Positions 1 through 64,000 of a stretch of 64,000 nucleotides of DNA are shown one piece after another; position 1 is the stretch's first letter; every line of letters starts with the position of its first letter. A model generated the notes under the pieces. It ran no database searches. It was given only the letters and a program-made list of their open reading frames with translations, and was not told the origin of the DNA. The stretch covers positions 28,196-92,195 of the forward strand of contig CACZEK010000009.1 in NCBI GenBank assembly GCA_902780135.1, written 5' to 3'. Position numbers and translations under genes: made by a program. The stretch is from an uncultured bacterium (GTDB taxonomy: Bacteria > Verrucomicrobiota > Lentisphaeria > Victivallales > UBA1829).

Positions 1-1144
<1,144 letters not shown>

Positions 1145-1355
1145 GGCGTTTTTTTCCTGCGAATACCTGATTCCGTATCTTTTTTAGAAAATTCGGGACG
1201 CGTCGCCGCGTCCCGGTCCGTCCCCTTTTTCCCGCCCGCCGAATCCGGGCGGCGCGGCGCAAACGGGAGGCGGAAAAAACACCGTGCGGCGGCTCTTTCC
1301 CCTGTTCGCACACGCGCCATTCGCGCCGGCGCGGGATGTCCGGGACGAGGGAAAC

Positions 1356-2204
1356 TCACTTCGTGATGAAGTAGTTCGGATTCTCTCCGATGTATTCCGA
1401 AAGCGTGTCCCCGTTGATGAAGAAGTAGAAGAGGTCAAACGCCTCGGAAAGGTCCTTCGGCGCAGAGTTTTTCTGCATGTCGAACGTGGACCCGGCGTCG
1501 CTGATGTAGTCGATGATGGCGCACACGCGGCTCTTCTTCAGCATGTCCTGCTCGACGTAGGGAAGCCCGATGTCGCACATGAGGAGCATGTTGTTCTTGC
1601 CCGTGGAGGTGTTCTTCTTCGTGAGGAACGTGATCTTCTTGAGGTCGGAGACCGAGCTGGGCAGCCCGACGAAATTGACGACGATGTCGACCTTGTCGTA
1701 GACCTGGTCGAGCTTTTTCTTCATGATGGCGGCGTCCGTGGGATCCTCCATCCTTTCCTCGCCGGTCTTCTTGTCGGTGCCCATTTCCCCGACGGTCAGG
1801 ACTTCCGTCCAGGTCGCGCCCTTTTCCTCAAGGCGCTTCTGGATCTCTTCCATCACGCGGTAGTTGTCCGACGAGCTGTCGTTGTTGGAGGTCTCGTCGA
1901 TCAGGAACGCGACCGTGGCGCCGTTCTCCTGGAAACGCTCCGCGATATAGGACGCGGCCCTCTCCGCCTTCGCGCACTGGAAGATGCGGGCGTTTTTCGC
2001 AAGACGGGCATCCTCGGATTTTTCGGGGGACACGCAGAATCTGCCGACCACGCCGCCGATCACCATCGCCACGCCGACGAACATGACGATACGGGCATTG
2101 GACTTCGTGTTCTGGTTCTTGATGCCCCAGACCATAACGATAAATCCGACCACCATCACGATGTAGACGGCCAGAATGGGGAGTTCGACGTTTGCGAAAA
2201 TCAT
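1356..2204 (-). CDS. Membrane-anchored protein of unknown function (282 aa)
   Basis: I do not recognise a family. The N-terminus has two hydrophobic segments (about residues 8-28 and 38-58), followed by a soluble region of about 220 residues with alternating helical and strand-like segments ('VAFLIDET', 'VDIVVNFVGLPS', 'NNMLLMCDIGLP'). That pattern looks like a Rossmann-like or periplasmic-binding-like fold, but this is only an impression. A good promoter lies 80-110 bp upstream (TTGAAA, 16 bp, TATATT). The coding sequence is less G+C-rich than its neighbours. It lies upstream of clpC on the same strand with a gap of about 210 bp, so it is not clearly in the same transcript. Confidence 0.75.
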   Translation of the reverse strand: MIFANVELPILAVYIVMVVGFIVMVWGIKNQNTKSNARIVMFVGVAMVIGGVVGRFCVSPEKSEDARLAKNARIFQCAKAERAASYIAERFQENGATVAFLIDETSNNDSSSDNYRVMEEIQKRLEEKGATWTEVLTVGEMGTDKKTGEERMEDPTDAAIMKKKLDQVYDKVDIVVNFVGLPSSVSDLKKITFLTKKNTSTGKNNMLLMCDIGLPYVEQDMLKKSRVCAIIDYISDAGSTFDMQKNSAPKDLSEAFDLFYFFINGDTLSEYIGENPNYFITK

Positions 2205-2502
2205 ATTGCTTGACTCCTTATGAGCTGGTTTCAGCGCGCGGGCGAACGCGCGCCGTATTTTTTTGAAAAAAGACTATACAAGAGCAATATATCATACTTT
2301 TGGCCGCTTTCAACCTTTTTTCCCTTTTTTCTCGGCAAAAAAGCCGTTTGTCCAGCCGGGAAAGGCGGCAGGCGTCCCCCTCCGGCAAAAAAGATTTTCC
2401 GGCGGAAACGCGGCAGGGACAGGAGATGACCCGTATTCGCCCGCCGCCGGGATCGTTTCTCTCCGGGGAGAGCGAGGGGGACGAAAGGCAGGCAAGAAAG
2501 AA
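2205..2502. other. Intergenic stretch with the promoter for the unknown membrane protein
   Basis: About 300 bp without a gene. It holds the minus-strand promoter at 2286-2313 and several A/T runs, including the short hairpin CGGC-A6-GCCG near 2335. Nothing else is recognised. Confidence 0.5.
2286..2313 (-). promoter_or_regulatory. Sigma70-type promoter for the 1356-2204 gene
   Basis: On the minus strand, -35 TTGAAA (2308-2313), a 16-bp spacer and -10 TATATT (2286-2291). It matches the promoter form repeated across this window and sits about 80 bp upstream of the start codon. Confidence 0.65.
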
Positions 2503-3582
2503 TCAGCGGGCGAGTTTTTCGAGGGACCGGGCGAGGGCGATCTGGGTGCGCGCGCGGTCGAGGTTGTGGCCGGGGCGCGCCGTCTTGAAATACCGGTCGC
2601 CGTCGAGGTAGTCGGAGAGGAACCGCACGGCGAGCTCGAACGTGATGACGGCGCCGGCGACGGGCATGAGCTTGATCTCCTGATCGGTGAGGTAGCCGTC
2701 GAACCCCGCCAGGAAGCCTTCGGCGCAGGCGTCGTACATGTCGCGGCGGGCTTCCAGTTTTTCGAGTTTCCCGGCGTCCTCGCGGGCGGGATTCGCCGCT
2801 ACGCGCACGAGGTCGCCGAAGTCGTACAGCGCGAGTCCGGGCATCACGGTGTCGAGGTCGACCACGCAGACCGCCTCGCCCGTGGCGGTGTCCAGCATCA
2901 CGTTGTTGATCTTCGTGTCGTTGTGGGTGATGCGCTCCGGGATCAGCCCGGCGGCGAACGCGTCCGTGACGAGCGGCGCGAGGTGGCGCATGGCGTTGAG
3001 TTCGGCGAGTTCCCGCGCGGCGGAGGCGGCGCGCCCGAGGCGGTCCTCCGATGCGATAACGTCCAGCGCGCGCAGACGCGCCGGGGTGTCGTGGAACGCC
3101 GGAATGGTCTCCTGAAGGCGCGGCGGGGGCAGGTCGGAGAGGTCGCGGGCGAACCGGGCGAACGCGAACGACGCGGTCCGCGCCTGGGCGGGCTCCCGCA
3201 CGGCGTCGACCGTATGCGCGCCTTCGACCATGCGGTAGCACCGCCAGCACGCGCCGGATTCGTCGAACGTGCACGGCTTCGCGTCCTTCGTCGGGACCAC
3301 GGTCAGCACGCGCCGCCCGGCGTCCGGCAGGATCGCATATTTCTCCCTCAGATGCCGCGTCACGCGCACGATGTTGTCCATCACGGCGAGCGGGTCCGGG
3401 AAGACGTGGGGATTGATGCGCTGGAGGACGAACCGCACGTACGCGTCGGACGCGGGCTTCTCGACCGTCAGCGCGAAGGTGTCGTTGATATGCCCGCTGC
3501 CGAACGCCGCCGCGGAAACGACGCGTCCGCCGAGCTCGAAACGAGCGGCGGATTCCAGCGCGGCGCGGTCGGAAACGGGCAT
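2503..3582 (-). CDS. nahK: N-acetylhexosamine 1-kinase-like phosphotransferase (NahK family)
   Basis: An APH-fold kinase predicted to phosphorylate the anomeric hydroxyl of GlcNAc or GalNAc with ATP, giving the sugar 1-phosphate. It has 359 aa, the same size as bifidobacterial NahK. It shares from memory the motifs 'GSGHINDTF' (28-36), 'FVLQRINPHVFPD' (51-63), the catalytic loop 'HNDTKINN' (220-227) and the metal-binding 'VVDLDTVMPG' (240-249). The gene follows a sugar nucleotidyltransferase with a 25-bp gap, in an operon headed by a ROK protein. This context fits salvage of amino sugars from mucin or milk-type glycans. The exact substrate cannot be told from the sequence. Confidence 0.75.
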   Translation of the reverse strand: MPVSDRAALESAARFELGGRVVSAAAFGSGHINDTFALTVEKPASDAYVRFVLQRINPHVFPDPLAVMDNIVRVTRHLREKYAILPDAGRRVLTVVPTKDAKPCTFDESGACWRCYRMVEGAHTVDAVREPAQARTASFAFARFARDLSDLPPPRLQETIPAFHDTPARLRALDVIASEDRLGRAASAARELAELNAMRHLAPLVTDAFAAGLIPERITHNDTKINNVMLDTATGEAVCVVDLDTVMPGLALYDFGDLVRVAANPAREDAGKLEKLEARRDMYDACAEGFLAGFDGYLTDQEIKLMPVAGAVITFELAVRFLSDYLDGDRYFKTARPGHNLDRARTQIALARSLEKLAR

Positions 3583-3607
3583 GAGGTTTTCTCCGGCAGA
3601 AACGGGC

Positions 3608-4516
3608 TCAGGCGAGCAGAGGCGAAGGATACACGCCGGATTCGACCAGCGCGGCGATGCCCGCCTGCACGCGCGGCTTGTCCTCGCGGTAGGTCACGCC
3701 CAGCCAGGAATCCTGACTTTCGAGGATGCCGACGGATGCGCGCCCCGCTTCGATCATGGAGGCGACGGCGGCGGGGAGATAGAACTCGGATTTGAGTTCG
3801 TTTCCGTGTTCGCGCAGGAAGTCCTCGAAGAGCCCGCGCAGGCCGTCGAACAGCGACGGCATAAAGCCCCAGAAGTTCATGGAGACGATCTCGCCGCCGG
3901 TGAACGCGAGCTTCGCGCCGTTTTCATCGACCGCGACCGCGCCGTCCGCTCCGTCCGGCTCGATCTTCGTGCGCTCGGCAACTTCCTTCAGCGTGCCGTC
4001 CGGGTTCGCCGTGCAGACGCCGCGCGAGACGGAGCCGAACTTGGAAAGGGTGTTGCGGAGCGGGTAACCGACCATGAAATGACGTCCAGGATCGGCGTTT
4101 TCCGCCAGCGCCTTCCCGAGCTGAACGAATCCGCTGCGCCCGTAGAAGTCGTCCGCATTGATGGCGGCGAACGGCCCGGCGATCTTGTCGGCGGCGCAGA
4201 GCACGGCGTGCCCGGTGCCCCACGGTTTCTGCCTGCCTTCGGGGACGCCGTGCCCGGCGGGCAGGGCGTTCAGCTCCTGGAACGCGTATTCCACGGCGAT
4301 GCGCTTTTCCCACTTCGCGCCGACCGCCTCGCGGAACGCCTGTTCGATGTCGCGCCGGATCACGAACACGACCTTGTTGAACCCGCCCTGCATGGCGTCG
4401 TGGATGGAATAATCGAGGATGATCTCGCCGTTCGGGCCGACCGGGTCGATCTGCTTGAGCCCGCCGTAGCGGCTCCCCATTCCGGCGGCAAGCACCATCA
4501 GCGTCATTTCTTTCAT
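3608..4516 (-). CDS. Sugar-1-phosphate nucleotidyltransferase (302 aa)
   Basis: A GT-A-fold NTP transferase. The N-terminal loop 'LAAGMGSRYGGLKQ' (9-22) is the nucleotide-binding signature, 'WGTGHAVLCA' is the base-recognition region and 'INADDFYG' carries the metal-binding aspartates. It probably converts the sugar 1-phosphate made by the downstream kinase (2503-3582) to a UDP-sugar. No acetyltransferase or beta-helix domain is attached. It lies second in the ROK-nucleotidyltransferase-kinase operon, 46 bp after the ROK gene. The family assignment is firm; the substrate is inferred from the operon. Confidence 0.8.
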   Translation of the reverse strand: MKEMTLMVLAAGMGSRYGGLKQIDPVGPNGEIILDYSIHDAMQGGFNKVVFVIRRDIEQAFREAVGAKWEKRIAVEYAFQELNALPAGHGVPEGRQKPWGTGHAVLCAADKIAGPFAAINADDFYGRSGFVQLGKALAENADPGRHFMVGYPLRNTLSKFGSVSRGVCTANPDGTLKEVAERTKIEPDGADGAVAVDENGAKLAFTGGEIVSMNFWGFMPSLFDGLRGLFEDFLREHGNELKSEFYLPAAVASMIEAGRASVGILESQDSWLGVTYREDKPRVQAGIAALVESGVYPSPLLA

Positions 4517-4562
4517 GTTTCGGACTCCTGTTTATGTGAGGTTGATTTTTATTGAGTCAAGT

Positions 4563-5972
4563 TCAGATTTCCGGGAGCGTGGCGGCCGCGACCGCCTGCC
4601 CGTGCCGCCGCATGGAGTCGTCCGGCACGGAGACTCTCGTTTCCAGTTCGGGGAAGACGTCGGCAAGGATGCGATTCGCCTCGCGGCAGATCAGGTCGCC
4701 GCCGGCGCCGCTGGTCACGCGGCCCATGATGACGGCGGTCCCGATGACCGGGTAGAATTCGCGGAAGCCCGCGACCGTGTACCCGAACGCCGTCCCGATG
4801 CTGCGGAAGACGTTCAGCGCGCGTTCGTCGCCCTGTTCCGCGAGCGCCTGGATCTCCAGCAGGATCTGAGGCAGCGGCATGTCCGGGGCAAAAGCCAGCC
4901 CGGCGGCGGCCGCCAGACGCGCCGCGCCCTGCTGGGAGAAATAGTTCACGCCGCATCCATGGTCGCCGCTCCATTCGTCGCGCGGAGCGGACGCGGACTC
5001 GTCCACAGGCACGAACGCCAGCTCGTTGAGGCGGCCCGTGATGCAGCCCGCGCCGTTCACATACCCGCCCGCCATGCTGCTGCCGAACGACACCCCGAGG
5101 ATGCCGTTGCGGCCGAGCTGGACCGAGGCGGCGAGCGCGGCGGCCTCCCCGTCGTTCACGACCGCGAACGGCACGCCGTGCCAGTCCTCACGGACGAACT
5201 CGAAAACGGGCGCGGCGTCCTGTTCGAACCGGTCCGCGGGGACGCTGCGGAAAAGCGACGCCATGCGCACGCGGTTGTTGATGTACACGCCGGCTGCGCT
5301 GCCGCCGATGGCGTCGACGCGCGGCAGATGGGCGGCGGCACGGCGGATGGAGTCGTTGATGCCCGCGCGGTGCCAGGCGGGATCGGGCTGTCTGGATGGA
5401 TCCCACGCGACTTCTTCGGAAAAAACGACCTTGCCGTCCTGCACGGCGGCGCATTTGCGGTCGCTCGCGCCGAGGTCGAACCCCACGCGGCAGCCGTCGA
5501 AATGCCGTCCCATGCCGTTCTGCGGCTCGCATGCCGCCGGGGCGTCTTCGTACGGGACGGACTCCACGGCGAGCGGCGTTTCGTATATTTTCGTCATGGC
5601 GGCATAGTCGAACGCGCGTTCGCCGTCCGGCGCATAGGTCTTCGCAAGCTCAACCGCGATCTCATCCGGGCTCGCGACAATGATCCGGCTGCCACCGGCG
5701 ATCCACAGCAGGCTTTTCACGAGGCGTTCCGCATGGCGCACGTTCGCCGCGGACTCCGCCGCATCCGGGCTGCCGTATACGACGGTCTCCGCCGAAACGA
5801 CCTGCCCGGACGGCGTCGCGACGGCGAGCTTCAGCGGCGCGGCGCGGCCCGACGCCCGGACGGCGTCGCGGAAGAAACGGCGCTCCAGCGCCGCCGGACG
5901 GAATCCGGGCTCGAGACAAGGAAGCGGAAAACCGCCTTTTCCTCCGCCGTACGGCGTTTCCTGTTTTGCCAT
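4563..5972 (-). CDS. ROK-family (sugar kinase/ASKHA) protein, 469 aa
   Basis: First gene of the amino-sugar operon. The C-terminal 300 residues have the ASKHA phosphate-1 motif 'VGFDLGASDRK', the 'AVVNDGEAAALA' segment with the catalytic-type Asp, and 'LGVSFGSSMAGG' as phosphate-2. It also carries about 165 residues at the N-terminus that standard ROK kinases lack, and I do not see the usual ROK zinc motif CxCGxxGC. It may be a kinase or a sugar-sensing protein. I chose the ATG at 5972 (MAKQET) because AGAGGT lies eight bases upstream; an in-frame ATG 18 bp earlier has no such site. A promoter lies at 6009-6037. Confidence 0.65.
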   Translation of the reverse strand: MAKQETPYGGGKGGFPLPCLEPGFRPAALERRFFRDAVRASGRAAPLKLAVATPSGQVVSAETVVYGSPDAAESAANVRHAERLVKSLLWIAGGSRIIVASPDEIAVELAKTYAPDGERAFDYAAMTKIYETPLAVESVPYEDAPAACEPQNGMGRHFDGCRVGFDLGASDRKCAAVQDGKVVFSEEVAWDPSRQPDPAWHRAGINDSIRRAAAHLPRVDAIGGSAAGVYINNRVRMASLFRSVPADRFEQDAAPVFEFVREDWHGVPFAVVNDGEAAALAASVQLGRNGILGVSFGSSMAGGYVNGAGCITGRLNELAFVPVDESASAPRDEWSGDHGCGVNYFSQQGAARLAAAAGLAFAPDMPLPQILLEIQALAEQGDERALNVFRSIGTAFGYTVAGFREFYPVIGTAVIMGRVTSGAGGDLICREANRILADVFPELETRVSVPDDSMRRHGQAVAAATLPEI

Positions 5973-6008
5973 GCTGACCTCTTTTCCCATTATTTACAAT
6001 ACAGAAAT

Positions 6009-6037
6009 ACAATACACGCGCGTCCCGGTTTTTTCAA
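6009..6037 (-). promoter_or_regulatory. Promoter of the ROK-nucleotidyltransferase-NahK operon
   Basis: Minus strand: -35 TTGAAA (6032-6037), 17-bp spacer, -10 TATTGT (6009-6014). It is back to back with the divergent promoter at 6046-6073, only 8 bp separating the two -35 boxes. Confidence 0.6.
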
Positions 6038-6045
6038 GCATCGTT

Positions 6046-6073
6046 TTGAATTTCCACGGGATGATGCTATATT
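6046..6073 (+). promoter_or_regulatory. Promoter of the DUF362/ferredoxin gene
   Basis: -35 TTGAAT (6046-6051), 16-bp spacer, -10 TATATT (6068-6073), about 40 bp upstream of the start codon. Confidence 0.7.
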
Positions 6074-6114
6074 AAGATTTTCCGGAAAAGCACGCAAAAC
6101 CAGGAATCCATCCC

Positions 6115-7350
6115 ATGGCAGAAGAACCGACAACATCCGGCGCGCCGCATTCTACCGCCGACCGGCGGGAAAAGATACGGCTGGCGTTCGCGCCCTGCGC
6201 CGACTACACGCCGCAGGCTCTGCGCCCCGCGCTGGAACACGTCCTGCAGCCGCAGATCGAAGCGGCGGGCGGCGTCTCCGGCAAGTCCGTGATGCTGAAG
6301 CCCAATCTGCTGGCGTGGCGGCGGGACAACGACCCGCAGGCGGTAAACCCGCGGTTCATCGTCGAGACGGCGAAGGTCTTCCTGGACGCCGGGGCGTCGC
6401 GGGTCGCCATTTTGGAGAATCCCGCCGTTCAGACCGCGCCGCAGGTGCTCCGCGCCATGGGGATCGCCGACGAGCTGAAGGCGCTCGGCGTCGCGTCCGC
6501 CAATTTCACGGACTACCGGAAACAGCCCCCGCTGGACGCCGTCTGCTTCCGCAATCTGGAGATCGCCAACGAGTTCCGCGAATACGATTTCGTCGCCGAC
6601 CTCGCGAAAGCCAAGACGCACGGCATGATGACCCTCACCTTCTGCGTCAAAAACCTCTTCGGGCTCGTCAACGGCGGCGACCGCCTCGCCTGGCACCTCG
6701 CCGTCGGGCGCGACTACGACAAGTTCGCCGACATGCTGCTCGACCTCTATCTCGTCGTGCGCCCGGCGTTCAACCTGCTCGACGCCGTCACCTGCATGGA
6801 GGGCAACGGACCCGGCGCGGGGACTCCGGCGGACCGGCATTTCGTCGCGGGCGGCACGGACGCGCTCGCGCTCGACGCCGTCGCGGCGCGGGTCCTCGGC
6901 GTCGATCCCGACACTCTGCACATCGTCAAACGCGCAAAGGCGCGCGGTCTGTTCCCCGCGCCGGAAACGGTCGGGAATCCCGGCCCGCTGCCCGTCTGCG
7001 AACCGCTGGCGCTCCCGGACCGCCCCGTCATGGACATGGCGCAGATGCACCTCGGCGTCGGCATCCCGAAATGGGCGCAGAAGCCGCTCTACAGGCTGAT
7101 GGTCGTGAATCCGAGGCTCGACCCGTCGAAATGCGTCGGGTGCGGCGTCTGCGTGAAGATGTGCCCGCCGAAGTCGCTGAAGCTTTCCGGCGGGAAACCC
7201 GCCTTCGACCTCCCGCACTGCATCCGGTGTTTCTGCTGCCAGGAACACTGCCCGAAAGGCGCGATCGAACCGCGGATGACGCGGACGATGCGGTTCGTGA
7301 AGGCGGTCGACCGTCTGTTCCGCGGGGGCCGGGCGGCAAAAAGCAAATAA
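6115..7350 (+). CDS. DUF362 domain protein with C-terminal 2[4Fe-4S] ferredoxin domain
   Basis: Residues about 20-290 match the DUF362 family ('VMLKPNLLAWRR', 'ADLAKAKTHGMMTLTFCVKNLFG', 'LDAVTCMEGNGPGAGTP'). The last 80 residues hold two clustered Cys motifs, 'CVGCGVCVKMCP' and 'CIRCFCCQEHCP', typical of a bacterial 2[4Fe-4S] ferredoxin. No signal peptide is visible, so it is cytoplasmic. The biochemical role of DUF362 proteins is not settled; a redox role is likely. It has its own promoter and is monocistronic, lying between a divergent sugar operon and the ribosomal cluster. Confidence 0.85.
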   Translation: MAEEPTTSGAPHSTADRREKIRLAFAPCADYTPQALRPALEHVLQPQIEAAGGVSGKSVMLKPNLLAWRRDNDPQAVNPRFIVETAKVFLDAGASRVAILENPAVQTAPQVLRAMGIADELKALGVASANFTDYRKQPPLDAVCFRNLEIANEFREYDFVADLAKAKTHGMMTLTFCVKNLFGLVNGGDRLAWHLAVGRDYDKFADMLLDLYLVVRPAFNLLDAVTCMEGNGPGAGTPADRHFVAGGTDALALDAVAARVLGVDPDTLHIVKRAKARGLFPAPETVGNPGPLPVCEPLALPDRPVMDMAQMHLGVGIPKWAQKPLYRLMVVNPRLDPSKCVGCGVCVKMCPPKSLKLSGGKPAFDLPHCIRCFCCQEHCPKGAIEPRMTRTMRFVKAVDRLFRGGRAAKSK

Positions 7351-7389
7351 AACAGGAATGACGCATTTTTATTTTTTTCCGTCCCGGAG

Positions 7390-7422
7390 CGAAAAAAATC
7401 AAAAAAAATTGCGATTTTTTCG
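7390..7422 (+). terminator. A/T-rich inverted repeat, possible terminator
   Basis: CGAAAAAAATC (7390-7400) pairs with GATTTTTTCG (7413-7422), with one bulged A. It lies 40 bp after the DUF362 stop codon and just ahead of the ribosomal promoter. The stem is weak because it is A/T-rich. Confidence 0.35.
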
Positions 7423-7431
7423 GAAACGGAC

Positions 7432-7460
7432 TGGAAAAAGACGGAATGAGAAGGTATATT
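7432..7460 (+). promoter_or_regulatory. Promoter of the rplV-secY ribosomal operon
   Basis: -10 TATATT (7455-7460) in the context GGTATATTATTAA, with a weak -35 TGGAAA (7432-7437) at 17 bp. It is the only promoter-like sequence ahead of rplV, 240 bp upstream. Confidence 0.55.
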
Positions 7461-7524
7461 ATTAACTCTGTTTGCCGCGGAAAAGGCGGCGGCAGCCCAA
7501 TTTGCTGTTCTATGCGATCCTTGC

Positions 7525-7557
7525 CCGGGGACACTCAGCCAAGCTGAAAATGCCCGG
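7525..7557 (+). promoter_or_regulatory. Nested hairpin in the ribosomal operon leader
   Basis: Outer stem CCGGG (7525-7529)/CCCGG (7553-7557) and inner stem TCAGC (7535-7539)/GCTGA (7543-7547), separated by matched 5-nt internal loops. Ribosomal operons often carry autoregulatory leader structures of this kind. No known class was matched. Confidence 0.35.
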
Positions 7558-7699
7558 TATCAGACGCGGCGGACGGCGAGCTCCATTGGAAACCCGTTCC
7601 GGGTCTTGCGGTGCATTGTGCCGCGGGGTCCGGGATGCTCAAATACATACAATTCGCTCTATCTTCAACCCAAAACCATAACAACAAAGCGAGAACAAC

Positions 7700-8029
7700 A
7701 TGGAAGTTCGGGCAGTAACAAGGTATGTCCGCATTGCTCCGTCCAAGGGTATGGATTTCTCCCGGGTCATCCAGGGAAAGCCCTACGCCGAGGCGCTTGC
7801 GATCGCGGAACTTTCCCCGAGAAAGGCCGCCAAGCTGTTCGCCAAGACGCTCAAGTGCGCCAAGGCGGCCGCAGCCGAAAGCGGAATGAACGAAGCGTCC
7901 CTGATGGTCAAAACCGCAGTCGCGGACCCCGGTCCGATGCTGAAGCGGTTCCGTCCGAAGGCACGCGGCATGGCGGGCAGAATCCGCAAACGCATGAGCC
8001 ACTTCACGGTGGTTCTTACCGACGACTGA
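7700..8029 (+). CDS. rplV: 50S ribosomal protein L22
   Basis: 109 aa. It has the L22 pattern: an N-terminal 'YVRIAPSK' strand and 'LSPRKAAKLFAKTLKCAKAAA', then the C-terminal extended hairpin 'RPKARGMAGRIRKRMSHFTVVL' lining the exit tunnel. It is the first gene of this cluster. The genes normally upstream (rpsJ to rpsS) are absent here and a DUF362 gene takes their place. rpsC follows after 17 bp. Confidence 0.95.
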   Translation: MEVRAVTRYVRIAPSKGMDFSRVIQGKPYAEALAIAELSPRKAAKLFAKTLKCAKAAAAESGMNEASLMVKTAVADPGPMLKRFRPKARGMAGRIRKRMSHFTVVLTDD

Positions 8030-8046
8030 GATGAAAGGAAGTCACA

Positions 8047-8748
8047 GTGGGACAAAAAATTAATCCAATCGGGCTCAGACTTGCCCTGAACAAGAATTGG
8101 TGCTCCCGTTGGTTCGCCCGCAAGGACAACTTCGGGACGTGGCTTCACGAAGACCGCAAGGTCCGCACCTTCATCAAGAAGAACTACAATCAGGCTGCGA
8201 TCTCCAACATCCTGATCGAACGCTACTTCAACCGCGTTCGCACGACCATCTTCGCTGCCCGTCCGGGCGTGCTCCTGGGCAAAAAGGGCGGCAAGGACGC
8301 CGAGATCGACAGACTGCGCGACGAAGTGAGCAAGCTGCTCGACAAGGGGCAGGAGCTCATCGTCGACGTCATCGAGGTCAAGCAGCCCGAGACCAACGCC
8401 CAGCTGGTCGCCGAAAACGTGGCGGCCCAGCTCGAACGCCGCATCGGCTTCCGCCGCGCCATGAAGAAGGCCATCCAGACCGCCATGGAACTCGGCGCCG
8501 AAGGCGTCAAAATCCAGTGCTCCGGCCGCCTCGGCGCCGCGGAACTGGCCCGCACGGAAACCTACAAGGAAGGGCGCACGCCGCTTCAGACCCTGAAGGC
8601 TTTCATCGATTACGGATTCACCGAAGCCAACACGACCGCCGGCAAAATCGGCGTGAAGGTTTGGATCTGCCACAAGGAACTCACGGAGGAAATGCAAAAT
8701 GCCGTTAATGCCAAAAAGAGTAAAGCACAGAAAGGTGCAGCGCGGTAA
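8047..8748 (+). CDS. rpsC: 30S ribosomal protein S3
   Basis: 233 aa starting at GTG ([12 protein letters not shown]). It has the N-terminal S3 domain, the type 2 KH motif '[19 protein letters not shown]' and the C-terminal domain '[19 protein letters not shown]'. GTG is supported by AAAGGA 8-13 bases upstream. Its last 50 bp overlap rplP in a different frame. Confidence 0.95.
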
Positions 8749-9118
8749 TAACGCCGGGCTGTCCCAACGCTGCAACAAACTGGATTTCGGCGATTTCGGA
8801 TTGCAGACGTTTGAGCGCGGCTTCCTGACCGCCGCCCAGATCGAAGCCGCCCGTGTCGCGATCACCCGCCATATGAAACGCCGCGGCCAGGTGTGGATCC
8901 GCCTGTTCCCGTACAAGCCCTGCACGAAGAAGCCCCTGGAAGTCCGTATGGGCAAGGGCAAAGGCAACGTCGAATACTGGGTCGCCCCGGTTCAGCCCGG
9001 CCGCATGCTCTTCGAGATCTCCGGCTGCTCCGAGACCCTCGCGAAAGAGGCGATGAGCCTCGCCGCTTCCAAGCTCCCGATCCGCTGCCGCTTCGTCTCC
9101 CGGATCCCGGCTGTCTAA
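8699..9118 (+). CDS. rplP: 50S ribosomal protein L16
   Basis: 139 aa, [16 protein letters not shown] at the start, with '[12 protein letters not shown]' and the '[10 protein letters not shown]' segment typical of L16. It binds 23S rRNA near the peptidyl transferase centre. GGAGGA at 8685-8690 supports the ATG at 8699; an alternative ATG is at 8708. Either way it overlaps the end of rpsC by 40-50 bp. Confidence 0.95.
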
Positions 9119-9136
9119 TGTGAGGAAGGACCTGTC

Positions 9137-9358
9137 ATGAAAAACAAAAAATCTGTCAACAAGGCCATGAAGCAGATCCGCGAACTTTCCCAGGACGAAC
9201 TCGTCGCCCGCGACGGTGAACTCCGCAAGGAAAAGTTCCTCCTCCGCGCCCAGGCCAAATCCGGTCAGCTCGAAAGCCCGGCCAAGATCCGCACCGCCCG
9301 CCGCAACCTCGCCCGGGTGATGACCGAACTCAACAAACGCGCTTCGGCCGGCAAATAA
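9137..9358 (+). CDS. rpmC: 50S ribosomal protein L29
   Basis: 73 aa, helical hairpin with 'LVARDGELRKEKFLLRAQ' and 'IRTARRNLARVMTELNKR', the standard L29 core. It lies between rplP and rpsQ as usual, with AGGAAGGA upstream of the ATG. Confidence 0.93.
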   Translation: MKNKKSVNKAMKQIRELSQDELVARDGELRKEKFLLRAQAKSGQLESPAKIRTARRNLARVMTELNKRASAGK

Positions 9359-9370
9359 GGAATACCTGAA

Positions 9371-9664
9371 ATGGACGAAACCATTAAGACTGATACCGCT
9401 GCCGCAGCCGTCGTGCGCGGCCACCGGAAAACGCGCGTCGGAAACGTCATCAGCGACGCCCAGAACAAGACGATCGTCGTCGAGATCGTGACGCGTTCCG
9501 CGCATCCCCGGTACAAGAAGGTCGTCAAGAGCCACGTCCGCTATGCGGCTCACGACGAGAACAACGAAGCGAAAGTCGGCGACCAGGTCATGATCGCGGA
9601 GACCCGCCCCCTGAGCAAGACCAAGCACTGGCGCCTGGTCAAAATCATCAGCCGCAGCGAATGA
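9371..9664 (+). CDS. rpsQ: 30S ribosomal protein S17
   Basis: 97 aa, an OB-fold protein that binds 16S rRNA. Motifs include 'KTRVGNVISDAQNKTIVVEI', 'HPRYKKVVK' and 'VGDQVMIAETRPLSKTKHW'. It has about ten extra N-terminal residues compared with E. coli S17. Confidence 0.94.
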   Translation: MDETIKTDTAAAAVVRGHRKTRVGNVISDAQNKTIVVEIVTRSAHPRYKKVVKSHVRYAAHDENNEAKVGDQVMIAETRPLSKTKHWRLVKIISRSE

Positions 9665-9679
9665 GAGGAGACTTGAACC

Positions 9680-10045
9680 ATGGTTCAGATGCAATCCAGT
9701 TTTGAAGTCGCCGACAATTCCGGCGCCAAGCGCATCGTGCTCATCACCGTCCTCGGCCAGCGCAAGACCATCGCCTCCATCGGCGACATCGTCACTGCCA
9801 CCGTCAAGGAAGCCATCCCCGGCGGCGCCGTGAAGAAAGGCGACGTCGTCAAGGCCGTCGTCGTCCGCACCGCCGCACGCATCCGCCGTCCCGACGGATC
9901 CTACCTGCGCTTCGACAAGAACGCCGCCGTGATCATCGACGACCAGAAGAATCCGAAAGGCACCCGCATTTTCGGACCGGTCGCCCGTGAGCTTCGCGAC
10001 AAGAACTTCATGAAAATCATTTCCCTGGCGCCGGAGGTCCTCTGA
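9680..10045 (+). CDS. rplN: 50S ribosomal protein L14
   Basis: 121 aa, canonical length. '[18 protein letters not shown]' and '[20 protein letters not shown]' are diagnostic of L14. The stop codon overlaps the rplX start (TGATGA), suggesting translational coupling. Confidence 0.95.
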
Positions 10046-10353
10046 TGAATAACGAACTCAACAAGTGCCAGAAGCACTACCACGTCAAGAAGAACGACAA
10101 GGTCCAGGTCATCAGCGGCGGCTGGAAGAACAAGACCGCCAAAGTCGTGGCCATCCTGAAGAAGAAAGACCGCGTCGTCCTCGAAATCGAGAATCCCACC
10201 GACCGCGACCGTGAACGCATCACGAAGAAGCGCACCGTCCGCAAGAGCGCCGCGAATCCGAACGGCGGCCTCGCCGACCGCGCCGTCTCCGTGCATGTTT
10301 CCAACGTCAAAAAGCTCGCTTCCGCCGACGAAGGCGCGAAGAAGGCCGAGTGA
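10045..10353 (+). CDS. rplX: 50S ribosomal protein L24
   Basis: 102 aa with the KOW motif near residue 15 ('HVKKNDKVQVISGGWKNKTAKV'), an assembly-initiating L24. It overlaps rplN by one base and is followed by rplE after 15 bp. Confidence 0.93.
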   Translation: MNNELNKCQKHYHVKKNDKVQVISGGWKNKTAKVVAILKKKDRVVLEIENPTDRDRERITKKRTVRKSAANPNGGLADRAVSVHVSNVKKLASADEGAKKAE

Positions 10354-10368
10354 GGGAGGAACTGAACA

Positions 10369-10905
10369 ATGCCCGATATGAGAAAATACTACAATGAGCA
10401 GGTCCGTCCCGCTCTTCAGGAAAAGCTCGGCCTCAAGAACGTCATGGAGATCCCGAAGCTGAAGAAGATCGTCATCAGCACCGGCATCGGCACCAAGATG
10501 GAAAAGGACGCTTTCTCCGAAGCCCGCACCCACCTCTCCGCCATCGCCGGCCAGGCCCCCGTCGTCTGCAAGTCCAGAAAGAACATCGCGAACTTCAAGC
10601 TGCGCGCCGGCATGTCCGTCGGTCTTATGGTCACCCTCCGCGGCGACCGCATGTACCAGTTCCTCGATCGTCTGGTCCACAACGCCTTCCCGCGCGTCCG
10701 CGACTTCCGCGGCGCTCCGAAGAAGGGTTTCGACCACGTCGGAAACTACAATCTCGGGATTCCTGATGTGTCGATCTTCACCGAAATCGACCTCGACAAG
10801 ATCAAGTATCCGCTCGGAATGAACATCACGATCGTGACCAGCGCGAAGACCGACGCCGCGGCGAAGGAGCTTCTCACCATGCTGGACTTCCCGTTCGCCA
10901 AGTAA
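10369..10905 (+). CDS. rplE: 50S ribosomal protein L5
   Basis: 178 aa, the usual size. It contains 'IPKLKKIVISTGIGT', 'RKNIANFKLRAGMSVGLMVT' and 'DFRGAPKKGFDHVGNYNLGI'. It binds 5S rRNA in the central protuberance. Confidence 0.95.
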   Translation: MPDMRKYYNEQVRPALQEKLGLKNVMEIPKLKKIVISTGIGTKMEKDAFSEARTHLSAIAGQAPVVCKSRKNIANFKLRAGMSVGLMVTLRGDRMYQFLDRLVHNAFPRVRDFRGAPKKGFDHVGNYNLGIPDVSIFTEIDLDKIKYPLGMNITIVTSAKTDAAAKELLTMLDFPFAK

Positions 10906-10919
10906 GGAGACGTTAAGAA

Positions 10920-11105
10920 ATGGCTAAGAAAAGTCTGATTGCGAAACAGAAACGCGGCGGGAAATTCAAAGTCCGCAGCTACACGCGCTGCGCCGCCTGC
11001 GGCCGTCCCCGCGCCGTCATCCGCAAATTTAAACTCTGCCGTATCTGCTTCCGCGAAATGGCCTCCACGGGCCAGATCCCGGGCGTGATTAAGGCCAGTT
11101 GGTAA
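10920..11105 (+). CDS. rpsN: 30S ribosomal protein S14, zinc-binding type
   Basis: 61 aa, the short S14 form. Four cysteines in CAAC and CRIC arrangement form the zinc ribbon, followed by '[13 protein letters not shown]'. This C+ form does not need the longer non-zinc paralogue. Confidence 0.95.
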
Positions 11106-11123
11106 CAGAAAGGAATCGAAGAA

Positions 11124-11516
11124 ATGAGTATGCAGGATCCGATTTCAGATATGCTGACGCGCCTTCGCAACGGCTGCATGTCCATGCAGAAGGTCGTTTC
11201 CATGCCTTCTTCCATCATGAAGACCGCCATCGCGGAAGTCCTCAAGCAGGAAGGCTACATCGCCGACTATGTCGTCGAGGGTGAAACGAAGAAGGTTCTG
11301 AAGATCACCATGAAATACTTCAAACGCCAGCCCGTCATCGAAAACCTCCAGCGTGTTTCCAAGCCGTCGTGCAGACTGTACTGCGGCAGCCAGAACATCC
11401 CGAAGGTCAAGGACGGAATGGGTATCGCCATCCTCTCCACGTCGAGAGGTGTACTGAGCGGCAAAGACGCCGAAAAACAAAACGTGGGCGGAGAGATCCT
11501 CTGCTACGTCTGGTAA
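11124..11516 (+). CDS. rpsH: 30S ribosomal protein S8
   Basis: 130 aa. 'MQDPISDMLTRLRNGCM' at the start and 'GMGIAILSTSRGVLSGKDA' near the C-terminus are the S8 signatures. S8 is often the translational repressor of the spc operon. Confidence 0.95.
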   Translation: MSMQDPISDMLTRLRNGCMSMQKVVSMPSSIMKTAIAEVLKQEGYIADYVVEGETKKVLKITMKYFKRQPVIENLQRVSKPSCRLYCGSQNIPKVKDGMGIAILSTSRGVLSGKDAEKQNVGGEILCYVW

Positions 11517-11531
11517 CTTTCAGGAGTCATC

Positions 11532-12068
11532 ATGTCTCGTATTGGTAAAAAACCGGTTGCCATCCCCGCTGGCGTCACCGCCAAAGTCGAAGACGGCGCG
11601 ACCGTTATCACCGGCAAGCTCGGTACGCTCAGCATCCCCACGCAGAAGCACATCACCGTCAAGGTCGAAGGCGACCAGATCGTCCTGAGCCGCGACACCG
11701 ACCTCGACAACGCGAAAGCGATGCACGGCCTGAACCGCGCGCTCATCAACAACGCGGTCATCGGCGTGTCCAAGGGCTACTCCAAGGCCCTCGAGATCGT
11801 CGGCGTCGGCTTCCGCGCCGACCTCGCCGGCAACAAGCTCACGCTCAAGCTCGGCTTCTCCCACGACATCAACTACATCGTGCCCGAAGGCATCAAGCTC
11901 ACCGTCACCGACGGCTACAAGATCTCCATCGAGGGATACGACAAGCAGCTCGTCGGCGCCGTCGCCTCCACGATCCGCGCCTTCCGCAAGCCCGAACCCT
12001 ACAAGGGCAAAGGCGTCCGTTATTCGGACGAACAGGTCACGATCAAGCCCGGCAAGAAGAACGCATAA
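11532..12068 (+). CDS. rplF: 50S ribosomal protein L6
   Basis: 178 aa, two repeated alpha/beta domains. 'SRIGKKPVAIPAGV' at the N-terminus and 'RAFRKPEPYKGKGVRYSDE' at the C-terminus are diagnostic. Confidence 0.95.
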   Translation: MSRIGKKPVAIPAGVTAKVEDGATVITGKLGTLSIPTQKHITVKVEGDQIVLSRDTDLDNAKAMHGLNRALINNAVIGVSKGYSKALEIVGVGFRADLAGNKLTLKLGFSHDINYIVPEGIKLTVTDGYKISIEGYDKQLVGAVASTIRAFRKPEPYKGKGVRYSDEQVTIKPGKKNA

Positions 12069-12086
12069 CGGGTGAAAGGAATTAAA

Positions 12087-12446
12087 ATGACTCGCAATTC
12101 CCAAGTCAGAAGACAGCTTCGCCATGTGCGTCTCCGCAAAAAAGTCGCAGGGACGGCCTCCGTCCCCCGCTTCTGCGTCAGTCTCACTGCGAACAACATG
12201 TACTGCCAGTTCATCGACGACGATGCCGGCGTCACGCTTGCCTCCAGCTCCACGCTCTCTCCCGAGTTCAAGGCCCTGAACCTCAAGCGCAACGTCGAAG
12301 CCGCCGCCGCTCTCGGCAAGCTCGCCGCTGAAAAGGCCATCGCCGCAGGCGTCTCCAAGGTCGTCTTCGACCGCAGCGGTTTCCAGTATCACGGCAGAAT
12401 CAAAGCTCTTGCCGATGCCGCCCGCAAGGCCGGCCTCCAATTCTAA
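12087..12446 (+). CDS. rplR: 50S ribosomal protein L18
   Basis: 119 aa, a 5S rRNA-binding protein with '[20 protein letters not shown]' and the C-terminal '[19 protein letters not shown]'. I chose the ATG at 12087 (MTRNSQ) because AAAGGA lies at the right distance; an in-frame ATG 15 bp upstream is closer to the rplF stop and has no such site. Confidence 0.93.
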
Positions 12447-12460
12447 GAGGTATCAACACT

Positions 12461-12973
12461 ATGAGTTTTGACAAATCCAGAAAAGACGCTCCGGCCAAAG
12501 AGGAACGCGAGCAGTCCGACACTGAAGAAGTCGTCATCAGCATCAACCGCTGCTCCAAGGTCGTCAAAGGCGGCCGTAACTTCTCCTTCGGCGCGCTCGT
12601 CGTCGTCGGCGACCACAAAGGCAAAGTCGGCTTCGGCTACGGCAAGGCCAACGAAGTCTCCGACGCCATCCGCAAGGGCGGCGAAGCTGCCCGCAAGAAC
12701 ATGATCGTCATGCCGCTCGCCGGCCACACGATCCCCCACACCGTGACCGCGAAGTTCCGCGGCTCCAAGGTCCTGATGCGTCCGGCATCCCCCGGTACCG
12801 GCTTGATCGCCGGCGGCGCCATGCGCCCCGTCCTCAACCTCGGCGGCGTCGTCGACGTCCTCGCCAAGTCCCTCGGCTCCAGCAACCCCGCCAACGTCGT
12901 CAAGGCGACGTTCCGCGCCATCGAGCTGCTGAAGACCAAGGACCAGGTCCTTGAGAAACTCGGCAAGAAATAA
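12461..12973 (+). CDS. rpsE: 30S ribosomal protein S5
   Basis: 170 aa with the double-stranded RNA-binding-like N-domain ('[20 protein letters not shown]') and the C-domain '[17 protein letters not shown]'. Normally rpmD (L30) follows; here rplO comes next after 14 bp, so L30 is missing from the cluster. Confidence 0.95.
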
Positions 12974-12987
12974 GAGAGGAGTTCATC

Positions 12988-13437
12988 ATGAATCTTCATA
13001 GTCTCGAAACGACTCCCGGCTCCCGCAAGAACAGACACAGAGTCGGTCGCGGCGACGGCTCCGGCTGGGGCGGAACCTGCGGCCGCGGCGAAAAAGGCCA
13101 GCGTTCGCGCAGCGGCGCCGCCGTCCGCCACCACTTCGAAGGCGGCCAGACCCCGAGCTTCCGCCGCATCCCGAAGCGCGGCTTCAAGATGCACGGCGTG
13201 AAGGAAATCTGCAACGTCGTCAACGTCGGCACCCTCAACGAAGTGTTCGAGGCGGGCGCCGAGATCGACGAAGCGGTCCTCCTCAAGGCCGGCCTTGTCG
13301 CCAAGAACAAGGCCCCGCTCAAGGTCCTCGGCACCGGCGACGTCGGCAAGGCCCTCAAGGTCAAGGCGCAGAAGTTCTCCGCCTCCGCCAAAGCCAAGAT
13401 CGAGGCCGCCGGCGGCTCCGTCGAAGTCATCGAATAA
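12988..13437 (+). CDS. rplO: 50S ribosomal protein L15
   Basis: 149 aa. The Gly-rich N-terminus 'GSRKNRHRVGRGDGSGWGG' and 'FEGGQTPSFRRIPKRGF' are typical of L15. It lies directly between rpsE and secY. Confidence 0.95.
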   Translation: MNLHSLETTPGSRKNRHRVGRGDGSGWGGTCGRGEKGQRSRSGAAVRHHFEGGQTPSFRRIPKRGFKMHGVKEICNVVNVGTLNEVFEAGAEIDEAVLLKAGLVAKNKAPLKVLGTGDVGKALKVKAQKFSASAKAKIEAAGGSVEVIE

Positions 13438-13472
13438 CCCTTGCGGCGTTCCCCGCCGGAAATTGAGGCAAC

Positions 13473-14837
13473 ATGTTCAAAGCATTCATCAACGCTTTCA
13501 AGATCAAGGATCTCCGCAACAAGATCCTGTTTTCCGCAGCGGTCATCATCGTCTGCCGGATCGCGGCCAACATCCCGTGCCCCGGAGTCAACACGCATAA
13601 CCTCAAGGTTTATTTCGACAAGCTCTCCCAGGACACGGCAGGGAACTTCCTGGGCATGATCGACCTCTTCAGCGGCGGCGCCCTCCAGCAGTTCGCCGTC
13701 GGAGCGCTCGGCATCATGCCCTACATCTCCGCGTCCATCATCATGCAGCTCCTGGTCCCCGTCCTTCCCTCGCTTGAACGCCTCAAACGCGAAGGCGAGG
13801 CCGGGATGAACAAGATCAACCAGTACACCCGCTACCTCACGATCGTCATCTGCGTCATTCAGGGCGCCATGACCGCGATCGCCATGACGCATCCGGAACG
13901 CCTCGGCCTGCCCGCCGCGCTCCCCGGCCAGCCGCTCGTCAGCGGCAACCTCACCGCGTTCGTGTTCTTCTCGGTCATCATCCTGACCTGCGGCACGATG
14001 ATCCTGATGTGGCTCGGTGAAAAGATCACGGACAAAGGCATCGGGAACGGCGTGTCGATCATCATCACGATCGGCATCATCGACCGTCTCCCGAAGGCGA
14101 TCGCCCAGCTGTACGACATGTACCAGAGCGGCGGTTCCGGCGACAGCCGGTTCCGTCTCCCGCACGTGCTCATCCTGATCATCATCTTCGCCGTTGTGAC
14201 CGCCCTCACGATCATCCTCTGCCAGGGCGTCCGCAAAGTGCCAATCCAGATGGCGCGCAAGACCGTCGGAAACAAGGTCGCGGGCGGCAGCACCTTCATG
14301 CCGCTCAAGGTCAACTTCCCCGGCGTCATGCCCATCATCTTCGCCGGCGCGATCCTGATGTTCCCGCCGATGATCCTGCGGCTCATCCCGAACGCGCATA
14401 TCGCGGCCCTCCAGCAATACTTCAACCACGGATCCTACTCCTACATGCTCATGTACGGACTGCTGATCCTGGCGTTCTCCTACTTCTGGGTCTCGAACAT
14501 GTTCAACCCGGTGCAGATCGCCGACAACCTGAAGAAGGAAGGCGCCTACGTCCCCGGCATCCGGCCCGGCAAGCCCACCTGCGATTACCTCGACGACCTG
14601 ATGACCGTCATCACGTTCGCCGGCGCGATCTTCCTGTGCGCGCTCTCCGTGTTCCCGATGCTCCTCACGATGTGGCTGAAGATCCCGTACGCCGTGGCGT
14701 CGTTCTTCGGCGGCACCAGCCTGCTGATCATTGTCGGCGTGACCATTGACACGCTCTCCCAGATGGAATCGCTCCTGGTGATGAAAAACTACGAGGGCTT
14801 CCTCCAGCGCGGACGGCTCCGTTCCCGCAGAGGCTGA
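13473..14837 (+). CDS. secY: Preprotein translocase subunit SecY
   Basis: 454 aa inner-membrane protein with ten predicted TM helices. It forms the protein-conducting channel with SecE and SecG. Recognisable segments are 'CRIAANIPCPGV', the plug region 'FSGGALQQFAVGALGIMPYI', 'TYLPLKVN-like FMPLKVNFPGVMP' and 'NLKKEGAYVPGIRPGKPT'. It is the last gene of the ribosomal cluster: a strong hairpin follows at 14911-14940, so adk, infA and rpmJ are not next. Confidence 0.95.
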   Translation: MFKAFINAFKIKDLRNKILFSAAVIIVCRIAANIPCPGVNTHNLKVYFDKLSQDTAGNFLGMIDLFSGGALQQFAVGALGIMPYISASIIMQLLVPVLPSLERLKREGEAGMNKINQYTRYLTIVICVIQGAMTAIAMTHPERLGLPAALPGQPLVSGNLTAFVFFSVIILTCGTMILMWLGEKITDKGIGNGVSIIITIGIIDRLPKAIAQLYDMYQSGGSGDSRFRLPHVLILIIIFAVVTALTIILCQGVRKVPIQMARKTVGNKVAGGSTFMPLKVNFPGVMPIIFAGAILMFPPMILRLIPNAHIAALQQYFNHGSYSYMLMYGLLILAFSYFWVSNMFNPVQIADNLKKEGAYVPGIRPGKPTCDYLDDLMTVITFAGAIFLCALSVFPMLLTMWLKIPYAVASFFGGTSLLIIVGVTIDTLSQMESLLVMKNYEGFLQRGRLRSRRG

Positions 14838-14910
14838 CCCGGTGCGGCGGGAAAGAGCGCAAGCCCGGTCCCCCCGCGCATCCCGGACAATCCGTCTGCA
14901 CGATTTCAAG

Positions 14911-14940
14911 CCCGTCTTTCGGCCTCGGCCGGAAGACGGG
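14911..14940 (+). terminator. Hairpin terminator after secY
   Basis: A 14-bp stem, CCCGTCTT-T-CGGCC against GGCCG-G-AAGACGGG, with a 2-nt TC loop and one T:G pair, followed by TCATTTGATTTTT. Its downstream T-rich tract is also the -35 region of the next promoter. Confidence 0.75.
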
Positions 14941-14944
14941 TCAT

Positions 14945-14973
14945 TTGATTTTTCCGGGAAGAGCGGTTATATT
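14945..14973 (+). promoter_or_regulatory. Promoter for the lipoprotein-PpiC operon
   Basis: -35 TTGATT (14945-14950), 17-bp spacer, -10 TATATT (14968-14973). It begins 5 bp after the secY terminator. Confidence 0.7.
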
Positions 14974-15077
14974 AATTGGGATAGCGGCCGCGCAACGCCG
15001 CCAGGGGCTCTGCTCTTTCCTCCCGGGAACATTTCTCCCGGACCCGCTGTCTATTGAACCAGATGAGAAAGACCAAC

Positions 15078-15818
15078 ATGAAAAAAACAATCTTCGCGCT
15101 TCATTCCGTCCGTCATGCGCTGTTCACGGCCGTCCTGGCCGGAGCCGTGCTTTCATGCCTTGCGTCTTGCTCCAGGCCCGCCCCGGAGACCCCGATGGAG
15201 CGGTCCCGCGTCCTGCTGCGGCTTTTCGGCAACCTGGACCGCCAGGAAAACGACGAGGCGCTCAAAAACATCGAGACCTACCGCAATCTCGACCCGACGA
15301 ACCTGTTTCTCTCCGATTTCGAACACATCGTCCGCTCGAACAGCGTGATCGCGTCCGCCAGGGAAAAGCTCGAGGCGGGCGACGTCGCGGGCGCGGCGGC
15401 CGACCTCGACGCCTACTGCCTCAAGTACGGCGACATCAACGAATCCGTCACGGACGCGAAGGCAAAAGTCGACCTCCTGCTCGAGGCGCAGCGTCTGAAC
15501 GGCACAATGCTTGCGGCGGAGTTTTCCGACGACATCCGCGCCGCCGCCACCGATCTGGACAAATTCGCGAAGGCAAATTCCAAGCTCTTCCCGAAACTCT
15601 CCGCATACGCCGCCGAAATGATCCAGGAAGCCGACAGGCGCACCGCCATGGAAAAAACCGACGCGTGCGCCGCGCTGCTCCAGGACGCCATGGACATGGC
15701 CGCGGCCGGACGGAGAGCCGAAGCCGCCGCACTGACCGCGCTTCTGGAACTGAACGCGGACGCCGCGCAGATCGCAGGGTTCGAAGCCTGGCTGCGCAGC
15801 CGGTCCGCGAAGCAATAA
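15078..15818 (+). CDS. Predicted lipoprotein of unknown function (246 aa)
   Basis: The N-terminus is a lipoprotein signal peptide: basic 'MKKTIFALHS', a hydrophobic core and a lipobox 'LASC'. The mature part is highly helical and Ala/Glu/Asp-rich, with TPR-like spacing ('EALKNIETYRNLDPTNLFL', 'REKLEAGDVAGAAADLDAY'). No known family is recognised. I chose ATG 15078 because it gives a clean signal peptide; TTG 15054 and ATG 15063 are in frame upstream. It is co-transcribed with the PpiC gene 28 bp downstream. Confidence 0.7.
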   Translation: MKKTIFALHSVRHALFTAVLAGAVLSCLASCSRPAPETPMERSRVLLRLFGNLDRQENDEALKNIETYRNLDPTNLFLSDFEHIVRSNSVIASAREKLEAGDVAGAAADLDAYCLKYGDINESVTDAKAKVDLLLEAQRLNGTMLAAEFSDDIRAAATDLDKFAKANSKLFPKLSAYAAEMIQEADRRTAMEKTDACAALLQDAMDMAAAGRRAEAAALTALLELNADAAQIAGFEAWLRSRSAKQ

Positions 15819-15845
15819 CATCCCAGCAACAGAAAGGTTCCCACG

Positions 15846-17078
15846 ATGAACTGCAAATCCATCCTTGTTCTTTTCGCGGCGTGCGCCGTATCCTTTTCCG
15901 CAACCGCCCAGAGCAGCCCGTCGGCGCTCTCCCTGAGGGGCGTCCCCGCCGGCCTCGGCGATGAAGCCGCCGAGGCCGCCGTCCGCCGCGCCCTGCTCTC
16001 CCAGCCCGCCACCGAGGAGGAAGTGACAAAGGCGCTTTCCTTCATGCCGGACGTGGTCGCGGAGGTCGGCGGCACGAAGATCACGAAGAAGGAGATCGTG
16101 GACCTCCTCCTTTCGAAGAAAGTGTCCCAGCAGGTCCTGGCGCTGACGCCCGAATCCTACCTGCGCACCGCCATGCAGCAGTACGTCGACCAGAAGATCG
16201 ACACCACGATCCTCAAGCAGAAGGCAAAGGCGGACGGGTTCGAGCCGTCCGAAGAGCTCGTGAAGACCCATTTCGACGCCTCCATCAGGAAGCTGCCCGC
16301 CGAGCAGGTCGACGCGCTGAAGGACCAGCTCAAGGAACGCGGCCTGTCGCTGGACGACTACCGCGACGAAATCGCGAAGGAAAAAGACATCCAGGAAAAC
16401 GCGTCCATCGCCGCCTACGAGGAGAAGAACTTCATCTCGAAGACCGAAAAGGCGGTCAACGACGAGGCAGTCGAGAAGTTCTACCGCGAGAACCAGCAGA
16501 AGTTCGCCGTCCCGGAGAACATCACGGTCGCGCACATCCTGATCCAGTGCGAACCCGTTTCCTCCCTCGACTCCAAGGAGGAGAAGGAGATCAAGACGAA
16601 GGCCGACAAGCTCGCGAAAGAGCAGATCGACGACATCTACGCCGCGCTCGTGAAGGATCCCGCCAGCTTCGACAAGCTCGCGCAGGAAAAGAGCAACTGC
16701 CCCTCCGGCAAGCGCGACAACGGCAAACTGCCGCCGTTCGACAAGGAAGGCATGCTGCTGGACCAGTCCGGCATGCTCGACCCGGATTTCGCCGCCGCGG
16801 CGTTCAAGCTCGCCAAGGCGGGCGATTTCACGAAGCCCGTCCACACGCAGTTCGGCTACCACATCATCAAGCTCCTGAAACAGGATCCGAAGGGCTATCT
16901 CCCGCTCGCAAAGGTCAAGGACGAAATCCACGATTACCTCGTCGACAAGACCGTCTCCGAGGACATTCAGGCGATGATCAAGGCCGAACGCGAAAAAGGC
17001 GGCATCAAAGTCTACGACTTCACGCCTGCCAAGGCCGACACGAAGGCGCCGAAGACCGCCGCTCCGTCCATCCTCTGA
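15846..17078 (+). CDS. Exported PpiC/SurA-type peptidyl-prolyl isomerase
   Basis: 410 aa with an N-terminal signal peptide ('LVLFAACAVSFSATA'). A SurA-N-like helical region covers about 60-200. A parvulin domain covers about 230-350, with 'ITVAHILIQ', 'FDKLAQEKSNCPSG', 'GDFTKPVHTQFGYHIIKLL'. It probably acts as a periplasmic chaperone for outer-membrane or exported proteins. The C-terminal tail is Ala/Lys/Pro-rich. It follows a lipoprotein gene in the same operon. Confidence 0.85.
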   Translation: MNCKSILVLFAACAVSFSATAQSSPSALSLRGVPAGLGDEAAEAAVRRALLSQPATEEEVTKALSFMPDVVAEVGGTKITKKEIVDLLLSKKVSQQVLALTPESYLRTAMQQYVDQKIDTTILKQKAKADGFEPSEELVKTHFDASIRKLPAEQVDALKDQLKERGLSLDDYRDEIAKEKDIQENASIAAYEEKNFISKTEKAVNDEAVEKFYRENQQKFAVPENITVAHILIQCEPVSSLDSKEEKEIKTKADKLAKEQIDDIYAALVKDPASFDKLAQEKSNCPSGKRDNGKLPPFDKEGMLLDQSGMLDPDFAAAAFKLAKAGDFTKPVHTQFGYHIIKLLKQDPKGYLPLAKVKDEIHDYLVDKTVSEDIQAMIKAEREKGGIKVYDFTPAKADTKAPKTAAPSIL

Positions 17079-17126
17079 CCGGCAAAACCGCCTCCCGAAA
17101 AACACACCGACGCGTCCGATATGCTT

Positions 17127-17396
17127 CGGGCGCGCCCTTTTTTTCGATACACGGAGGAGATCCTTTTGTGCTTGAGCGCAGCCAGGCACGGTTCGACATA
17201 CTCTGTGTGCGCTCGCGCAAGCAGCGCATTGCTTCAGTGGAGGACGATCCTCCCGGGCGCGCCGTTTTTTTCGATACACGGAGGAGATCCTTTTGTGCTT
17301 GAGCGCAGCCAGGCACGGTTCGACATACTTTGTGTGCGCTCGCGCAAGCAGCGCACTGCTTCAGTGGAGGACGATCCTCCCGGGCGCGCCGTTTTT
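17127..17396 (+). repeat. 127-bp tandem direct repeat, two full copies plus a partial third
   Basis: Copy 1 is 17127-17253, copy 2 is 17254-17380, and a third start (CGGGCGCGCCGTTTTT) runs to 17396. The two full copies differ at only a few positions. Each contains a hairpin GTGCGCT-9 nt-AGCGCAC (perfect in copy 2) and GGAGGA-CGA-TCCTCC, followed by the palindrome GGCGCGCC and a T-run. The hairpin plus T-run could end transcription from the PpiC operon. Confidence 0.9.
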
Positions 17397-17510
17397 ATTA
17401 TATAGACGACACACTTTGGCACGGATATGGGACAGAATGTCGCATGAAACGGCAAAAAAGACAGGTGTGCGGAGGCGGATTCGAGGGGGAAGAGCACAAC
17501 AAGCTCATTT

Positions 17511-17526
17511 TGGCACAAAGTATGCT
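17511..17526 (+). promoter_or_regulatory. Possible sigma54 (-24/-12) promoter
   Basis: TGGCACA-AAGT-ATGCT fits the TGGCACR-N4-TTGCW consensus except for one base, with exact GG-GC spacing. It lies 100 bp ahead of the fmdB-type gene. A second TGGCACG at 17417 lacks a good -12 box. One match in 64 kb could be chance. Confidence 0.3.
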
Positions 17527-17625
17527 TAATATCTGCGGAAAAACATTCATAATACAACCCCATTGACGCGAGCCGCGCGGCGCAAACCGTGCGGATCAGC
17601 CGTCGAAACGAAGGACAAAACCGAC

Positions 17626-17892
17626 ATGCCCACCTACGAATACGTCTGCAAGAACTGCGGATACGAGTTTGAGAAATTCCAGCAGATGACCGAAGACCAC
17701 CTGAAAACCTGCCCGGAATGCGGCAAGGACGCGCTGAAACGCAAGATCGGCGCGGGGTCCGGCATCATTTTCGTCGGCTCCGGATTCTACTGCAACGACT
17801 ACAAGGGCGCGAACGCGAGCCTCGGCAACCCGACCAGCAAAAAGAAGCCGGCCGCACCCGCAGCCAAACCCGCGAAGAAAGCAAAGAAATGA
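17626..17892 (+). CDS. FmdB-type zinc-ribbon protein (88 aa)
   Basis: The start 'MPTYEYVCKNCGYEFEKFQ' and the CxxC pairs 'CKNC' and 'CPEC' are the FmdB/CxxC_CXXC_SSSS putative regulatory family, followed by 'IIFVGSGFYCNDY'. A Lys/Ala/Pro tail ends the protein. The start at 17626 is set by homology; the frame is open further upstream. Two hairpins separate it from htpG. Confidence 0.85.
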   Translation: MPTYEYVCKNCGYEFEKFQQMTEDHLKTCPECGKDALKRKIGAGSGIIFVGSGFYCNDYKGANASLGNPTSKKKPAAPAAKPAKKAKK

Positions 17893-17939
17893 TGAGGGCA
17901 AGCCCTCAACTGAAATAGTCTGCTGCTTCGCGAGCAGAC
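17893..17939 (+). other. Two consecutive hairpins between fmdB-type gene and htpG
   Basis: TGAGGG-CAAG-CCCTCA (17893-17908) is followed by GTCTGCT-8 nt-AGCAGAC (17918-17939). Neither has a T-run. They may process or attenuate the transcript ahead of the chaperone genes. Confidence 0.45.
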
Positions 17940-17983
17940 ATTGAACGCAAACAAGAAAACAAAAACAACAAGGAGACAGAGTT

Positions 17984-19885
17984 ATGTCCAGACATATGCA
18001 ATTCAAAGCCGAAGTCAAAGAACTGCTCAACATGATGATCAACTCGATCTACTCGAACAAGGAGATCTTCCTGCGCGAGCTGATCGCGAATGCCGCCGAC
18101 GCGCTGGACAAACGCCGTTTCCTGGCGCTGACCCGTCCCGAACTCGCCAGCGAAGGCGAAATCCGCATCACCGCCGACGAGGCCGCCTGCACGCTGGCGA
18201 TCTCCGACAACGGCATCGGCATGACGAAGGACGAGCTGGTCGAAAACCTCGGCACCATCGCGCACTCCGGTTCGCGCGGATTCCTCGCCGAACTGAAGAA
18301 GGCGCAGGAGGAGAATCCCGCGAGCGCGCCCGAGCTCATCGGACAGTTCGGCGTCGGGTTCTACGCCGCGTTCATGGCAGCCGACAAGGTGTCCGTGCTG
18401 ACGAAGAAGGCGGGCGAGGACCAGGCGTACCTGTGGGAATCCGAAGGCGTCGACACGTTCACCGTGACCGAGGCGGAGAAGGAAGCCCCCGGCACGACCG
18501 TGACGCTGCACCTGAAAGACGATTTCAAGAACTACCTCGAATTCTGGACCGTGTCGTCCGTGGTCAGGAAATACTCCGACTTCATCGAATACCCGATCAG
18601 GATGGCGCGCAAGACCAAAGACAAGGACGGCAAGGACGTCATCGAAGACGAGACGCTGAACACCATGAAGGCGATCTGGCTGCGCCCGGAATCCGAGGTC
18701 ACCGAGGACGAATACAAGAGCTTCTACTCCCACCTCTCCGGCGACTACGAGGCCCCGCTGAAGCGCATCGTCTTCTCCGCCGAGGGCGCGTCCGAGTTCA
18801 AGGCGCTCCTCTTCCTCGCCGCCAAGCTCCCGTTCCAGTACCAGTTCGGCGTCCGCAACAAAAAGACGCTCAGCCTGTACGTGAAGCGCGTCTTCATCAC
18901 CGACGAATGCCCCGGCATGCTGCCCGACTACATGAACGGCTTCGTGTCCGGCGTGGTCGATTCGAGCGACCTGCCGCTGAACATCTCCCGCGAGACGCTG
19001 CAGGACAATCCGCAGATCAAGCGCATCTCGAAGGCGATCGTGAAGCGCGTGTTCTCCGAGCTCCAGACCATGATGGAGAAGGACCGCGCGACCTACGAGA
19101 AGTTCTACGGCGAGTTCAGCCGCCTCATCAAGGAAGGCGCGTACAGCGACTGGGAAAACCGCGAGAAGCTCCAGAACCTGCTGCTCTTCGAGACCATGAA
19201 CAGCGAACCCGGCAAGCTCGTTTCGCTGAAGGAATACTCCGACGCCATGCCGCCCACGCAGAAGGCGATCTACTTCATCACCGGCGAATCCCGCGCCGCC
19301 GTGGAGCACTCCCCGCAGCTGGAACTCTTCCGCCAGCAGAAGCTCGACGTGCTGTACCTGCTCGACCCGGTCGACGAATTCGTCATCAACGGCATCGGCA
19401 AGTACGCGGAAAAGGACATCGTGTCCGTCTCCAAGAGCGACCTGAAGCTCGACGAGCCCGTGCAGAAGGAGCTTGAGAAGAAGACGCAGGAAGCCGCCGA
19501 GCAGAACAAGTCCCTGCTCGAATTCCTGAAGAAGACGCTCGAAAACCAGGTGAAGGACGTCCGGTTCTCCGCGCGCCTCACCGAAAGCGTCTGCTGCCTC
19601 GTCGGCGACGAGGCCGACCCGTCCGTGAACATGCAGCGCCTGATGAAGGCGATGAAGCAGGAAGCGCCGGAAGTGAAACGCATCCTCGAGCTCAACCCCG
19701 ACGCCCCGCTGATCCAGGCGATGGCGAAGAAATACGAGGCGGAGCCCGGCAGCACCGTGCTGGTTGACTACGCCGCCATGCTCTACGACCAGGCGCTGCT
19801 CTGCGAAGGCTCCGAACTGCCCGATCCCGCCGCGTTCGCCCGCAGGACCGCGAAACTGATGACCGACGGCCTGACCAAGAACTGA
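17984..19885 (+). CDS. htpG: Chaperone protein HtpG (Hsp90)
   Basis: 633 aa cytoplasmic ATP-dependent chaperone. The GHKL ATPase domain has 'RELIANAADALDK' (N-box), 'ISDNGIGMTKDEL' and 'GQFGVGFYAAFM' (the G2 region). The middle domain includes 'LPLNISRETLQDN', a strong HtpG signature, and the C-terminal dimerisation domain is complete. It is followed by dnaJ after 19 bp. Confidence 0.96.
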   Translation: MSRHMQFKAEVKELLNMMINSIYSNKEIFLRELIANAADALDKRRFLALTRPELASEGEIRITADEAACTLAISDNGIGMTKDELVENLGTIAHSGSRGFLAELKKAQEENPASAPELIGQFGVGFYAAFMAADKVSVLTKKAGEDQAYLWESEGVDTFTVTEAEKEAPGTTVTLHLKDDFKNYLEFWTVSSVVRKYSDFIEYPIRMARKTKDKDGKDVIEDETLNTMKAIWLRPESEVTEDEYKSFYSHLSGDYEAPLKRIVFSAEGASEFKALLFLAAKLPFQYQFGVRNKKTLSLYVKRVFITDECPGMLPDYMNGFVSGVVDSSDLPLNISRETLQDNPQIKRISKAIVKRVFSELQTMMEKDRATYEKFYGEFSRLIKEGAYSDWENREKLQNLLLFETMNSEPGKLVSLKEYSDAMPPTQKAIYFITGESRAAVEHSPQLELFRQQKLDVLYLLDPVDEFVINGIGKYAEKDIVSVSKSDLKLDEPVQKELEKKTQEAAEQNKSLLEFLKKTLENQVKDVRFSARLTESVCCLVGDEADPSVNMQRLMKAMKQEAPEVKRILELNPDAPLIQAMAKKYEAEPGSTVLVDYAAMLYDQALLCEGSELPDPAAFARRTAKLMTDGLTKN

Positions 19886-19904
19886 AAACGGAAGGCAGCC
19901 CCCC

Positions 19905-21089
19905 ATGCCCGCACGACACACCGAACTATACGACCTGCTCGAAATCTCCCCCGACGCCGACGAGGAAACCATCAAAAAAGCGTACCGGCGCCTGGCGGTG
20001 AAATACCACCCGGACAAGAACCCCGGCAACAAGGAGGCGGAGGAGAAGTTCAAGAAGCTCTCCCACGCCTACGAGATCCTCGGCAACAAGGAAAAACGCC
20101 AGCTCTACGACCAGTACGGCGAGGACGCCGTGAACGGGAACGGAGCGGGCGGCGGCGGATTCTCCGGCGACCCCTTCGACATCTTCAACCAGTTCTTCGG
20201 AGGCGGCGGGGGCGGCGGATTCGAGTCGTTCTTCGGCGGAGGCCGCAGGCGCGATCCGAACGGCCCGCAGGAGGGCGCGGACCTGCGCTACAACCTCGGC
20301 ATCACGCTGGACGAGGCGTTCAAGGGCGTCACGAAGAAGATCGAGTTCAACCGGCCCGGCCTCTGCACCGCGTGCAACGGAAGCGGCTGCGCCCCCGGCA
20401 CGAAGCCGGAACGCTGCGACCGCTGCAAAGGCAGCGGACAGGTCGGCGTCTCCCAGGGCTTCTTCACCATGATGCACGAGTGCCCCGTCTGCCACGGCAC
20501 CGGACAGAAGATCGCACACAAATGCGCGAAATGCAACGGCGTCGGCAAGGTCAGCGTCCACCGCGCCATCGAGGTCCACATCCCCGCCGGCATCGACACC
20601 GGAAACCGGATGCGCGTGAACGGCGAGGGCGAACCCGGCCTGCGCGGCGGCGCGAACGGCGACCTGTACATCATGATCCAGGTCCGCCCGGACAAACGCT
20701 TCCAGCGCGAGGACGAGGACATCTACGCCGAATACCATATCCCGTTCCCCGTGGCCGCGCTCGGCGGCACGGTCACCATCCCGACCGTGCACGGCGACGC
20801 CGAACTGACGATCCCCGCGGGGACGCAGAACGGCGACGTGCTCACGCTGAAGGGAAAGGGCATGCCGGTCCGCACGCGTCCGAATGTCTTCGGCAACCAC
20901 CACGTGAAGCTCACGATCGACGTCCCGCGCAAGCTCACCGACGCCCAGCGCGAGGCGTTGAGGGCATACGCGGCGGCATTCCGGACCGACGGCGGCGGCG
21001 CGCAGGACAACGGCGCAGGCCCGAACTTCACCGTCAACACCGACGATCCGGGTTTCTTCCAGAAGCTCAAAGACAAGGTCGGCCTGTAA
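19905..21089 (+). CDS. dnaJ: Chaperone protein DnaJ
   Basis: 394 aa type I Hsp40. The J domain has 'KYHPDKNP' (HPD). A Gly/Phe-rich linker follows, then four zinc-binding CxxCxGxG repeats ('CTACNGSG', 'CDRCKGSG', 'CPVCHGTG', 'CAKCNGVG') and the substrate-binding C-domains. It stimulates DnaK; dnaK and grpE are not in the window. The dgt gene starts 3 bp after its stop. Confidence 0.96.
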   Translation: MPARHTELYDLLEISPDADEETIKKAYRRLAVKYHPDKNPGNKEAEEKFKKLSHAYEILGNKEKRQLYDQYGEDAVNGNGAGGGGFSGDPFDIFNQFFGGGGGGGFESFFGGGRRRDPNGPQEGADLRYNLGITLDEAFKGVTKKIEFNRPGLCTACNGSGCAPGTKPERCDRCKGSGQVGVSQGFFTMMHECPVCHGTGQKIAHKCAKCNGVGKVSVHRAIEVHIPAGIDTGNRMRVNGEGEPGLRGGANGDLYIMIQVRPDKRFQREDEDIYAEYHIPFPVAALGGTVTIPTVHGDAELTIPAGTQNGDVLTLKGKGMPVRTRPNVFGNHHVKLTIDVPRKLTDAQREALRAYAAAFRTDGGGAQDNGAGPNFTVNTDDPGFFQKLKDKVGL

Positions 21090-21092
21090 TCC

Positions 21093-22232
21093 ATGAGCGC
21101 GCGCACCCAGCAGTTTTTATGCGAGATCGAGGACAGGACGCTCGCGCCGTACGCCGTCCACGCGGGCGCGCTCCGCGGACGCCGCTACCCCGAAACGCCC
21201 CACCCCTACCGGACCGAATTCCAGCGCGACCGCGACCGCATCCTGCACAGCCAGGCGTTCCGGCGGCTTGAGTATAAGACGCAGGTCTTCCTGAGCACGA
21301 CCGGCGACCATCTGCGGAACCGCCTCACGCACACGATCGAGGTGGCGGGCATCGCGCGGACGATCGCCCGGAGCCTCGGCCTGAACGAAGACCTCACGGA
21401 AGCCATCGCGCTCGCGCACGACCTCGGACACACGCCGTTCGGGCACGCCGGGGAACGCGCCCTGCACCGCCTGATGGAGGGGCACGGCGGATTCGACCAC
21501 AACCTTCAGGCGATCCGCGTGGTCGACCTGCTGGAGAAGAAATACCCCGCCTACGACGGCATCAACCTCACATGGGAGACCCGCGCGGGCCTCATCAAGC
21601 ACCGTTCGCCGCTGCATCCGCCCGTGCTCGACGGCGTGGAGCTCGCCCCCGCCCCGTGCCTGGAGGCGCAGGCCGCCGACCTCGCCGACGACCTCACCTA
21701 CTACGGACACGACGTCGACGACGGGCTGGACGCGGGGATCATCACGGAGGACATGCTGGAGGGCATCGCGATCTGGCGCATGGCGGCCGAGGAAACGAAG
21801 TCGCTCGGGCTGAAGCGCGGCGACGGCAAATTCGTGACCTACACCGTGCGCGCCTTCATCAACCGCATGGTCGGCGACGCCATCGAAACGTCGGCGAAGC
21901 TGATCGAAGCATCCGGCGTGAAAGCGCCCGGCGACGCGCCGTCGAAGGGCATGACGCTCATCGCGTGGAGCCAGGAATTCCAGGTGCTGACCAGCGAACT
22001 GAGGACGTTCCTGTATGAAAACCTGTATTTCTCGCAGGAACTGAACAAGCTCAACCAGCTCTCGAAGGACCGCATGTCCTTCCTGTTCGACACCTTCGTA
22101 CAGCACCCCGAGCTCGCGGGCAGCCAGGTCCGCCGCCGCATGGAGACCGACGGCATCCACCGCGCCGTCACGGATTACATCGCGGGCATGACCGACGTTT
22201 TCGCCATCTGCGAATACCACAGACTGAAATGA
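21093..22232 (+). CDS. dgt: Deoxyguanosinetriphosphate triphosphohydrolase-like HD protein
   Basis: 379 aa. The conserved N-terminal 'PYRTEFQRDRDRILHSQAFRRLEYKTQVF' block (split here: PYRTEFQRDRDRI, then FRRLEYKTQV) and the HD-domain metal ligands 'RLTHTIEVA' and 'AHDLGHTPFGHAGE' identify the dGTPase family, which hydrolyses dNTPs to deoxynucleoside and triphosphate. The last 65 bp overlap, tail to tail, the membrane glycosyltransferase gene on the other strand. Confidence 0.92.
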   Translation: MSARTQQFLCEIEDRTLAPYAVHAGALRGRRYPETPHPYRTEFQRDRDRILHSQAFRRLEYKTQVFLSTTGDHLRNRLTHTIEVAGIARTIARSLGLNEDLTEAIALAHDLGHTPFGHAGERALHRLMEGHGGFDHNLQAIRVVDLLEKKYPAYDGINLTWETRAGLIKHRSPLHPPVLDGVELAPAPCLEAQAADLADDLTYYGHDVDDGLDAGIITEDMLEGIAIWRMAAEETKSLGLKRGDGKFVTYTVRAFINRMVGDAIETSAKLIEASGVKAPGDAPSKGMTLIAWSQEFQVLTSELRTFLYENLYFSQELNKLNQLSKDRMSFLFDTFVQHPELAGSQVRRRMETDGIHRAVTDYIAGMTDVFAICEYHRLK

Positions 22233-23556
22233 CCGCCCCCGCCAGTGCGCACGCGAACGGCAGCGCGGGGATCTGGTAGCGCGGCATCAGCACAGGGCCG
22301 GGCGCCGCCAGATAATACAGCACAAACACCGCGAACAGCGTCAGGACGGTCCATCTGCGCCGCCGCAGGTAAATCCACACCCCCGCCGCCGTCAGCGCGT
22401 AGAGAACGCCCGTCGCCAGCAGAAACGGCATTGCCAGAAACGCCGCCGCATAACTCCCGTCCATGTAGTGCCGGAACGCAGCCATGACGCCGTCTTTCCG
22501 CAAAACCGCCAGCGTGCCGCGTTCCCCGGTCCGCAAACCGAGGTTCTGCAGGAAGTCCGGCAGGTCGGGCAGCAGGATCCACACCTGGAAAAGATGCGTC
22601 GCGGCTGTCGCGCCGGGATGCTCGAGAATCGCTTTCCTGTAGCGTGCCAGATACCAGTCGTCCTCCGCCATCTCCAGCTCGAACAGATTCGCGTATTGTT
22701 CCGGCTTCGTGGCAAACGCCGCCTCGGCTTCCGCTTCGAGCGCGGCACGTTCCGTGTCGCCGTCCGTACCGTTCACGCGGGCAAGGATCGCGGCGGTGTT
22801 GTGGCGCGCGGTCATGCCGGAATTCCGGTCGAGCACGAATCCCGCGCCGACGGACTGGTTGCGGAGCATCCACGGCACGACCATCGCGCCGAACACGAGG
22901 AACGTGAGCAGGAACGCGCAGGCGGCTTTCCGCCACGGACGCATCAGGACCGGAGCAAGCACGAACGGGATCAGCCCCAGCAGAACGGGGAGATTGACCG
23001 GCTTCGTGAGCGTCGCGGCGGCGGCGAATACCGTGCCGAAGAGGAAATCGGAAAGGCGTTTCGTGCGCCATGCCCGGACAAGGAAAAACACCTGCCACGC
23101 GCAGAGGAATCCGAGCAGGGAATCCGCCAGGATCAGCGGCGCGTTCGCCAGCGCGGTCAGGTTCAGCGCGTACAGGACCGCCGCCCAGAAGCCCGCGCGA
23201 CGTCCGGCGAGGCGTCGTCCCGCCAGCGCCACGGGGAAGACCGTCAGCGCGTCCACCAGACATCCGATGACCGGGGGACACGAAAGGAAAATCACCGCCA
23301 CCAGAAAAAAGATATACCCGGGCGGACGCTGCACCGCGGGGAAATCGGAACCGACATCCAGGGTCAGCTTCCCGGTTTCCACAAAGGCTCTTGCCGGGAA
23401 ATAATAGGTCGCGGAGTCCGGCCGCATGAAGGATTCCATGTCACTGTCACCCATGTATGACCAGAGCGCGGGCCAGGCACACCAGATGCGAATCGCGAGC
23501 GCGAACAGGAAGACCAGAGCGATACGGTTGCGAAATCTGTTATTTTCGGAAGACAT
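22168..23556 (-). CDS. GT39/ArnT-like membrane glycosyltransferase (462 aa)
   Basis: A polytopic membrane protein with about ten hydrophobic segments. The first periplasmic loop carries 'DSDMESFMRPDSATYYFPAR' and 'PAVQRPPGYIFFLV', matching the PMT/ArnT superfamily, where an early acidic residue is catalytic and the donor is a polyprenyl-phosphate sugar. A C-terminal basic tail follows the last TM. The acceptor is unknown. No clear promoter is seen upstream of 23556. Confidence 0.75.
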   Translation of the reverse strand: MSSENNRFRNRIALVFLFALAIRIWCAWPALWSYMGDSDMESFMRPDSATYYFPARAFVETGKLTLDVGSDFPAVQRPPGYIFFLVAVIFLSCPPVIGCLVDALTVFPVALAGRRLAGRRAGFWAAVLYALNLTALANAPLILADSLLGFLCAWQVFFLVRAWRTKRLSDFLFGTVFAAAATLTKPVNLPVLLGLIPFVLAPVLMRPWRKAACAFLLTFLVFGAMVVPWMLRNQSVGAGFVLDRNSGMTARHNTAAILARVNGTDGDTERAALEAEAEAAFATKPEQYANLFELEMAEDDWYLARYRKAILEHPGATAATHLFQVWILLPDLPDFLQNLGLRTGERGTLAVLRKDGVMAAFRHYMDGSYAAAFLAMPFLLATGVLYALTAAGVWIYLRRRRWTVLTLFAVFVLYYLAAPGPVLMPRYQIPALPFACALAGAVISVCGIRRWRKRRSCPRCNP

Positions 23557-23668
23557 GGATGGAGTGAAATGTTAGTTCTAAGGGATGGTTGCGCGAATAC
23601 CGTCCTGCGCACTTGAGGCGGGACAGCCGCTTATGAAAGAAAAAAGGTCAGGATTCTCCGAAATGAAG

Positions 23669-23696
23669 TTGCATTTTCCGCATGTTGGTGTATATT
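23669..23696 (+). promoter_or_regulatory. Promoter of rpmE
   Basis: -35 TTGCAT (23669-23674), 16-bp spacer ending in TG (extended -10), -10 TATATT (23691-23696). Confidence 0.7.
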
Positions 23697-23773
23697 ATAA
23701 ATTGCCGTGTTGCTTTAAAGTAGCGCGGTTTTCTCAGAAATCAAATACAAATCCAACATATATGAGGTTAAAA

Positions 23774-23980
23774 ATGAAAGATTCCATCCATCCCGCGTAT
23801 GGTCCGGCGAAGGTCATCTGCGCCTGCGGCAAAGTCTGGGACATCTACTCCACCCGCAAAGAGCAGAAAGTCGGTATCTGCGCCGAATGCCACCCGTTCA
23901 TCACCGGCAAACAGAAACTGGTCGACGTCGCCGGCCGCGTTGAGAAATTCCGCCGCCGCTACCAGAAGCCCGCCAAGTAA
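23774..23980 (+). CDS. rpmE: 50S ribosomal protein L31, zinc-binding type
   Basis: 68 aa. 'MKDSIHPAYG' at the start, 'CACGKVWDIYST' and 'CAECHPFITGKQ' hold the four zinc cysteines of C+ L31. The start was set by homology and by the promoter; the frame is open further upstream. Confidence 0.95.
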   Translation: MKDSIHPAYGPAKVICACGKVWDIYSTRKEQKVGICAECHPFITGKQKLVDVAGRVEKFRRRYQKPAK

Positions 23981-24038
23981 TTCGGTTTTCCCGAACGGAC
24001 GGAACGGCGATTCCTTCACGCAGATCGCCGGATCAGCC

Positions 24039-24082
24039 AGCCCGGTCCCCGCGTTGTCGAACGTAGGCCGGGCTTGTTTTTT
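24039..24082 (+). terminator. Rho-independent terminator after rpmE
   Basis: Stem AGCCCGG (24039-24045)/CCGGGCT (24068-24074) followed by TGTTTTTT. It separates rpmE from prfA. Confidence 0.75.
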
Positions 24083-24108
24083 CGAATCGTTTTAATCAAA
24101 CCCGCCTC

Positions 24109-25218
24109 ATGCGCCCGGAAGACATCACTCGTCAGATCGAACAGTTCAAGGCAAGGCACGACAAGCTCGAAACGGAGCTGTCGGATCCCGGCGTCTACGC
24201 CGTGCCCGCCCGCGCCGCCATGCTCGCGCACGAGAACCGGCGTCTGGAAAGCATCTTCGCCGCGTACGACAGGTGGACCGGGGCGCTGAACGCCGCGCAG
24301 GATAATCGCGCCCTGCTGGAAACCGAGCGCGATCCCGAATTCCGCGCGCTCATCGAAAACGATCTCGCCGAACAGGAAAAGACCGCGTCCGAGGCGGAAC
24401 AGGCGCTGATGATGCTGCTCGTGCCGCCGGACAAGGCGGACTCGCGCGACGCCATCGTGGAGATCAAGCCGGCGGCGGGCGGCGAGGAAGCGGCGCTCTT
24501 CGCGGGCGACCTCTTCCGCATGTACGTCCACTACGCGGAGAAACGCGGCTGGAAGTGCGAGGTGATGGAGCAGTCGGATTCCGAGCTCGGCGGCGTCAAG
24601 AACGTGATGTTCTCCCTCTCCGGCGAGGACATCTTCTCCCGCATGAAATACGAAAGCGGCGTCCACCGCGTCCAGCGCATCCCCGTCACGGAGTCCGGCG
24701 GCCGCATCCACACCTCGACTGTGACCGTCTCCGTACTGCCGGAAGCCAGCGAGATCGACGACATCGCGATCCGCCCGGACGACCTCGAAATCTCCACGTT
24801 CCGTTCGTCCGGGCCCGGCGGCCAGAACGTGAACCGGACCGACTCCGCCGTCCGCATCCGGCACATCCCGAGCGGGCTGGTCGTGGCGAGCCAGCAGGAA
24901 CGCTCCCAGATCCGCAACCGCGAGATCGCCCTGCGCATCCTGAAAAGCCGCCTGCTGGAGATCCAGCGCAGCGAGGAGGCCGCGAAACAGGCCGCCAGCA
25001 AACGCCTGCAGGTCGGCACCGGCGACCGCAGCGAACGCATCCGCACCTACAACTTCCCGCAGAACCGCGTCACGGACCACCGGTTCGGCGTGGTGTCGGT
25101 CTTCAACCTCCCCGCGCTCATGGAGGGCGACCTGGACCTGCTGCTCGACCCGCTCTTCCTGGCGCACAGCAAGCTCGTGGTGGAGGATTTCCTGAAAAAT
25201 CCGGGGGAAGAGCTCTGA
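24109..25218 (+). CDS. prfA: Peptide chain release factor 1
   Basis: 369 aa. The GGQ motif in 'SSGPGGQNVNRTDSAVR' triggers peptidyl-tRNA hydrolysis. The tripeptide region 'RIPVTESGGRIHTSTVTV' carries the PxT form that reads UAG/UAA, which makes it RF1 and not RF2. 'GTGDRSERIRTYNFPQNRVTDHR' (a continuous RF1 block, given here in part) confirms it. It is usually followed by hemK/prmC, which is absent here. No promoter with the common form was seen between the rpmE terminator and its start. Confidence 0.95.
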   Translation: MRPEDITRQIEQFKARHDKLETELSDPGVYAVPARAAMLAHENRRLESIFAAYDRWTGALNAAQDNRALLETERDPEFRALIENDLAEQEKTASEAEQALMMLLVPPDKADSRDAIVEIKPAAGGEEAALFAGDLFRMYVHYAEKRGWKCEVMEQSDSELGGVKNVMFSLSGEDIFSRMKYESGVHRVQRIPVTESGGRIHTSTVTVSVLPEASEIDDIAIRPDDLEISTFRSSGPGGQNVNRTDSAVRIRHIPSGLVVASQQERSQIRNREIALRILKSRLLEIQRSEEAAKQAASKRLQVGTGDRSERIRTYNFPQNRVTDHRFGVVSVFNLPALMEGDLDLLLDPLFLAHSKLVVEDFLKNPGEEL

Positions 25219-25225
25219 CCGGCGC

Positions 25226-25254
25226 TTGATTTTCCGCGCCGTCCGTGGCATATT
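25226..25254 (+). promoter_or_regulatory. Promoter of the 25307 gene
   Basis: -35 TTGATT (25226-25231), 17-bp spacer, -10 CATATT (25249-25254). Confidence 0.65.
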
Positions 25255-25306
25255 ATAAGCAAGAGGGGAAACCGCAGGACAAACGGTCAAAAACAAGGAG
25301 GGGATC

Positions 25307-25771
25307 ATGTATTACGTACATACGGGGCGAAGCGTCGGCCCGCGGGACGTCCGCGACTATGCCCGCGTGCTCCGCGAAATCGACGAGGAACGCCGCGAGC
25401 TGGCGTCTTTCGCTATCACGGGCAATCCGCTTCAAGCCGGATTCGGCGCAGAGCTCGCGCGCCGCAAGGACCATCTGCACGACCTCGCCGAACAGGAGGA
25501 GCTGATGATGATCCGCACCCGGTACGTCGAATTCGAGCCGCACTGGCGCGCGCACCGGAGATTCCAGAGCTTTCTGTGCTCGGCAGTCTCCCGCGCGGAA
25601 CTGCTCTTCTGCACCGACTGGCTGCGCCAGCACGAAGCCGGGGCCGACGCGGAGTTCCGCCAATGGCTCCGGCACGGATGCGCCCCGGACGCCGCCGCGG
25701 ATTGCAACGACTGCCTGTACAGCACGGACCCGGAACGCATCCTGCTGTCCGTGAAGATGCAGCTGGTGTAA
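25307..25771 (+). CDS. Unknown cytoplasmic protein (154 aa)
   Basis: I do not recognise a family. There is no signal peptide or TM segment. The first half is a charged helix ('DVRDYARVLREIDEERREL', 'KDHLHDLAEQEELMMIRTR'). The second half has three Cys (one in 'SFLCSAVS', two in 'CNDCLYS'). The start is convincing: AAGGAGGGGATC lies just upstream and there is a dedicated promoter. The gene ends just before the hairpin-repeat region. Confidence 0.7.
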   Translation: MYYVHTGRSVGPRDVRDYARVLREIDEERRELASFAITGNPLQAGFGAELARRKDHLHDLAEQEELMMIRTRYVEFEPHWRAHRRFQSFLCSAVSRAELLFCTDWLRQHEAGADAEFRQWLRHGCAPDAAADCNDCLYSTDPERILLSVKMQLV

Positions 25772-25854
25772 AGCCATCAATCTTTCGCACACAAGGAAGG
25801 CAACGGAAAGGAACATGCAAACGGGGATACAGGAATACAGGGAATTTTTCAGCC

Positions 25855-25950
25855 TCACGCGCATACGCGCAAGTTTCAGTTAAAACAAGTTCCTTTTAAC
25901 TGAAACTTGACTGGTTTCTTCGGCTTTTTGGTTTTTCCGGCAAAACAAGC
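25855..25950. repeat. Hairpin-bearing direct repeat, copy 1
   Basis: The core 25870-25909 is a perfect 16-bp inverted repeat (CAAGTTTCAGTTAAAA / TTTTAACTGAAACTTG) around an 8-nt loop CAAGTTCC. Flanks shared with copy 2 are TCACGCGCAT on the left and a pyrimidine-rich stretch ending TTCCGGCAAAACAAGC on the right. Confidence 0.9.
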
Positions 25951-26008
25951 TCCGGCATATCCGGCTTCCGGCATATCCGGCTTCCGGCATATCCGGCTTC
26001 CGGCATAC
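25951..26008. repeat. 16-bp tandem repeat (3.6 copies)
   Basis: Units TCCGGCATATCCGGCT at 25951-25966, 25967-25982 and 25983-25998, then a partial unit. Each unit is itself nearly palindromic (CCGGCATATCCGG). It lies between the two hairpin elements. Confidence 0.9.
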
Positions 26009-26088
26009 GCAGATTTTCCGTTGACCGGGGAAGAGCATCCTGAAATCGGCTGTAATTTCTTATACGGTCCGGGAGAAATCGTCTGGCT

Positions 26089-26191
26089 TCACGCGCATAT
26101 GCGCAACGCGCAAGTTTCAGTTAAAACAAGTTCCTTTTAACTGAAACTTGGCTGGTTTCTCCGGCTTTTGGTTTTTTCCGGCAAAACAAGC
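26089..26191. repeat. Hairpin-bearing direct repeat, copy 2
   Basis: Core 26111-26150 is identical to copy 1 over all 40 nt, 241 bp downstream. The flanks match with a few small changes, including an extra 7 nt on the left. Confidence 0.9.
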
Positions 26192-26247
26192 GGCAGCATC
26201 CGAGAAGAAAAGCGTTGAAAAAGGCGCGTTTTCCGGAAGGAAACGGC

Positions 26248-26276
26248 TTGAAAAACATGTTCGGCGGATGTATTGT
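26248..26276 (+). promoter_or_regulatory. Promoter of the uracil-DNA glycosylase gene
   Basis: -35 TTGAAA (26248-26253), 17-bp spacer, -10 TATTGT (26271-26276). Confidence 0.6.
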
Positions 26277-26327
26277 ATAAAACCAACCGACAACCCTCAA
26301 CCCGCGCGGACGGAACAGGACATCCCC

Positions 26328-27083
26328 ATGAGAAAACCCGACATCTTCGACGAGATCATCCAGTGCCTGAAAACGGACGGGAGAATCGGAGCGGACACCT
26401 CCATGAACGAAGAGACCCTGCGCGACCTCTACGCCCGCCCCGTCCGCAAAGCCCCCGCGCGTGTCCCGGCTCCCGCTCAGAACGCGCAGGGCGTCCCGCC
26501 CGCCTACGCGCCGGACCTGCCCGAATGGGAATCCCTGCGCACCGAATGCGCCTCCTGCATGAAATGCGGCCTCGGAAAGACCCGCACCAACATGGTCTTC
26601 GCCGACGGCAGTCCGCACGCGGAACTGATGTTCATCGGCGAGGGCCCCGGCGCGGACGAGGACGCCACCGGCGTGCCGTTCGTGGGGCGCGCGGGCGAAC
26701 TGCTGTCCCGCATGATCGCCGCCATGACGTTCGACCGCAAGACGGAGACGTGCATCGCGAACATCGTGAAGTGCCGTCCGCCGGGAAACCGCAATCCGGC
26801 GGACGACGAGGCGGCGGCGTGCATGCCGTACCTGAAACGCCAGATCGAACTGGTGAATCCGAAGGTGATCGTGCTGCTCGGCGCGGTGCCGCTCCTGTAC
26901 CTCTTCAACCTGAAGGGCATCATGCGGCTGCGCGGGCGCTGGCTGGACTACAACGGCATCCCCGTCATGCCGACCTATCACCCGGCGTTCCTCCTGCGGA
27001 ATCCCCCGGCGAAGAAAGACGCCTGGGCGGACCTGCAGGCGGTCATGGCGGTCTTCGGGCGCAAGCCCGCGCCCCGGCGCTGA
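26328..27083 (+). CDS. Uracil-DNA glycosylase, family 4 (Fe-S type)
   Basis: 251 aa. It removes uracil from DNA in base excision repair. The first two Fe-S ligands are in '[13 protein letters not shown]', motif A is '[14 protein letters not shown]', and the later ligands are in '[16 protein letters not shown]'. '[12 protein letters not shown]' is the C-terminal motif. About 75 N-terminal residues precede the core. I chose ATG 26328 because it follows the promoter and GGAACAGGA; the frame stays open upstream into the repeat element but that part has no family match. Confidence 0.9.
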
Positions 27084-27106
27084 ACCGGACCGGAGGCTGA
27101 CCGGGA

Positions 27107-28426
27107 ATGGGACGTTACATCGTCAAACGGATTCTTTACTCCGTCTGGATCCTGCTCGGGATCATGGTCGTCACGTTCATCCTGTTCCGGGTGTCCGCGG
27201 GCGACCCGACCGCCGTCCTGCTCGGCAAGAACCCGACCGCCGCGGACGTGGAGGTGATGCGCGACTCCATGGGCTGCGACAAGCCGCTCTTTTTCGGCAT
27301 GTGGCGCATCACGGAGCTTTATCCCGCCGCCGACTTCACCGGCGGGCGCACCGAGATCCCCGGCATCGAGCTGAAGGACGTTGAGCTGGAAAAAGCCGCC
27401 GGGCAGGACGGTTTGCGCCTCGGCGCCGGCACAGCGGCCTTCAAACGCCAGTTCGTCAACAAAGAATCGAAAAACCGCATCGTCCTCTCCGGCTCGGGGC
27501 GTTTCCTCGTCGCCGGACAGGAGGTCGAGCTCACATCCGGCGGGACCGCGATCGAGCTGGCGGACGCGCCCGACGAGCTGACCGTGACCGGACTCGACAC
27601 GGACTGCGTGCTGGTCCGCGCGGGATTCGAGCGTCCGAACCGCGCGTGGTACGACTCGCAGGCGCTGGATTCCCTGAAGGAGCTCGTCACGTTCTCCTCG
27701 AAATTCCCCTACGTATCCTTCTTCAATTTCGGCAATACGCTCCTCACGCACGAATCCATCCGCGGCAAGCTGTGGCGCGGCATGGTGCCCTCCCTGATGA
27801 TCATGCTCCCGATCTTCTTCGGCGAGCTCCTGCTCGGCATCGTGCTGGCGATGATTTCCTGCGCGTTTCAGGACCGCATCCTGGACCGCGCGATCGTGGT
27901 GCTGTCCGTCGCCGGCATGAGCGTCAGCTACCTCGTGCTCATCATCCTCGGACAGTGGTTCCTGGCGTACTACCTGAACCTCTTCCCCGTGTGGGGCTGG
28001 GACAGCCCGCGCTGCCTCGCCCTGCCCGTCATCATCGGCATCGTGTCCGGCACGGGCGGCGGCGTGCGCTTCTACCGGACCGTCTTCCTCGACGAGATCC
28101 GCCGGGAATACATCCGGACCGCGGCGGCGAAGGGCGCGGCTCCGACGCGCGTGTACGGCATCCATCTGCTGCGGAACGCCCTCGTGCCGATCATCACGCG
28201 CGCCTCGACCGAACTCCCGTTCCTGTTCACGGGCAGCCTGCTGCTGGAAAGCTTCTTCGGCATCCCCGGGCTGGGCTACGAGGGCGTGAACGCGCTGAAC
28301 AGCTCCGACCTCTCCATGCTGAAGGCGCTCGTCCTGCTCGGCGCGATCCTCTTCATCGTCATCAACCTCGTCACCGACGTGGCGTACGCCTGGGTCGACC
28401 CGCGCGTCCGCGTCGACCGCGAGTGA
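27107..28426 (+). CDS. ABC transporter permease, DppB/OppB type, with a large periplasmic insert
   Basis: 439 aa, about 100 longer than usual. TM1 and the conserved start 'YIVKRILYSVWILLGIMVVTFILFR' (in part) are typical of oligopeptide permeases. The C-terminal half has the remaining TMs and the EAA-like loop 'YIRTAAAKGAAPTRVYGIH'. Between TM1 and TM2 (about residues 70-205) lies a beta-rich insert I do not recognise. The usual second permease, ATPases and binding protein are not beside it, so its partners must be encoded elsewhere or it is a remnant. Confidence 0.8.
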   Translation: MGRYIVKRILYSVWILLGIMVVTFILFRVSAGDPTAVLLGKNPTAADVEVMRDSMGCDKPLFFGMWRITELYPAADFTGGRTEIPGIELKDVELEKAAGQDGLRLGAGTAAFKRQFVNKESKNRIVLSGSGRFLVAGQEVELTSGGTAIELADAPDELTVTGLDTDCVLVRAGFERPNRAWYDSQALDSLKELVTFSSKFPYVSFFNFGNTLLTHESIRGKLWRGMVPSLMIMLPIFFGELLLGIVLAMISCAFQDRILDRAIVVLSVAGMSVSYLVLIILGQWFLAYYLNLFPVWGWDSPRCLALPVIIGIVSGTGGGVRFYRTVFLDEIRREYIRTAAAKGAAPTRVYGIHLLRNALVPIITRASTELPFLFTGSLLLESFFGIPGLGYEGVNALNSSDLSMLKALVLLGAILFIVINLVTDVAYAWVDPRVRVDRE

Positions 28427-28486
28427 ATCCGTGCCCCGGCTCTCCCCCCTTCCCGCCGGAAATCCGCCGAAAAGCGCATTCCGCGC

Positions 28487-28515
28487 TTGACAATTCGGGC
28501 AGCGCGTGATACTGT
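28487..28515 (+). promoter_or_regulatory. Promoter of galK
   Basis: Consensus -35 TTGACA (28487-28492), 17-bp spacer, -10 TACTGT (28510-28515). The -10 lies within a palindrome at 28506-28520. Confidence 0.7.
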
Positions 28516-28520
28516 ATCAC
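28506..28520. promoter_or_regulatory. Candidate operator overlapping the galK -10
   Basis: GTGATAC-T-GTATCAC, a perfect 7-bp inverted repeat around one base, centred on the -10 box. This is the size and position of a repressor site, for example of the GntR or LacI class. No regulator gene is adjacent. Confidence 0.5.
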
Positions 28521-28571
28521 CGGAAACCATATTTTTATCATATTCATCCGCAAGAAAGGAATCCCCCACCC

Positions 28572-29720
28572 ATGAGCGCCAGTGTCCGCGAACAATTCAT
28601 CGCCCGCTACGGGAAAGAACCGGCAGTCTGCTCCTTCGCTCCCGGCCGCCTCGAAATCCTCGGCAACCACACCGACTACAACGAAGGCTTCGTGCTGAGC
28701 TGCGCCGTGAGCCAGCACACCTGTTTCGCCATGAGCCCGGCGGACGGCACGAAGTGCAACATCTGCGAGCACGGCAAGGACCAGGAGCTCGACCTGAACG
28801 ACATCGACACGCCGGTGAAGGGCGACTGGCGCAACTACATCAAGGGCCTGCTCGTCGACCTCAAACGCCGCGGCATCAAGTTCGGCGCGTTCGACGCCGT
28901 CCTGGACAGCCAGGTCCCGCTCTCCGCGGGCATGAGCAGTTCCGCCGCCCTCGAAATGTCCTTCGCCTTCGCGCTGAAGACCATCTACGGCATCGAGCTC
29001 CCGCTCGCGGACTGGGCGCGCGTCGGCCAGGCGGTCGAAAACAAGTTCCTCGGGCTGAACAGCGGCCTGCTCGACCAGTTCAGCTCGCTCTTCGGCAAGA
29101 AGGATTCCTTCATCCTCTGCGATTTCCGCACGGTCGAGGTACTGAAGAACGTCGGCATGCCCGCCGGGTACGTGTTCGTCGTGGCGAACTCCATGGTGAA
29201 GCACAACCTGGTCGACTCCGCCTACAACCAGCGCCGCGTGAGCTGCGAGAACGCCGCCGCCGCGATCAAAAAGACGCATCCCGAGATCAAGACGCTCCGC
29301 GACGTCTCCGGCGAGCTCCTCGAAGCCTGCAGGGGCGACATGGCGCACATCGACTACCTGCGCGCGAAGCACGTGGTCGGCGAGGACGAACGCGTCTTCC
29401 GCGCCGTGGAATGCCTCGGCAAAGACGACATCGCCGGATTCGGACAGCTCCTCTACGAGAGCCACGAAAGCTCCCGCGTGAACTTCGAGAACAGCTGCCC
29501 CGAACTCGACGTCCTCGTCGAACTCTCCAAGTCCATCCCCGGCTGCCTCGGCGCGCGCCTCTCCGGCGGCGGCTTCGGCGGCATCTCCATCCACCTGGTC
29601 GAGACCGATAAGGCGGAATCCTACGCGGAACGCCTCAAGACCGCCTACAAGTCCCAGACCGGCATCGACGCCGCCACGTTCATCTGCTCCATCGGCGACG
29701 GCGCGGGCGTCGAAGCCTGA
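28572..29720 (+). CDS. galK: Galactokinase
   Basis: 382 aa GHMP kinase that phosphorylates galactose to galactose 1-phosphate. Motif 1 is 'APGRLEILGNHTDYNEG' (galactokinase signature), motif 2 is 'PLSAGMSSSAALE', motif 3 is 'RLSGGGFGGISI'. ATG 28572 follows AAAGGA; the open frame extends upstream through the promoter and is not coding there. The glycosidase gene follows in the same operon after 23 bp. Confidence 0.93.
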   Translation: MSASVREQFIARYGKEPAVCSFAPGRLEILGNHTDYNEGFVLSCAVSQHTCFAMSPADGTKCNICEHGKDQELDLNDIDTPVKGDWRNYIKGLLVDLKRRGIKFGAFDAVLDSQVPLSAGMSSSAALEMSFAFALKTIYGIELPLADWARVGQAVENKFLGLNSGLLDQFSSLFGKKDSFILCDFRTVEVLKNVGMPAGYVFVVANSMVKHNLVDSAYNQRRVSCENAAAAIKKTHPEIKTLRDVSGELLEACRGDMAHIDYLRAKHVVGEDERVFRAVECLGKDDIAGFGQLLYESHESSRVNFENSCPELDVLVELSKSIPGCLGARLSGGGFGGISIHLVETDKAESYAERLKTAYKSQTGIDAATFICSIGDGAGVEA

Positions 29721-29743
29721 GGCAAACAGGCCGCGTGCCCGGC

Positions 29744-31471
29744 ATGAACAGGAAAAACCGTCAACTTGCCGCCTGCCTCGTGGGCGCCGCGCTTCTTCTC
29801 CCCGGCATCGCCTGTCCGGGGACCGACTGGTTCTCCGTTCCGGGCACGCTCATCACCGGGCGCGGGGGAAGGAGCATTTTCCCCGGCGTGCCCGACGAAC
29901 CGAAAAGCGTCCTGGAGGAACAGAAGCCGAAGGCGGCGCGCGCGTTCGACGGTCCGGTCCGCGCGATCGTGATCGACTTCGGGAAGGACGCCTACTGCCA
30001 CCTGCCCCTGACTTTGAAGGCGGAACAGGAAACCAAACTGGAAGTCCTCGTCGGCGAGGTCCTGACGCCGGACGGACGGATCGACGAGAATCCGGGCGGC
30101 TCGCGCATCTGCTACAGGGAGACGCTGACCGTGAAGCCCGGCACCGCCGAATACCTGATGAAGTTCCCGCCGCACAGGAACCCGTACGGCGGCATGTCGA
30201 GCCCGCAGACGCCCGAGATCGCGCCGTTCCGGTACGTGGAGATCCGCAATCCGGGCGGGATCGAACTGGTGAAAGTCGTCCGCGTGGCGCATTTCCCGGA
30301 GTTCGACGACAAAGCGTCGGAGTTCCGGTGCGACGATCCGGAGCTGGTGAAAGTCTGGGACCTCTGCAAATACTCGGTGAAGGCGTGCGTCCCGTACGGG
30401 CTGTACATCGACGGCAACCGCGAACGCATGCCGTACGAGGCGGACAGCTACATCACCGCGCTCAGCCATTTCGCCGTGGACGCGAACTACGCCGCCTGCC
30501 GCGCGTCCATCGAATGGTCGCTGGACCATCCCACCTGGCCGACCGAATGGCGTCTGCTGATGCCCGAACTGGTGAAAGTCTATCTGCTGTACAGCGGCGA
30601 CATCCGGACCGTGCACGGCTGGTATGATCGCCTGAAGCCGTTCCTGCTGAACCTCTGCGTCGACGAACGCGGCCTGCTGAACTCGAAGCGTTACCCGGAC
30701 GGCGTCCGCGACATCGTGGACTGGCCGGAAGGGGAGCGCGACGGCTACGAGATGAAGGACGTGAACTTCGTGCCGAACGCGTTCCGGCACCTCGCGCTGC
30801 TGGACATGGCGTATCTGGCGGAACAGACCCGGCACAAGGACGAGGCCGCCGCATACCGCGCAAAAGCCGAAGCGCTGAACGCGCGCCTGCACGAACTCAT
30901 GTTCGACGGCAAGCTGTTCGTCGATTCGCCCGGCTCGAAACACCATTCGGTCCACGCCCAGATGGCGGCGGTCTGCACGGGGGTCGTCCGCGAGGAGGAA
31001 AAGCCCGCCGTCGCGGAGTTCCTGAAGGGAAAAGGCATGGCGTGCAGCGTGTACGGCGCGCAGTATCTGCTCGATGCTTGCTTCGAGCTCGGACTCGGCG
31101 GCCACGCCGTGGAGCTCATGACCTCGGACGGTCTCCGCAGCTGGCGGAACATGATCCGCGCGGGCGCGACCGTGACCATGGAGGCGTGGGACAACTCCGT
31201 GAAGCCGAACCAGGACTGGAACCACTCCTGGGCAACCGCCCCGGCGAACGTCGTCGCGCGGCGGCTTTTCGGCATCCGGCCGCTCGCCCCCGGATTCGAA
31301 CGTTTCTGCGTGGAACCGGACCTGAGCGTGCTGAAAAACGGGTTCTACCGGCAGCCGACGCCGATGGGGCCGATCGAGGTGACGGTGAAGGACGGCAAAG
31401 TCACGGCCATCCAATTCCCGATTGGGCTCAATCTGGTCTCGCCCGACCCCTCGCAGGCGTTTTTCTTCTGA
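29744..31471 (+). CDS. Exported GH78-like alpha-L-rhamnosidase family glycosidase
   Basis: 575 aa with a signal peptide ('ACLVGAALLLPGIACPG'). An N-terminal beta-sandwich (about 50-190) is followed by an (alpha/alpha)6 barrel. Motifs 'DGNRERMPYEADS', 'DWPEGERDGYE', 'TMEAWD' and 'NHSWATAPA' match the GH78 catalytic core, including the general acid and base carboxylates. A C-terminal beta-domain ends the protein. GTG 29735 is an alternative start. Pairing with galK suggests processing of galactose- and rhamnose-containing glycans, but the substrate is inferred. Confidence 0.75.
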   Translation: MNRKNRQLAACLVGAALLLPGIACPGTDWFSVPGTLITGRGGRSIFPGVPDEPKSVLEEQKPKAARAFDGPVRAIVIDFGKDAYCHLPLTLKAEQETKLEVLVGEVLTPDGRIDENPGGSRICYRETLTVKPGTAEYLMKFPPHRNPYGGMSSPQTPEIAPFRYVEIRNPGGIELVKVVRVAHFPEFDDKASEFRCDDPELVKVWDLCKYSVKACVPYGLYIDGNRERMPYEADSYITALSHFAVDANYAACRASIEWSLDHPTWPTEWRLLMPELVKVYLLYSGDIRTVHGWYDRLKPFLLNLCVDERGLLNSKRYPDGVRDIVDWPEGERDGYEMKDVNFVPNAFRHLALLDMAYLAEQTRHKDEAAAYRAKAEALNARLHELMFDGKLFVDSPGSKHHSVHAQMAAVCTGVVREEEKPAVAEFLKGKGMACSVYGAQYLLDACFELGLGGHAVELMTSDGLRSWRNMIRAGATVTMEAWDNSVKPNQDWNHSWATAPANVVARRLFGIRPLAPGFERFCVEPDLSVLKNGFYRQPTPMGPIEVTVKDGKVTAIQFPIGLNLVSPDPSQAFFF

Positions 31472-31504
31472 ACCGGAAACGGCGTAAACGCCACGCGCGC
31501 CGGC

Positions 31505-32188
31505 TCAATTATCCCGGCTTCGGCTTTTCGTTTCGTTCGCGGACATCCGCATCCGCCTGACGGAAACGATGACGAGCGGCGCATACATGAAGATGAGGTT
31601 CAGTCTCTGCCACAGTCCCTCGTTCTCGATGGCCGTACCGGAAAACTCCGGCTTGTCCGCCATGACAAACAAGACGAAGAAGAGCATGGCGGCGGCAAAG
31701 CTGACGATGCACACGGTCCCCATGAGGCTTTCCCCGTTCTTCCATGATAGGATCGCCATAAGAAGCGGGACGAACAGGAAAAGCATGAATCCAACCGCCG
31801 AACCGATGCCGTGGATCATGGAAGCGGCCGTAACGACGTCCTTCGACTCGTTCACGCTGAAAAAACAGGTGAAGACGCACGCCCCGACGGCGAATGCCGC
31901 GACAAACGCCGCCATCGTATAAGCAATGCCCGCGGAGACCGGACGATACAGCCGGAACAGGGCAGGGAGGGCGACGAGAAACAGCACGCCCTCAAGGAGC
32001 ATCCACAGATCGAACGGCAGGCGCACCGGGCTCAGCGGACTGCCGAGCGCGCTGACCGACATCTTCATGCAGCTGTAATCCGCGCAGAAAAGCGGCAGCG
32101 CCCACGAGATCAGGATATCTCCGGCCATCGCGGCCAGCAGTGCGCACCAGAGCACGGTCTCTTTTGTCGGGATTCGTCGGATTGTCAT
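31505..32188 (-). CDS. DUF998-type membrane protein (227 aa)
   Basis: Six hydrophobic segments, with 'YSCMKMSVSALGSPLSP' after TM1, a feature of the DUF998 family ('xxxxSxLG'). Function unknown. It has its own promoter at 32225-32252 and is convergent with the glycosidase gene, 33 bp away. Confidence 0.65.
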   Translation of the reverse strand: MTIRRIPTKETVLWCALLAAMAGDILISWALPLFCADYSCMKMSVSALGSPLSPVRLPFDLWMLLEGVLFLVALPALFRLYRPVSAGIAYTMAAFVAAFAVGACVFTCFFSVNESKDVVTAASMIHGIGSAVGFMLFLFVPLLMAILSWKNGESLMGTVCIVSFAAAMLFFVLFVMADKPEFSGTAIENEGLWQRLNLIFMYAPLVIVSVRRMRMSANETKSRSRDN

Positions 32189-32224
32189 GCGGATTCAAAA
32201 GGCGGCGGTGATTCGTTTTGCTTT

Positions 32225-32252
32225 AACATACACCCGAAGCGCGGAAAGTCAA
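32225..32252 (-). promoter_or_regulatory. Promoter of the DUF998 gene
   Basis: Minus strand -35 TTGACT (32247-32252), 16-bp spacer, -10 TATGTT (32225-32230). Confidence 0.6.
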
Positions 32253-32283
32253 GAGGAAACGTGCCCGGGAACCCCCTGGACAC

Positions 32284-32316
32284 AAAAAGCGCCCGGCCCG
32301 AAGAGGGAGCCGGACG
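32284..32316 (-). terminator. Terminator of the 32345-32974 lipoprotein gene
   Basis: On the minus strand GCGTCCGGC pairs with GCCGGGCGC (one G:T), followed by TTTTT. It starts 28 bp after the stop codon. Confidence 0.75.
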
Positions 32317-32344
32317 CGGAAGACCGAATCGGGTCAGGCGGGGA

Positions 32345-32974
32345 TCAGTCGTTCCAGAACCAGAGGAAGTGGAGCTCGCCCGGATTGTCGTCGCCGATCG
32401 GGAGCCTGTGGGTCTTGAACGGGAAGAAGCAGACGACCCAGTTGTTGAAGTAGGCTTCCGACTTCGCGCCGTCGACGACCTGGACCGGTTCGTTGGTCTT
32501 GGCGTCGACGATATTGAAGAAGAAGCGGCCCCAGGCGGTGCGGTGGAGACGGCTGAAGATCGGGATTTCGGGGATCACGATGGAGAGGTTGGCCCACGGG
32601 ATCGGGATCGGGAGGGACGGGATGCCCAGGAGGAATCTGTCCATATCGGTGGCGAGCACGCTGCTGGTGGCCTTGAAGACGTAGTCGGCGTCGGCGGCCT
32701 CCTTCACCACGGTGATGCCGTAGCGCGCGAGATGCAGCTCGATGTACGCCATGAGGAATTCCTTGTCGACCTGCGGCGCGAGGTTCGAATAGTCCATGGA
32801 GACTTTCTTGCCGGCATACGCTTCGAAGTCGATGGAGGAGATGCCGCGCTCGATGACGGAGCTGAGGAGCATTTCTTCCACGGAGTTGCGCGCCGTGTTG
32901 GTGACGCCGGGAGTGGAGCAGGCCGTGCAGACGAGCGCCGCGGCGGCCGCGAGAAGAAGGAACAAGTGTTTCAT
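32345..32974 (-). CDS. Predicted lipoprotein (209 aa)
   Basis: Signal peptide 'MKHLFLLLAAAAALV' with lipobox 'CTAC'. The mature protein has 'FLMAYIELHLARYGITVVKEAADADYVFKA', which resembles small outer-membrane-associated lipoproteins of unknown function. No specific family is recognised with confidence. ATG 32974 is preceded by GGAAAG; an in-frame ATG 33 bp upstream would spoil the signal peptide. Confidence 0.7.
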   Translation of the reverse strand: MKHLFLLLAAAAALVCTACSTPGVTNTARNSVEEMLLSSVIERGISSIDFEAYAGKKVSMDYSNLAPQVDKEFLMAYIELHLARYGITVVKEAADADYVFKATSSVLATDMDRFLLGIPSLPIPIPWANLSIVIPEIPIFSRLHRTAWGRFFFNIVDAKTNEPVQVVDGAKSEAYFNNWVVCFFPFKTHRLPIGDDNPGELHFLWFWND

Positions 32975-33094
32975 GCCAGGTCTTTCCGGAATGCCCGGGG
33001 GAGGCATCCCTGTGTGTTTTTGGGGTTATCGTAAAGTGCAGGATTTATGTGCGGAGAAAAACTGCCCGGGCATGCGCCCGCAGCGTTAAAGGAA

Positions 33095-33122
33095 AATATA
33101 GCATCTTTTTTCTCTAAAACAA
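33095..33122 (-). promoter_or_regulatory. Promoter of the 32345-32974 lipoprotein gene
   Basis: Minus strand -35 TTGTTT (33117-33122), 16-bp spacer, -10 TATATT (33095-33100). Confidence 0.6.
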
Positions 33123-33183
33123 TCCGCAAGCGACAAAAAATGAAAAGAAAACGAAAAAAAAGGCAAAAAAGACGCTCTCCGGG

Positions 33184-33212
33184 TTGAAATAACGCCGATT
33201 CCATGCTATATT
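33184..33212 (+). promoter_or_regulatory. Promoter of the rpmH-jag operon
   Basis: -35 TTGAAA (33184-33189), 17-bp spacer, -10 TATATT (33207-33212), about 105 bp upstream of rpmH. Confidence 0.75.
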
Positions 33213-33318
33213 AGATGGATTACACCATATACAAAACGAACGAAAAACCACAAGCCGTAACCCCCTGAGAGGAACAGCCGGAGCGCCCTTTGCGCGGCTC
33301 CGGGAACAAGGTGAAACC

Positions 33319-33456
33319 ATGAAAAGAACGTATCAGCCTTCCGTCATCAAACGTGCCCGCAAATATGGATTCCGCGCCAGAATGGCCACCAAGGGCGGCC
33401 GCCAGGTCCTTGCCAGAAGAAGAGCGAAAGGCCGCAAGCGCCTGACCGTCATCTGA
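33319..33456 (+). CDS. rpmH: 50S ribosomal protein L34
   Basis: 45 aa: starts [18 protein letters not shown] and ends GRKRLTVI. The L34 pattern is unmistakable despite the small size. It lies just ahead of rnpA, as in most bacteria. Confidence 0.97.
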
Positions 33457-33470
33457 AGAAGGACCGCGCC

Positions 33471-33875
33471 GTGGAAATTGAGCGCAGCAGCCTGAGGAAG
33501 CAGGAAAAACTGCGCACCCGAAAGGATTTCGATGCGCTCAAGGAACACGGGAAAGCCTGCCGGGATCCGTTCTTTACGGTACTGGTTCAGGCGGCGGAGC
33601 CGGGCAGTCCGCTTCCGATCCCCCGGTACGGCGTCATCTGCAGCCGCAAACTGCATCATTCCGCCGTCGTCAGGAACCGCGCGAGACGCCTGATCACCGA
33701 GACCTTCCGGCTGTGCAAGGAGACCATCCTGCCATGCAGCATCCTGATCATCCCGCGCCGCGCCATCTTCGGTGCAAAACAGCAGGAAGTGCAGGAACAT
33801 CTGCTCCGGACGCTGAAGAAAGCCGGACTGATCCGGGAAAAACACACCGCGGCAATCCCGTCCGCGAACTCGTGA
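33471..33875 (+). CDS. rnpA: Ribonuclease P protein component
   Basis: 134 aa, GTG start. '[21 protein letters not shown]' and the RNA-binding '[13 protein letters not shown]' are the RnpA signature. It assists the RNase P RNA in 5' maturation of tRNA. The stop overlaps the yidD start (GTGA). Confidence 0.94.
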
Positions 33876-34090
33876 TCCTTCCCATCCGCGCATACCGCCG
33901 CTGGATCACGCCTCTGTTTCCCCCGTGCTGCCGTTTCACGCCGACCTGTTCCCAGTATGCGATCGACGCCATCCGGACCCACGGACTTCTGCGCGGCTTC
34001 GCGCTGAGCTCGTGGCGGATCCTCCGGTGCAACCCCTGGTGCCGGGGCGGGTATGACCCCGTCCCCCCGAAACGTTCCGGGAAGGAATAA
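33872..34090 (+). CDS. yidD: Membrane protein insertion efficiency factor YidD
   Basis: 72 aa, GTG start overlapping rnpA by 4 bp. '[22 protein letters not shown]' (in part: [12 protein letters not shown]) and '[14 protein letters not shown]' are the YidD family motifs. It is thought to aid YidC-dependent insertion, and yidC follows after 3 bp. Confidence 0.93.
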
Positions 34091-34093
34091 CGA

Positions 34094-35929
34094 GTGAACT
34101 TCAAATTCGACAAAGACACTGTCCTCATCGTGCTGGTCGGCTGCCTGCTTATGGGCGGCTGGCTGATCTACATGCCGAAATATCAGGCGAAGCGCACCGC
34201 GGAATACCAGAAGATGCTGGAGACCGCGCAGCAGAACGCGCCTGCGCAGCAGACAAACGCGAATCCGGGCGCAACCGGTTCTTCCGTTCAGCCGGTCATT
34301 CAGGACGCCAACGCCGGGCAGGCCGCGGCTGAGACCGCCGCCGAAAACGTTCATGCCTTAACGGGCACGAAGCCCTTCGTCCTCGAAAACAAGCTTTTCC
34401 GCGTAACGGTCGACGGCGTGTCCGGGTCCGTCACCGGCGTCAAGCTGCTGGATCCCCGGTACAAGCTCAAAGATTCCGGCGAGGCGATCGAACTTTTCCC
34501 GGACAGCGCATACCGCACGTTCGAGCTCAAATCCACCCCCGCCCTCGTCCCCGTTTCCATGGAGGACTTTATCGCGGCTCCGGGGCGTTCGATCCAGATC
34601 AAGCGCGAATTTTCCAACGGACTGGTGCTGTCGCAGACATTCACGCTGCCGGAGGACGACTATATCGTCCACTGCACCTATGAGTGGTCGAATCCGACGG
34701 GCAGGCCCATCACGGTCAGCGACCTCGGCGTCCGCCTCGCGGGACTCCCGCAGGTCAAGGACCTCACCGGCGACAAGGTCTACAGCGAACGCCTGAACGT
34801 CGATTTCTGCAAGGTCGGCAGCGGCATGCCCGATTCCGCCGATCCGCAGGTCAAATCGCAGGAGAAATTCGACAAGAAGACCACCTGCGACGTGCCCGTC
34901 GCCTGGATCGGGTCCTCCAACAAGTATTTCGCCTCGCTTCTCTTCGCCGACGACGCGAAGCCGTTCGCGTCCACGAACGGCGAACGCGTCTGGAAATTCC
35001 CCGCCGGCAGCAATAACGAAAAAGACCTTTACGCCGTGCCGTCCATGACCGGCAACTTCGGCGCCGTCACGATTCCGCCCGGCAGCGAACCGACGTTCAA
35101 ATTCGTCCTGAAGACCTACTGCGGCCCGAAGGAGATGGCGCGCATCCGCGCGCTCGGGTCCTCCGTCATGGGCATGATGCACATTTCCTACTATGCGTGG
35201 TTCGAGTTCATCGCGCGCCCCATGGTCATGCTGCTGAACTGGCTGAAGGGCCTCTGCGGCTCCTACGGCATCGCGATCATCCTGCTCACGCTCATCGTCC
35301 GCATCCTCTTCTGGCCGGTCACGCAGAAGGCGAACAGCTCCATGCGCCGCATGCAGAAGCTGCAGCCGAAGATCAAGGAGCTCCAGGAGAAGTACAAAGA
35401 AACTCCGATGGACACCCCGGACGACACCGCCCGCAAGAAAGCCGAGCTGAACCAGAAGATGATGGAGCTGTACCGCGTCGAAAAGGTCAACCCCGTCGGC
35501 GGCTGCCTCCCCGTCCTCCTTCAGATCCCCGTCTTCATCGCGCTCTATTCCGCGCTGGATTCCGCCGTCGAACTCCGCAACGTGCCGTTCCTGTGGTGCA
35601 CGGACCTGTCGCGCCCGGACCTCGTCGGCCCGACGCTCCCGTTCGCCCTGCCCTTCATCGGCCAGGTCGGGCTCCATCCGCTCGTGATCGCGATGACCGC
35701 GCTGATGATCCTGCAGCAGAAGATGACGCCCACCTCGGGCGATTCCACGCAGCAGAAGATGATGATGCTCATGCCGATCGTCATGCTGTTCATGTTCTAC
35801 AACCTCCCGTCCGGCCTGACGCTTTACTGGACGGTCAGTCAAATATTCAGCATCCTTCAAATGAAATACGGGCAAATCGCCGCGAAGCGGGATGAAGCGC
35901 GTCAGACCAGTAAACCGCAGAAGGCATAA
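34094..35929 (+). CDS. yidC: Membrane protein insertase YidC
   Basis: 611 aa, GTG start. An N-terminal TM anchor (MNFKFDKDTVLIVLVGCLL), a large periplasmic beta-sandwich (about 90-350) and the conserved C-terminal five-TM core ('YGIAIILLTLIVRILFWPVTQK', 'PVGGCLPVLLQIPVFIALY') are present. This is the long Gram-negative form. Confidence 0.95.
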   Translation: MNFKFDKDTVLIVLVGCLLMGGWLIYMPKYQAKRTAEYQKMLETAQQNAPAQQTNANPGATGSSVQPVIQDANAGQAAAETAAENVHALTGTKPFVLENKLFRVTVDGVSGSVTGVKLLDPRYKLKDSGEAIELFPDSAYRTFELKSTPALVPVSMEDFIAAPGRSIQIKREFSNGLVLSQTFTLPEDDYIVHCTYEWSNPTGRPITVSDLGVRLAGLPQVKDLTGDKVYSERLNVDFCKVGSGMPDSADPQVKSQEKFDKKTTCDVPVAWIGSSNKYFASLLFADDAKPFASTNGERVWKFPAGSNNEKDLYAVPSMTGNFGAVTIPPGSEPTFKFVLKTYCGPKEMARIRALGSSVMGMMHISYYAWFEFIARPMVMLLNWLKGLCGSYGIAIILLTLIVRILFWPVTQKANSSMRRMQKLQPKIKELQEKYKETPMDTPDDTARKKAELNQKMMELYRVEKVNPVGGCLPVLLQIPVFIALYSALDSAVELRNVPFLWCTDLSRPDLVGPTLPFALPFIGQVGLHPLVIAMTALMILQQKMTPTSGDSTQQKMMMLMPIVMLFMFYNLPSGLTLYWTVSQIFSILQMKYGQIAAKRDEARQTSKPQKA

Positions 35930-35956
35930 CAACAGCCCGAAACCCCGGAGAAAACA

Positions 35957-36814
35957 ATGGAAATTGAAGAAAACGCCGCGGCCGGCAACCAGGCCATGGA
36001 AAATGCAGGCGCCGCAGCAGAGACCGCGGCAGAGACCGTGACAGATGAGATCAAGGCCGTCCCGATGGACGGCGCCGCCGACACGAACGAAGGCGGATTT
36101 GACGGAATCGGGCAGACCGCCGAAGCCGGTACGGACCCCGCGGCGCAGGCGCGCGGCGAACGCCCCCGCCGGACTCCCCCGCCGGTCAAGCCCGCTTCGC
36201 AGGAATCCATGGACGAGGCGAAAAATGTCCTCGCGCACATGTTCGACTTCCTCGGCATCGACGCCAACATCCGTGCGGAAAACAAGCCCCGCTCCGTGAA
36301 CCTCTACGTTTCCACCGAGGAGCCCGGACGCGTAATCGGCCACCACGGCAAAACGCTCGAAAACCTCCAGCTCATCGTGAACCGCATCATGCAGAAGACC
36401 GATTCGGAATTCCCGAAGCTCTACATCGACATGGACGGTTCCCGCGAACGCCGCGCGGAACGCCGCACGGATCGGGCTGAACGCCCCGAACGCGGCGGAG
36501 AACGCGGAGAACGCCGTGCGGAACGCGGCGAGCGTTCCGGCCGCAGGGAATTCCGCGGCGAACGCAGAGACCGCTTCGACGGCGGCCGCAGATCGTCGTT
36601 CTCCCACGACGACGTCCTGCGCCAGCAGGCGCTCGACGCGGCCAAGGAAGTCCACCAGTGGGGCGCCCCGAAAACGCTGCCCCCGATGAACTCGCACGAC
36701 CGCAGGATCGTCCACATCACGCTGGAAAGCGATTCCGCGCTGACCACGAACAGCATCGGCGACGGCGAAAACCGCTCCGTCGTCATCGCGCTGAAGGAAG
36801 AAGTCAACGCCTGA
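35957..36814 (+). CDS. jag: RNA-binding protein Jag/KhpB (KH-R3H)
   Basis: 285 aa. An acidic N-terminal region is followed by a KH domain ('EPGRVIGHHGKTLENLQLIVNR', in part) at about 100-165 and an R3H-like C-terminus ('MNSHDRRIVHITLESDSALTTNSIGDGENRSVVI', in part). Between the two lies a long Arg/Glu/Gly stretch with repeated ER/RAER units (about 163-212), not seen in most Jag proteins. It closes the operon: a terminator follows. Confidence 0.88.
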   Translation: MEIEENAAAGNQAMENAGAAAETAAETVTDEIKAVPMDGAADTNEGGFDGIGQTAEAGTDPAAQARGERPRRTPPPVKPASQESMDEAKNVLAHMFDFLGIDANIRAENKPRSVNLYVSTEEPGRVIGHHGKTLENLQLIVNRIMQKTDSEFPKLYIDMDGSRERRAERRTDRAERPERGGERGERRAERGERSGRREFRGERRDRFDGGRRSSFSHDDVLRQQALDAAKEVHQWGAPKTLPPMNSHDRRIVHITLESDSALTTNSIGDGENRSVVIALKEEVNA

Positions 36815-36861
36815 GTTCGAACCGCATCCGGCTCGAACGATCGGCCGGACGCCACAGAACA

Positions 36862-36892
36862 GCCGCCGCGTCAAAACGGCGGCTTTTCTTTT
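36862..36892 (+). terminator. Terminator after jag
   Basis: GCCGCCG (36862-36868) and CGGCGGC (36877-36883) with an 8-nt loop, followed by TTTTCTTTTT. Confidence 0.85.
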
Positions 36893-36912
36893 TCCGGAAA
36901 ACCTTCTTTTTT

Positions 36913-36958
36913 CTAATCCGCGCTCAAATGCAATCGCATCGGCAGCGAAACGGATTAG
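36913..36958. repeat. Multi-stem inverted repeat
   Basis: Outer arms CTAATCCG (36913-36920)/CGGATTAG (36951-36958), then CGCT/AGCG, then TGC-AATC-GCA. The three co-axial stems would fold into one extended hairpin. There is no T-run. Confidence 0.6.
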
Positions 36959-37159
36959 CGATTTCACCGGAAATAAATTTGATTTTTCTAAACATAACAT
37001 TTTTACTGCCAGCGCATTAGGTCGTCCGCCCTTGCGGTCCGGCAAATCGTTTTTTTCTTTTCCGTTTTTTGTTTATGCCATCCGTTCGGCGTTTTCTCCA
37101 GCGTTTTTACAAAAAAAGAAAAAAAACGGGAAAAAAAAGCAAAACGCAACAAAAAGCAG

Positions 37160-37187
37160 TTGATTTTTTTTCGCAGGGCTGTATATT
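37160..37187 (+). promoter_or_regulatory. Promoter of the exopolysaccharide operon
   Basis: -35 TTGATT (37160-37165), 16-bp spacer, -10 TATATT (37182-37187). Confidence 0.75.
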
Positions 37188-37247
37188 ATGCATAGGCAAT
37201 CTCCATACCGCAAAGGTAAAACCGCAAATCAGGAAGAAAAAACATAC

Positions 37248-37586
37248 ATGGAAATTTCCAATTTTGAAAACGACGGGATAGAGGTCATCCAGATCAAGGG
37301 GCATCTCTCTGCGGAAAATGCGGAATCACTCCGGTCCAAATTCCTTGAGCTTTTTGCCACCCAGCGGAAATTCGTATTTGATCTTTCCGAGCTGGAAAAC
37401 CTTGACAGCACGGGCCTCGGCGCCTTGGTTTTCTGCCTGAAAAGCTGCACGGAGTTCAACGGGACCCTGATCCTGGCGAACCTGACGCAGCGCGCAAGAA
37501 TGATCTTTGAGATCACGAAGGCATATCGCATTTTCGACATTTACGACGAGCTGGACGAAGCGATCAAGGCTGCCCGCGAGGCATAA
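37248..37586 (+). CDS. STAS-domain anti-anti-sigma factor-like protein (112 aa)
   Basis: A single STAS domain. 'VIQIKGHLSAENAESLRSKF' and 'ENLDSTGLGALVFCLK' match SpoIIAA/RsbV-type anti-anti-sigma factors, with the phosphorylatable Ser in the DSTGLG loop. Such proteins bind anti-sigma kinases or act in other partner switches. It heads the polysaccharide operon, with the phosphoglycosyl transferase 56 bp downstream, which suggests control of synthesis. ATG 37248 was chosen because it opens the domain directly; the frame runs 60 bp further up. Confidence 0.85.
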   Translation: MEISNFENDGIEVIQIKGHLSAENAESLRSKFLELFATQRKFVFDLSELENLDSTGLGALVFCLKSCTEFNGTLILANLTQRARMIFEITKAYRIFDIYDELDEAIKAAREA

Positions 37587-37642
37587 CATCCCCGGAGATG
37601 ACCGGCTGCTTACGGGAGAACGTCAACAGCGGAGGCGGAACA

Positions 37643-38440
37643 ATGAGGCGGAACAGCCCGCAAACAAAACTACGGAAGCCCCAGACGGCGAAACCGGATG
37701 AACGGACATTGGGTTTCGCCGCGTCCGTTGAACCGGGAGACATCATGTTCCTCTCCGGTGCGCTGCATTCCCGCTCAGGGTTCTTTGCCCGGATGCGCGC
37801 CCGCCGGAAAAAAGCCGTCACGATCTTTTCCTCGAACTGCGGCCGCGTTTTCAAACGCTGGATGGACATCTGCGGAAGCCTTGCGGCCATCATCCTGCTC
37901 TTCCCGCTTTTTATCGTCGTCGCCGTCTGGCTCAAGCTCGATTCGCCCGGACCGCTCATTTACCGGCAGATCAGGATCGGGCTTCACGGACGGCCGTTTT
38001 ACTTTTACAAATTCCGGTCCATGTACGTCGACTCCGAGGCGCGCAGGCTCGCACTGGAAAAGGAAAACGAATCCAGGGACGGCGTGATCTTCAAGATGAA
38101 AAACGACCCGCGCATCACCAGATGCGGCCGGTTCATCCGGAAATACAGCATCGACGAGATGCCGCAGTTTTTCAACGTGCTGCTCGGCGACATGAGCCTG
38201 GTCGGCCCCCGTCCGCCCCTGCCCGGGGAAGTGGCGCAATACACCCTTGACGACCGGAAGCGCCTTGAGATCCTGCCGGGGATCACCTGCATCTGGCAGA
38301 TCTCCGGGCGCAGCGACATCCCGTTCCGGGAGCAGGTCGTGCTGGACAGGGAATACATCCGCGGACAGGGGTTCTGGAAAGACGTCCTGATCCTGTTCCG
38401 GACGATCCCGGCCGTGATCTCGGGAAAGGGGGCGTACTGA
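37643..38440 (+). CDS. Polyprenyl-phosphate phosphoglycosyl transferase (bacterial sugar transferase)
   Basis: 265 aa, monotopic PGT of the WcaJ/PglC type. It would add the first sugar 1-phosphate to undecaprenyl phosphate. A soluble N-terminus of about 65 residues precedes 'FKRWMDICGSLAAIILLFP' (the membrane-embedded helix), 'FYKFRSMYVDSE', 'IDEMPQFFNVLLGDMSLVGPRPP' (catalytic DE-like pair and binding motif) and 'GITCIWQISGRSDI'. ATG 37643 follows GGAGGCGGAACA; ATG 37598 is an alternative. No extra TM bundle, unlike full WbaP. Confidence 0.88.
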   Translation: MRRNSPQTKLRKPQTAKPDERTLGFAASVEPGDIMFLSGALHSRSGFFARMRARRKKAVTIFSSNCGRVFKRWMDICGSLAAIILLFPLFIVVAVWLKLDSPGPLIYRQIRIGLHGRPFYFYKFRSMYVDSEARRLALEKENESRDGVIFKMKNDPRITRCGRFIRKYSIDEMPQFFNVLLGDMSLVGPRPPLPGEVAQYTLDDRKRLEILPGITCIWQISGRSDIPFREQVVLDREYIRGQGFWKDVLILFRTIPAVISGKGAY

Positions 38441-38441
38441 A

Positions 38442-39866
38442 ATGATGAAGGCCCTCATTCTCTGCCCGACGCGCGGGATCGCCTGGGCGAAGCGGTTTTT
38501 CCCGAACCATCCGGTCTACCTGCTTCCGTTCGCGAACAAGCCCGCGATCGAGTTTGCCCTGGACTATTGCTTCCTGTGCGGGATCCGGGATGTCCGGATC
38601 GTATCCGACGAAGAATCGGAGGTCCTGCGTGCGCAATACCGCAACGGCGAGATCCTGAGCATGAACCTCGGCTTCGGAAGCGTTGGCGCAATCCGGTCGC
38701 TCAACCGGGTCATCCAGCAGAACAAGGAGTTCTGCAGGGACTGCGACCTGCTGGTCTTCTCCGGGCTCTTCCTGCCCGAGTACGACAAACGGCATCCTCT
38801 CACGCTGAGCATCGGAGCGAACGAGATCAAAGGCTGCGCATTCGGCAACGGCGAAAGCGCCTGGTATCTGATCGGACGCGGCCGGCTGAACGATCTGCCG
38901 TCCGGCTGGAACGGATTCCACGACGGGCTGCCGGTCACGGGGACGCCGGTCGCGGGCATTCAGGATTATTACCGGCTCAACATGCAGCTGGCAGGCGGCG
39001 ACATCGAGAAATACAACCCTCCCGGGTTCAGCGAAGGGAAAAACAGTTTCGTGGGGCGCAACGTCCAGATACCGGGATCGGCCCGCGTCAGCCCCCCTGT
39101 CATCCTCGGAAACGGAATCCGGTTCGGACACGGGATCCACGCCGGCCCGAACATCATCGTGGGCGACAACTGCGTCATCGACAACGGGACGACCATCCGG
39201 GACACGATCGTGATGGGGAACACCTATATCGGGCGCAACCTGGAAATCAGAGGGAAAATATGCTGGGAGAACGGCATCATCGACCCGGAAACGGAAACAG
39301 CCATCAGCATCTCCAACCAGGCGATCGTCTCCGCAATGGAGCCGGACGAGTACGAAAGAAGCCCGTTCCACCAGAGATTTCTGGCATTCCTTCTGCTCCT
39401 GATCCAAACGCTGCCCTACGCCCTGCTGAGGCCGTTTCTGGAGTTCCATGCCACCCTGGCGGAGTGCCTGACGGGACAAGGGAAAAAACACGTCATGGCG
39501 CTGCACGGATATGTTCTGCCACGGGAAAGCCTTGCCGGACGCCTGTTCCGCAGGCTGACCCTGAACAAATATCATTTGCTGCCGTATGCGGCAGCCGGGA
39601 AAATGCGCCTGGTCGGGAACTGTCTTCTGGAGGCAACCGAGCACAACGAACGGTTCATCCGGGATCTGCCCGGTTACGCGCCCGGCGTTTTTTCCTACAG
39701 CGAATACCTTTGCCACGAAAACGAACCCTATCAGCTTGAACTCGACGAGCAGTATTATGCCTATGCCATGAACTGCTGGTTCAATATAAAGATTTTAATG
39801 GGGATCCTGCGGCGCAACTTGAGCTCGAAAAGCCGCGGCCTGCAGCAGAGAGGAGCAATGGAATGA
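38442..39866 (+). CDS. Nucleotidyltransferase-like protein with beta-helix and a phosphoglycosyl-transferase-like tail
   Basis: 474 aa. Residues 1-180 resemble a sugar nucleotidyltransferase ('MKALILCPTRG', 'PFANKPAIEFAL', 'CGIRDVRIVSD') but lack a clear G-x-G-x-R loop. Residues 200-290 form a left-handed beta-helix of hexapeptides ('ILGNGIRFGHGIHAGPNIIV'). Residues 310-335 are a membrane segment. Residues 378-462 read like the C-terminal half of a sugar transferase ('GKMRLVGNCLL', 'LPGYAPGVFSYSEY', 'YAYAMNCWFNIKILMGIL') without its catalytic DE pair. It starts 1 bp after the real PGT stop and overlaps the next gene by 4 bp (ATGA). Confidence 0.7.
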   Translation: MMKALILCPTRGIAWAKRFFPNHPVYLLPFANKPAIEFALDYCFLCGIRDVRIVSDEESEVLRAQYRNGEILSMNLGFGSVGAIRSLNRVIQQNKEFCRDCDLLVFSGLFLPEYDKRHPLTLSIGANEIKGCAFGNGESAWYLIGRGRLNDLPSGWNGFHDGLPVTGTPVAGIQDYYRLNMQLAGGDIEKYNPPGFSEGKNSFVGRNVQIPGSARVSPPVILGNGIRFGHGIHAGPNIIVGDNCVIDNGTTIRDTIVMGNTYIGRNLEIRGKICWENGIIDPETETAISISNQAIVSAMEPDEYERSPFHQRFLAFLLLLIQTLPYALLRPFLEFHATLAECLTGQGKKHVMALHGYVLPRESLAGRLFRRLTLNKYHLLPYAAAGKMRLVGNCLLEATEHNERFIRDLPGYAPGVFSYSEYLCHENEPYQLELDEQYYAYAMNCWFNIKILMGILRRNLSSKSRGLQQRGAME

Positions 39867-41953
39867 TCTTATCGGACAACGGAGATCCCGCCGTTCAGAA
39901 CGAATCCGTTTTTCTCACACCGGAAGCGGAACAGGAAAAAACAGAACCCGCCATTATGCAGTTTATCCGCCTTTTCCGGCGGGATTTCTGGTGCTGGATC
40001 ATTGCGATACAGAAGCTGTGGTGGCTTTTCGCGATCTTCCCCCTTCTGTTCGCCTGCATCATGTTCTTCATCAGGACGATGACGACGACCAACGTGTACG
40101 TGTCAAACTGCGGACTGATCCGTCAGGAGATCAAGGACAACCGTGCCGGGATCCTGCCTCCGGGATATGTGAACGTGCAAAGGTCCATCATCATGAACCT
40201 GTTCAAGAGCCGCGCGGTTCTGGAGGAGACCATCAAACGCCTGAGCCTGCCTTATACCGCCGAACAGCTTTACAACAACATCTCCGTCAAAGCGGAAAAG
40301 AACTCCGACTACTATTTCGTCTCCGCCTCTTCGAAGGACCCGACGATTTCCGCCGCTCTCGCCAATACGCTTGCCGACGTATTCATCGAGGAATATAAAA
40401 AGCTGATCCGGAGAAACCTGGAAGACCTGAACGACAGCTACGTCAGAACCCAGAACGAACTGGAAAAGCAGCTGGCCGAGCAGGACGAGCGGATGAAAAA
40501 GCTGTGCACCGAAAACAACCTGACGACCATTGAGCAGGATATCGCGTTCAACAACCAGAGACTGCTCCAGGTCGAAGACCAGCTGACGCGCGCATCGTCC
40601 ACCCTCGACTCCGCGAGACAGGCATTGTATGAGCTTCAGGGCGAACTCGCCAACACGCCGGAAGAAGTCGTGACGCACAGAGAGAAAAGCACCGTGGCGG
40701 ACGACGAGCTTATAAAAGCGGAGAACCAGTTGCGCGCCTACGAGCAGATGTACGCAAAAAGCAATCCGCTCCTGATCCAGCAGAGGGATCTGGTGAAGAA
40801 GCTGAGAGAGGAGCTGGAAAAGTCGAAGCAGGCCGAGGATGCCGGGGAAGGCGATGCCGACAAAAAAATCGTCGTCTCCCGCAACCCGGCATATACGCAG
40901 ATCCTGGTGGCAATCTCCGCAAAGAGAGCCGAAATCACGACGCTGACGAACGACATCAAGCTCAACAACGACAACGCGGTCCAGCTGCGTGCGCGGCGCG
41001 AGCTCCTGGCATCCGTCCATCCGGTCCTCCGCCAGCTCGAAGCCGACATCTCGCAGTCCAAAGACCAGATCAACAACACAAAAGCGCAGATCGCCACGAT
41101 CCACAGCTTCCTCGATCGGTCTTTCTCCGACATCTCCATTCAGGAGCTCGCAAAAGCGCCGACTGTCCCGCTGGGACGCAAACGCGGCATCTGGGGCATC
41201 ATCGGATTCGTCCTCGGCACGTTCATGGCCCTTTCCATCATCCTCGGATGCGAACTGTTCAACCTGACCATCCGTTCCAACGTGGACATTGAACAGGCTC
41301 TCCGGCTCAAAACGCTGGGAATGATCCCGATGCTGAAACAGGCGTATCGCGCCGACTACTACAGCGCGCTCCAGACGATGACCAGCAACGGAAAGCCGTT
41401 CTTCTCCCAGGCTACGCCCGATCACCCGCTGCTGATCGTATTCGCGCCGAACAAACGGTCTGACATGGACGACAAGATCAAAGAGGAATTCTGCGAGACG
41501 CTGAAGATCCGCCTGGGCTGCAAATATGTCGTCATCTCCCCGATTCAGGAGGAGGACATCTCGGCGAAACAGATGCCCCTTCTGATCAACGACTATCTGT
41601 ACCAGTTCACGGACGAAGCGCCAAAACCGGGAAAAGACCACACGGTTTATTTCAAGCTGGATGACCTTTCGTTTATCTCGCCGCTGGCGGACGAACAGAT
41701 CCAGCGGGTCAAAACCGCATACAAATCCATTTCCCTTATCGTATGGGATCTTTTCGAATTCGAGCTGCACAGACAGCTCTTTGCGGAAATCGCCCATAAT
41801 GCCGATCTTACGATCATCCCGATGAAATACGCCCAGACCTCCAAGCTGAGCATTTTCAGGATTCTCCTGTTCCTGAAATCCTTCCACGTCAAAAACATCG
41901 TCGGCTTCCTCTACAACGTCAACAACAAGCATTACAACAAGGTGACATTATGA
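39863..41953 (+). CDS. Wzz-type chain-length/co-polymerase protein with degenerate BY-kinase domain
   Basis: 696 aa. TM1 lies at about 53-72, TM2 at about 440-460, with a periplasmic Wzz domain and long coiled coils between them. The C-terminal 190 residues align in pattern with CpsD/Wzc tyrosine kinases ('PLLIVFAPN', 'ISLIVWDLF', 'NADLTIIPMKYAQTSKL', 'NIVGFLYNVNNKHY') but there is no Walker A GxGKS/T. A Tyr cluster at the C-terminus is missing too. It probably controls polymer length without kinase activity. ATGA overlaps on both sides couple it to its neighbours. Confidence 0.75.
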   Translation: MILSDNGDPAVQNESVFLTPEAEQEKTEPAIMQFIRLFRRDFWCWIIAIQKLWWLFAIFPLLFACIMFFIRTMTTTNVYVSNCGLIRQEIKDNRAGILPPGYVNVQRSIIMNLFKSRAVLEETIKRLSLPYTAEQLYNNISVKAEKNSDYYFVSASSKDPTISAALANTLADVFIEEYKKLIRRNLEDLNDSYVRTQNELEKQLAEQDERMKKLCTENNLTTIEQDIAFNNQRLLQVEDQLTRASSTLDSARQALYELQGELANTPEEVVTHREKSTVADDELIKAENQLRAYEQMYAKSNPLLIQQRDLVKKLREELEKSKQAEDAGEGDADKKIVVSRNPAYTQILVAISAKRAEITTLTNDIKLNNDNAVQLRARRELLASVHPVLRQLEADISQSKDQINNTKAQIATIHSFLDRSFSDISIQELAKAPTVPLGRKRGIWGIIGFVLGTFMALSIILGCELFNLTIRSNVDIEQALRLKTLGMIPMLKQAYRADYYSALQTMTSNGKPFFSQATPDHPLLIVFAPNKRSDMDDKIKEEFCETLKIRLGCKYVVISPIQEEDISAKQMPLLINDYLYQFTDEAPKPGKDHTVYFKLDDLSFISPLADEQIQRVKTAYKSISLIVWDLFEFELHRQLFAEIAHNADLTIIPMKYAQTSKLSIFRILLFLKSFHVKNIVGFLYNVNNKHYNKVTL

Positions 41954-43011
41954 TTTTCAAATCCCATTGGATCCTGCGCTTTTTTCTTCCCGCATTCGTC
42001 CTTGTCGTAACTGCGTGCAATTCCACTCCTTTCGGCGGGATCGCCGTGCCCGGCATGACGTCCGTGCCGCCGAAGGAAGAACTCGATTCCTATGCCATCC
42101 AGGAGGAGCTGAAAGCGCTGCATGTCGTAAACCCGATGCCCTATGAGCTCAAGCCGGGCGACACGTTCCAGCTCTCCATCTACAACCAGCCGAGCCTGAC
42201 AAGCAGCATTCTGATCGCGCCGGACGGAACCGCCAGCCTTCCCCTGGTCGGACTCCTGAAGCTCGCCGGAATGAACATGGAAGATGCCACGAATCTGCTG
42301 GAAAAGAAATATTCCATTTTCCTGAAGTCGCCGATCGTTACCCTGTCTCCCCTGACCACAAGCGGATATTACTTTACGATTGCGGGCCGCGTCGTAAAAC
42401 CGGGCAACTTCACCGTATCCATCGGGCAGACAAAACTGCTTGACGCGATCGCCCTTTCGGGCGGGTTCGTAACAGGAGTGTTCCGCGGCGACACCGTTGA
42501 ACTCGCCGACCTGGACAACGCCTACATCAAACGCAACGGGAAAAAACTTCCGGTGGACTTCAAGAAGCTTGTCTACGAGGGAGACGACCTGCACAACATT
42601 CCGGTTCTGAACGGCGACTATGTTTACATCCCGTCGACCATGCACGGGTACATTATTTTCCTCGGAGAAGTCGGCAGCAACACCTATGTCGGCTTTACCG
42701 AAGGAATGACGCTGCTTCAGGGGTTATCTTACGTGAACGGACTGAGAACGGAAACCTACAACGAGTTCATCCGGGTAATCCGCGGCGGACAGGACAATAC
42801 GGTAGTCTACACCGTCGACGTGGACAAGATCCTGAACGGAAAGATGAAGGACTTCAAGCTTGAGGCGAACGACATCATTTATGTGCCCCAGGACAGCTTC
42901 TCGAAATGGAACCAGCTCATCCGGAAGCTCCTCCCGACCCTGCAGCTTGTCAATCTGCTCGCCGGCCCGTTCGGTTCGACCATTCTCGGTTACTTCAACC
43001 TCTCGAATTGA
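41950..43011 (+). CDS. Wza-like polysaccharide export lipoprotein
   Basis: 353 aa. Signal peptide with lipobox 'VVTAC' (Cys 23). A Poly_export domain ('YELKPGDTFQLSIYNQPSL', 'IAPDGTASLPLVGLLKLAGM') is followed by two SLBB-type domains ('FTIAGRVVKPGNFTVSIGQT', 'IIFLGEVGSNTYVGFTEGMTL'). It would form the outer-membrane export channel. It overlaps the upstream gene by 4 bp. The C-terminus ends in a hydrophobic stretch rather than a clear amphipathic helix. Confidence 0.85.
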   Translation: MIFKSHWILRFFLPAFVLVVTACNSTPFGGIAVPGMTSVPPKEELDSYAIQEELKALHVVNPMPYELKPGDTFQLSIYNQPSLTSSILIAPDGTASLPLVGLLKLAGMNMEDATNLLEKKYSIFLKSPIVTLSPLTTSGYYFTIAGRVVKPGNFTVSIGQTKLLDAIALSGGFVTGVFRGDTVELADLDNAYIKRNGKKLPVDFKKLVYEGDDLHNIPVLNGDYVYIPSTMHGYIIFLGEVGSNTYVGFTEGMTLLQGLSYVNGLRTETYNEFIRVIRGGQDNTVVYTVDVDKILNGKMKDFKLEANDIIYVPQDSFSKWNQLIRKLLPTLQLVNLLAGPFGSTILGYFNLSN

Positions 43012-43050
43012 TTCCGTTCGCTTCGGAAACGCCAAAAAGGATTCATACAG

Positions 43051-44664
43051 TTGATAAAGATCATTGAACAACTGGTCCTTTTTCTGTATTTGCTGCCTTT
43101 TCTGACGGCATTATGCTGTATGTTTCCGAATTTCCGGCATTTCTGTTTCGCCGGAATGATCTATTTCACCAGCAACGAATACTCCATAACGGCGGGCTAC
43201 ATGAAATGGACCGGAACGGCATTCGGGTATACGTTCACAGCCGTGTACTTTTTTGCCATTCCTCTGCTGCTGAGCATGCTGCTCTCCTCGCGGTACAAAG
43301 TTAGGCTCTTTCCGCCCGGTTCCTTTTTCTATTTGCTATACTATTTTGCGATTCTGCTTTCCGGCGTAAATGCCATCCACATGCAGCAGTGGGGGTTTGA
43401 AGTTTATAAGATGTTCTGGATGTACACCGTCTTCCTGGCGGCGTTCAACTATATGAACAACAGCAAGAATCTAATCCTTTTTACCTATATGGTATGCGGC
43501 ATCCTCTCCTTCCTTTTCATTTACGGGCTCTATCTGAAATACAGGATGGGGCTCTTTCAGTTGCATGTGACATTTCCACATCAGAACTCATTCTGCCTGT
43601 ATTTGGAGCTCTTCGGGCTTCTTGCCCTCGGCGTCCTGATGAACGAAAACATCAGCAATAAACTGTTTTTGCTTTCCCTGTTCGCGTTTGTCGGGTCGCT
43701 CGTTTTGATCATTCTCACATACTCCCGCGGCGGTCTTGTCATTTTTTTCAGCGGCATTGCCGTCGTCTGCGCCTTTTCGATCCTGGTCAACGGTTTTTCC
43801 ATCAGGCGTCTGCTCCTTATGCTGATCGGTTTCGTTGTCGTGCTGAGCATCATAGGCTATGCTTTGCCGCGCATCATCCAGCGTTTCGAAAATGCTTCGC
43901 CCTCATCCAAGCTTACACGCATTTATCTCGCCATTGCGGCCAAGCGAATCGCGAACGATTATAAGCTGGGGGTCGGAGCGAATAATTTCTCAGAGTATTC
44001 CGGTTATGCTCGCGACTATGCCCGCGAACTGTATGCCAGTCCGGGATACCGCAATGAAACCGGAAGAGGCGGAATTGTCGAGACGATCTACCTGCTGGTT
44101 GCGGCGGAATGCGGCTGGTGGGGACTTGGCACTCTGATCCTGTGGTTTCTTTACTATTACTTTTCCTCCCTCATCAGTATATTCGTCCTCAGAAAAAAGC
44201 CATGTTCCGGCCTCATGATCGGGGTTTTCGGCGGACTGACCTGCAATTACTTTCACTCCACGCTGGAATGGGTCCTGAAACAACCCAACAACTTTTCCGG
44301 CCTGATGGTCACTTATGCGCTCATCGCCGTCGTTGCCGTCAACCGGAAGAATATCAAGGCGGCTTACCAGAGGAGCCTGGAAAGGGAAAAGTCGGCGAAA
44401 AAGATTTTCGCGCCCTCTCTCGCGCCCGCCCCGGCCAGTACGCCTGCCCCGGCCAGTACGCCCGCCCCGGCCAGTTCGCCCGCCCCGGCCAGTTCGCCTG
44501 CCCCGGAAGAATCACCATCCCCGGAAGAATCGCCCGTCCCGGCCAGTACGCCCGCCCCGGAAGAATCGCCCATCCCAGCGGAATCGCCCGTCCCGGCGGA
44601 ATTGGCAGAAAGCGCAGGCGGATCCTCCGCTCCATCTGAAACAACGGGTCTTCCCAACCTGTAG
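43051..44664 (+). CDS. O-antigen polymerase/ligase-type membrane protein with Pro-rich tail
   Basis: 537 aa, TTG start after AAAAAGGA. About eleven hydrophobic segments over residues 1-430, with a large periplasmic loop that includes 'LGVGANNFSEYSGYARDYARE', typical of the Wzy/WaaL (O-antigen ligase) family. It would polymerise repeat units or ligate the polymer. After residue 450 comes a tail of about 80 residues of repeated PAPAS/PEES units encoded by 15-bp tandem repeats. The gene is visibly lower in G+C than its neighbours. Confidence 0.8.
   Translation: MIKIIEQLVLFLYLLPFLTALCCMFPNFRHFCFAGMIYFTSNEYSITAGYMKWTGTAFGYTFTAVYFFAIPLLLSMLLSSRYKVRLFPPGSFFYLLYYFAILLSGVNAIHMQQWGFEVYKMFWMYTVFLAAFNYMNNSKNLILFTYMVCGILSFLFIYGLYLKYRMGLFQLHVTFPHQNSFCLYLELFGLLALGVLMNENISNKLFLLSLFAFVGSLVLIILTYSRGGLVIFFSGIAVVCAFSILVNGFSIRRLLLMLIGFVVVLSIIGYALPRIIQRFENASPSSKLTRIYLAIAAKRIANDYKLGVGANNFSEYSGYARDYARELYASPGYRNETGRGGIVETIYLLVAAECGWWGLGTLILWFLYYYFSSLISIFVLRKKPCSGLMIGVFGGLTCNYFHSTLEWVLKQPNNFSGLMVTYALIAVVAVNRKNIKAAYQRSLEREKSAKKIFAPSLAPAPASTPAPASTPAPASSPAPASSPAPEESPSPEESPVPASTPAPEESPIPAESPVPAELAESAGGSSAPSETTGLPNL
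44420..44600 (+). repeat. 15-bp tandem repeats in the 3' end of the polymerase gene
   Basis: Variants of GCCCGCCCCGGCCAGTA-type units, encoding [ST]-P-[AV]-P-[AE]-[SE]. Units are in frame, so copy-number changes would lengthen or shorten the tail without a frameshift. Confidence 0.8.
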
Positions 44665-44717
44665 GTCATTATGCAAACGAGCTGCTTCACGCAAAAAAAC
44701 GAAAAGGTATACCCGAG

Positions 44718-45920
44718 ATGAGAATTCTGTTAGGCGGTGTGCCGTTCGGCTGCGACAACATCGGCGACGAGGCGATCCTCGCCTCGGTCATCGGCCTCGT
44801 GCGCGGCATTTGCCCGGACGCGGAACTCATCGTAAGCACCGGCGACCGCGCCGGAACGGAACGCAAGTTCGGACTGAAAACCGTCCCGCTGTACGGATTC
44901 GACCCGTCAACACCCGCGGAACGCCTCGGGGAAGCGCTGGACGGCGTCGATTTCTACATCTGGGCGGGCGCGACCGGATTGTCCGACTACCCGGAAATGG
45001 CATGCACGCTGCTGGAGACCGCCCAGGCGAAGAACGTCCGCACGGCAGTATGGAGCGTCGGGATGAACGATGTGTTCAATCCGGCTTTCTTCACGCTGCA
45101 TGGGAAAAAGAAAAAGCTGGCGGACGCGGTAAAATCGTGCTTCGGTTTCGACTGGGAAAAACGCTGGACCGACCGGCGCATAAACGGGATTCGGCAGAGA
45201 CTGGCGCGCACCCTCGGCCGCTGCGACCTGGTCGTCCTCCGCGACCCGAGATCCCTGGAGGCGCTCCGCCTGTGCGCGCCGTTCCCGGACGCCGTCGCCA
45301 GCGCCGACACCGCCATCCTGCTGAAACAGTGCGCGCCGGATGCCCTCCCCTGGAGCGAAGCGAACCGGGATCTTTTCCGGTCCGCCTCCGAACGCATTGC
45401 CGTCTGCGTGTCGGAACAGAACCGCATCCGTGAGTTCGACAAGTTCACGGGGTGGCTCGACGGCATGCTGGAGAACCATCCCGGCCTCCTCGCCGTGACG
45501 ATCCCGATGAACCCGAAGAAGGATTTCCGCGTGATGGAGGAGATGAAACGGCAATCGAAACATCCGGACCGCATCCTGTCGCTCCGCCTCCTCGAACCGG
45601 AGGAAGTCCAGGCGGTCGCGGCGGACTGCTCCGTGATCGTCAGCAGCCGCCTGCATCTGCTGATCCTGGGCTTGAACAACCTCGTCCCGGGCGTCGGCAT
45701 CGCCCGCGGCAGCAAGATCGAGTATTTCCTCGCCCCGTTCGGCCTCACGACAGCCGGAACCACAGACCGCCTCGACCTGCCGCGCCTGACCGGATCCGTG
45801 GAATGGGCGCTGGCGCATCAGGACGAGTTCAAGAAGCGCGCCGCGTCCGTCCGCGCCGGTATGCTTGCCGATTTGGGCCGGGCAAAAGAACTCCTGAAAC
45901 AGACGCTGACGTCAACATAA
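44718..45920 (+). CDS. Polysaccharide pyruvyl transferase family protein
   Basis: 400 aa. The start 'MRILLGGVPFGCDNIGDEAIL' and the C-terminal 'SSRLHLLILGLNNLVPGVGI' are the hallmarks of the CsaB/WcaK family, a GT-B-like fold that adds pyruvate ketals to glycans from PEP. It would decorate the polymer made by the upstream genes. The gene is more G+C-rich than the polymerase gene before it. Confidence 0.85.
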   Translation: MRILLGGVPFGCDNIGDEAILASVIGLVRGICPDAELIVSTGDRAGTERKFGLKTVPLYGFDPSTPAERLGEALDGVDFYIWAGATGLSDYPEMACTLLETAQAKNVRTAVWSVGMNDVFNPAFFTLHGKKKKLADAVKSCFGFDWEKRWTDRRINGIRQRLARTLGRCDLVVLRDPRSLEALRLCAPFPDAVASADTAILLKQCAPDALPWSEANRDLFRSASERIAVCVSEQNRIREFDKFTGWLDGMLENHPGLLAVTIPMNPKKDFRVMEEMKRQSKHPDRILSLRLLEPEEVQAVAADCSVIVSSRLHLLILGLNNLVPGVGIARGSKIEYFLAPFGLTTAGTTDRLDLPRLTGSVEWALAHQDEFKKRAASVRAGMLADLGRAKELLKQTLTST

Positions 45921-45970
45921 CCCGGCCCGGCCTCCGCCGGATTGGTTTTTCTTCTTAACCCGGACAAGCA

Positions 45971-47338
45971 ATGGCACTCATCGGAAAAATCATCGCCTGG
46001 ATCCTGCGGAACATCCTCATGATCGCCGCGATCACCGTGATCCTGTGCCTGCTGTCGCCCGGGATCCGCGTCGCGAAAGACAACGCCGCGAAACTGACGG
46101 AACAGCGCGACGCGATCCTCGCCGGCATCCGGTCGGTCGAGGACGAAATCACGAAGACGAAGGAATCGCTCGAAAGCCGTCTCTCCATGCTGGACCACTG
46201 GCGCGAACAGCGGCGTGAATGCCTGGAACAGATCGACGCCCTGCCCAGCGCGTGGCGGCATCCGATCGACCACTGGTCCGAATACGCCCGGCTCACCGCC
46301 GAGCAGAAACGTCTGGAGCTTCAGATCGAAACGCTGGAAACCACGATCAACCGATACAAGGACTCCCTCGCCCAGCTCGACAAAAGCCGCCAGCTGCTGC
46401 TCTTCCAGCTCGACAGCGTTACGCAATCCATCACGGAATCCGTCTCGCAGGAATGGAACAGGAACGGCCTCCGGATCCTGCTTTTCACCATCTGCTTCGT
46501 GCTGCTCACGCCGCCCCTGTGGCTCGTGTTCATGTACTACGGCGTCGCCGCGCTCATCGAAAAGTTTCCGCCGATCCGCATCAGGCTGAAAGGCGACGGC
46601 GGCGCGCGCGAACCCGTATTCCACCGCGCCGCGCGAAGCATCACATTTTCGATTCCCGAGGGCAAGACGTTCTATCTGCGGGCGCAGGGCGGCGACTGGG
46701 GCAAGGAACGGCGCGACGTGGTGTGCCGGACCAAGTTCATGTGGCGGTGGGGCGCGCCGCTCGTGTCCGTCGCGTCCGACCTCGTGGAGCTTCTGGCGTA
46801 CCGCGGCGAACCCGGCGCGAAGAACCCCGGCCAGATCAAGATGACCTCGCCGAAGGACGACGAGGTGTACATCCAGCAGATCGAACTCAACGGCGGGCCG
46901 GGGCTGGTCCTGACGCCGCGCCACGTGATCGGGCTGACCGACGACGTGGAGGTCCGCACGGTCTGGAGCTTCAAGCTCCACAACCTCATTTCCATGCGCC
47001 TGCGCCACATCGTCTTCTTCGGCACGGGCACGATCTTCATCATCGGCGGGCGCGGCATCGACGTCCAGCGGATCGAGCCGGGTTCCAGCGCGGTCCACAA
47101 GATCGAGGACGGCGTGCTCGTCGGCTACGTGCCCGGCGCGGCGTATTCGCTCTGCCGCACGCAGACCTTCTGGGCGTATTTCCGCGGCATGACCTCGCTG
47201 CTCGACTACAAGCTCTGCGGAGGCACTTTCCTCACGCAGAACCTGGTCGGAAGGCACGAAAAGGAAGTCCTCGGGAGCGGCCTCGACCGGTTCCTCTCCG
47301 TCCTGCTGAACGGCATCGGAAAGCTCCTCGGATTCTGA
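45971..47338 (+). CDS. Membrane protein with coiled coil and possible AIM24-like domain
   Basis: 455 aa. TM1 lies at about 8-30, a coiled coil at 40-150 ('LTEQRDAILAGIRSVEDEITKTKESL', in part), and TM2 at about 170-195. The C-terminal 250 residues are beta-rich ('GGPGLVLTPRHVIGLTDDVEV', 'FFGTGTIFIIGGRG', 'KIEDGVLVGYVPG'), which recalls the AIM24/TRAP-like fold. This assignment is tentative. It is the last gene before the glmM promoter and may belong to the polysaccharide operon. Confidence 0.55.
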   Translation: MALIGKIIAWILRNILMIAAITVILCLLSPGIRVAKDNAAKLTEQRDAILAGIRSVEDEITKTKESLESRLSMLDHWREQRRECLEQIDALPSAWRHPIDHWSEYARLTAEQKRLELQIETLETTINRYKDSLAQLDKSRQLLLFQLDSVTQSITESVSQEWNRNGLRILLFTICFVLLTPPLWLVFMYYGVAALIEKFPPIRIRLKGDGGAREPVFHRAARSITFSIPEGKTFYLRAQGGDWGKERRDVVCRTKFMWRWGAPLVSVASDLVELLAYRGEPGAKNPGQIKMTSPKDDEVYIQQIELNGGPGLVLTPRHVIGLTDDVEVRTVWSFKLHNLISMRLRHIVFFGTGTIFIIGGRGIDVQRIEPGSSAVHKIEDGVLVGYVPGAAYSLCRTQTFWAYFRGMTSLLDYKLCGGTFLTQNLVGRHEKEVLGSGLDRFLSVLLNGIGKLLGF

Positions 47339-47409
47339 ACCGCGGCGCGGCTCTCCGGTTCCCCGTTCGGAAACCCTCTGTTTTTTTGAAAAAAACAGGC
47401 ATGCCGATA

Positions 47410-47438
47410 TTGAAAAATAACCGGGAAAAAAGTATATT
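47410..47438 (+). promoter_or_regulatory. Promoter of the glmM operon
   Basis: -35 TTGAAA (47410-47415), 17-bp spacer, -10 TATATT (47433-47438). The leader to glmM is about 120 nt. Confidence 0.75.
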
Positions 47439-47564
47439 AACTGCATGGTTTTGTTCGAAGCGGGAAACACGAGCTGAATCATAGTCAATTCGAAAAAGAA
47501 AACCATTTTGTCCGGCAGGCCGAACCGACTACGATGGACGCCGCCGGACCGGAAGGAGACGTGT

Positions 47565-48944
47565 ATGGGGCGGTTATTCGGGACGGACGGCATCCGCGGC
47601 AAAGCCAATGAATTTCCTATCACGCCGGAGCTCGCCCTCCTGGCGGGGAAAGCCGTCGCGCGGCATTTCTGCCGGAACACGCCCCGGAACGACGCCTTCG
47701 GGCAGCGCGGCAACCCGCGCGCCATCATCGGCAAGGACACGCGCATCTCCGGCTACATGCTCGAAACCGCGCTCGTGAGCGGGCTGGTGAGCATGGGCAT
47801 GGACGCCTACGAAGTCGGCCCCATGCCGACGCCCGCGGTCGCCTGCCTCACGAAATCCATGTGCGCCGACTGCGGCATCATGATCACCGCCTCCCACAAC
47901 CCCGCCGAGGACAACGGCATCAAGCTGTTCAATTCCGAGGGCTTCAAGCTCCCGGACGAGGTCGAGGACGACATCGAACGCGCCATCTTCGCGATGATGG
48001 AGTACCCCGCCGACGGCACGCCCGACATCGGGAAGGCGTTCCGCGTGGACGACGCCCGCGGCCGCTATATCCACCAGGCGAAACGCTCCATCGGCTACAC
48101 CTCGCTGAAAGGCATGAAGGTGGTGCTGGACTGCGCGAACGGCGCGTCCTACTACGTGGCGCCGATCGTCCTGCGCGAGCTCGGAGCCGAGGTCATCACG
48201 TCGGGCGTGAAGCCGAACGGGCTCAACATCAACGAAAACTGCGGCGCGCTCCACCCGGAGAGCATGTGCCGCCTGGTGAAGGAGCACGGCGCGGACATCG
48301 GCGTGTCGTTCGACGGCGACGCCGACCGCGTGCAGTTCTGCGACCACACCGGCGCCATCATCAACTGCGACCGCATCATCGGGCTCTGCGCGCTGGACTA
48401 CAAGTCGCGCGGCCAGCTCTGCAACGACACGGTCGCCGTCACGTCCATCAGCAACCTCGGGCTGCACGACGCCATGCACCGGGCGGGCATCAGCGTCGAG
48501 GTCACCAACGTCGGCGACCGCTACGTGATCGAACGCATGCGCGAGAAGGGGCTGAACCTCGGCGGCGAGCAGACCGGACACCTGATCTTCCTGGAACATT
48601 CGCCGACCGGCGACGGCCTCATCTCCGCCCTGCACGTGATGCGCATCATGAAGGAGACGGGGAAATCCATCGCCGAGCTCGCCGCGTTCATGCACGAGTA
48701 TCCGCAGATCCAAAGCTCGCTCCGCATCGCCGAACGCGTCCCGTTCGACGACCTGCCGGAGCTTTCCAAGTGCATCCGCGAGGCGAAACAGGACCTCGGG
48801 GACGCCGGACGCGTGATCGTGCGCTACTCCGGCACGGAAAATAAACTTCGCATTCTCGCCGAAGCCAAAACGGAATCCGCCGCGCGGCTCTGGCATGACA
48901 AAATAGCGGGCGTCGCAGCCCGCGAACTGGAGGTAATCCCATAA
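47565..48944 (+). CDS. glmM: Phosphoglucosamine mutase
   Basis: 459 aa. It converts glucosamine 6-phosphate to glucosamine 1-phosphate for cell-wall precursors. 'LFGTDGIRGKAN' starts the protein, the phosphoserine loop is 'ITASHNPAEDNGIK', the metal loop 'SFDGDADRVQF' and the substrate loop 'GGEQTGHLIF'. ATG 47565 follows GGAAGGAG; a TTG further upstream is not needed. Its stop overlaps the next start (TAATG). Confidence 0.95.
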   Translation: MGRLFGTDGIRGKANEFPITPELALLAGKAVARHFCRNTPRNDAFGQRGNPRAIIGKDTRISGYMLETALVSGLVSMGMDAYEVGPMPTPAVACLTKSMCADCGIMITASHNPAEDNGIKLFNSEGFKLPDEVEDDIERAIFAMMEYPADGTPDIGKAFRVDDARGRYIHQAKRSIGYTSLKGMKVVLDCANGASYYVAPIVLRELGAEVITSGVKPNGLNINENCGALHPESMCRLVKEHGADIGVSFDGDADRVQFCDHTGAIINCDRIIGLCALDYKSRGQLCNDTVAVTSISNLGLHDAMHRAGISVEVTNVGDRYVIERMREKGLNLGGEQTGHLIFLEHSPTGDGLISALHVMRIMKETGKSIAELAAFMHEYPQIQSSLRIAERVPFDDLPELSKCIREAKQDLGDAGRVIVRYSGTENKLRILAEAKTESAARLWHDKIAGVAARELEVIP

Positions 48945-49843
48945 TGGCACCGTTCGCGTTTGAAATCTTCGAGCACGGCAATCCCGCCCTGCTGGAACCC
49001 CTGACCTGCAAAAAGCCCGCGCTTGAGCTGGAACTCGCCGCCGGCACGCTGGAATCCACCCTGCTGAGCCGCTGGTCCGCCATTCAGAACGCCGCCCCCG
49101 GCGCGCATCTCCGCCTCGCGTCCGATTTCTGGCCCTCCAAGGCGCTGCTCGAAAAGGCGTCCGCCGCCATCGCGGACGGCAAGTCCTTCTCCGTGACCGA
49201 CGCAGACGGCATCGCCGCCGAATGCACCGGCTGCGGCGCGAACACCGTCTCCATCCCCGCCGACGAGGCGTCCTTCCGCATCCGCTATCCGTGGGACCTG
49301 CTGAAGATCAACGAGGAGTACCTCGCTGGCTACACCGAAAACGTCATCAACGGCACCGTGCGCGAACGCGTCACGCTCGACGGCGTGGTGATTCTGGGCG
49401 AAGGCTCCGTGCTGCTCCCCGGCGTCTACATCGAGGGCGTCGCCGTGATCGGCAAGAACTGCAAGATCGGACCGAACTGCTATCTGCGCGGCTACAACTT
49501 CATCTCCGACAAGTGCCACATCGGACAGGCGGTCGAGATCAAGAACTCCATCCTCATGACGCACGTCGCCGCCGGGCACCTCTCCTACATCGGCGACTCC
49601 ATCGTCTGCCAGAACGTCAACTTCGGCGCGGGCACCATCACCTCGAATTTCCGCCACGACGGCAAGAATCACCGGTCCATGGTCCAGGGCTGCCTCATCG
49701 ACACCGGCCGCCGCAAATTCGGCTCCATCATCGGCGAGAACGTCCACACCGGCATCCACACCGCCATCTACCCCGGCCGCAAGATCTGGGCGGACGTCCA
49801 GACCCGTCCCGGCGACGTGGTCCAGCTCGACCTGATGAAGTGA
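48944..49843 (+). CDS. GlmU-like left-handed beta-helix acetyltransferase
   Basis: 299 aa. After about 120 N-terminal residues of unclear fold comes 'IRYPWDLLKINEEYL', then a hexapeptide beta-helix with 'AAGHLSYIGDSI', 'NVNFGAGTITSNFRHDGKN' and 'GVNVHTGIHTAIYPGRKIW'-like repeats, as in the acetyltransferase half of GlmU-like sugar nucleotidylyl-acetyltransferases. The pyrophosphorylase signature is missing, so it probably acetylates GlcN-1-P only. Coupling to glmM by a 1-bp overlap supports this. A separate uridylyltransferase would be needed. Confidence 0.75.
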   Translation: MAPFAFEIFEHGNPALLEPLTCKKPALELELAAGTLESTLLSRWSAIQNAAPGAHLRLASDFWPSKALLEKASAAIADGKSFSVTDADGIAAECTGCGANTVSIPADEASFRIRYPWDLLKINEEYLAGYTENVINGTVRERVTLDGVVILGEGSVLLPGVYIEGVAVIGKNCKIGPNCYLRGYNFISDKCHIGQAVEIKNSILMTHVAAGHLSYIGDSIVCQNVNFGAGTITSNFRHDGKNHRSMVQGCLIDTGRRKFGSIIGENVHTGIHTAIYPGRKIWADVQTRPGDVVQLDLMK

Positions 49844-49866
49844 TCCGCTGATCACGTAACCTCTCC

Positions 49867-49911
49867 GCCGGACGCGGCCTGCAAAAAAACACGTCCGGCG
49901 GTCCGTTTTTT
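49867..49911 (+). terminator. Terminator after the glmM operon
   Basis: GCCGGACG (49867-49874) pairs with CGTCCGGC (49892-49899), followed by GGTCCGTTTTTT. It ends 25 bp before the next gene. Confidence 0.75.
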
Positions 49912-49935
49912 GCCTCAAAAGCAAGCAATCCGACC

Positions 49936-50832
49936 ATGCCCAGTTTCCCGCAAGTCCTTTCCGCCGCGCTCAGTTTCGGCACGCGGTTCCGCGGCCCCGC
50001 GAAACCCGCGGACCCCGTCCTGTATTCGCGCGCGCTGATTCTCCAGCCGTTCGCCGGACTGCTGGTCGGGGCGATCGCGGCGGCTCCGACCGTCTATTTC
50101 AGCTCCGGATTCCGCGGCCTGCAGGGCATGATCCTGTTCATGTCCGGCATCTACGTCTTCCTGCTGGAATGGCTCACGCGATTCGACAATCTCCACGCGT
50201 TCGACGCCGCCTGCCGGATGCTCGCGGGCAAAGGCGTCTCCCCGGAGGAACGCCTCGGGCGCGCCGATCAGCCGGGCTCCTCGCCGTGCACCGCCATCCT
50301 GATCGGGCTGAAACTGCTCGTGATGTACCTGATTTTCATGCGGACCGCGCTCTTCGGCGACAGCCTGATGGTCGCGCTGACGCTCGTCGCCGTGCCGTTC
50401 TTCGGGCGCATCGCGATGCTCTTCGCCTACCCGTCCGGGAACGGCAGGGAACGCCCCGAGGTCATGGATGCGCTCCGCCTGCTCTGGGTCATTCTGGCGG
50501 TTGCGCTGGTGGCGGTCGCGCTGGGGATGATCCGCACCTACGGCGGCGATTTCTTCTCGTTCCGCTCCATGAAGCTCACGATGTCCGGGTTCCGCGGCCG
50601 CGGCGGCGACGCCACCGGGTTCTCCCCGTTCCTCACGGTCGTCAGCCTCGGGGTCCAGGACGCCGTCACGTTCCTGGCGAGCGGGTTCCTGTCCGTGATG
50701 TACTGGAACACCGAGGCGTCGAAGAAGCTGCGGGTCAGCCCGCCGCCCGAGTTCGCCGGAGCCGTCTGCGAAACCGCCGAACTCGCCGCGATGATCGTCT
50801 TCCTGATCCTCGCCGACGACGTGATCTTCTGA
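49936..50832 (+). CDS. CobS-like membrane protein (298 aa)
   Basis: Six or seven TM segments. 'LQPFAGLLVGAI', 'RFDNLHAFDAACRMLAGKGVSPEERLG' (in part) and 'VPFFGRIAMLFAYPSGNG' follow the pattern of adenosylcobinamide-GDP ribazoletransferase (CobS), which has D-x-x-D near 'HLDGLADT'. Here the aspartates are only partly kept ('FDNLHAFDAA'). It may be a divergent CobS or a related enzyme. No other cobalamin gene is nearby. Confidence 0.5.
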   Translation: MPSFPQVLSAALSFGTRFRGPAKPADPVLYSRALILQPFAGLLVGAIAAAPTVYFSSGFRGLQGMILFMSGIYVFLLEWLTRFDNLHAFDAACRMLAGKGVSPEERLGRADQPGSSPCTAILIGLKLLVMYLIFMRTALFGDSLMVALTLVAVPFFGRIAMLFAYPSGNGRERPEVMDALRLLWVILAVALVAVALGMIRTYGGDFFSFRSMKLTMSGFRGRGGDATGFSPFLTVVSLGVQDAVTFLASGFLSVMYWNTEASKKLRVSPPPEFAGAVCETAELAAMIVFLILADDVIF

Positions 50833-50916
50833 GCGCATATAATCCGAACAAATACCGGAAAAAGAACTGAAACAAGCACGAAAACTGCTGAAGCAGTTGA
50901 TACAAGGAGGTTGCAT

Positions 50917-51270
50917 ATGAAGAAGAAAAGACAAGAGGACTGGACGGACGAGGAAAACGCCGCAAATATCGCAGAAATACTGGAACGTGCGAAAAAAGGC
51001 ATCCGAAGTCAGGAAGAGCTGGAGCGTGACGCATACTTCACTGACCCGGCAAATGCGGAAGAGGTCAACGCCATGTTCGAGCGTTTCCGCCTCAGAGAAG
51101 AGTTGTACAAAGCCCGCCGGGAAGCAAAACTGACCCAAAAGGAACTGGCGCGGCGGATGGGAACAAGCCAGACCTATATCGCCGCGGTCGAACACGGCAA
51201 AAAGAACATCACGTTCTCCACGCTCGCGCGCTATGCCCGCGCCTGCGGAAAGAAAGTCGCACTCATTTGA
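50917..51270 (+). CDS. XRE-family HTH protein (antitoxin-like, 117 aa)
   Basis: The C-terminal 60 residues are a Cro/C1-type HTH ('REAKLTQKELARRMGTSQTYIAAVEHGKKNITFSTLARYARAC', in part). The N-terminal half is charged and helical, as in HigA/MqsA-like antitoxins. ATG 50917 follows AAGGAGGT, a strong ribosome site. No RelE/HigB toxin is next; a DUF2442 protein follows after 49 bp. Confidence 0.8.
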   Translation: MKKKRQEDWTDEENAANIAEILERAKKGIRSQEELERDAYFTDPANAEEVNAMFERFRLREELYKARREAKLTQKELARRMGTSQTYIAAVEHGKKNITFSTLARYARACGKKVALI

Positions 51271-51319
51271 GCACAGGACTGGTTCCGGCAGCTCCCCCCG
51301 CTGGAATAAGGAGGCGGAC

Positions 51320-51631
51320 ATGTTCCACAAACTGAATCAGATCAAAGCATTGCCCGGCTGCAGGCTCTGGGCGAAGTTCATGGACGGCAGGGAAGTCATC
51401 TATGATGTTTCCAGACTGACGGCGGTCAATCCCGTTTTCGGCGACCTTGTACGGAATCCGGATCTTTTCGCTCAGGTCCGCATTGATCCGGGCGGATACG
51501 GGATTAGCTGGAACGACGATCTTGACCTGGAAGCGGAGGAACTGTGGAAAAACGGAGATGAGGTCAAAGCACCGTTTGAGCTTACCCCAGTTTCCGACTC
51601 TGTCGCACAGGTCCGGCGACCGACAATATAA
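51320..51631 (+). CDS. DUF2442 protein (103 aa)
   Basis: 'RLWAKFMDGREVIYDVSRL', 'LFAQVRIDPGGYGISWNDDLDLEAEELW' (in part) match DUF2442, a small family often found beside XRE regulators or toxin-antitoxin genes. GGAGG precedes the ATG. The role is unknown. Confidence 0.8.
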   Translation: MFHKLNQIKALPGCRLWAKFMDGREVIYDVSRLTAVNPVFGDLVRNPDLFAQVRIDPGGYGISWNDDLDLEAEELWKNGDEVKAPFELTPVSDSVAQVRRPTI

Positions 51632-51674
51632 TCTTCTGAGCATTGCAATTCCCACTCACCCCCGAGGTGAAACC

Positions 51675-52472
51675 ATGAAAAAGTCGCTGCTCTTTGTCCT
51701 TCTGTGTCTGGTCGTGCTGCTCGCGGGTTGCGGACGCATCAAAAGAAAACTGAGCGGAAGCAGTTCGCCGAAGCCGCCGCCGAAAGACCCGTTCTACACC
51801 TGCGACGGCTTCCGGGACTGGTACCGGCTCCCCCTGAAATACCCGTACCAGATCACGACGATCGACCAGCTGAAAGAGGGATATCTGGAAGAGCATACCG
51901 GAGGCGATATCGCAGCGGGATCGAAATCCATGCAAAGGATTGATGTCGGGGGGAGAATTACGCATCTTCATCCGCTGGAAGACTTCGCTGTTTTCCGGAA
52001 AGAGGACGGGACTTTCGGCTATCTGGAATACGCGACCGGCAAAACGACCCTGCTGCCGACCGATGCGGAATTGAAACAGGCATGTCTGCTGACGCCCGGG
52101 GAATTCAAACCGATCGAATATTACTACAACCAGTTCAGAAAGGGCAAACTCATCTATCCGCCGAACGCATCTTCGGAAAAAATCCGCACCGATCTGATCG
52201 CGCAGTTCCAGGGGATGACCGTGAGAATGCATCCCTACGGCAAGGATCGCGGGAACGCAAAGATCGAGGTGACATGCGGAGAAAGCGAAAAAGACATCGA
52301 CGTTCAGACGGGAAAAGCCGTTTTCGTGTGGAAATGGTCATTGCCTCAGGAAAAGCAGGACACGCTCGACAAATGGCTGTCCGCGCACCGGGACGAACTG
52401 ATCGAGATGTGGGAGACACGGACCGTGAAGCAGCTCCCCGCGCCGGACAAGGAAACGACCCCGGCGAAGTAG
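51675..52472 (+). CDS. Predicted lipoprotein (265 aa)
   Basis: Signal peptide 'MKKSLLFVLLCLVVLLAGC' with lipobox LAGC. The mature part has no recognised domain; it is rich in Lys, Tyr and Pro. The G+C content looks lower than in the exchanger gene beyond it. It follows the XRE/DUF2442 pair by 43 bp and may be co-transcribed. Confidence 0.7.
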   Translation: MKKSLLFVLLCLVVLLAGCGRIKRKLSGSSSPKPPPKDPFYTCDGFRDWYRLPLKYPYQITTIDQLKEGYLEEHTGGDIAAGSKSMQRIDVGGRITHLHPLEDFAVFRKEDGTFGYLEYATGKTTLLPTDAELKQACLLTPGEFKPIEYYYNQFRKGKLIYPPNASSEKIRTDLIAQFQGMTVRMHPYGKDRGNAKIEVTCGESEKDIDVQTGKAVFVWKWSLPQEKQDTLDKWLSAHRDELIEMWETRTVKQLPAPDKETTPAK

Positions 52473-52491
52473 TTTTTGCGTTTTTCCGCCG

Positions 52492-53487
52492 TCAGGCGTG
52501 GTGCATCACCAGGTAGACGGTGTACGCGATATATGATGCCAGGAGCAGCGCGCCCTGAACGCGGTTGAGACGTTTGCCGAACATCCCGAAGAGGAACAGC
52601 GCGCCGGACGTGCCGAGCATGACCGCGAAATCCAGCCCGCGGATCGACTGTCCAGCCAGCGGCGAGATCACCGGCACGATGCCGAGGATGCAGAAGACGT
52701 TGAAGATGTTCGAGCCCACGATGTTGCCGATGGCGATGTCGTTTTCGCCCTTCAGCGCCGCCACGAACGACGTGGCGAGCTCCGGCAGGCTGGTCCCGAC
52801 CGCGACGATCGTGAGCCCGGTCACGGCGTCGCTGATGCCGAGCGCGCCGGCGAACGCCACGGCGGCGGTCAGGAACGACTTCGCGCCGAGCACCAGCATG
52901 ACGACGCCTCCCGCGACCGCGAGCAAAGCCAGCGCCACGCCGAGCGGCTTTTCATTGCTTTCTTCCGCCCCGGTCCCGGCCTCCCTCGCGGCCTCCCGTT
53001 CCGCCGCCTTCTTCGCCTCCTGTTTCTTCGACAGGATCACGTTCAGCGCGGTGTATGTCAGGATGCACAGGAAGAAGAACGCGCCTTCCCAGCGGTTGAT
53101 GCCGTGGCTCAGGAAATAAAACCCGGTCAGCGCGAGCACGGCGAACAGCATCACGGGCAGGTCGAATTTCTTCAGGTTCGCGTGGAACGGCATCGGGCGC
53201 AGCACGGCGCACAATCCGAGGATCAGCGCCACGTTGCAGATGTTCGACCCGACCACGTTGCCAAGGCTGATGTCCGCCGAACCGCGCAGCGCCGAGTCGA
53301 TGCTCACGACCAGCTCCGGCGCGCTCGTCGCGAACGCCGCGAGCGTGAGGCCGATCACGAGGCGGGAGATGCGCGCCTTCAGCGCCAGCGAAACGCCGCC
53401 CCGGACCAGAAACTCCGCCCCGTAGTACAGCAGCGCCACCCCGAGGACGGCAAGTCCGAGATTGCGGAAAAGATCAAGCATCGGCAT
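52492..53487 (-). CDS. Calcium/sodium antiporter (CaCA family, YrbG-like)
   Basis: 331 aa with ten TM segments. Two inverted alpha-repeats are clear: 'AFATSAPELVVS' with 'GNVVGSNICNVALILG', and 'AVGTSLPELATS' with 'GNIVGSNIFNVFCILG'. It would export Ca2+ against Na+. The cytoplasmic loop between the halves is rich in Lys/Glu/Ala. ATG 53487 and 53481 are both possible. A minus-strand promoter lies at 53573-53600. Confidence 0.92.
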   Translation of the reverse strand: MPMLDLFRNLGLAVLGVALLYYGAEFLVRGGVSLALKARISRLVIGLTLAAFATSAPELVVSIDSALRGSADISLGNVVGSNICNVALILGLCAVLRPMPFHANLKKFDLPVMLFAVLALTGFYFLSHGINRWEGAFFFLCILTYTALNVILSKKQEAKKAAEREAAREAGTGAEESNEKPLGVALALLAVAGGVVMLVLGAKSFLTAAVAFAGALGISDAVTGLTIVAVGTSLPELATSFVAALKGENDIAIGNIVGSNIFNVFCILGIVPVISPLAGQSIRGLDFAVMLGTSGALFLFGMFGKRLNRVQGALLLASYIAYTVYLVMHHA

Positions 53488-53572
53488 GGTAAAACAAGCT
53501 CCCGAAAAAAGATGAAACAGGTTGAGGTTCCCGCTCCGGACAGCCGGGCGCCGCGGGAAACTTCGACCTCTT

Positions 53573-53600
53573 AATCTACACGTTTTTTCCCGGATTTCAA
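53573..53600 (-). promoter_or_regulatory. Promoter of the antiporter gene
   Basis: Minus strand -35 TTGAAA (53595-53600), 16-bp spacer, -10 TAGATT (53573-53578). Confidence 0.6.
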
Positions 53601-53619
53601 GTTTTTTCGGAAAAACGGC

Positions 53620-53648
53620 TTGCTTTTCCGCGTTCCGCATGATATTTT
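53620..53648 (+). promoter_or_regulatory. Promoter of the 53709 gene
   Basis: -35 TTGCTT (53620-53625), 17-bp spacer, -10 TATTTT (53643-53648). It is divergent from the antiporter promoter. Confidence 0.55.
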
Positions 53649-53708
53649 TATAGTCAGGAACACAAACCTTTGCACGGACGGCATTTTCAACCGGAAAGGA
53701 ACAGACAC

Positions 53709-54383
53709 ATGAGGATCCGCATCGCGCTCACCGCTTTCTTCTGCCTCGCGGCAGGCTGCGCCCTCTTTGCGTCCGGCGGCGGCAATTCGCGCGGCGGCCT
53801 GCTGTCGGCCCCGTCCTCGTCGTCGTCCGGCAAATCCGCCGCGAAATCCTCCGGCACTGCCAGAAGAGGCATCTTCGACATCGCGACCTCGTCCGACGCC
53901 GGGAAAAAATCCGGTTCCGCCGCGCCCGCTTCGGGACGCTCCACCGCCACCGTCTCCCCGTTCGGCACCGCCTCGAACCGCACCCGCTCCGCCTCCGCGC
54001 GCCGCTGGAAGACGAACAGCAAGATCGCCGACTGCATCCGCGCCAAGGCGATCCCGTCCAACACCAACCTCACGTTCTCCGGCGCCATCACCGGCATCGT
54101 CACCGACGGCCGCTACGTCATCCTCACCATGTTCGATTCGGTCGAGACGACCGCGGAGAACGGCGCGAAGGGCGATGTCCCGGTCACCTATACCGTCGTG
54201 CTGGACGCCGAATCCGTCGCGGGAAACACCTCCATCAAGGAAGGCGCGAAAAAGTCGTTCACCGTGGACAGCAACTACGCGTACCTCGTGTGGAACGATT
54301 CCGGCTGCACCGTCCGCGCGGTCGACAATGCCCTGACCGAGCCGGACCAGACGGCGACCAAATCCAATTCCTCCAAACGCTGA
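53709..54383 (+). CDS. Predicted lipoprotein with Ser-rich linker (224 aa)
   Basis: Signal peptide with lipobox 'LAAGC'. Residues 22-95 are Ser/Gly/Ala/Lys-rich and probably disordered. The C-terminal 110 residues are beta-rich ('LTFSGAITGIVTDGRYVILTMFDSV', in part). No family recognised. AAAGGAACAG precedes the ATG, and a promoter is in place. Confidence 0.65.
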   Translation: MRIRIALTAFFCLAAGCALFASGGGNSRGGLLSAPSSSSSGKSAAKSSGTARRGIFDIATSSDAGKKSGSAAPASGRSTATVSPFGTASNRTRSASARRWKTNSKIADCIRAKAIPSNTNLTFSGAITGIVTDGRYVILTMFDSVETTAENGAKGDVPVTYTVVLDAESVAGNTSIKEGAKKSFTVDSNYAYLVWNDSGCTVRAVDNALTEPDQTATKSNSSKR

Positions 54384-54392
54384 TTTCCGGTC

Positions 54393-54432
54393 TGCGGCGG
54401 CACTGCCGCAGAGGAGACGTTTTGTCTCTTTA
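54393..54432 (+). terminator. Double hairpin, probable terminator
   Basis: CTGCGGC-6 nt-GCCGCAG (54393-54412), then GAGAC-5 nt-GTCTC (54415-54429) and TTT. It starts 10 bp after the 53709 gene's stop. Confidence 0.5.
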
Positions 54433-54533
54433 CAAGAGGAACCGCATCGCTGCGCCGGATTCAAACAGAGAAGATAACGATTTATAATATTCTTTCTGTT
54501 TTTACGATTGAGAATACCGGCTTTTATTCAACG

Positions 54534-54578
54534 GACGGAAATGACGGAACAATCGTCAAATCCGTCCGTCATTCCGTC
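54534..54578. repeat. Inverted repeat at the 3' side of the YhcG operon
   Basis: GACGGAAATGACGGA (54534-54548) against TCCGTCATTCCGTC (54565-54578), one bulged base. It lies between two convergent genes and could end transcription from either side. Confidence 0.5.
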
Positions 54579-54620
54579 AATGATTTGATGTGAAATTGTT
54601 TGCAAATGACGGTCAAACCG

Positions 54621-55205
54621 TTATTCCGGTTGGGCGACCGTTTGTGAATCGTCCTGCCCGGCGGTTGCTTCATACGGAAATTTTATCTGTTCCCGATGCT
54701 GCCCGGAAAGAAATTTATTCACCCCTTTTTCGGTCATGGTTATGACGCGTCCGTCGGAATACAGGATGTTGATCCCGAATATGCTGTGTCCACGGGGGCA
54801 TATGAGGACCGGGGTGTCGTTCACGCGCCGGGTCTCGAAAAGCCGGACGAACTCCTCGGCGGACGTGGAAAAGACAAAATACGGTTCCCCGTGCGCCGGA
54901 CAACGGAGCATGCTCTCATCCAGTTTCCCGCCGAGCATCGCATCCCGGAGCAGATCGGAGACCGTCAAGCCCGCCAGAGCCGCCGGGTCCTTTTCCTTCG
55001 CCGTCGCAAACAACTGCTGTCCCGCCTGGGTCAGACGGTTGGAACACTCGACGGACCGGGCTTTTGCTTTCCTGTGGAGCAGCATCCAGAGATGATGCGG
55101 CGCCATCGGGATAACCAGTTTGATCAGAAGCAATGCCAGGATGACGAACAGAAAAACCCTTAAAAAAGAGATTGTGTTTCCGCCCTTGTTCCCTTCGTGA
55201 CTCAT
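54621..55205 (-). CDS. Membrane-anchored pseudopilin-like paralogue C (194 aa)
   Basis: TM at about 14-34, then 'RSVECSNRLTQAGQQLFATAKEKDP', 'LTVSDLLRDAML', 'MLRCPAHGEPYFVFS' and 'VLICPRGHSIFGINILYSDGRV'. The order matches the other two paralogues (55202-55792, 56850-57467). The C-(S/T)-x-x-L segment after a TM and the H-x10-DG block recall DUF1559/H-X9-DG pseudopilins, but there is no prepilin cleavage site. Last gene of the operon; it overlaps the previous gene by 4 bp (ATGA). Confidence 0.7.
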   Translation of the reverse strand: MSHEGNKGGNTISFLRVFLFVILALLLIKLVIPMAPHHLWMLLHRKAKARSVECSNRLTQAGQQLFATAKEKDPAALAGLTVSDLLRDAMLGGKLDESMLRCPAHGEPYFVFSTSAEEFVRLFETRRVNDTPVLICPRGHSIFGINILYSDGRVITMTEKGVNKFLSGQHREQIKFPYEATAGQDDSQTVAQPE

Positions 55206-55792
55206 TTGCCCTCCTCGGGTCGTTTTTCAAACACGGGCCGGAGAGACTGCCCCTCCATGAGCGCTTCGGCCTCTTTTTTGGACAAAGCCTTGACCGTTCC
55301 GTCGGAAAAGAGGACGGGCGTTCCGGGCTTCTCGTGAACGCCGGGATGGCACATGGCGACCGGGACCGGGGGCTGAGCGGATTCCTCGTAAAGACCGATA
55401 TACGCGGAGACGGGGAATATCAGGTATGCCTGACGGTCTTTCGAGCAACTCAAATTCAGTTCCGCCATTCTCCGGCTTTCGCCTTCATACTGGATCAGGT
55501 CGTCCCGGATCAGATCGCACACCGACCAGTTTTCCGGTTTTTCCCTTTCCTTATCCACCTTCGTAAGCCAGTATATTTGCTTCTCGAGCTGAATGAGTTT
55601 TGAGGAGCAATCCGTATAATAACCTTTTTCCGAAGGCTGTCCCAAAGGCGGCATAAACAGCAACCCCAAAACGAGGCAGACCAGTCCGAGCCCGAGAGAA
55701 AAAAGCACGCCCTTAATGGCATTGGCAGCGATTATTTCCTCGTTCGTTCTGCTGACTTCAGGCTTTTTTTCGGGTCCTTCCGGCATCGTCAT
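55202..55792 (-). CDS. Membrane-anchored pseudopilin-like paralogue B (196 aa)
   Basis: TM at about 27-48 after a cytoplasmic start. Then 'YYTDCSSKLIQLEKQI', 'WSVCDLIRDDLI', 'NLSCSKDRQAYLIFPVSAYIGLY' (in part) and 'AMCHPGVHEKPGTPVLFSDGTV', 'LSKKEAEALMEG'. The order equals that of its two paralogues in the operon. It overlaps yhcG at its start and paralogue C at its end, both by ATGA. G+C content is visibly lower than in the flanking genes. Confidence 0.7.
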   Translation of the reverse strand: MTMPEGPEKKPEVSRTNEEIIAANAIKGVLFSLGLGLVCLVLGLLFMPPLGQPSEKGYYTDCSSKLIQLEKQIYWLTKVDKEREKPENWSVCDLIRDDLIQYEGESRRMAELNLSCSKDRQAYLIFPVSAYIGLYEESAQPPVPVAMCHPGVHEKPGTPVLFSDGTVKALSKKEAEALMEGQSLRPVFEKRPEEGK

Positions 55793-56853
55793 TTCCCCTC
55801 GTTTTGCTGAAGGCGGAAGATTTCCTTCTGCATTTCGATCTCCCGCCTGAGTTCGTCCTTCGTCGGCAGATAGGTCAGATACTTGGAGGCGAAAAGCTGT
55901 TTGCTGTCATGCAGGACCGAATACCGGGCGATATCCTCGCTGGTTTCGGAACAAAGCAGGATCCCGATGGTCGGGTTGTCGCCTTCGGAGCGTTTCCTTT
56001 CGTCATACATCCGTACATACATGTCCATCTGGCCCACGTCCTGATGGGTGATCCGCGAGGTCTTCAGGTCGATCAGCACGAAGCATTTCAGGATGTAATT
56101 GTAGAAAACAAGGTCGATGAAGAAATCCCCGGCGTCCGTGGCGATGTGCTGCTGCCGTGCGACAAACGCATAGCCCTTGCCGAGTTCCATCAGGAATTTC
56201 TGCAAATGCGTGATGATGCTTTCTTCGAGTTTCGTTTCCGTGAAACCGGTGTTCGGGGCAAGCCCCAGGAATTCGGCGACCACCGGATTCTTGATGAACT
56301 CCAGTTTGTCCGCCTGCATCGGAGCCGTAATCGCCTTCATCTCCTCCACGACCGGAGCTTTGTCCCGCGAAGCCAGCAGACGGTGGTAATACTGCGAACT
56401 GATGTTGCGGTCGAGCGTGCGGACGCTCCATGATTCCCTCGACGCCTCGTTCAGATACCAGAGACGGGCGGTTTCGTCGGGAACACGCAACAGCATACGG
56501 AAATGCGTCCATGTCAGATTTGGCACTCGCGAGTGCCAAATCTTCTCCTGTTGCGGAAAATACAGGTAGAATTGACGGTAATCACGAAGTTTGCGCGCCT
56601 CAAATCCTTTTCCGAATTCCGCAGTCAGGACCGCCGAAAGCTCATTCAGTAGTCCGGTCCCGTACGCCGCGCGTTTGTTCCCGTGCTGTTCCTCCTCGAC
56701 GATGCGCTGTCCGATCTTCCAGTAGGTGTCGATCATCGCCGCATTGACCGAGGCATACGCCACGGCACGTCCGCGGGCGATGATTTCACGAAGGTCTTTC
56801 AATAAGTTCACAGAGACGGCGTTTTGTATTTCCTTTTTCTTTTCCATCGTCAT
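55789..56853 (-). CDS. YhcG-family (DUF1016) PD-(D/E)XK nuclease
   Basis: 354 aa. The N-terminal DUF1016_N domain has 'ARGRAVAYASVNAAMIDTYWKIGQRIVEEE' (in part), 'LRDYRQFYLYFPQ', 'LTWTHFRMLLRV' and 'WSVRTLDRNISSQYYHRLL'. The C-terminal nuclease domain has 'ELGKGYAFVARQQHI', 'DFFIDLVFYNYILKCFVLIDLK' (in part, the D...xDLK catalytic set), and 'IGILLCSE'. Such proteins occur near restriction systems and mobile elements. It lies between paralogues A and B with ATGA overlaps on both sides. A 28-bp perfect palindrome lies inside it at 56516-56543. Confidence 0.88.
   Translation of the reverse strand: MTMEKKKEIQNAVSVNLLKDLREIIARGRAVAYASVNAAMIDTYWKIGQRIVEEEQHGNKRAAYGTGLLNELSAVLTAEFGKGFEARKLRDYRQFYLYFPQQEKIWHSRVPNLTWTHFRMLLRVPDETARLWYLNEASRESWSVRTLDRNISSQYYHRLLASRDKAPVVEEMKAITAPMQADKLEFIKNPVVAEFLGLAPNTGFTETKLEESIITHLQKFLMELGKGYAFVARQQHIATDAGDFFIDLVFYNYILKCFVLIDLKTSRITHQDVGQMDMYVRMYDERKRSEGDNPTIGILLCSETSEDIARYSVLHDSKQLFASKYLTYLPTKDELRREIEMQKEIFRLQQNEGK
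56516..56543. repeat. 28-bp perfect palindrome inside yhcG
   Basis: AGATTTGGCACTCG followed by its exact reverse complement. It encodes part of 'EKIWHSRVPNLT' in the N-terminal domain. Confidence 0.9.
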
Positions 56854-57467
56854 GGCGTTTGCTCCTCTTCCGGTTTTGTTTCAAAGACTATTTCCATCGG
56901 CACGGGCGAATACTTCGAAACAAGTTTTTCGGCTTCCTCCATGCTGATATTTCGGACGCTCCTGTCCGAATACAGCACGCGCGCCGTGAAGTGATATTTC
57001 TTCCCGGTGAACGAATCCCGCGCCATGAACAGCTTCACCATGAAATCGGTCTCCATGTGGGAATCCGGACAATCCATGATAATCGGGATCCGGTTGTGCG
57101 GATCATCCGGCAGAAGCAGGACCGAGGCGGGCACGGGAAACACCAGATAAGGGCGCTTGCTGTGCGGACAGCGGAGCTCTTTTCCGGTGATGAATCCCCG
57201 GCGCAGGGCCTCCCGGATCAGATCGGCGACTGTCATTTCCGGCGTGATCTCTGGCAGGGGCTCCTTGACCCCCTGCCAGAATTCCGGATCCTCATCGGGC
57301 CGCGCCATGTTGTACAGGACTCTGCCGATGTGGCCGCCGAGCCTCGCCGTGCATTCCGTGCAGTAGATCCGCGCATGGACCGCGCGATGCTGATACGGTT
57401 CGATAATAAAGCAGCCACCGACGAACCCGAGCAGGAACACCAGCAGGATGAGTAAAACGTTTTTCAT
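56850..57467 (-). CDS. Membrane-anchored pseudopilin-like paralogue A (205 aa)
   Basis: 'MKNVLLILLVFLLGFVGGC' is a TM or lipoprotein signal. Then 'IYCTECTARLGGHIGRVLY', 'MTVADLIREALRRGFI', 'ELRCPHSKRPYLVFPVPASV', 'IIMDCPDSH' and 'ARVLYSDRSVRNISMEEAEKLV'. The same modules in the same order occur in paralogues B and C. ATG 57467 follows GGGAGG and overlaps the stop of the BRO-like ORF (ATGA). Its stop overlaps the yhcG start. Confidence 0.7.
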   Translation of the reverse strand: MKNVLLILLVFLLGFVGGCFIIEPYQHRAVHARIYCTECTARLGGHIGRVLYNMARPDEDPEFWQGVKEPLPEITPEMTVADLIREALRRGFITGKELRCPHSKRPYLVFPVPASVLLLPDDPHNRIPIIMDCPDSHMETDFMVKLFMARDSFTGKKYHFTARVLYSDRSVRNISMEEAEKLVSKYSPVPMEIVFETKPEEEQTP

Positions 57468-57628
57468 GACGGACCTCCCGCGACGTCGGTCTTGTAAAGT
57501 TTGCCGTCGGCTCCTGGCATTTTCAGTTGGTGACAATTTGTCACCAACTGATTTCCCTCTTCAATCATACGCTGTTTGAGCTTGCGCCAATAGTTTGAGG
57601 CATGGCGGGCGTCCGGCTGATCGGTCAT
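57464..57628 (-). CDS. Truncated BRO-N/antirepressor-like ORF (54 aa)
   Basis: It starts MTDQPDARHASNYWRKLKQR and contains 'EEGNQLVTNCHQLKMPGADGK' (in part) and 'KTDVA'. From memory this matches the first 50 residues of BRO-N domain proteins found in anaerobes and phages ('xYWxxLKxRLxxEGNQxVTxCxQLK...DGK...TD'). The usual continuation is missing: the frame ends after 54 codons, exactly at the next gene's ATG. AAGGA lies 10 bases before the start. It may be a domesticated remnant or a leader peptide. Confidence 0.55.
   Translation of the reverse strand: MTDQPDARHASNYWRKLKQRMIEEGNQLVTNCHQLKMPGADGKLYKTDVAGGPS
57523..57551. repeat. 29-nt palindrome inside the BRO-like ORF
   Basis: TCAGTTGGTGACAA-T-TTGTCACCAACTGA, 14-bp perfect arms around one base. 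It encodes 'NQLVTNCHQLK'. It lies 56 bp upstream of paralogue A and could act as an operator or a leader hairpin. Confidence 0.85.
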
Positions 57629-57683
57629 GGCACAGGAATCCTTTCAGTTGGAAAAACATCCGCTTGTTGAAAGGCGTTTCGGC

Positions 57684-59768
57684 TTACTCTTCTTCGGCGC
57701 GGGAGAGGAGTTCTTCGCGGAAGGCTTTCGTGTAGAAGGCTCCGCAGTGGCCGCCGTTGGAGAACCAGGTGATGCGGTCGCCGAGGGTCTCGTCCAGGAA
57801 CTTGCGGTCGGCATCGTTGATGAGGATGTCGTCCCAGGAATGGATCATGCGGACGGACTTGTTGTTTTTGAGGGTGGACTCGACGGCGCGAAGGCCGGAT
57901 TCGGCGGCGAGTTTGTCGAGGTCCTTGATATCCTTGCCCATCTGTGGGAAGAGGAAGCGGGTGATGTACTCCTTGAACCCGACGCCGCCGATCTCGCGGT
58001 AGAAGTCCTCGCGGTTGAACATGGTGCAGGGGGCCTCGATGCCGGGGAGCGGGTACTTGCCCTCGCGCTGGGTCTTCTCCAGCACTTCGGCGAGGCAGCC
58101 CTGGATCGTGAACGCGACGAAGAACTTGGCGGTGGCGTCGTCGACGAGCGGCGGCCGGGAGAAGGTCTCGGGCTTTTCGGGATCGAACGGCGGGACCACG
58201 CGGTCGGTCGAAACGTACTGGAGTCCGGCTCCGGTGGAGATCTTTTCGACGGCCTCGTCGAAGGTCCAGTCCTTCGTGGCGAGGGCGTAGTCGTCGACGG
58301 TCTTCAGGGTGTGGAGCAGGTCGGCGGGCGGGTTGATGGGGAGATAACGGCTGATGCCGAGGGTGTTTTCCTTTTCCTCCATGGCGGCGATATGGCAGAG
58401 CTCGATCGCGCCCATGGACCAGCCGGTGAGGACGATCCGCGGGTCTTTGATCTTGCCGTCCTCGCGGAGGTCGGCGAGGATCTTCTGGAGCACGATGCGC
58501 ATGTTGGCGGCCTCGTGCGGGGTGTATCCGGGCAGCTTGCCGTCGGTGCCGACCATGAAACGCCAGTTGAAGCCGTTGTCGACGAGGACGACGCTGTATC
58601 CGGCGTTGTAGAACTCCTCGGCGGTGGCGAGCGCGGTCTGTCCGTTGTAGATGCTGCCGATGCCGGGGATGATGATGGCGAGCTTTTCAGGCGGGATTTC
58701 GTTTTCGTCCTTCGGCTTCGGCGCCTCGAAGAAGCCGTATCTGAGGCGGGAGCGTTCGGGGTCGATGTCCGCCTTGATCTTGCGCGTGTGGATCTTGTCC
58801 TCGAAGTCGGAGTTGAAGATGGAGAGGCGGGCGTACCACCAGTCGCGGTCCTTCTGCGGCATGAAATAGATGGCGCGGAGGGTGTCGGCGACGGGTCCGA
58901 GCGAATGGTAGCCTTCGAGGACCTTGCGGCGGCCGTGGAGGGTTTCGGGCATGGAGGTGCCCTGGTCGGGCGGGAGCTCGGGCAGGCGGTCGTGATAGAC
59001 GTCCTTCGCGTAATTGTAGTACCACTTGTCGAGCTGGAGTTCGCGGTTCAGGAGCTGCATCATCACGTAGGTGCGGTACGGGTCGGCGGAGCCCTTGATC
59101 ACGTTCACGAACTGCGGATGCATCGCCACGACGTTGTTGACGTACGCCCAGCTGGAGTAGGGCAGGTAGGTGCGGATGTCCAGCAGATAGTCGAAGATGC
59201 TGCCGACGTCGTCGCGGACGTTGATGTGCTTGCTGCCGGGGATGATGAGGCGGCAGCCGGGACCGATGCCCCAGGTGGCGAACATGCCTCCGAAGTTGGC
59301 GTCGGTCTTGTAGAGGTGGAACCAGTATTCGGCGGGGTCGAAGAGGCCCGCGATGCCGATGGTGGAGTTCAGCAGGAAACGCCCGGTCTCGACGCCCGCG
59401 CACTCCCATTGCGCGCTGCCGAGCGAGGAGATCGCGCGGCCGGGGAAGGCGAGGTTGTGGCAGGCGTTTTCGATGCACTGGATCACGGGGCGCGGCAGGA
59501 TGCTGGTCCAGATCCAGCCGATCGGACGCGCGATGTAGTCCATGATCACGCTGTCCACCTCGAACATGCTCCGGTTGAAGCCTTCGAGCGGGTCGTGCCC
59601 GGAAAGCTCGCCGATCAGGCGCGGCGTCGACCAGGGGCCGGCGGGTTCCGCGAGCGCCGTTTCCTCGGCGGGCGGTTCCTCCGGGGCGGAGCTCCGGCAT
59701 GCGCCCAGAGCGAGCGCGAAAACGAGTATGAATGCGGCCAGAAGACGGTTCCAGGATTTCGATCTCAT
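57684..59768 (-). CDS. MlaA (VacJ)-like lipoprotein fused to an alpha/beta hydrolase
   Basis: 694 aa. Signal peptide with lipobox 'LGAC' (Cys 24). Residues about 57-265 are MlaA-like ('DPLEGFNRSMFEVDSVIMDYI', 'FLLNSTIGIAGLFDPAEYW', 'WGIGPGCRLIIPG', in parts), the outer-membrane phospholipid channel of the Mla pathway. Residues about 360-690 are an alpha/beta hydrolase: oxyanion-side 'AIIIPGIGS', nucleophile elbow 'GWSMG' near 448, late 'HSWDDILI' (Asp) and 'NGGHCGAF' (His). This suggests lipid removal coupled to hydrolysis. ATG 59768 follows GGAAAGGAG. The PurF-like gene lies 74 bp upstream. Confidence 0.8.
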   Translation of the reverse strand: MRSKSWNRLLAAFILVFALALGACRSSAPEEPPAEETALAEPAGPWSTPRLIGELSGHDPLEGFNRSMFEVDSVIMDYIARPIGWIWTSILPRPVIQCIENACHNLAFPGRAISSLGSAQWECAGVETGRFLLNSTIGIAGLFDPAEYWFHLYKTDANFGGMFATWGIGPGCRLIIPGSKHINVRDDVGSIFDYLLDIRTYLPYSSWAYVNNVVAMHPQFVNVIKGSADPYRTYVMMQLLNRELQLDKWYYNYAKDVYHDRLPELPPDQGTSMPETLHGRRKVLEGYHSLGPVADTLRAIYFMPQKDRDWWYARLSIFNSDFEDKIHTRKIKADIDPERSRLRYGFFEAPKPKDENEIPPEKLAIIIPGIGSIYNGQTALATAEEFYNAGYSVVLVDNGFNWRFMVGTDGKLPGYTPHEAANMRIVLQKILADLREDGKIKDPRIVLTGWSMGAIELCHIAAMEEKENTLGISRYLPINPPADLLHTLKTVDDYALATKDWTFDEAVEKISTGAGLQYVSTDRVVPPFDPEKPETFSRPPLVDDATAKFFVAFTIQGCLAEVLEKTQREGKYPLPGIEAPCTMFNREDFYREIGGVGFKEYITRFLFPQMGKDIKDLDKLAAESGLRAVESTLKNNKSVRMIHSWDDILINDADRKFLDETLGDRITWFSNGGHCGAFYTKAFREELLSRAEEE

Positions 59769-59842
59769 CAATGCGCTCCTTTCCTTAGACAGCGGGCGGA
59801 TGTCGGATGGTGGTTTGAAAAAGTGCGGAGTGGATCTCCGGG

Positions 59843-61342
59843 TTATGCTTTTTTCGGTTCGGACTTGGATTCGGCGTCGTCGCCGTCGTGGGCGGGGCAG
59901 GCGCAGCCGATCCACTTGGCGCAGCCGGTCGGGTCGCAGCCGTCGAAGCAGAACGTGCAGAGCTTGCACTTCGGGAGCCCGATCGCCTCGACGAGCTGGT
60001 CGATGGTCTGGTATTTCAGGGTCGTGAGCCCGAGTTTCTGGCGGATCTTCTCGACCATGCGCTCGTAGCGCGGCGTGCCGGCGGTGATGTATTCGCGCAG
60101 GATCTCCGGCGTGGGCTCGCCGCCCTCGAGCTCGGCGATGATGCGGCGCGCGGCGAGGTCCATCACGGACCGCGAGCGCGAGAAATTGAGGAAGAGGCAG
60201 GGGAACGCGAGCGGCGGGGAGGCGGAGCGCAGATGGACTTCCTTCGCGCCTCGTTCGAGCAGACGTCGCGTGACGTCGCGGAACTGCGTGCCGCGGACGA
60301 TGGAGTCGTCGCAGAAGAGCAGGCGTTTTCCCTCGATCTGGTCCTGCACGGGGAGCAGCTTCATCTTCGCGATGAGGTTGCGGTGGGACTGCACCTGCGG
60401 CATGAAGCTGCGGAGCCAGGTGGGCGTGTACTTGACGAGGGCGCGCAGGTAGGGGCGGCCCTTCTTGTTGGAGTAGCCGATGGCGTGGGCGACGCCGGAG
60501 TCGGGCACGCCGCAGACGGAATCGACCTCGACGCCGTCGCGGGCGGCGATGCGCGCGCCGTTCTCGTAGCGCACGGTCTCGGTGTTGCGGCCCTCGTAGT
60601 CTGAGGAGGGATATCCGAAGTAGACCCAGAGGAACGAGCAGATCTGCATGGTTTCCTCGGGCGGCTTGAGCTGCGTGGCGGATTCGGCGTCGACCAGCAC
60701 GATCTCGGCGGGTCCGAGGTCGCGGACGAATTCGTAGTCGAGGTTCGGATAGGCGGAGGTCTCCATGGAGACGGCCATCGCGCCGGGCTTCTTCGCGAGG
60801 GAGACGGGTGTGCGGCCGTAGCGGTCGCGGGCGGCGTAGATCTTTCCGTCCGCCATCACGAGCATGGAGCAGGAGCCCTTGATGCGGTGCATGGCGTAGG
60901 CGATGCCGTCCTCGATGGTCTTCTGCGTGTTGATGAGCGAGGCGACGACTTCGGTCGGGTTGTGCTCGCCGTTGCTGTGTTCGGCGAAGTGGATGTGGTG
61001 CTCCTCGATCGCCTGCCGGGTCAGTTCCTCGATGTTGTTGAGCTTGCCGACGGTCACGATGCTGTACATGCCGAGGTGGGACGCGATCAGCAGCGGCTGG
61101 TCGTCCATGTCGCTGATGATGCCGATGCCGCACTTCGCGCCGCGGAACATCTCAAGCTCGGGGCCGAACTTGGACCGGAACATCTCGTTGGAGATATCGT
61201 GGATGGAACGGATGATGGAACCGTAGGGATTGGTGACGGCCATGCCGCCGCGGACCGTACCCAGATGCGAATGGTAATCGACCCCGTAGAAGAGGTCGTC
61301 CACGCAGTCACCGTTTGAGACAACGCCGAAAAAACCGCCCAT
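59843..61342 (-). CDS. PurF-like amidophosphoribosyltransferase family protein without the catalytic Cys
   Basis: 499 aa. The Ntn-type N-domain begins MGGFFGV, whereas PurF needs Cys directly after Met; 'GVDYHSHLGTVRGGMAV' and 'KGSCSMLVMADGKIYAARDRYGRTP' (in part) otherwise fit. The PRTase domain has the PRPP loop 'LLFCDDSIVRGTQ' near 337. The C-terminus carries seven Cys in 'CKLCTFCFDGCDPTGC' and 'CAC', which could bind Fe-S or zinc. Similar Cys-less forms exist in other anaerobes. The glutaminase reaction should be lost; the actual role is unknown. Confidence 0.8.
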   Translation of the reverse strand: MGGFFGVVSNGDCVDDLFYGVDYHSHLGTVRGGMAVTNPYGSIIRSIHDISNEMFRSKFGPELEMFRGAKCGIGIISDMDDQPLLIASHLGMYSIVTVGKLNNIEELTRQAIEEHHIHFAEHSNGEHNPTEVVASLINTQKTIEDGIAYAMHRIKGSCSMLVMADGKIYAARDRYGRTPVSLAKKPGAMAVSMETSAYPNLDYEFVRDLGPAEIVLVDAESATQLKPPEETMQICSFLWVYFGYPSSDYEGRNTETVRYENGARIAARDGVEVDSVCGVPDSGVAHAIGYSNKKGRPYLRALVKYTPTWLRSFMPQVQSHRNLIAKMKLLPVQDQIEGKRLLFCDDSIVRGTQFRDVTRRLLERGAKEVHLRSASPPLAFPCLFLNFSRSRSVMDLAARRIIAELEGGEPTPEILREYITAGTPRYERMVEKIRQKLGLTTLKYQTIDQLVEAIGLPKCKLCTFCFDGCDPTGCAKWIGCACPAHDGDDAESKSEPKKA

Positions 61343-61387
61343 AGCGATCTACTCCTTAAAGTTGGGACTGGGAAAAAGCAATGGTAT

Positions 61388-61416
61388 AATATAGCATGAT
61401 TCCGTCTAAAAACGAA
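61388..61416 (-). promoter_or_regulatory. Promoter of the PurF-like gene
   Basis: Minus strand -10 TATATT (61388-61393) with -35 TTCGTT (61411-61416) at 17 bp. It may also serve the MlaA-hydrolase gene and the genes beyond, as no other strong promoter was seen between 61342 and 54621. Confidence 0.55.
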
Positions 61417-61529
61417 TCGAATTTTTCGAAAAAAACGCTGTTCGGGCGGTTTTTTTCGGTGCGCGGGGGACGAAAAGCCCTTTTCGCGGCTTTTTTTTAA
61501 AAAAAACGCTGAAAATGACCGTTTCCGGC

Positions 61530-61557
61530 TTTCATAAATCGGGATTTGTGCTATCTT
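61530..61557 (+). promoter_or_regulatory. Weak promoter candidate of ftsK
   Basis: -10 TATCTT (61552-61557) in the context GTGCTATCTTAC, with a poor -35 TTTCAT (61530-61535) at 16 bp. Confidence 0.35.
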
Positions 61558-61597
61558 ACTTTGTTAGGCTGTAACGCAACGACGGAGAGGAAACAGA

Positions 61598-64000
61598 ATG
61601 GAAATCGATCAGGACGAAGAACGCAGCGTGTGGAATTTCGGGAATTACCTCCGGACCGCACTGTTCCTGCTGTTCGCCTGCGCCATATTATCCCACGACA
61701 GAACGGACCTGGCGCTGCTGGAAGGCGGCATCGGCGGTCCCGCAATCTACCACAACTGGATCGGCTTTCTCGGCGCGCATACCTCCCGGATCATGTTCTA
61801 CACGTTCGGACTGGCGACGTATCCCGTCCTGCTGATCGTGTTCCTGCTGCTGCTCCGGCGGTTCATCCCCGGACTGCCGCGGCGCGGCTCGCTGTGGTGG
61901 GCGCTCCCGGCGATCCTGCTCGGCGCGTCCATGCTGTTCGCCATGTGGCCGCAGCAGTTCATCGCGGAGACGGACCACCTGGGCATCGGGCGCATGGAGC
62001 AGTCCGATCTGGCTCTGCCCGGCGGCGTGGTCGGAGCGTCCCTGGCGGCGCCGCAGACGGCGTCGATGGCGGCGGGCCTGGTCCGCCGCTACATCGGCGA
62101 CGTGGGCACGATCCTCGTCGCGCTGGCGTTCCTGCTCCCCGGAGTCGTTTTCCTGTTCATCCGCGACTGGCTCCCGCTCCTCAGGATCGCGTTCCGCGCC
62201 GACCGGAAGCCGCAGGAACAGGCGGAGCCGGAGGAACCGCAGGTTCAGCCCGCGAACCGCGGCAGCCGCATCTACACGCCCGAAAACCCCGAGGGGGAAG
62301 CCTGGAATCCGACGCCCGCCCCCGGGATCCATCAGTACGCCGGCGCGGAACCGGAAGAAGAAAATGCCGCTCCGGCGGAAAACAGGCATTCCAGGTTCAA
62401 AGACATGCTCGGCACATTCATCGGCCTCCGCAAGGCGCCCGCAAAGACGCCCCGGGCGGAACCGGAGGAAACCGACGAAGACATCATCGCGCCGCCGGTC
62501 CGGCCTCAGGCGCACGTTATGCAGGGTCCCGGAGCCGTGATCCGCGACCCGGACGAAGTCGTCGCGCCGCCTCAGAGACGCAGAAACGTCCAGACCGCGC
62601 CGGGCGCGGTCATCCGCGACCCGGACGAAGTCGTTGCGCCGCCTCAGAGACCCCCCGCCCCTGCCCCGGCTCCCGCACCTCAGCCCGCGCCTCAGCCGCA
62701 GGAAGCATACGACGAACCGGAAGGACCTGCGCCCGCGGCCGCCGAATCCGAGCCGGATGATTTCGAGCTGGAAGAGCCCCCTGCCCCGGCAGCCGAACCT
62801 GTCCCGGAACCCGCCCCCCGCGTGGTCTCCGTGCAGACGTACGCCGAAAACAAAAAGAAATACGACCAGGCGCCACCGCCGCCGGCACCGGCGAACGAAC
62901 CGCCTCCGCCGCCTCCGGTCTACGAGGAATACCATCTGCCCAGCCCGATGCTGCTGGACCGCCACGGCGACGAGATCGCCACCGAGGACAAAAAGTACAT
63001 CCAGAACGCCACGGACCGGCTGGAAGAGACGCTGCAGAGCTTCAACGTCGACGGCATCATCTCCGACATTACGGTCGGGCCGCGCGTCACGCAGTTCGAA
63101 ATCGCGCTGAATCCCGGCGTCAAGGTCGAAAAAGTCACCAGCATCCAGAACAACATCGCGATGGCGCTGGCGGCGCAGAGCATCCGCATCCGTGCGCCGA
63201 TCCCCGGCAAGAGCGCGGTCGGCATCGAAGTCCCGAACAAGGTGTCGAACACGGTCTATCTGCGCCCCCTGCTGGAATCCGCCACGTGGCGCGAATCGCG
63301 CGCGGCGATCCCGATCCTGCTCGGGCGCGACATCGCGGGCTCCGTCTATCTGACCGACCTTTCGAAAGCGCCGCACCTGCTGATCGCGGGCTCCACCGGT
63401 TCCGGCAAGTCCGTGTGCATGAACACCCTCATCATGAGCCTGCTTTTCCGGTTCTCGCCGGACGAGCTGAAGCTCATCATGGTCGACCCGAAGGTCGTGG
63501 AGCTGGAGATGTACCGTCCGATCCCGCACCTGATCACCCCGGTCGTGAACGACCCGAAAAAGGTGCCGCTGGCGCTCCGCTGGGGCGTCAACGAGATGGA
63601 ACGCCGCTACATGGTGCTGGCGAAGGTCAAGGCGAAGAACCTGGCGGCGTTCAACTCCCGTCCGCCGGATCCGCAGCCGGTCATCGACGACTACGGCGAG
63701 ATCGTCCCGCCGAAGCTCCCGATCCTGATCATCATCATCGACGAGCTCGCCGACATCATGATGACGGACGCGAAGAGCGACGTGGAGACGAGCATCTGCC
63801 GCATCGCGCAGAAAGGCCGCGCAGCGGGCGTCCACCTGGTCATCGCCACGCAGTCGCCCCGCAAGGAGGTCGTCACCGGCCTCATCAAGGCGAACATCCC
63901 CACCAAGATCGCGTTCCGCGTCAGCAACGGCATGGACAGCCGCGTGATCCTGGACGCCGTCGGCGCGGAAAAACTGCTCGGCAACGGCGACATGCTGTTC
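61598..64000 (+). CDS. ftsK: DNA translocase FtsK (5' part, runs off the window)
   Basis: 801 codons in the window. The N-terminal region has about four TM segments (residues 17-200). A Pro/Glu-rich linker (about 205-450) contains a near-exact repeat of 'PGAVIRDPDEVVAPPQR'. The motor follows: 'VGPRVTQFEIALNPGVKV' (alpha domain), Walker A 'GSTGSGKS', 'IMVDPKVVELEMY', Walker B 'IIIIDELAD' and 'HLVIATQSPRKEVVTGLIKANIP' (in part). It moves chromosome termini at division. ATG 61598 follows GGAGAGGAAACAG. Confidence 0.95.
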   Translation, partial: MEIDQDEERSVWNFGNYLRTALFLLFACAILSHDRTDLALLEGGIGGPAIYHNWIGFLGAHTSRIMFYTFGLATYPVLLIVFLLLLRRFIPGLPRRGSLWWALPAILLGASMLFAMWPQQFIAETDHLGIGRMEQSDLALPGGVVGASLAAPQTASMAAGLVRRYIGDVGTILVALAFLLPGVVFLFIRDWLPLLRIAFRADRKPQEQAEPEEPQVQPANRGSRIYTPENPEGEAWNPTPAPGIHQYAGAEPEEENAAPAENRHSRFKDMLGTFIGLRKAPAKTPRAEPEETDEDIIAPPVRPQAHVMQGPGAVIRDPDEVVAPPQRRRNVQTAPGAVIRDPDEVVAPPQRPPAPAPAPAPQPAPQPQEAYDEPEGPAPAAAESEPDDFELEEPPAPAAEPVPEPAPRVVSVQTYAENKKKYDQAPPPPAPANEPPPPPPVYEEYHLPSPMLLDRHGDEIATEDKKYIQNATDRLEETLQSFNVDGIISDITVGPRVTQFEIALNPGVKVEKVTSIQNNIAMALAAQSIRIRAPIPGKSAVGIEVPNKVSNTVYLRPLLESATWRESRAAIPILLGRDIAGSVYLTDLSKAPHLLIAGSTGSGKSVCMNTLIMSLLFRFSPDELKLIMVDPKVVELEMYRPIPHLITPVVNDPKKVPLALRWGVNEMERRYMVLAKVKAKNLAAFNSRPPDPQPVIDDYGEIVPPKLPILIIIIDELADIMMTDAKSDVETSICRIAQKGRAAGVHLVIATQSPRKEVVTGLIKANIPTKIAFRVSNGMDSRVILDAVGAEKLLGNGDMLF

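Follow-up and report, generated by a model that had tools for sequence, protein, structure and literature searches.

The block at positions 54,621 to 57,628 of the window (the entire 64,000-nucleotide stretch analyzed here, from an uncultured bacterium of the Victivallales) raises the question of why a gene for a YhcG-type nuclease lies among genes for related small membrane proteins, and whether the two belong together. In our reading, the block is probably one version of a hypervariable, purF-mlaA-linked array that is found in 11 of 13 genomes of the genus and encodes anchored proteins, likely derived from pilins, together with optional predicted phage-defense genes, here YhcG. The features of the locus are as follows.

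52492..53490, minus strand: Na/Ca exchanger (PF01699), downstream flank
54530..54570, minus strand: stem-loop 3′ of the last cistron, from folding versus shuffles
54621..55205, minus strand: paralogue C, 194 aa, membrane-anchored pilin-like protein, last cistron
55202..55792, minus strand: paralogue B, 196 aa, membrane-anchored pilin-like protein
55789..56853, minus strand: yhcG, 354 aa, DUF1016 N-terminal domain and PD-(D/E)XK nuclease domain, with E210, D247, D262-L-K264, and Q275 present
56850..57467, minus strand: paralogue A, 205 aa, membrane-anchored pilin-like protein, joined to the remnant through a 4-bp ATGA overlap
57464..57628, minus strand: remnant of a Bro-N/DinD-like gene, 54 aa, both ends missing, first cistron of the block (PDC-S13; alignment with a 287-aa gene of genome G046)
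57684..59627, minus strand: gene with an MlaA lipoprotein domain (125 bits), conserved upstream flank in 11/11 genomes
59843..61342, minus strand: purF-like amidophosphoribosyltransferase gene, upstream (GATase_7 match), which we take to be purF

Organization and base composition of the block

The five open reading frames are read in the order BRO-like ORF, paralogue A, yhcG, paralogue B, and paralogue C, and each of the four genes after the first overlaps its predecessor by exactly 4 bp, ATGA, so that coordinates and overlaps agree with the five coupled minus-strand ORFs of a preliminary description made from the sequence. The same description had placed the G+C content of the block below that of its flanks. 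This is borne out by the block average (0.549 versus 0.611 for the window) and by third-position G+C (0.59 to 0.73 in the five ORFs versus 0.91 and 0.90 in two flanking genes). The block is not the only stretch of low G+C, since the sliding windows of its size with equal or lower values (41 out of 610) either overlap it or fall into a second poor region at ~39 to 43 kb. A 143-nt stretch containing the stem-loop folds more stably than 200 shuffled versions of itself (z = −4.6). Tail sequences related to that of the window also lie 3′ of the arrays in G046, G044, and G052, while an exact 47-base tail pattern matched the window's own loci only. Promoter and terminator consensus scans gave no clear excess over shuffles (3 versus 1.6; 6 versus 4.7).

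The block carries an intact gene for a predicted YhcG nuclease

YhcG of the window possesses both domains of its family, nearly full length and above the curated cut-offs (PF17761, 149.3 bits, cut-off 32.8; PF06250, 176.2 bits, cut-off 32.5; residues 21 to 338). Residues E210, D247, and D262-L-K264 are conserved in 23 aligned rows, with Glu replacing D262 in two of them. In PMC1189080, the YhcG family is described as a predicted PD-(D/E)XK nuclease with the motif E-D-E(I/L/V)K. The early assignment of a YhcG-type PD-(D/E)XK nuclease gene thus holds for an intact gene with both domains and the catalytic residues. The PADLOC model PDC-S02 scored 468.5 bits, and among the 25 listed of 32 matching PADLOC models, 24 were PDC-S02 and one was a CRISPR-associated PD_DExK. 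PADLOC ranks the YhcG family as a single-gene defense candidate, and an anti-phage role, as judged from sequence, is plausible. No multigene system was represented in the block by more than one PADLOC component, and the paralogues had no PADLOC match. For diverged pairs, yhcG showed dN/dS values of 0.10 to 0.25; the gene is under clear constraint. The genus contains 10 other YhcG-family matches, 23 to 58% identical and never on array contigs.

The membrane proteins likely descend from type IV pilins

The three membrane proteins had been described as paralogues with one module order, and BLASTP E values of 8e-12 (A-B), 1e-14 (B-C), and 1e-11 (A-C) agree with this, as do the invariant residues that all three share in the same order: a Cys after the anchor, D-L-x-R, Cys, Y-x-x-F, His, and S-D. 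They belong to an unnamed family. A profile of this family matched a canonical prepilin of the same genome (E = 6.7e-6), hhalign comparisons with that prepilin gave 92.7% and 90.5%, and the profile matches span 44 to 50 columns of the N-terminal hydrophobic helix. Structural modeling predicted a helix at 2 to 55, with type IVb pili as the top structural matches; Foldseek searches with both models returned nothing significant. The structure alignments comprised 73 and 69 rows, of which three are the window proteins and the others come from the 120 listed of 218 proteins, obtained in a search in which scoring was confined to the 7,997 candidates with the most words in common. The profile and fold matches are weak but consistent, and by these comparisons the paralogues likely descend from type IV pilins.

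A prepilin-peptidase motif (G/A-F-x-x-x-E and relaxed forms) was absent from 130 of 131 family rows, which were not de-duplicated, and from the window copies. In the sole positive row, the ORF is over-long and the motif falls into its out-of-frame leader. The paralogues matched none of the curated pilin models; for TIGR04294 (H-X9-DG pilin-type C-terminal motif), one G046 member reached 12.3 bits (cut-off 19) and 0 of 73 sequences matched at E = 0.1, while the window copies carry an H...SDG or SDR stretch that resembles this motif by eye. Without a prepilin-peptidase site, these proteins would likely retain the long N-terminal helix of pilins as a permanent inner-membrane anchor, holding a small head outside the cytoplasm and taking no part in pilus assembly.

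The array occupies one chromosomal site across the genus

In this genus of rumen bacteria, the paralogue family is strongly represented in 11 of 13 genomes (E = 2.4e-87 to 1.2e-15); among 124 other genomes searched in the order, no paralogue match was of comparable strength, the best being 2.4e-8. The array lies 3′ of purF-mlaA in all 11 genomes and differs in gene content. The C-terminal part of the mlaA flank gene has a weak alpha/beta-hydrolase match below the cut-off. Downstream, an Na/Ca exchanger gene follows the array only in the window and in G046 among the fetched regions. Neighboring array genes overlap slightly or are separated by small gaps, and their number and order vary between species. 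Exact 4-bp overlaps were counted at 22 of 35 array junctions, a figure biased upward because the script favored start codons near the previous stop; one value (G044, 337) reflects a wrong start.

Orthologous yhcG is present among the paralogues in four of the 11 arrays and occupies three positions: first (G050 and G053), between A and B (window), and between B and the next paralogue (G052). Therefore, YhcG is optional cargo of the array, not an obligate partner. No intact yhcG was seen in the other seven (G044, G046, G047, G048, G049, G051, and G054), where the contigs of G047 and G048 stop 1.7 and 0.9 kb past the last paralogue and in G054 the match to yhcG is limited to 21 residues of a 49-aa ORF. 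G044 and G052 closely resemble each other to either side of one array junction, at which yhcG is present in G052 and absent from G044. As a general rule, a fixed unit of YhcG and paralogue is ruled out by its presence in 4 of 11 arrays. The preliminary description would have counted its proposal as refuted had the paralogues occurred widely without YhcG in unrelated contexts. This is partly the case: they do occur without YhcG, though their context is mostly the same.

Bro-type and RhuM genes at the same site

The BRO-like ORF of the preliminary description is related to a Bro-type gene of G046, but only as a 54-aa fragment truncated at both ends. It matched PADLOC PDC-S13 with 56 bits at profile positions 39 to 83 of 286, and also PDC-S04; no Bro-N (PF02498) or other Pfam or NCBIfam match exceeded the cut-off. 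It is 80% identical over 50 aa to the G046 gene, a full-length counterpart of 287 aa (Bro-N, 34.4 bits, cut-off 25.6; PDC-S13, 433.5 bits) with a DinD-like C-terminal match below the cut-off. Compared with Bro-N/DinD-like genes (PDC-S13), the G046 gene is thus full length, whereas the window keeps 54 aa, in frame with the ATGA join. In the G049 array, a full-length member of the RhuM family, 347 aa (PF13310, 344.5 bits; PDC-S05, 520.7 bits), follows mlaA and precedes the first paralogue, at the place that yhcG takes in G050 and G053; the window array has none. YhcG, Bro-type (PDC-S13), and RhuM (PDC-S05) are all PADLOC single-gene defense candidates, and by plain count at least one full-length gene of these three families is present in 6 of 11 arrays.

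Probable exchange between species

With purF as the yardstick of species divergence, G050 and G053 stand out: their yhcG dS is 0.004 versus 0.205 for purF, while other genome pairs show yhcG dS of 0.36 to 0.70 versus 0.17 to 0.23 for purF. Over 1,829 bp, which take in yhcG and the next pilin-like gene, the two genomes differ by 3 mismatches; the 9.9-kb alignment around this tract has an overall identity of 91.2%. These sequence comparisons suggest that the two species likely exchanged yhcG and its neighbor recently. The DNA of paralogue A is a mosaic, G052 and contig L111 differing at 1 of 435, then 5 of 99, and then 41 of 91 sites. The earlier idea of a transferred unit, possibly for defense, survives as to transfer and cargo, given the G050/G053 tract, yhcG in 4 of 11 arrays, and Bro-type or RhuM genes in two others, but not as to a fixed unit. 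Homologous recombination at gene ends of similar sequence is the likely route by which new alleles and cargo enter; with the ATGA joins, a new gene could then be translated immediately from the shared message. YhcG may, with moderate likelihood, cut invading DNA in the cytoplasm regardless of its particular pilin-like neighbors. As a guess from the pattern only, the rapid turnover may point to a role in an arms race, most likely against phages or competitors.

YhcG and pilins outside the genus

Outside the genus, the closest complete YhcG relatives for which upstream DNA is available (G083 and G084, 71 to 72% identical) adjoin pilin modules. In a sister family, the nearest yhcG relatives lie among 5′-truncated pilin copies, some of them beside a large serine recombinase, an arrangement that looks like a pilin switch. 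None of the 13 genomes of the window's genus yielded a pilin-switch recombinase at E = 1e-40. A general association of YhcG with pilins was rejected, G083 and G084 excepted: at 46 YhcG places, the strict pilin motif occurred within 1.5 kb 0 times versus 1.9 expected, and the loose motif twice. These places, in 43 regions, represent 44 of 45 outside-array matches plus two YhcG-like stretches in the G001 region, with G008:C498 left out; the search was limited to E = 1e-50, so that it takes in close YhcG genes and not distant ones, and several places lie at contig ends. The YhcG tree omits pieces shorter than 240 aa (G007, G104, G081, G090, and G097), among them an end piece of G104 with 84% identity over 111 residues and G007 pieces with 47 to 69%.

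It is tempting, though rather speculative, to regard pilin-type arrays as a new class of defense-cargo locus in Victivallales, in which surface variation and defense are reshuffled together; the window's genus would combine anchor-turned pilins with YhcG, Bro-type, and RhuM genes, and sister genera would carry YhcG, Fic, and Abi in serine-recombinase pilin-switch loci.

Alternative explanations

YhcG and the adjoining pilin-like protein might form a functional pair, in which the anchor senses or tethers at the inner membrane and YhcG cuts entering phage DNA. The 4-bp overlap from yhcG to a paralogue in all four yhcG arrays is in line with such a pair, as are the limits of the G050/G053 tract, which starts 143 bp ahead of yhcG and ends 13 bp past the paralogue that follows it, and the pilin modules beside the G083 and G084 relatives. 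We nevertheless consider it unlikely: 7 of 11 arrays showed no intact yhcG, the type of paralogue that follows yhcG differs between the window, G052, and G050/G053, unrelated RhuM and Bro-type genes take a similar place elsewhere, and the 46 outside-array places show no excess of canonical pilins. The preliminary description had likewise joined membrane sensors and nuclease into one unit, a proposal not supported by the seven arrays in which no intact yhcG was seen, by the three positions of the gene, or by the 10 genus matches off the array contigs.

Another view takes the row as having no selected role, with pilin-derived duplicates evolving under relaxed constraint at a site that tolerates the gain and loss of passengers. 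Decay is indeed visible in the stages of the Bro gene across arrays (287, 90, and 54 aa), in the yhcG remnant of G054, and in a stop codon reported inside five matches, although some of these stops possibly precede the start codon. dN/dS is raised in paralogues A and B, yet it stays below 1, most paralogue copies are open and keep the invariant residues, and the constraint on yhcG and the likely exchange between species argue for selection; we judge this explanation unlikely. An origin of the block as a prophage or plasmid remnant is highly improbable. YhcG relatives do occur in 14 of 50,697 phage and 18 of 72,556 plasmid records, and one 98.5-kb IMG/VR contig carries two paralogue genes, but the chromosomal flank is constant in 11 of 11 genomes, the phage records have no match to paralogue A, and the plasmid matches listed (8 of 18) cover only part of yhcG and reach 12% of the block at the most. 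Within the 10 kb of the IMG/VR contig read here, the neighbors are a Sel1-repeat protein and, by eye, an ankyrin-like ORF. The window contains no tRNA, and the serine recombinases of the genus lie on contigs other than those of the arrays.

Comparison with known systems

If the reading of the block as a variable array of pilin-derived anchors with optional cargo is right, it adds an unnamed, fast-changing membrane family and a site that reshuffles this family with candidate phage-defense genes between species. Occupation of the same site with and without yhcG offers a natural experiment on what a common nuclease family does, and pilin gene clusters of the PVC group would be suggested places to seek defense genes.

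Defense-island hotspots between conserved genes are a general class of loci. The array shares with them a fixed chromosomal site, variable cargo, and likely exchange between relatives; its constant part, however, is a diversified membrane-protein array rather than an integrase or tRNA site. Type IV pilins and DUF1559-type prepilins of the same order have in common with the window family a long N-terminal helix, a Cys after it, and a small head, while the window family lacks the prepilin-peptidase site and has strong matches in one genus only. Neisseria pilS is a pilin antigenic-variation locus. Pilin inversion in Moraxella bovis is cited in PMC11868660. Mosaic pilin-type alleles are common to such antigenic- and phase-variation loci and the array, whereas no 5′-truncated cassettes were seen in the window array and no pilin-switch recombinase was found in the 13 genus genomes at E = 1e-40. 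With the YhcG family (PF06250/COG4804; PDC-S02) the window gene shares both domains and the nuclease residues. PMC1189080 reports no obvious conserved neighbors for the family; in contrast, yhcG of the window lies inside a pilin-like array, in which it is optional.

Layout and composition of the window block

The window (G000:C9:28196-92195, from a source genome of 2.84 Mb in 29 contigs) carries five minus-strand ORFs at 54621-57628 that, as the preliminary description proposed, form an ATGA-coupled cassette, with four exact overlaps linking a BRO-like ORF, yhcG (DUF1016 and PD-(D/E)XK nuclease family) and three homologous pilin-like genes:

57464-57628, minus strand, BRO-like ORF, 54 aa
56850-57467, minus strand, paralogue A, 205 aa
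55789-56853, minus strand, yhcG, 354 aa
55202-55792, minus strand, paralogue B, 196 aa
54621-55205, minus strand, paralogue C, 194 aa

Upstream lie genes for an MlaA-domain protein and a purF-like product, and downstream a Na/Ca exchanger gene. The suggestion that the block is lower in G+C held when computed (0.549 versus 0.611 for the whole window), with third-position values of 0.59 to 0.73 versus 0.90 to 0.91 in two flanking genes; a polysaccharide-type cluster at ~39-43 kb is lower still. Among 3-kb windows, G+C is lowest (minimum 0.51) in that cluster (37598-44664), which by eye encodes a sugar transferase and Wzz-like and export-like proteins. At 50911-51631 on the plus strand, an HTH (PF01381) gene overlaps the DUF2442 gene behind it, the two making up a regulatory or toxin-antitoxin-like pair.

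YhcG is an already known family of predicted nucleases. The window protein scores far over the cut-off for both family domains, has PDC-S02, a single-gene candidate, as its top PADLOC model, and keeps the residues expected of a nuclease (motif as in PMC1189080). The BRO-like ORF spans only positions 39 to 83 of PDC-S13. Its full-length counterpart in G046, another genome of the genus, encodes 287 aa with a Bro-N domain (PDC-S13, 433.5 bits) and a DinD-like match under the cut-off. Relative to that gene, the window copy is without approximately the first 35 residues and everything past about residue 87; it retains its frame into the ATGA join and what we read as a ribosome-binding-like stretch. 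The same 54-aa form occurs in G044, whereas G052 and G051 have one of 90 aa that shares its 3' end.

Variable arrays behind an mlaA-type gene

Members of the paralogue family sit after an mlaA-type gene in 11 of the 11 genomes of the genus that have the family, in rows of variable content.

Array gene order in the genus (par, member of the paralogue family; numbers after Bro, length in aa)
Window (G000): Bro54-A-yhcG-B-C
G046: par-Bro287-A-B-par-par
G044: Bro54-A-B-par
G052: Bro90-A-B-yhcG-par
G051: par-Bro90-A-par-par-par
G054: par-(21-residue yhcG match)-par x5
G053 and G050: yhcG-par-par
G049: RhuM-par-par-gap-par
G047: par-par
G048: one par

Exact 4-bp overlaps account for 22 of the 35 joins between array genes, with start codons picked by script. 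Further members lie on two other contigs in G047, whose array also has a 138-aa membrane ORF attached by ATGA, and a solo, more distant member occupies a second chromosomal site in G044, G050 and G052 (loci L050, L051 and L049). G043 has the mlaA-type gene at 53% and lacks the array, and the G045 contig ends within a Bro gene located after the mlaA-type gene. In G044 the next gene after the array is a serpin gene on the other strand (L038 7861-9090; PF00079, 316 bits), and likewise in G050, where the protein start is the same. On a 98.5-kb IMG/VR contig, which may be host DNA, two paralogue genes (L111 4324-5660) lie beside a Sel1-repeat protein gene rather than mlaA, and the paralogue A there is almost identical to that of G052 across ~435 bp.

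The non-pilin genes of the arrays belong to three families, each a PADLOC single-gene candidate if full length: yhcG (PDC-S02) in G000, G050, G052 and G053, the Bro-type gene (PDC-S13, 433.5 bits) in G046, and RhuM (PF13310, 344.5 bits; PDC-S05, 520.7 bits) in G049. Placed after the mlaA-type gene and ahead of the first paralogue, the RhuM gene (L044 6480-7523 on G049:C28, minus strand) occupies the slot held by yhcG in G050 and G053. Full-length candidate-defence cargo is thus present in 6 of 11 arrays, a raw count for genes that are common: Bro-type matches (E 1e-20) occur in 57 and YhcG matches (E 1e-50) in 33 of the 137 genomes of the order, and for a rumen set PMC13356809 gives 2,715 PDC-S02, 3,275 PDC-S05 and 1,628 PDC-S04 loci. 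A scan of plus-strand ORFs of at least 70 aa, from the mlaA-type gene to the array end, found no other clear cargo.

YhcG as partner or cargo

The preliminary description joined YhcG to the paralogues. Within the genus, all four orthologues among 14 YhcG-family matches are in arrays, the 10 more distant ones being on other contigs. The family as a whole is not associated with pilins, since canonical pilin genes are not enriched around 46 YhcG places outside arrays (0 by the strict motif versus 1.9 expected; 2 by the loose motif). The loose motif was matched in G083 and G084, with YhcG proteins 71 to 72% identical; those of G092 (79%) and a piece in G104 (84%) begin at contig ends, their upstream side lying outside the data. 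In the YhcG tree the array sequences cluster (94/84), as do the two pilin-side sequences (96/92), and both groups fall inside a supported set of 12 (100/98) that includes yhcG genes without nearby pilins.

Bro-like genes lie within 1.5 kb of yhcG also in G061 (L122 1846-4247, G061:C363) and G001 (L136, G001:C59), and the two are near neighbors in G006 (L129 755-8284, G006:C121), in a setting whose ORFs suggest a type I restriction-modification cluster.

Probable exchange between arrays

G050 and G053 share a tract with 3 mismatches in 1,829 bp (5118-6946 of the G050 locus), running from 143 bp before yhcG to 13 bp past the next paralogue and embedded in a 9.9-kb alignment of 91.2% identity; the gene directly after it is far more divergent (68 to 93% per 100 bp). 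Between these genomes dS is 0.004 for yhcG and 0.205 for purF, our yardstick of species divergence, while the window and G050 display the reverse pattern (0.69 and 0.18). Paralogue A is a mosaic in several pairs, near-identical stretches abutting others ~40% different, which is the expected product of homologous recombination among diverged alleles. Values of dN/dS were 0.10 to 0.25 for yhcG in diverged pairs, 0.29 to 0.60 for paralogues A and B, and 0.04 to 0.13 for purF.

Apparent pilin switches in sister genera

Some loci of sister genera appear to be pilin switches. In G081 (L174 7158-10949, G081:C6), a full prepilin gene and an inverted, 5'-truncated pilin copy flank a large serine recombinase with Resolvase and Recombinase domains; the inverted arms (175 nt, 93% complementary) start within the coding sequence for the pilin N-terminal helix, and a YhcG-like gene piece follows the full copy. 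G083 (L171 11734-18002, G083:C89) has four site copies, one full and three truncated; yhcG, a Fic gene and the gene for this recombinase lie between them. G084 (L172 290-3868, G084:C191) has three truncated copies over two contigs, with yhcG and an Abi_2 gene among them; the large serine recombinase had no match there at E 1e-40. Further apparent switches are L208 (G035) and L192 (G034). The truncated copies start at the same codons, are inverted or direct relative to the full prepilin where visible, and mostly adjoin a large serine recombinase.

Recombinase matches number 36, in 26 of the 137 genomes; the window's genus has none in its 13 genomes (E 1e-40). Flanks of 19 of 30 recombinase loci examined (raw count) contain a pilin core without the preceding FTLIE stretch, and 4 have a full copy too. 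The strict prepilin DNA motif gives 5 to 8 matches per genome in the window's genus versus 50 to 235 in many sister-genus genomes; its reversed control gave none among the rows listed. The apparent pilin switches, a side finding, merit separate study; on serine recombinases and pilin switching, a literature search listed a single review.

Proposed working and comparison with known loci

The short-overlap gene layout, variable content and nearly identical tract in two species are direct observations. In the working that we propose, the pilin-like proteins would be anchored with their heads outside, recombination would act at the similar gene ends, and YhcG, a predicted intracellular nuclease, would be directed against foreign DNA; more speculatively, an arms race may drive the turnover. 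In searches of the open-licence literature we found no account of YhcG within such a pilin-like array. We regard the array as a variable cargo site, itself a known kind of locus.
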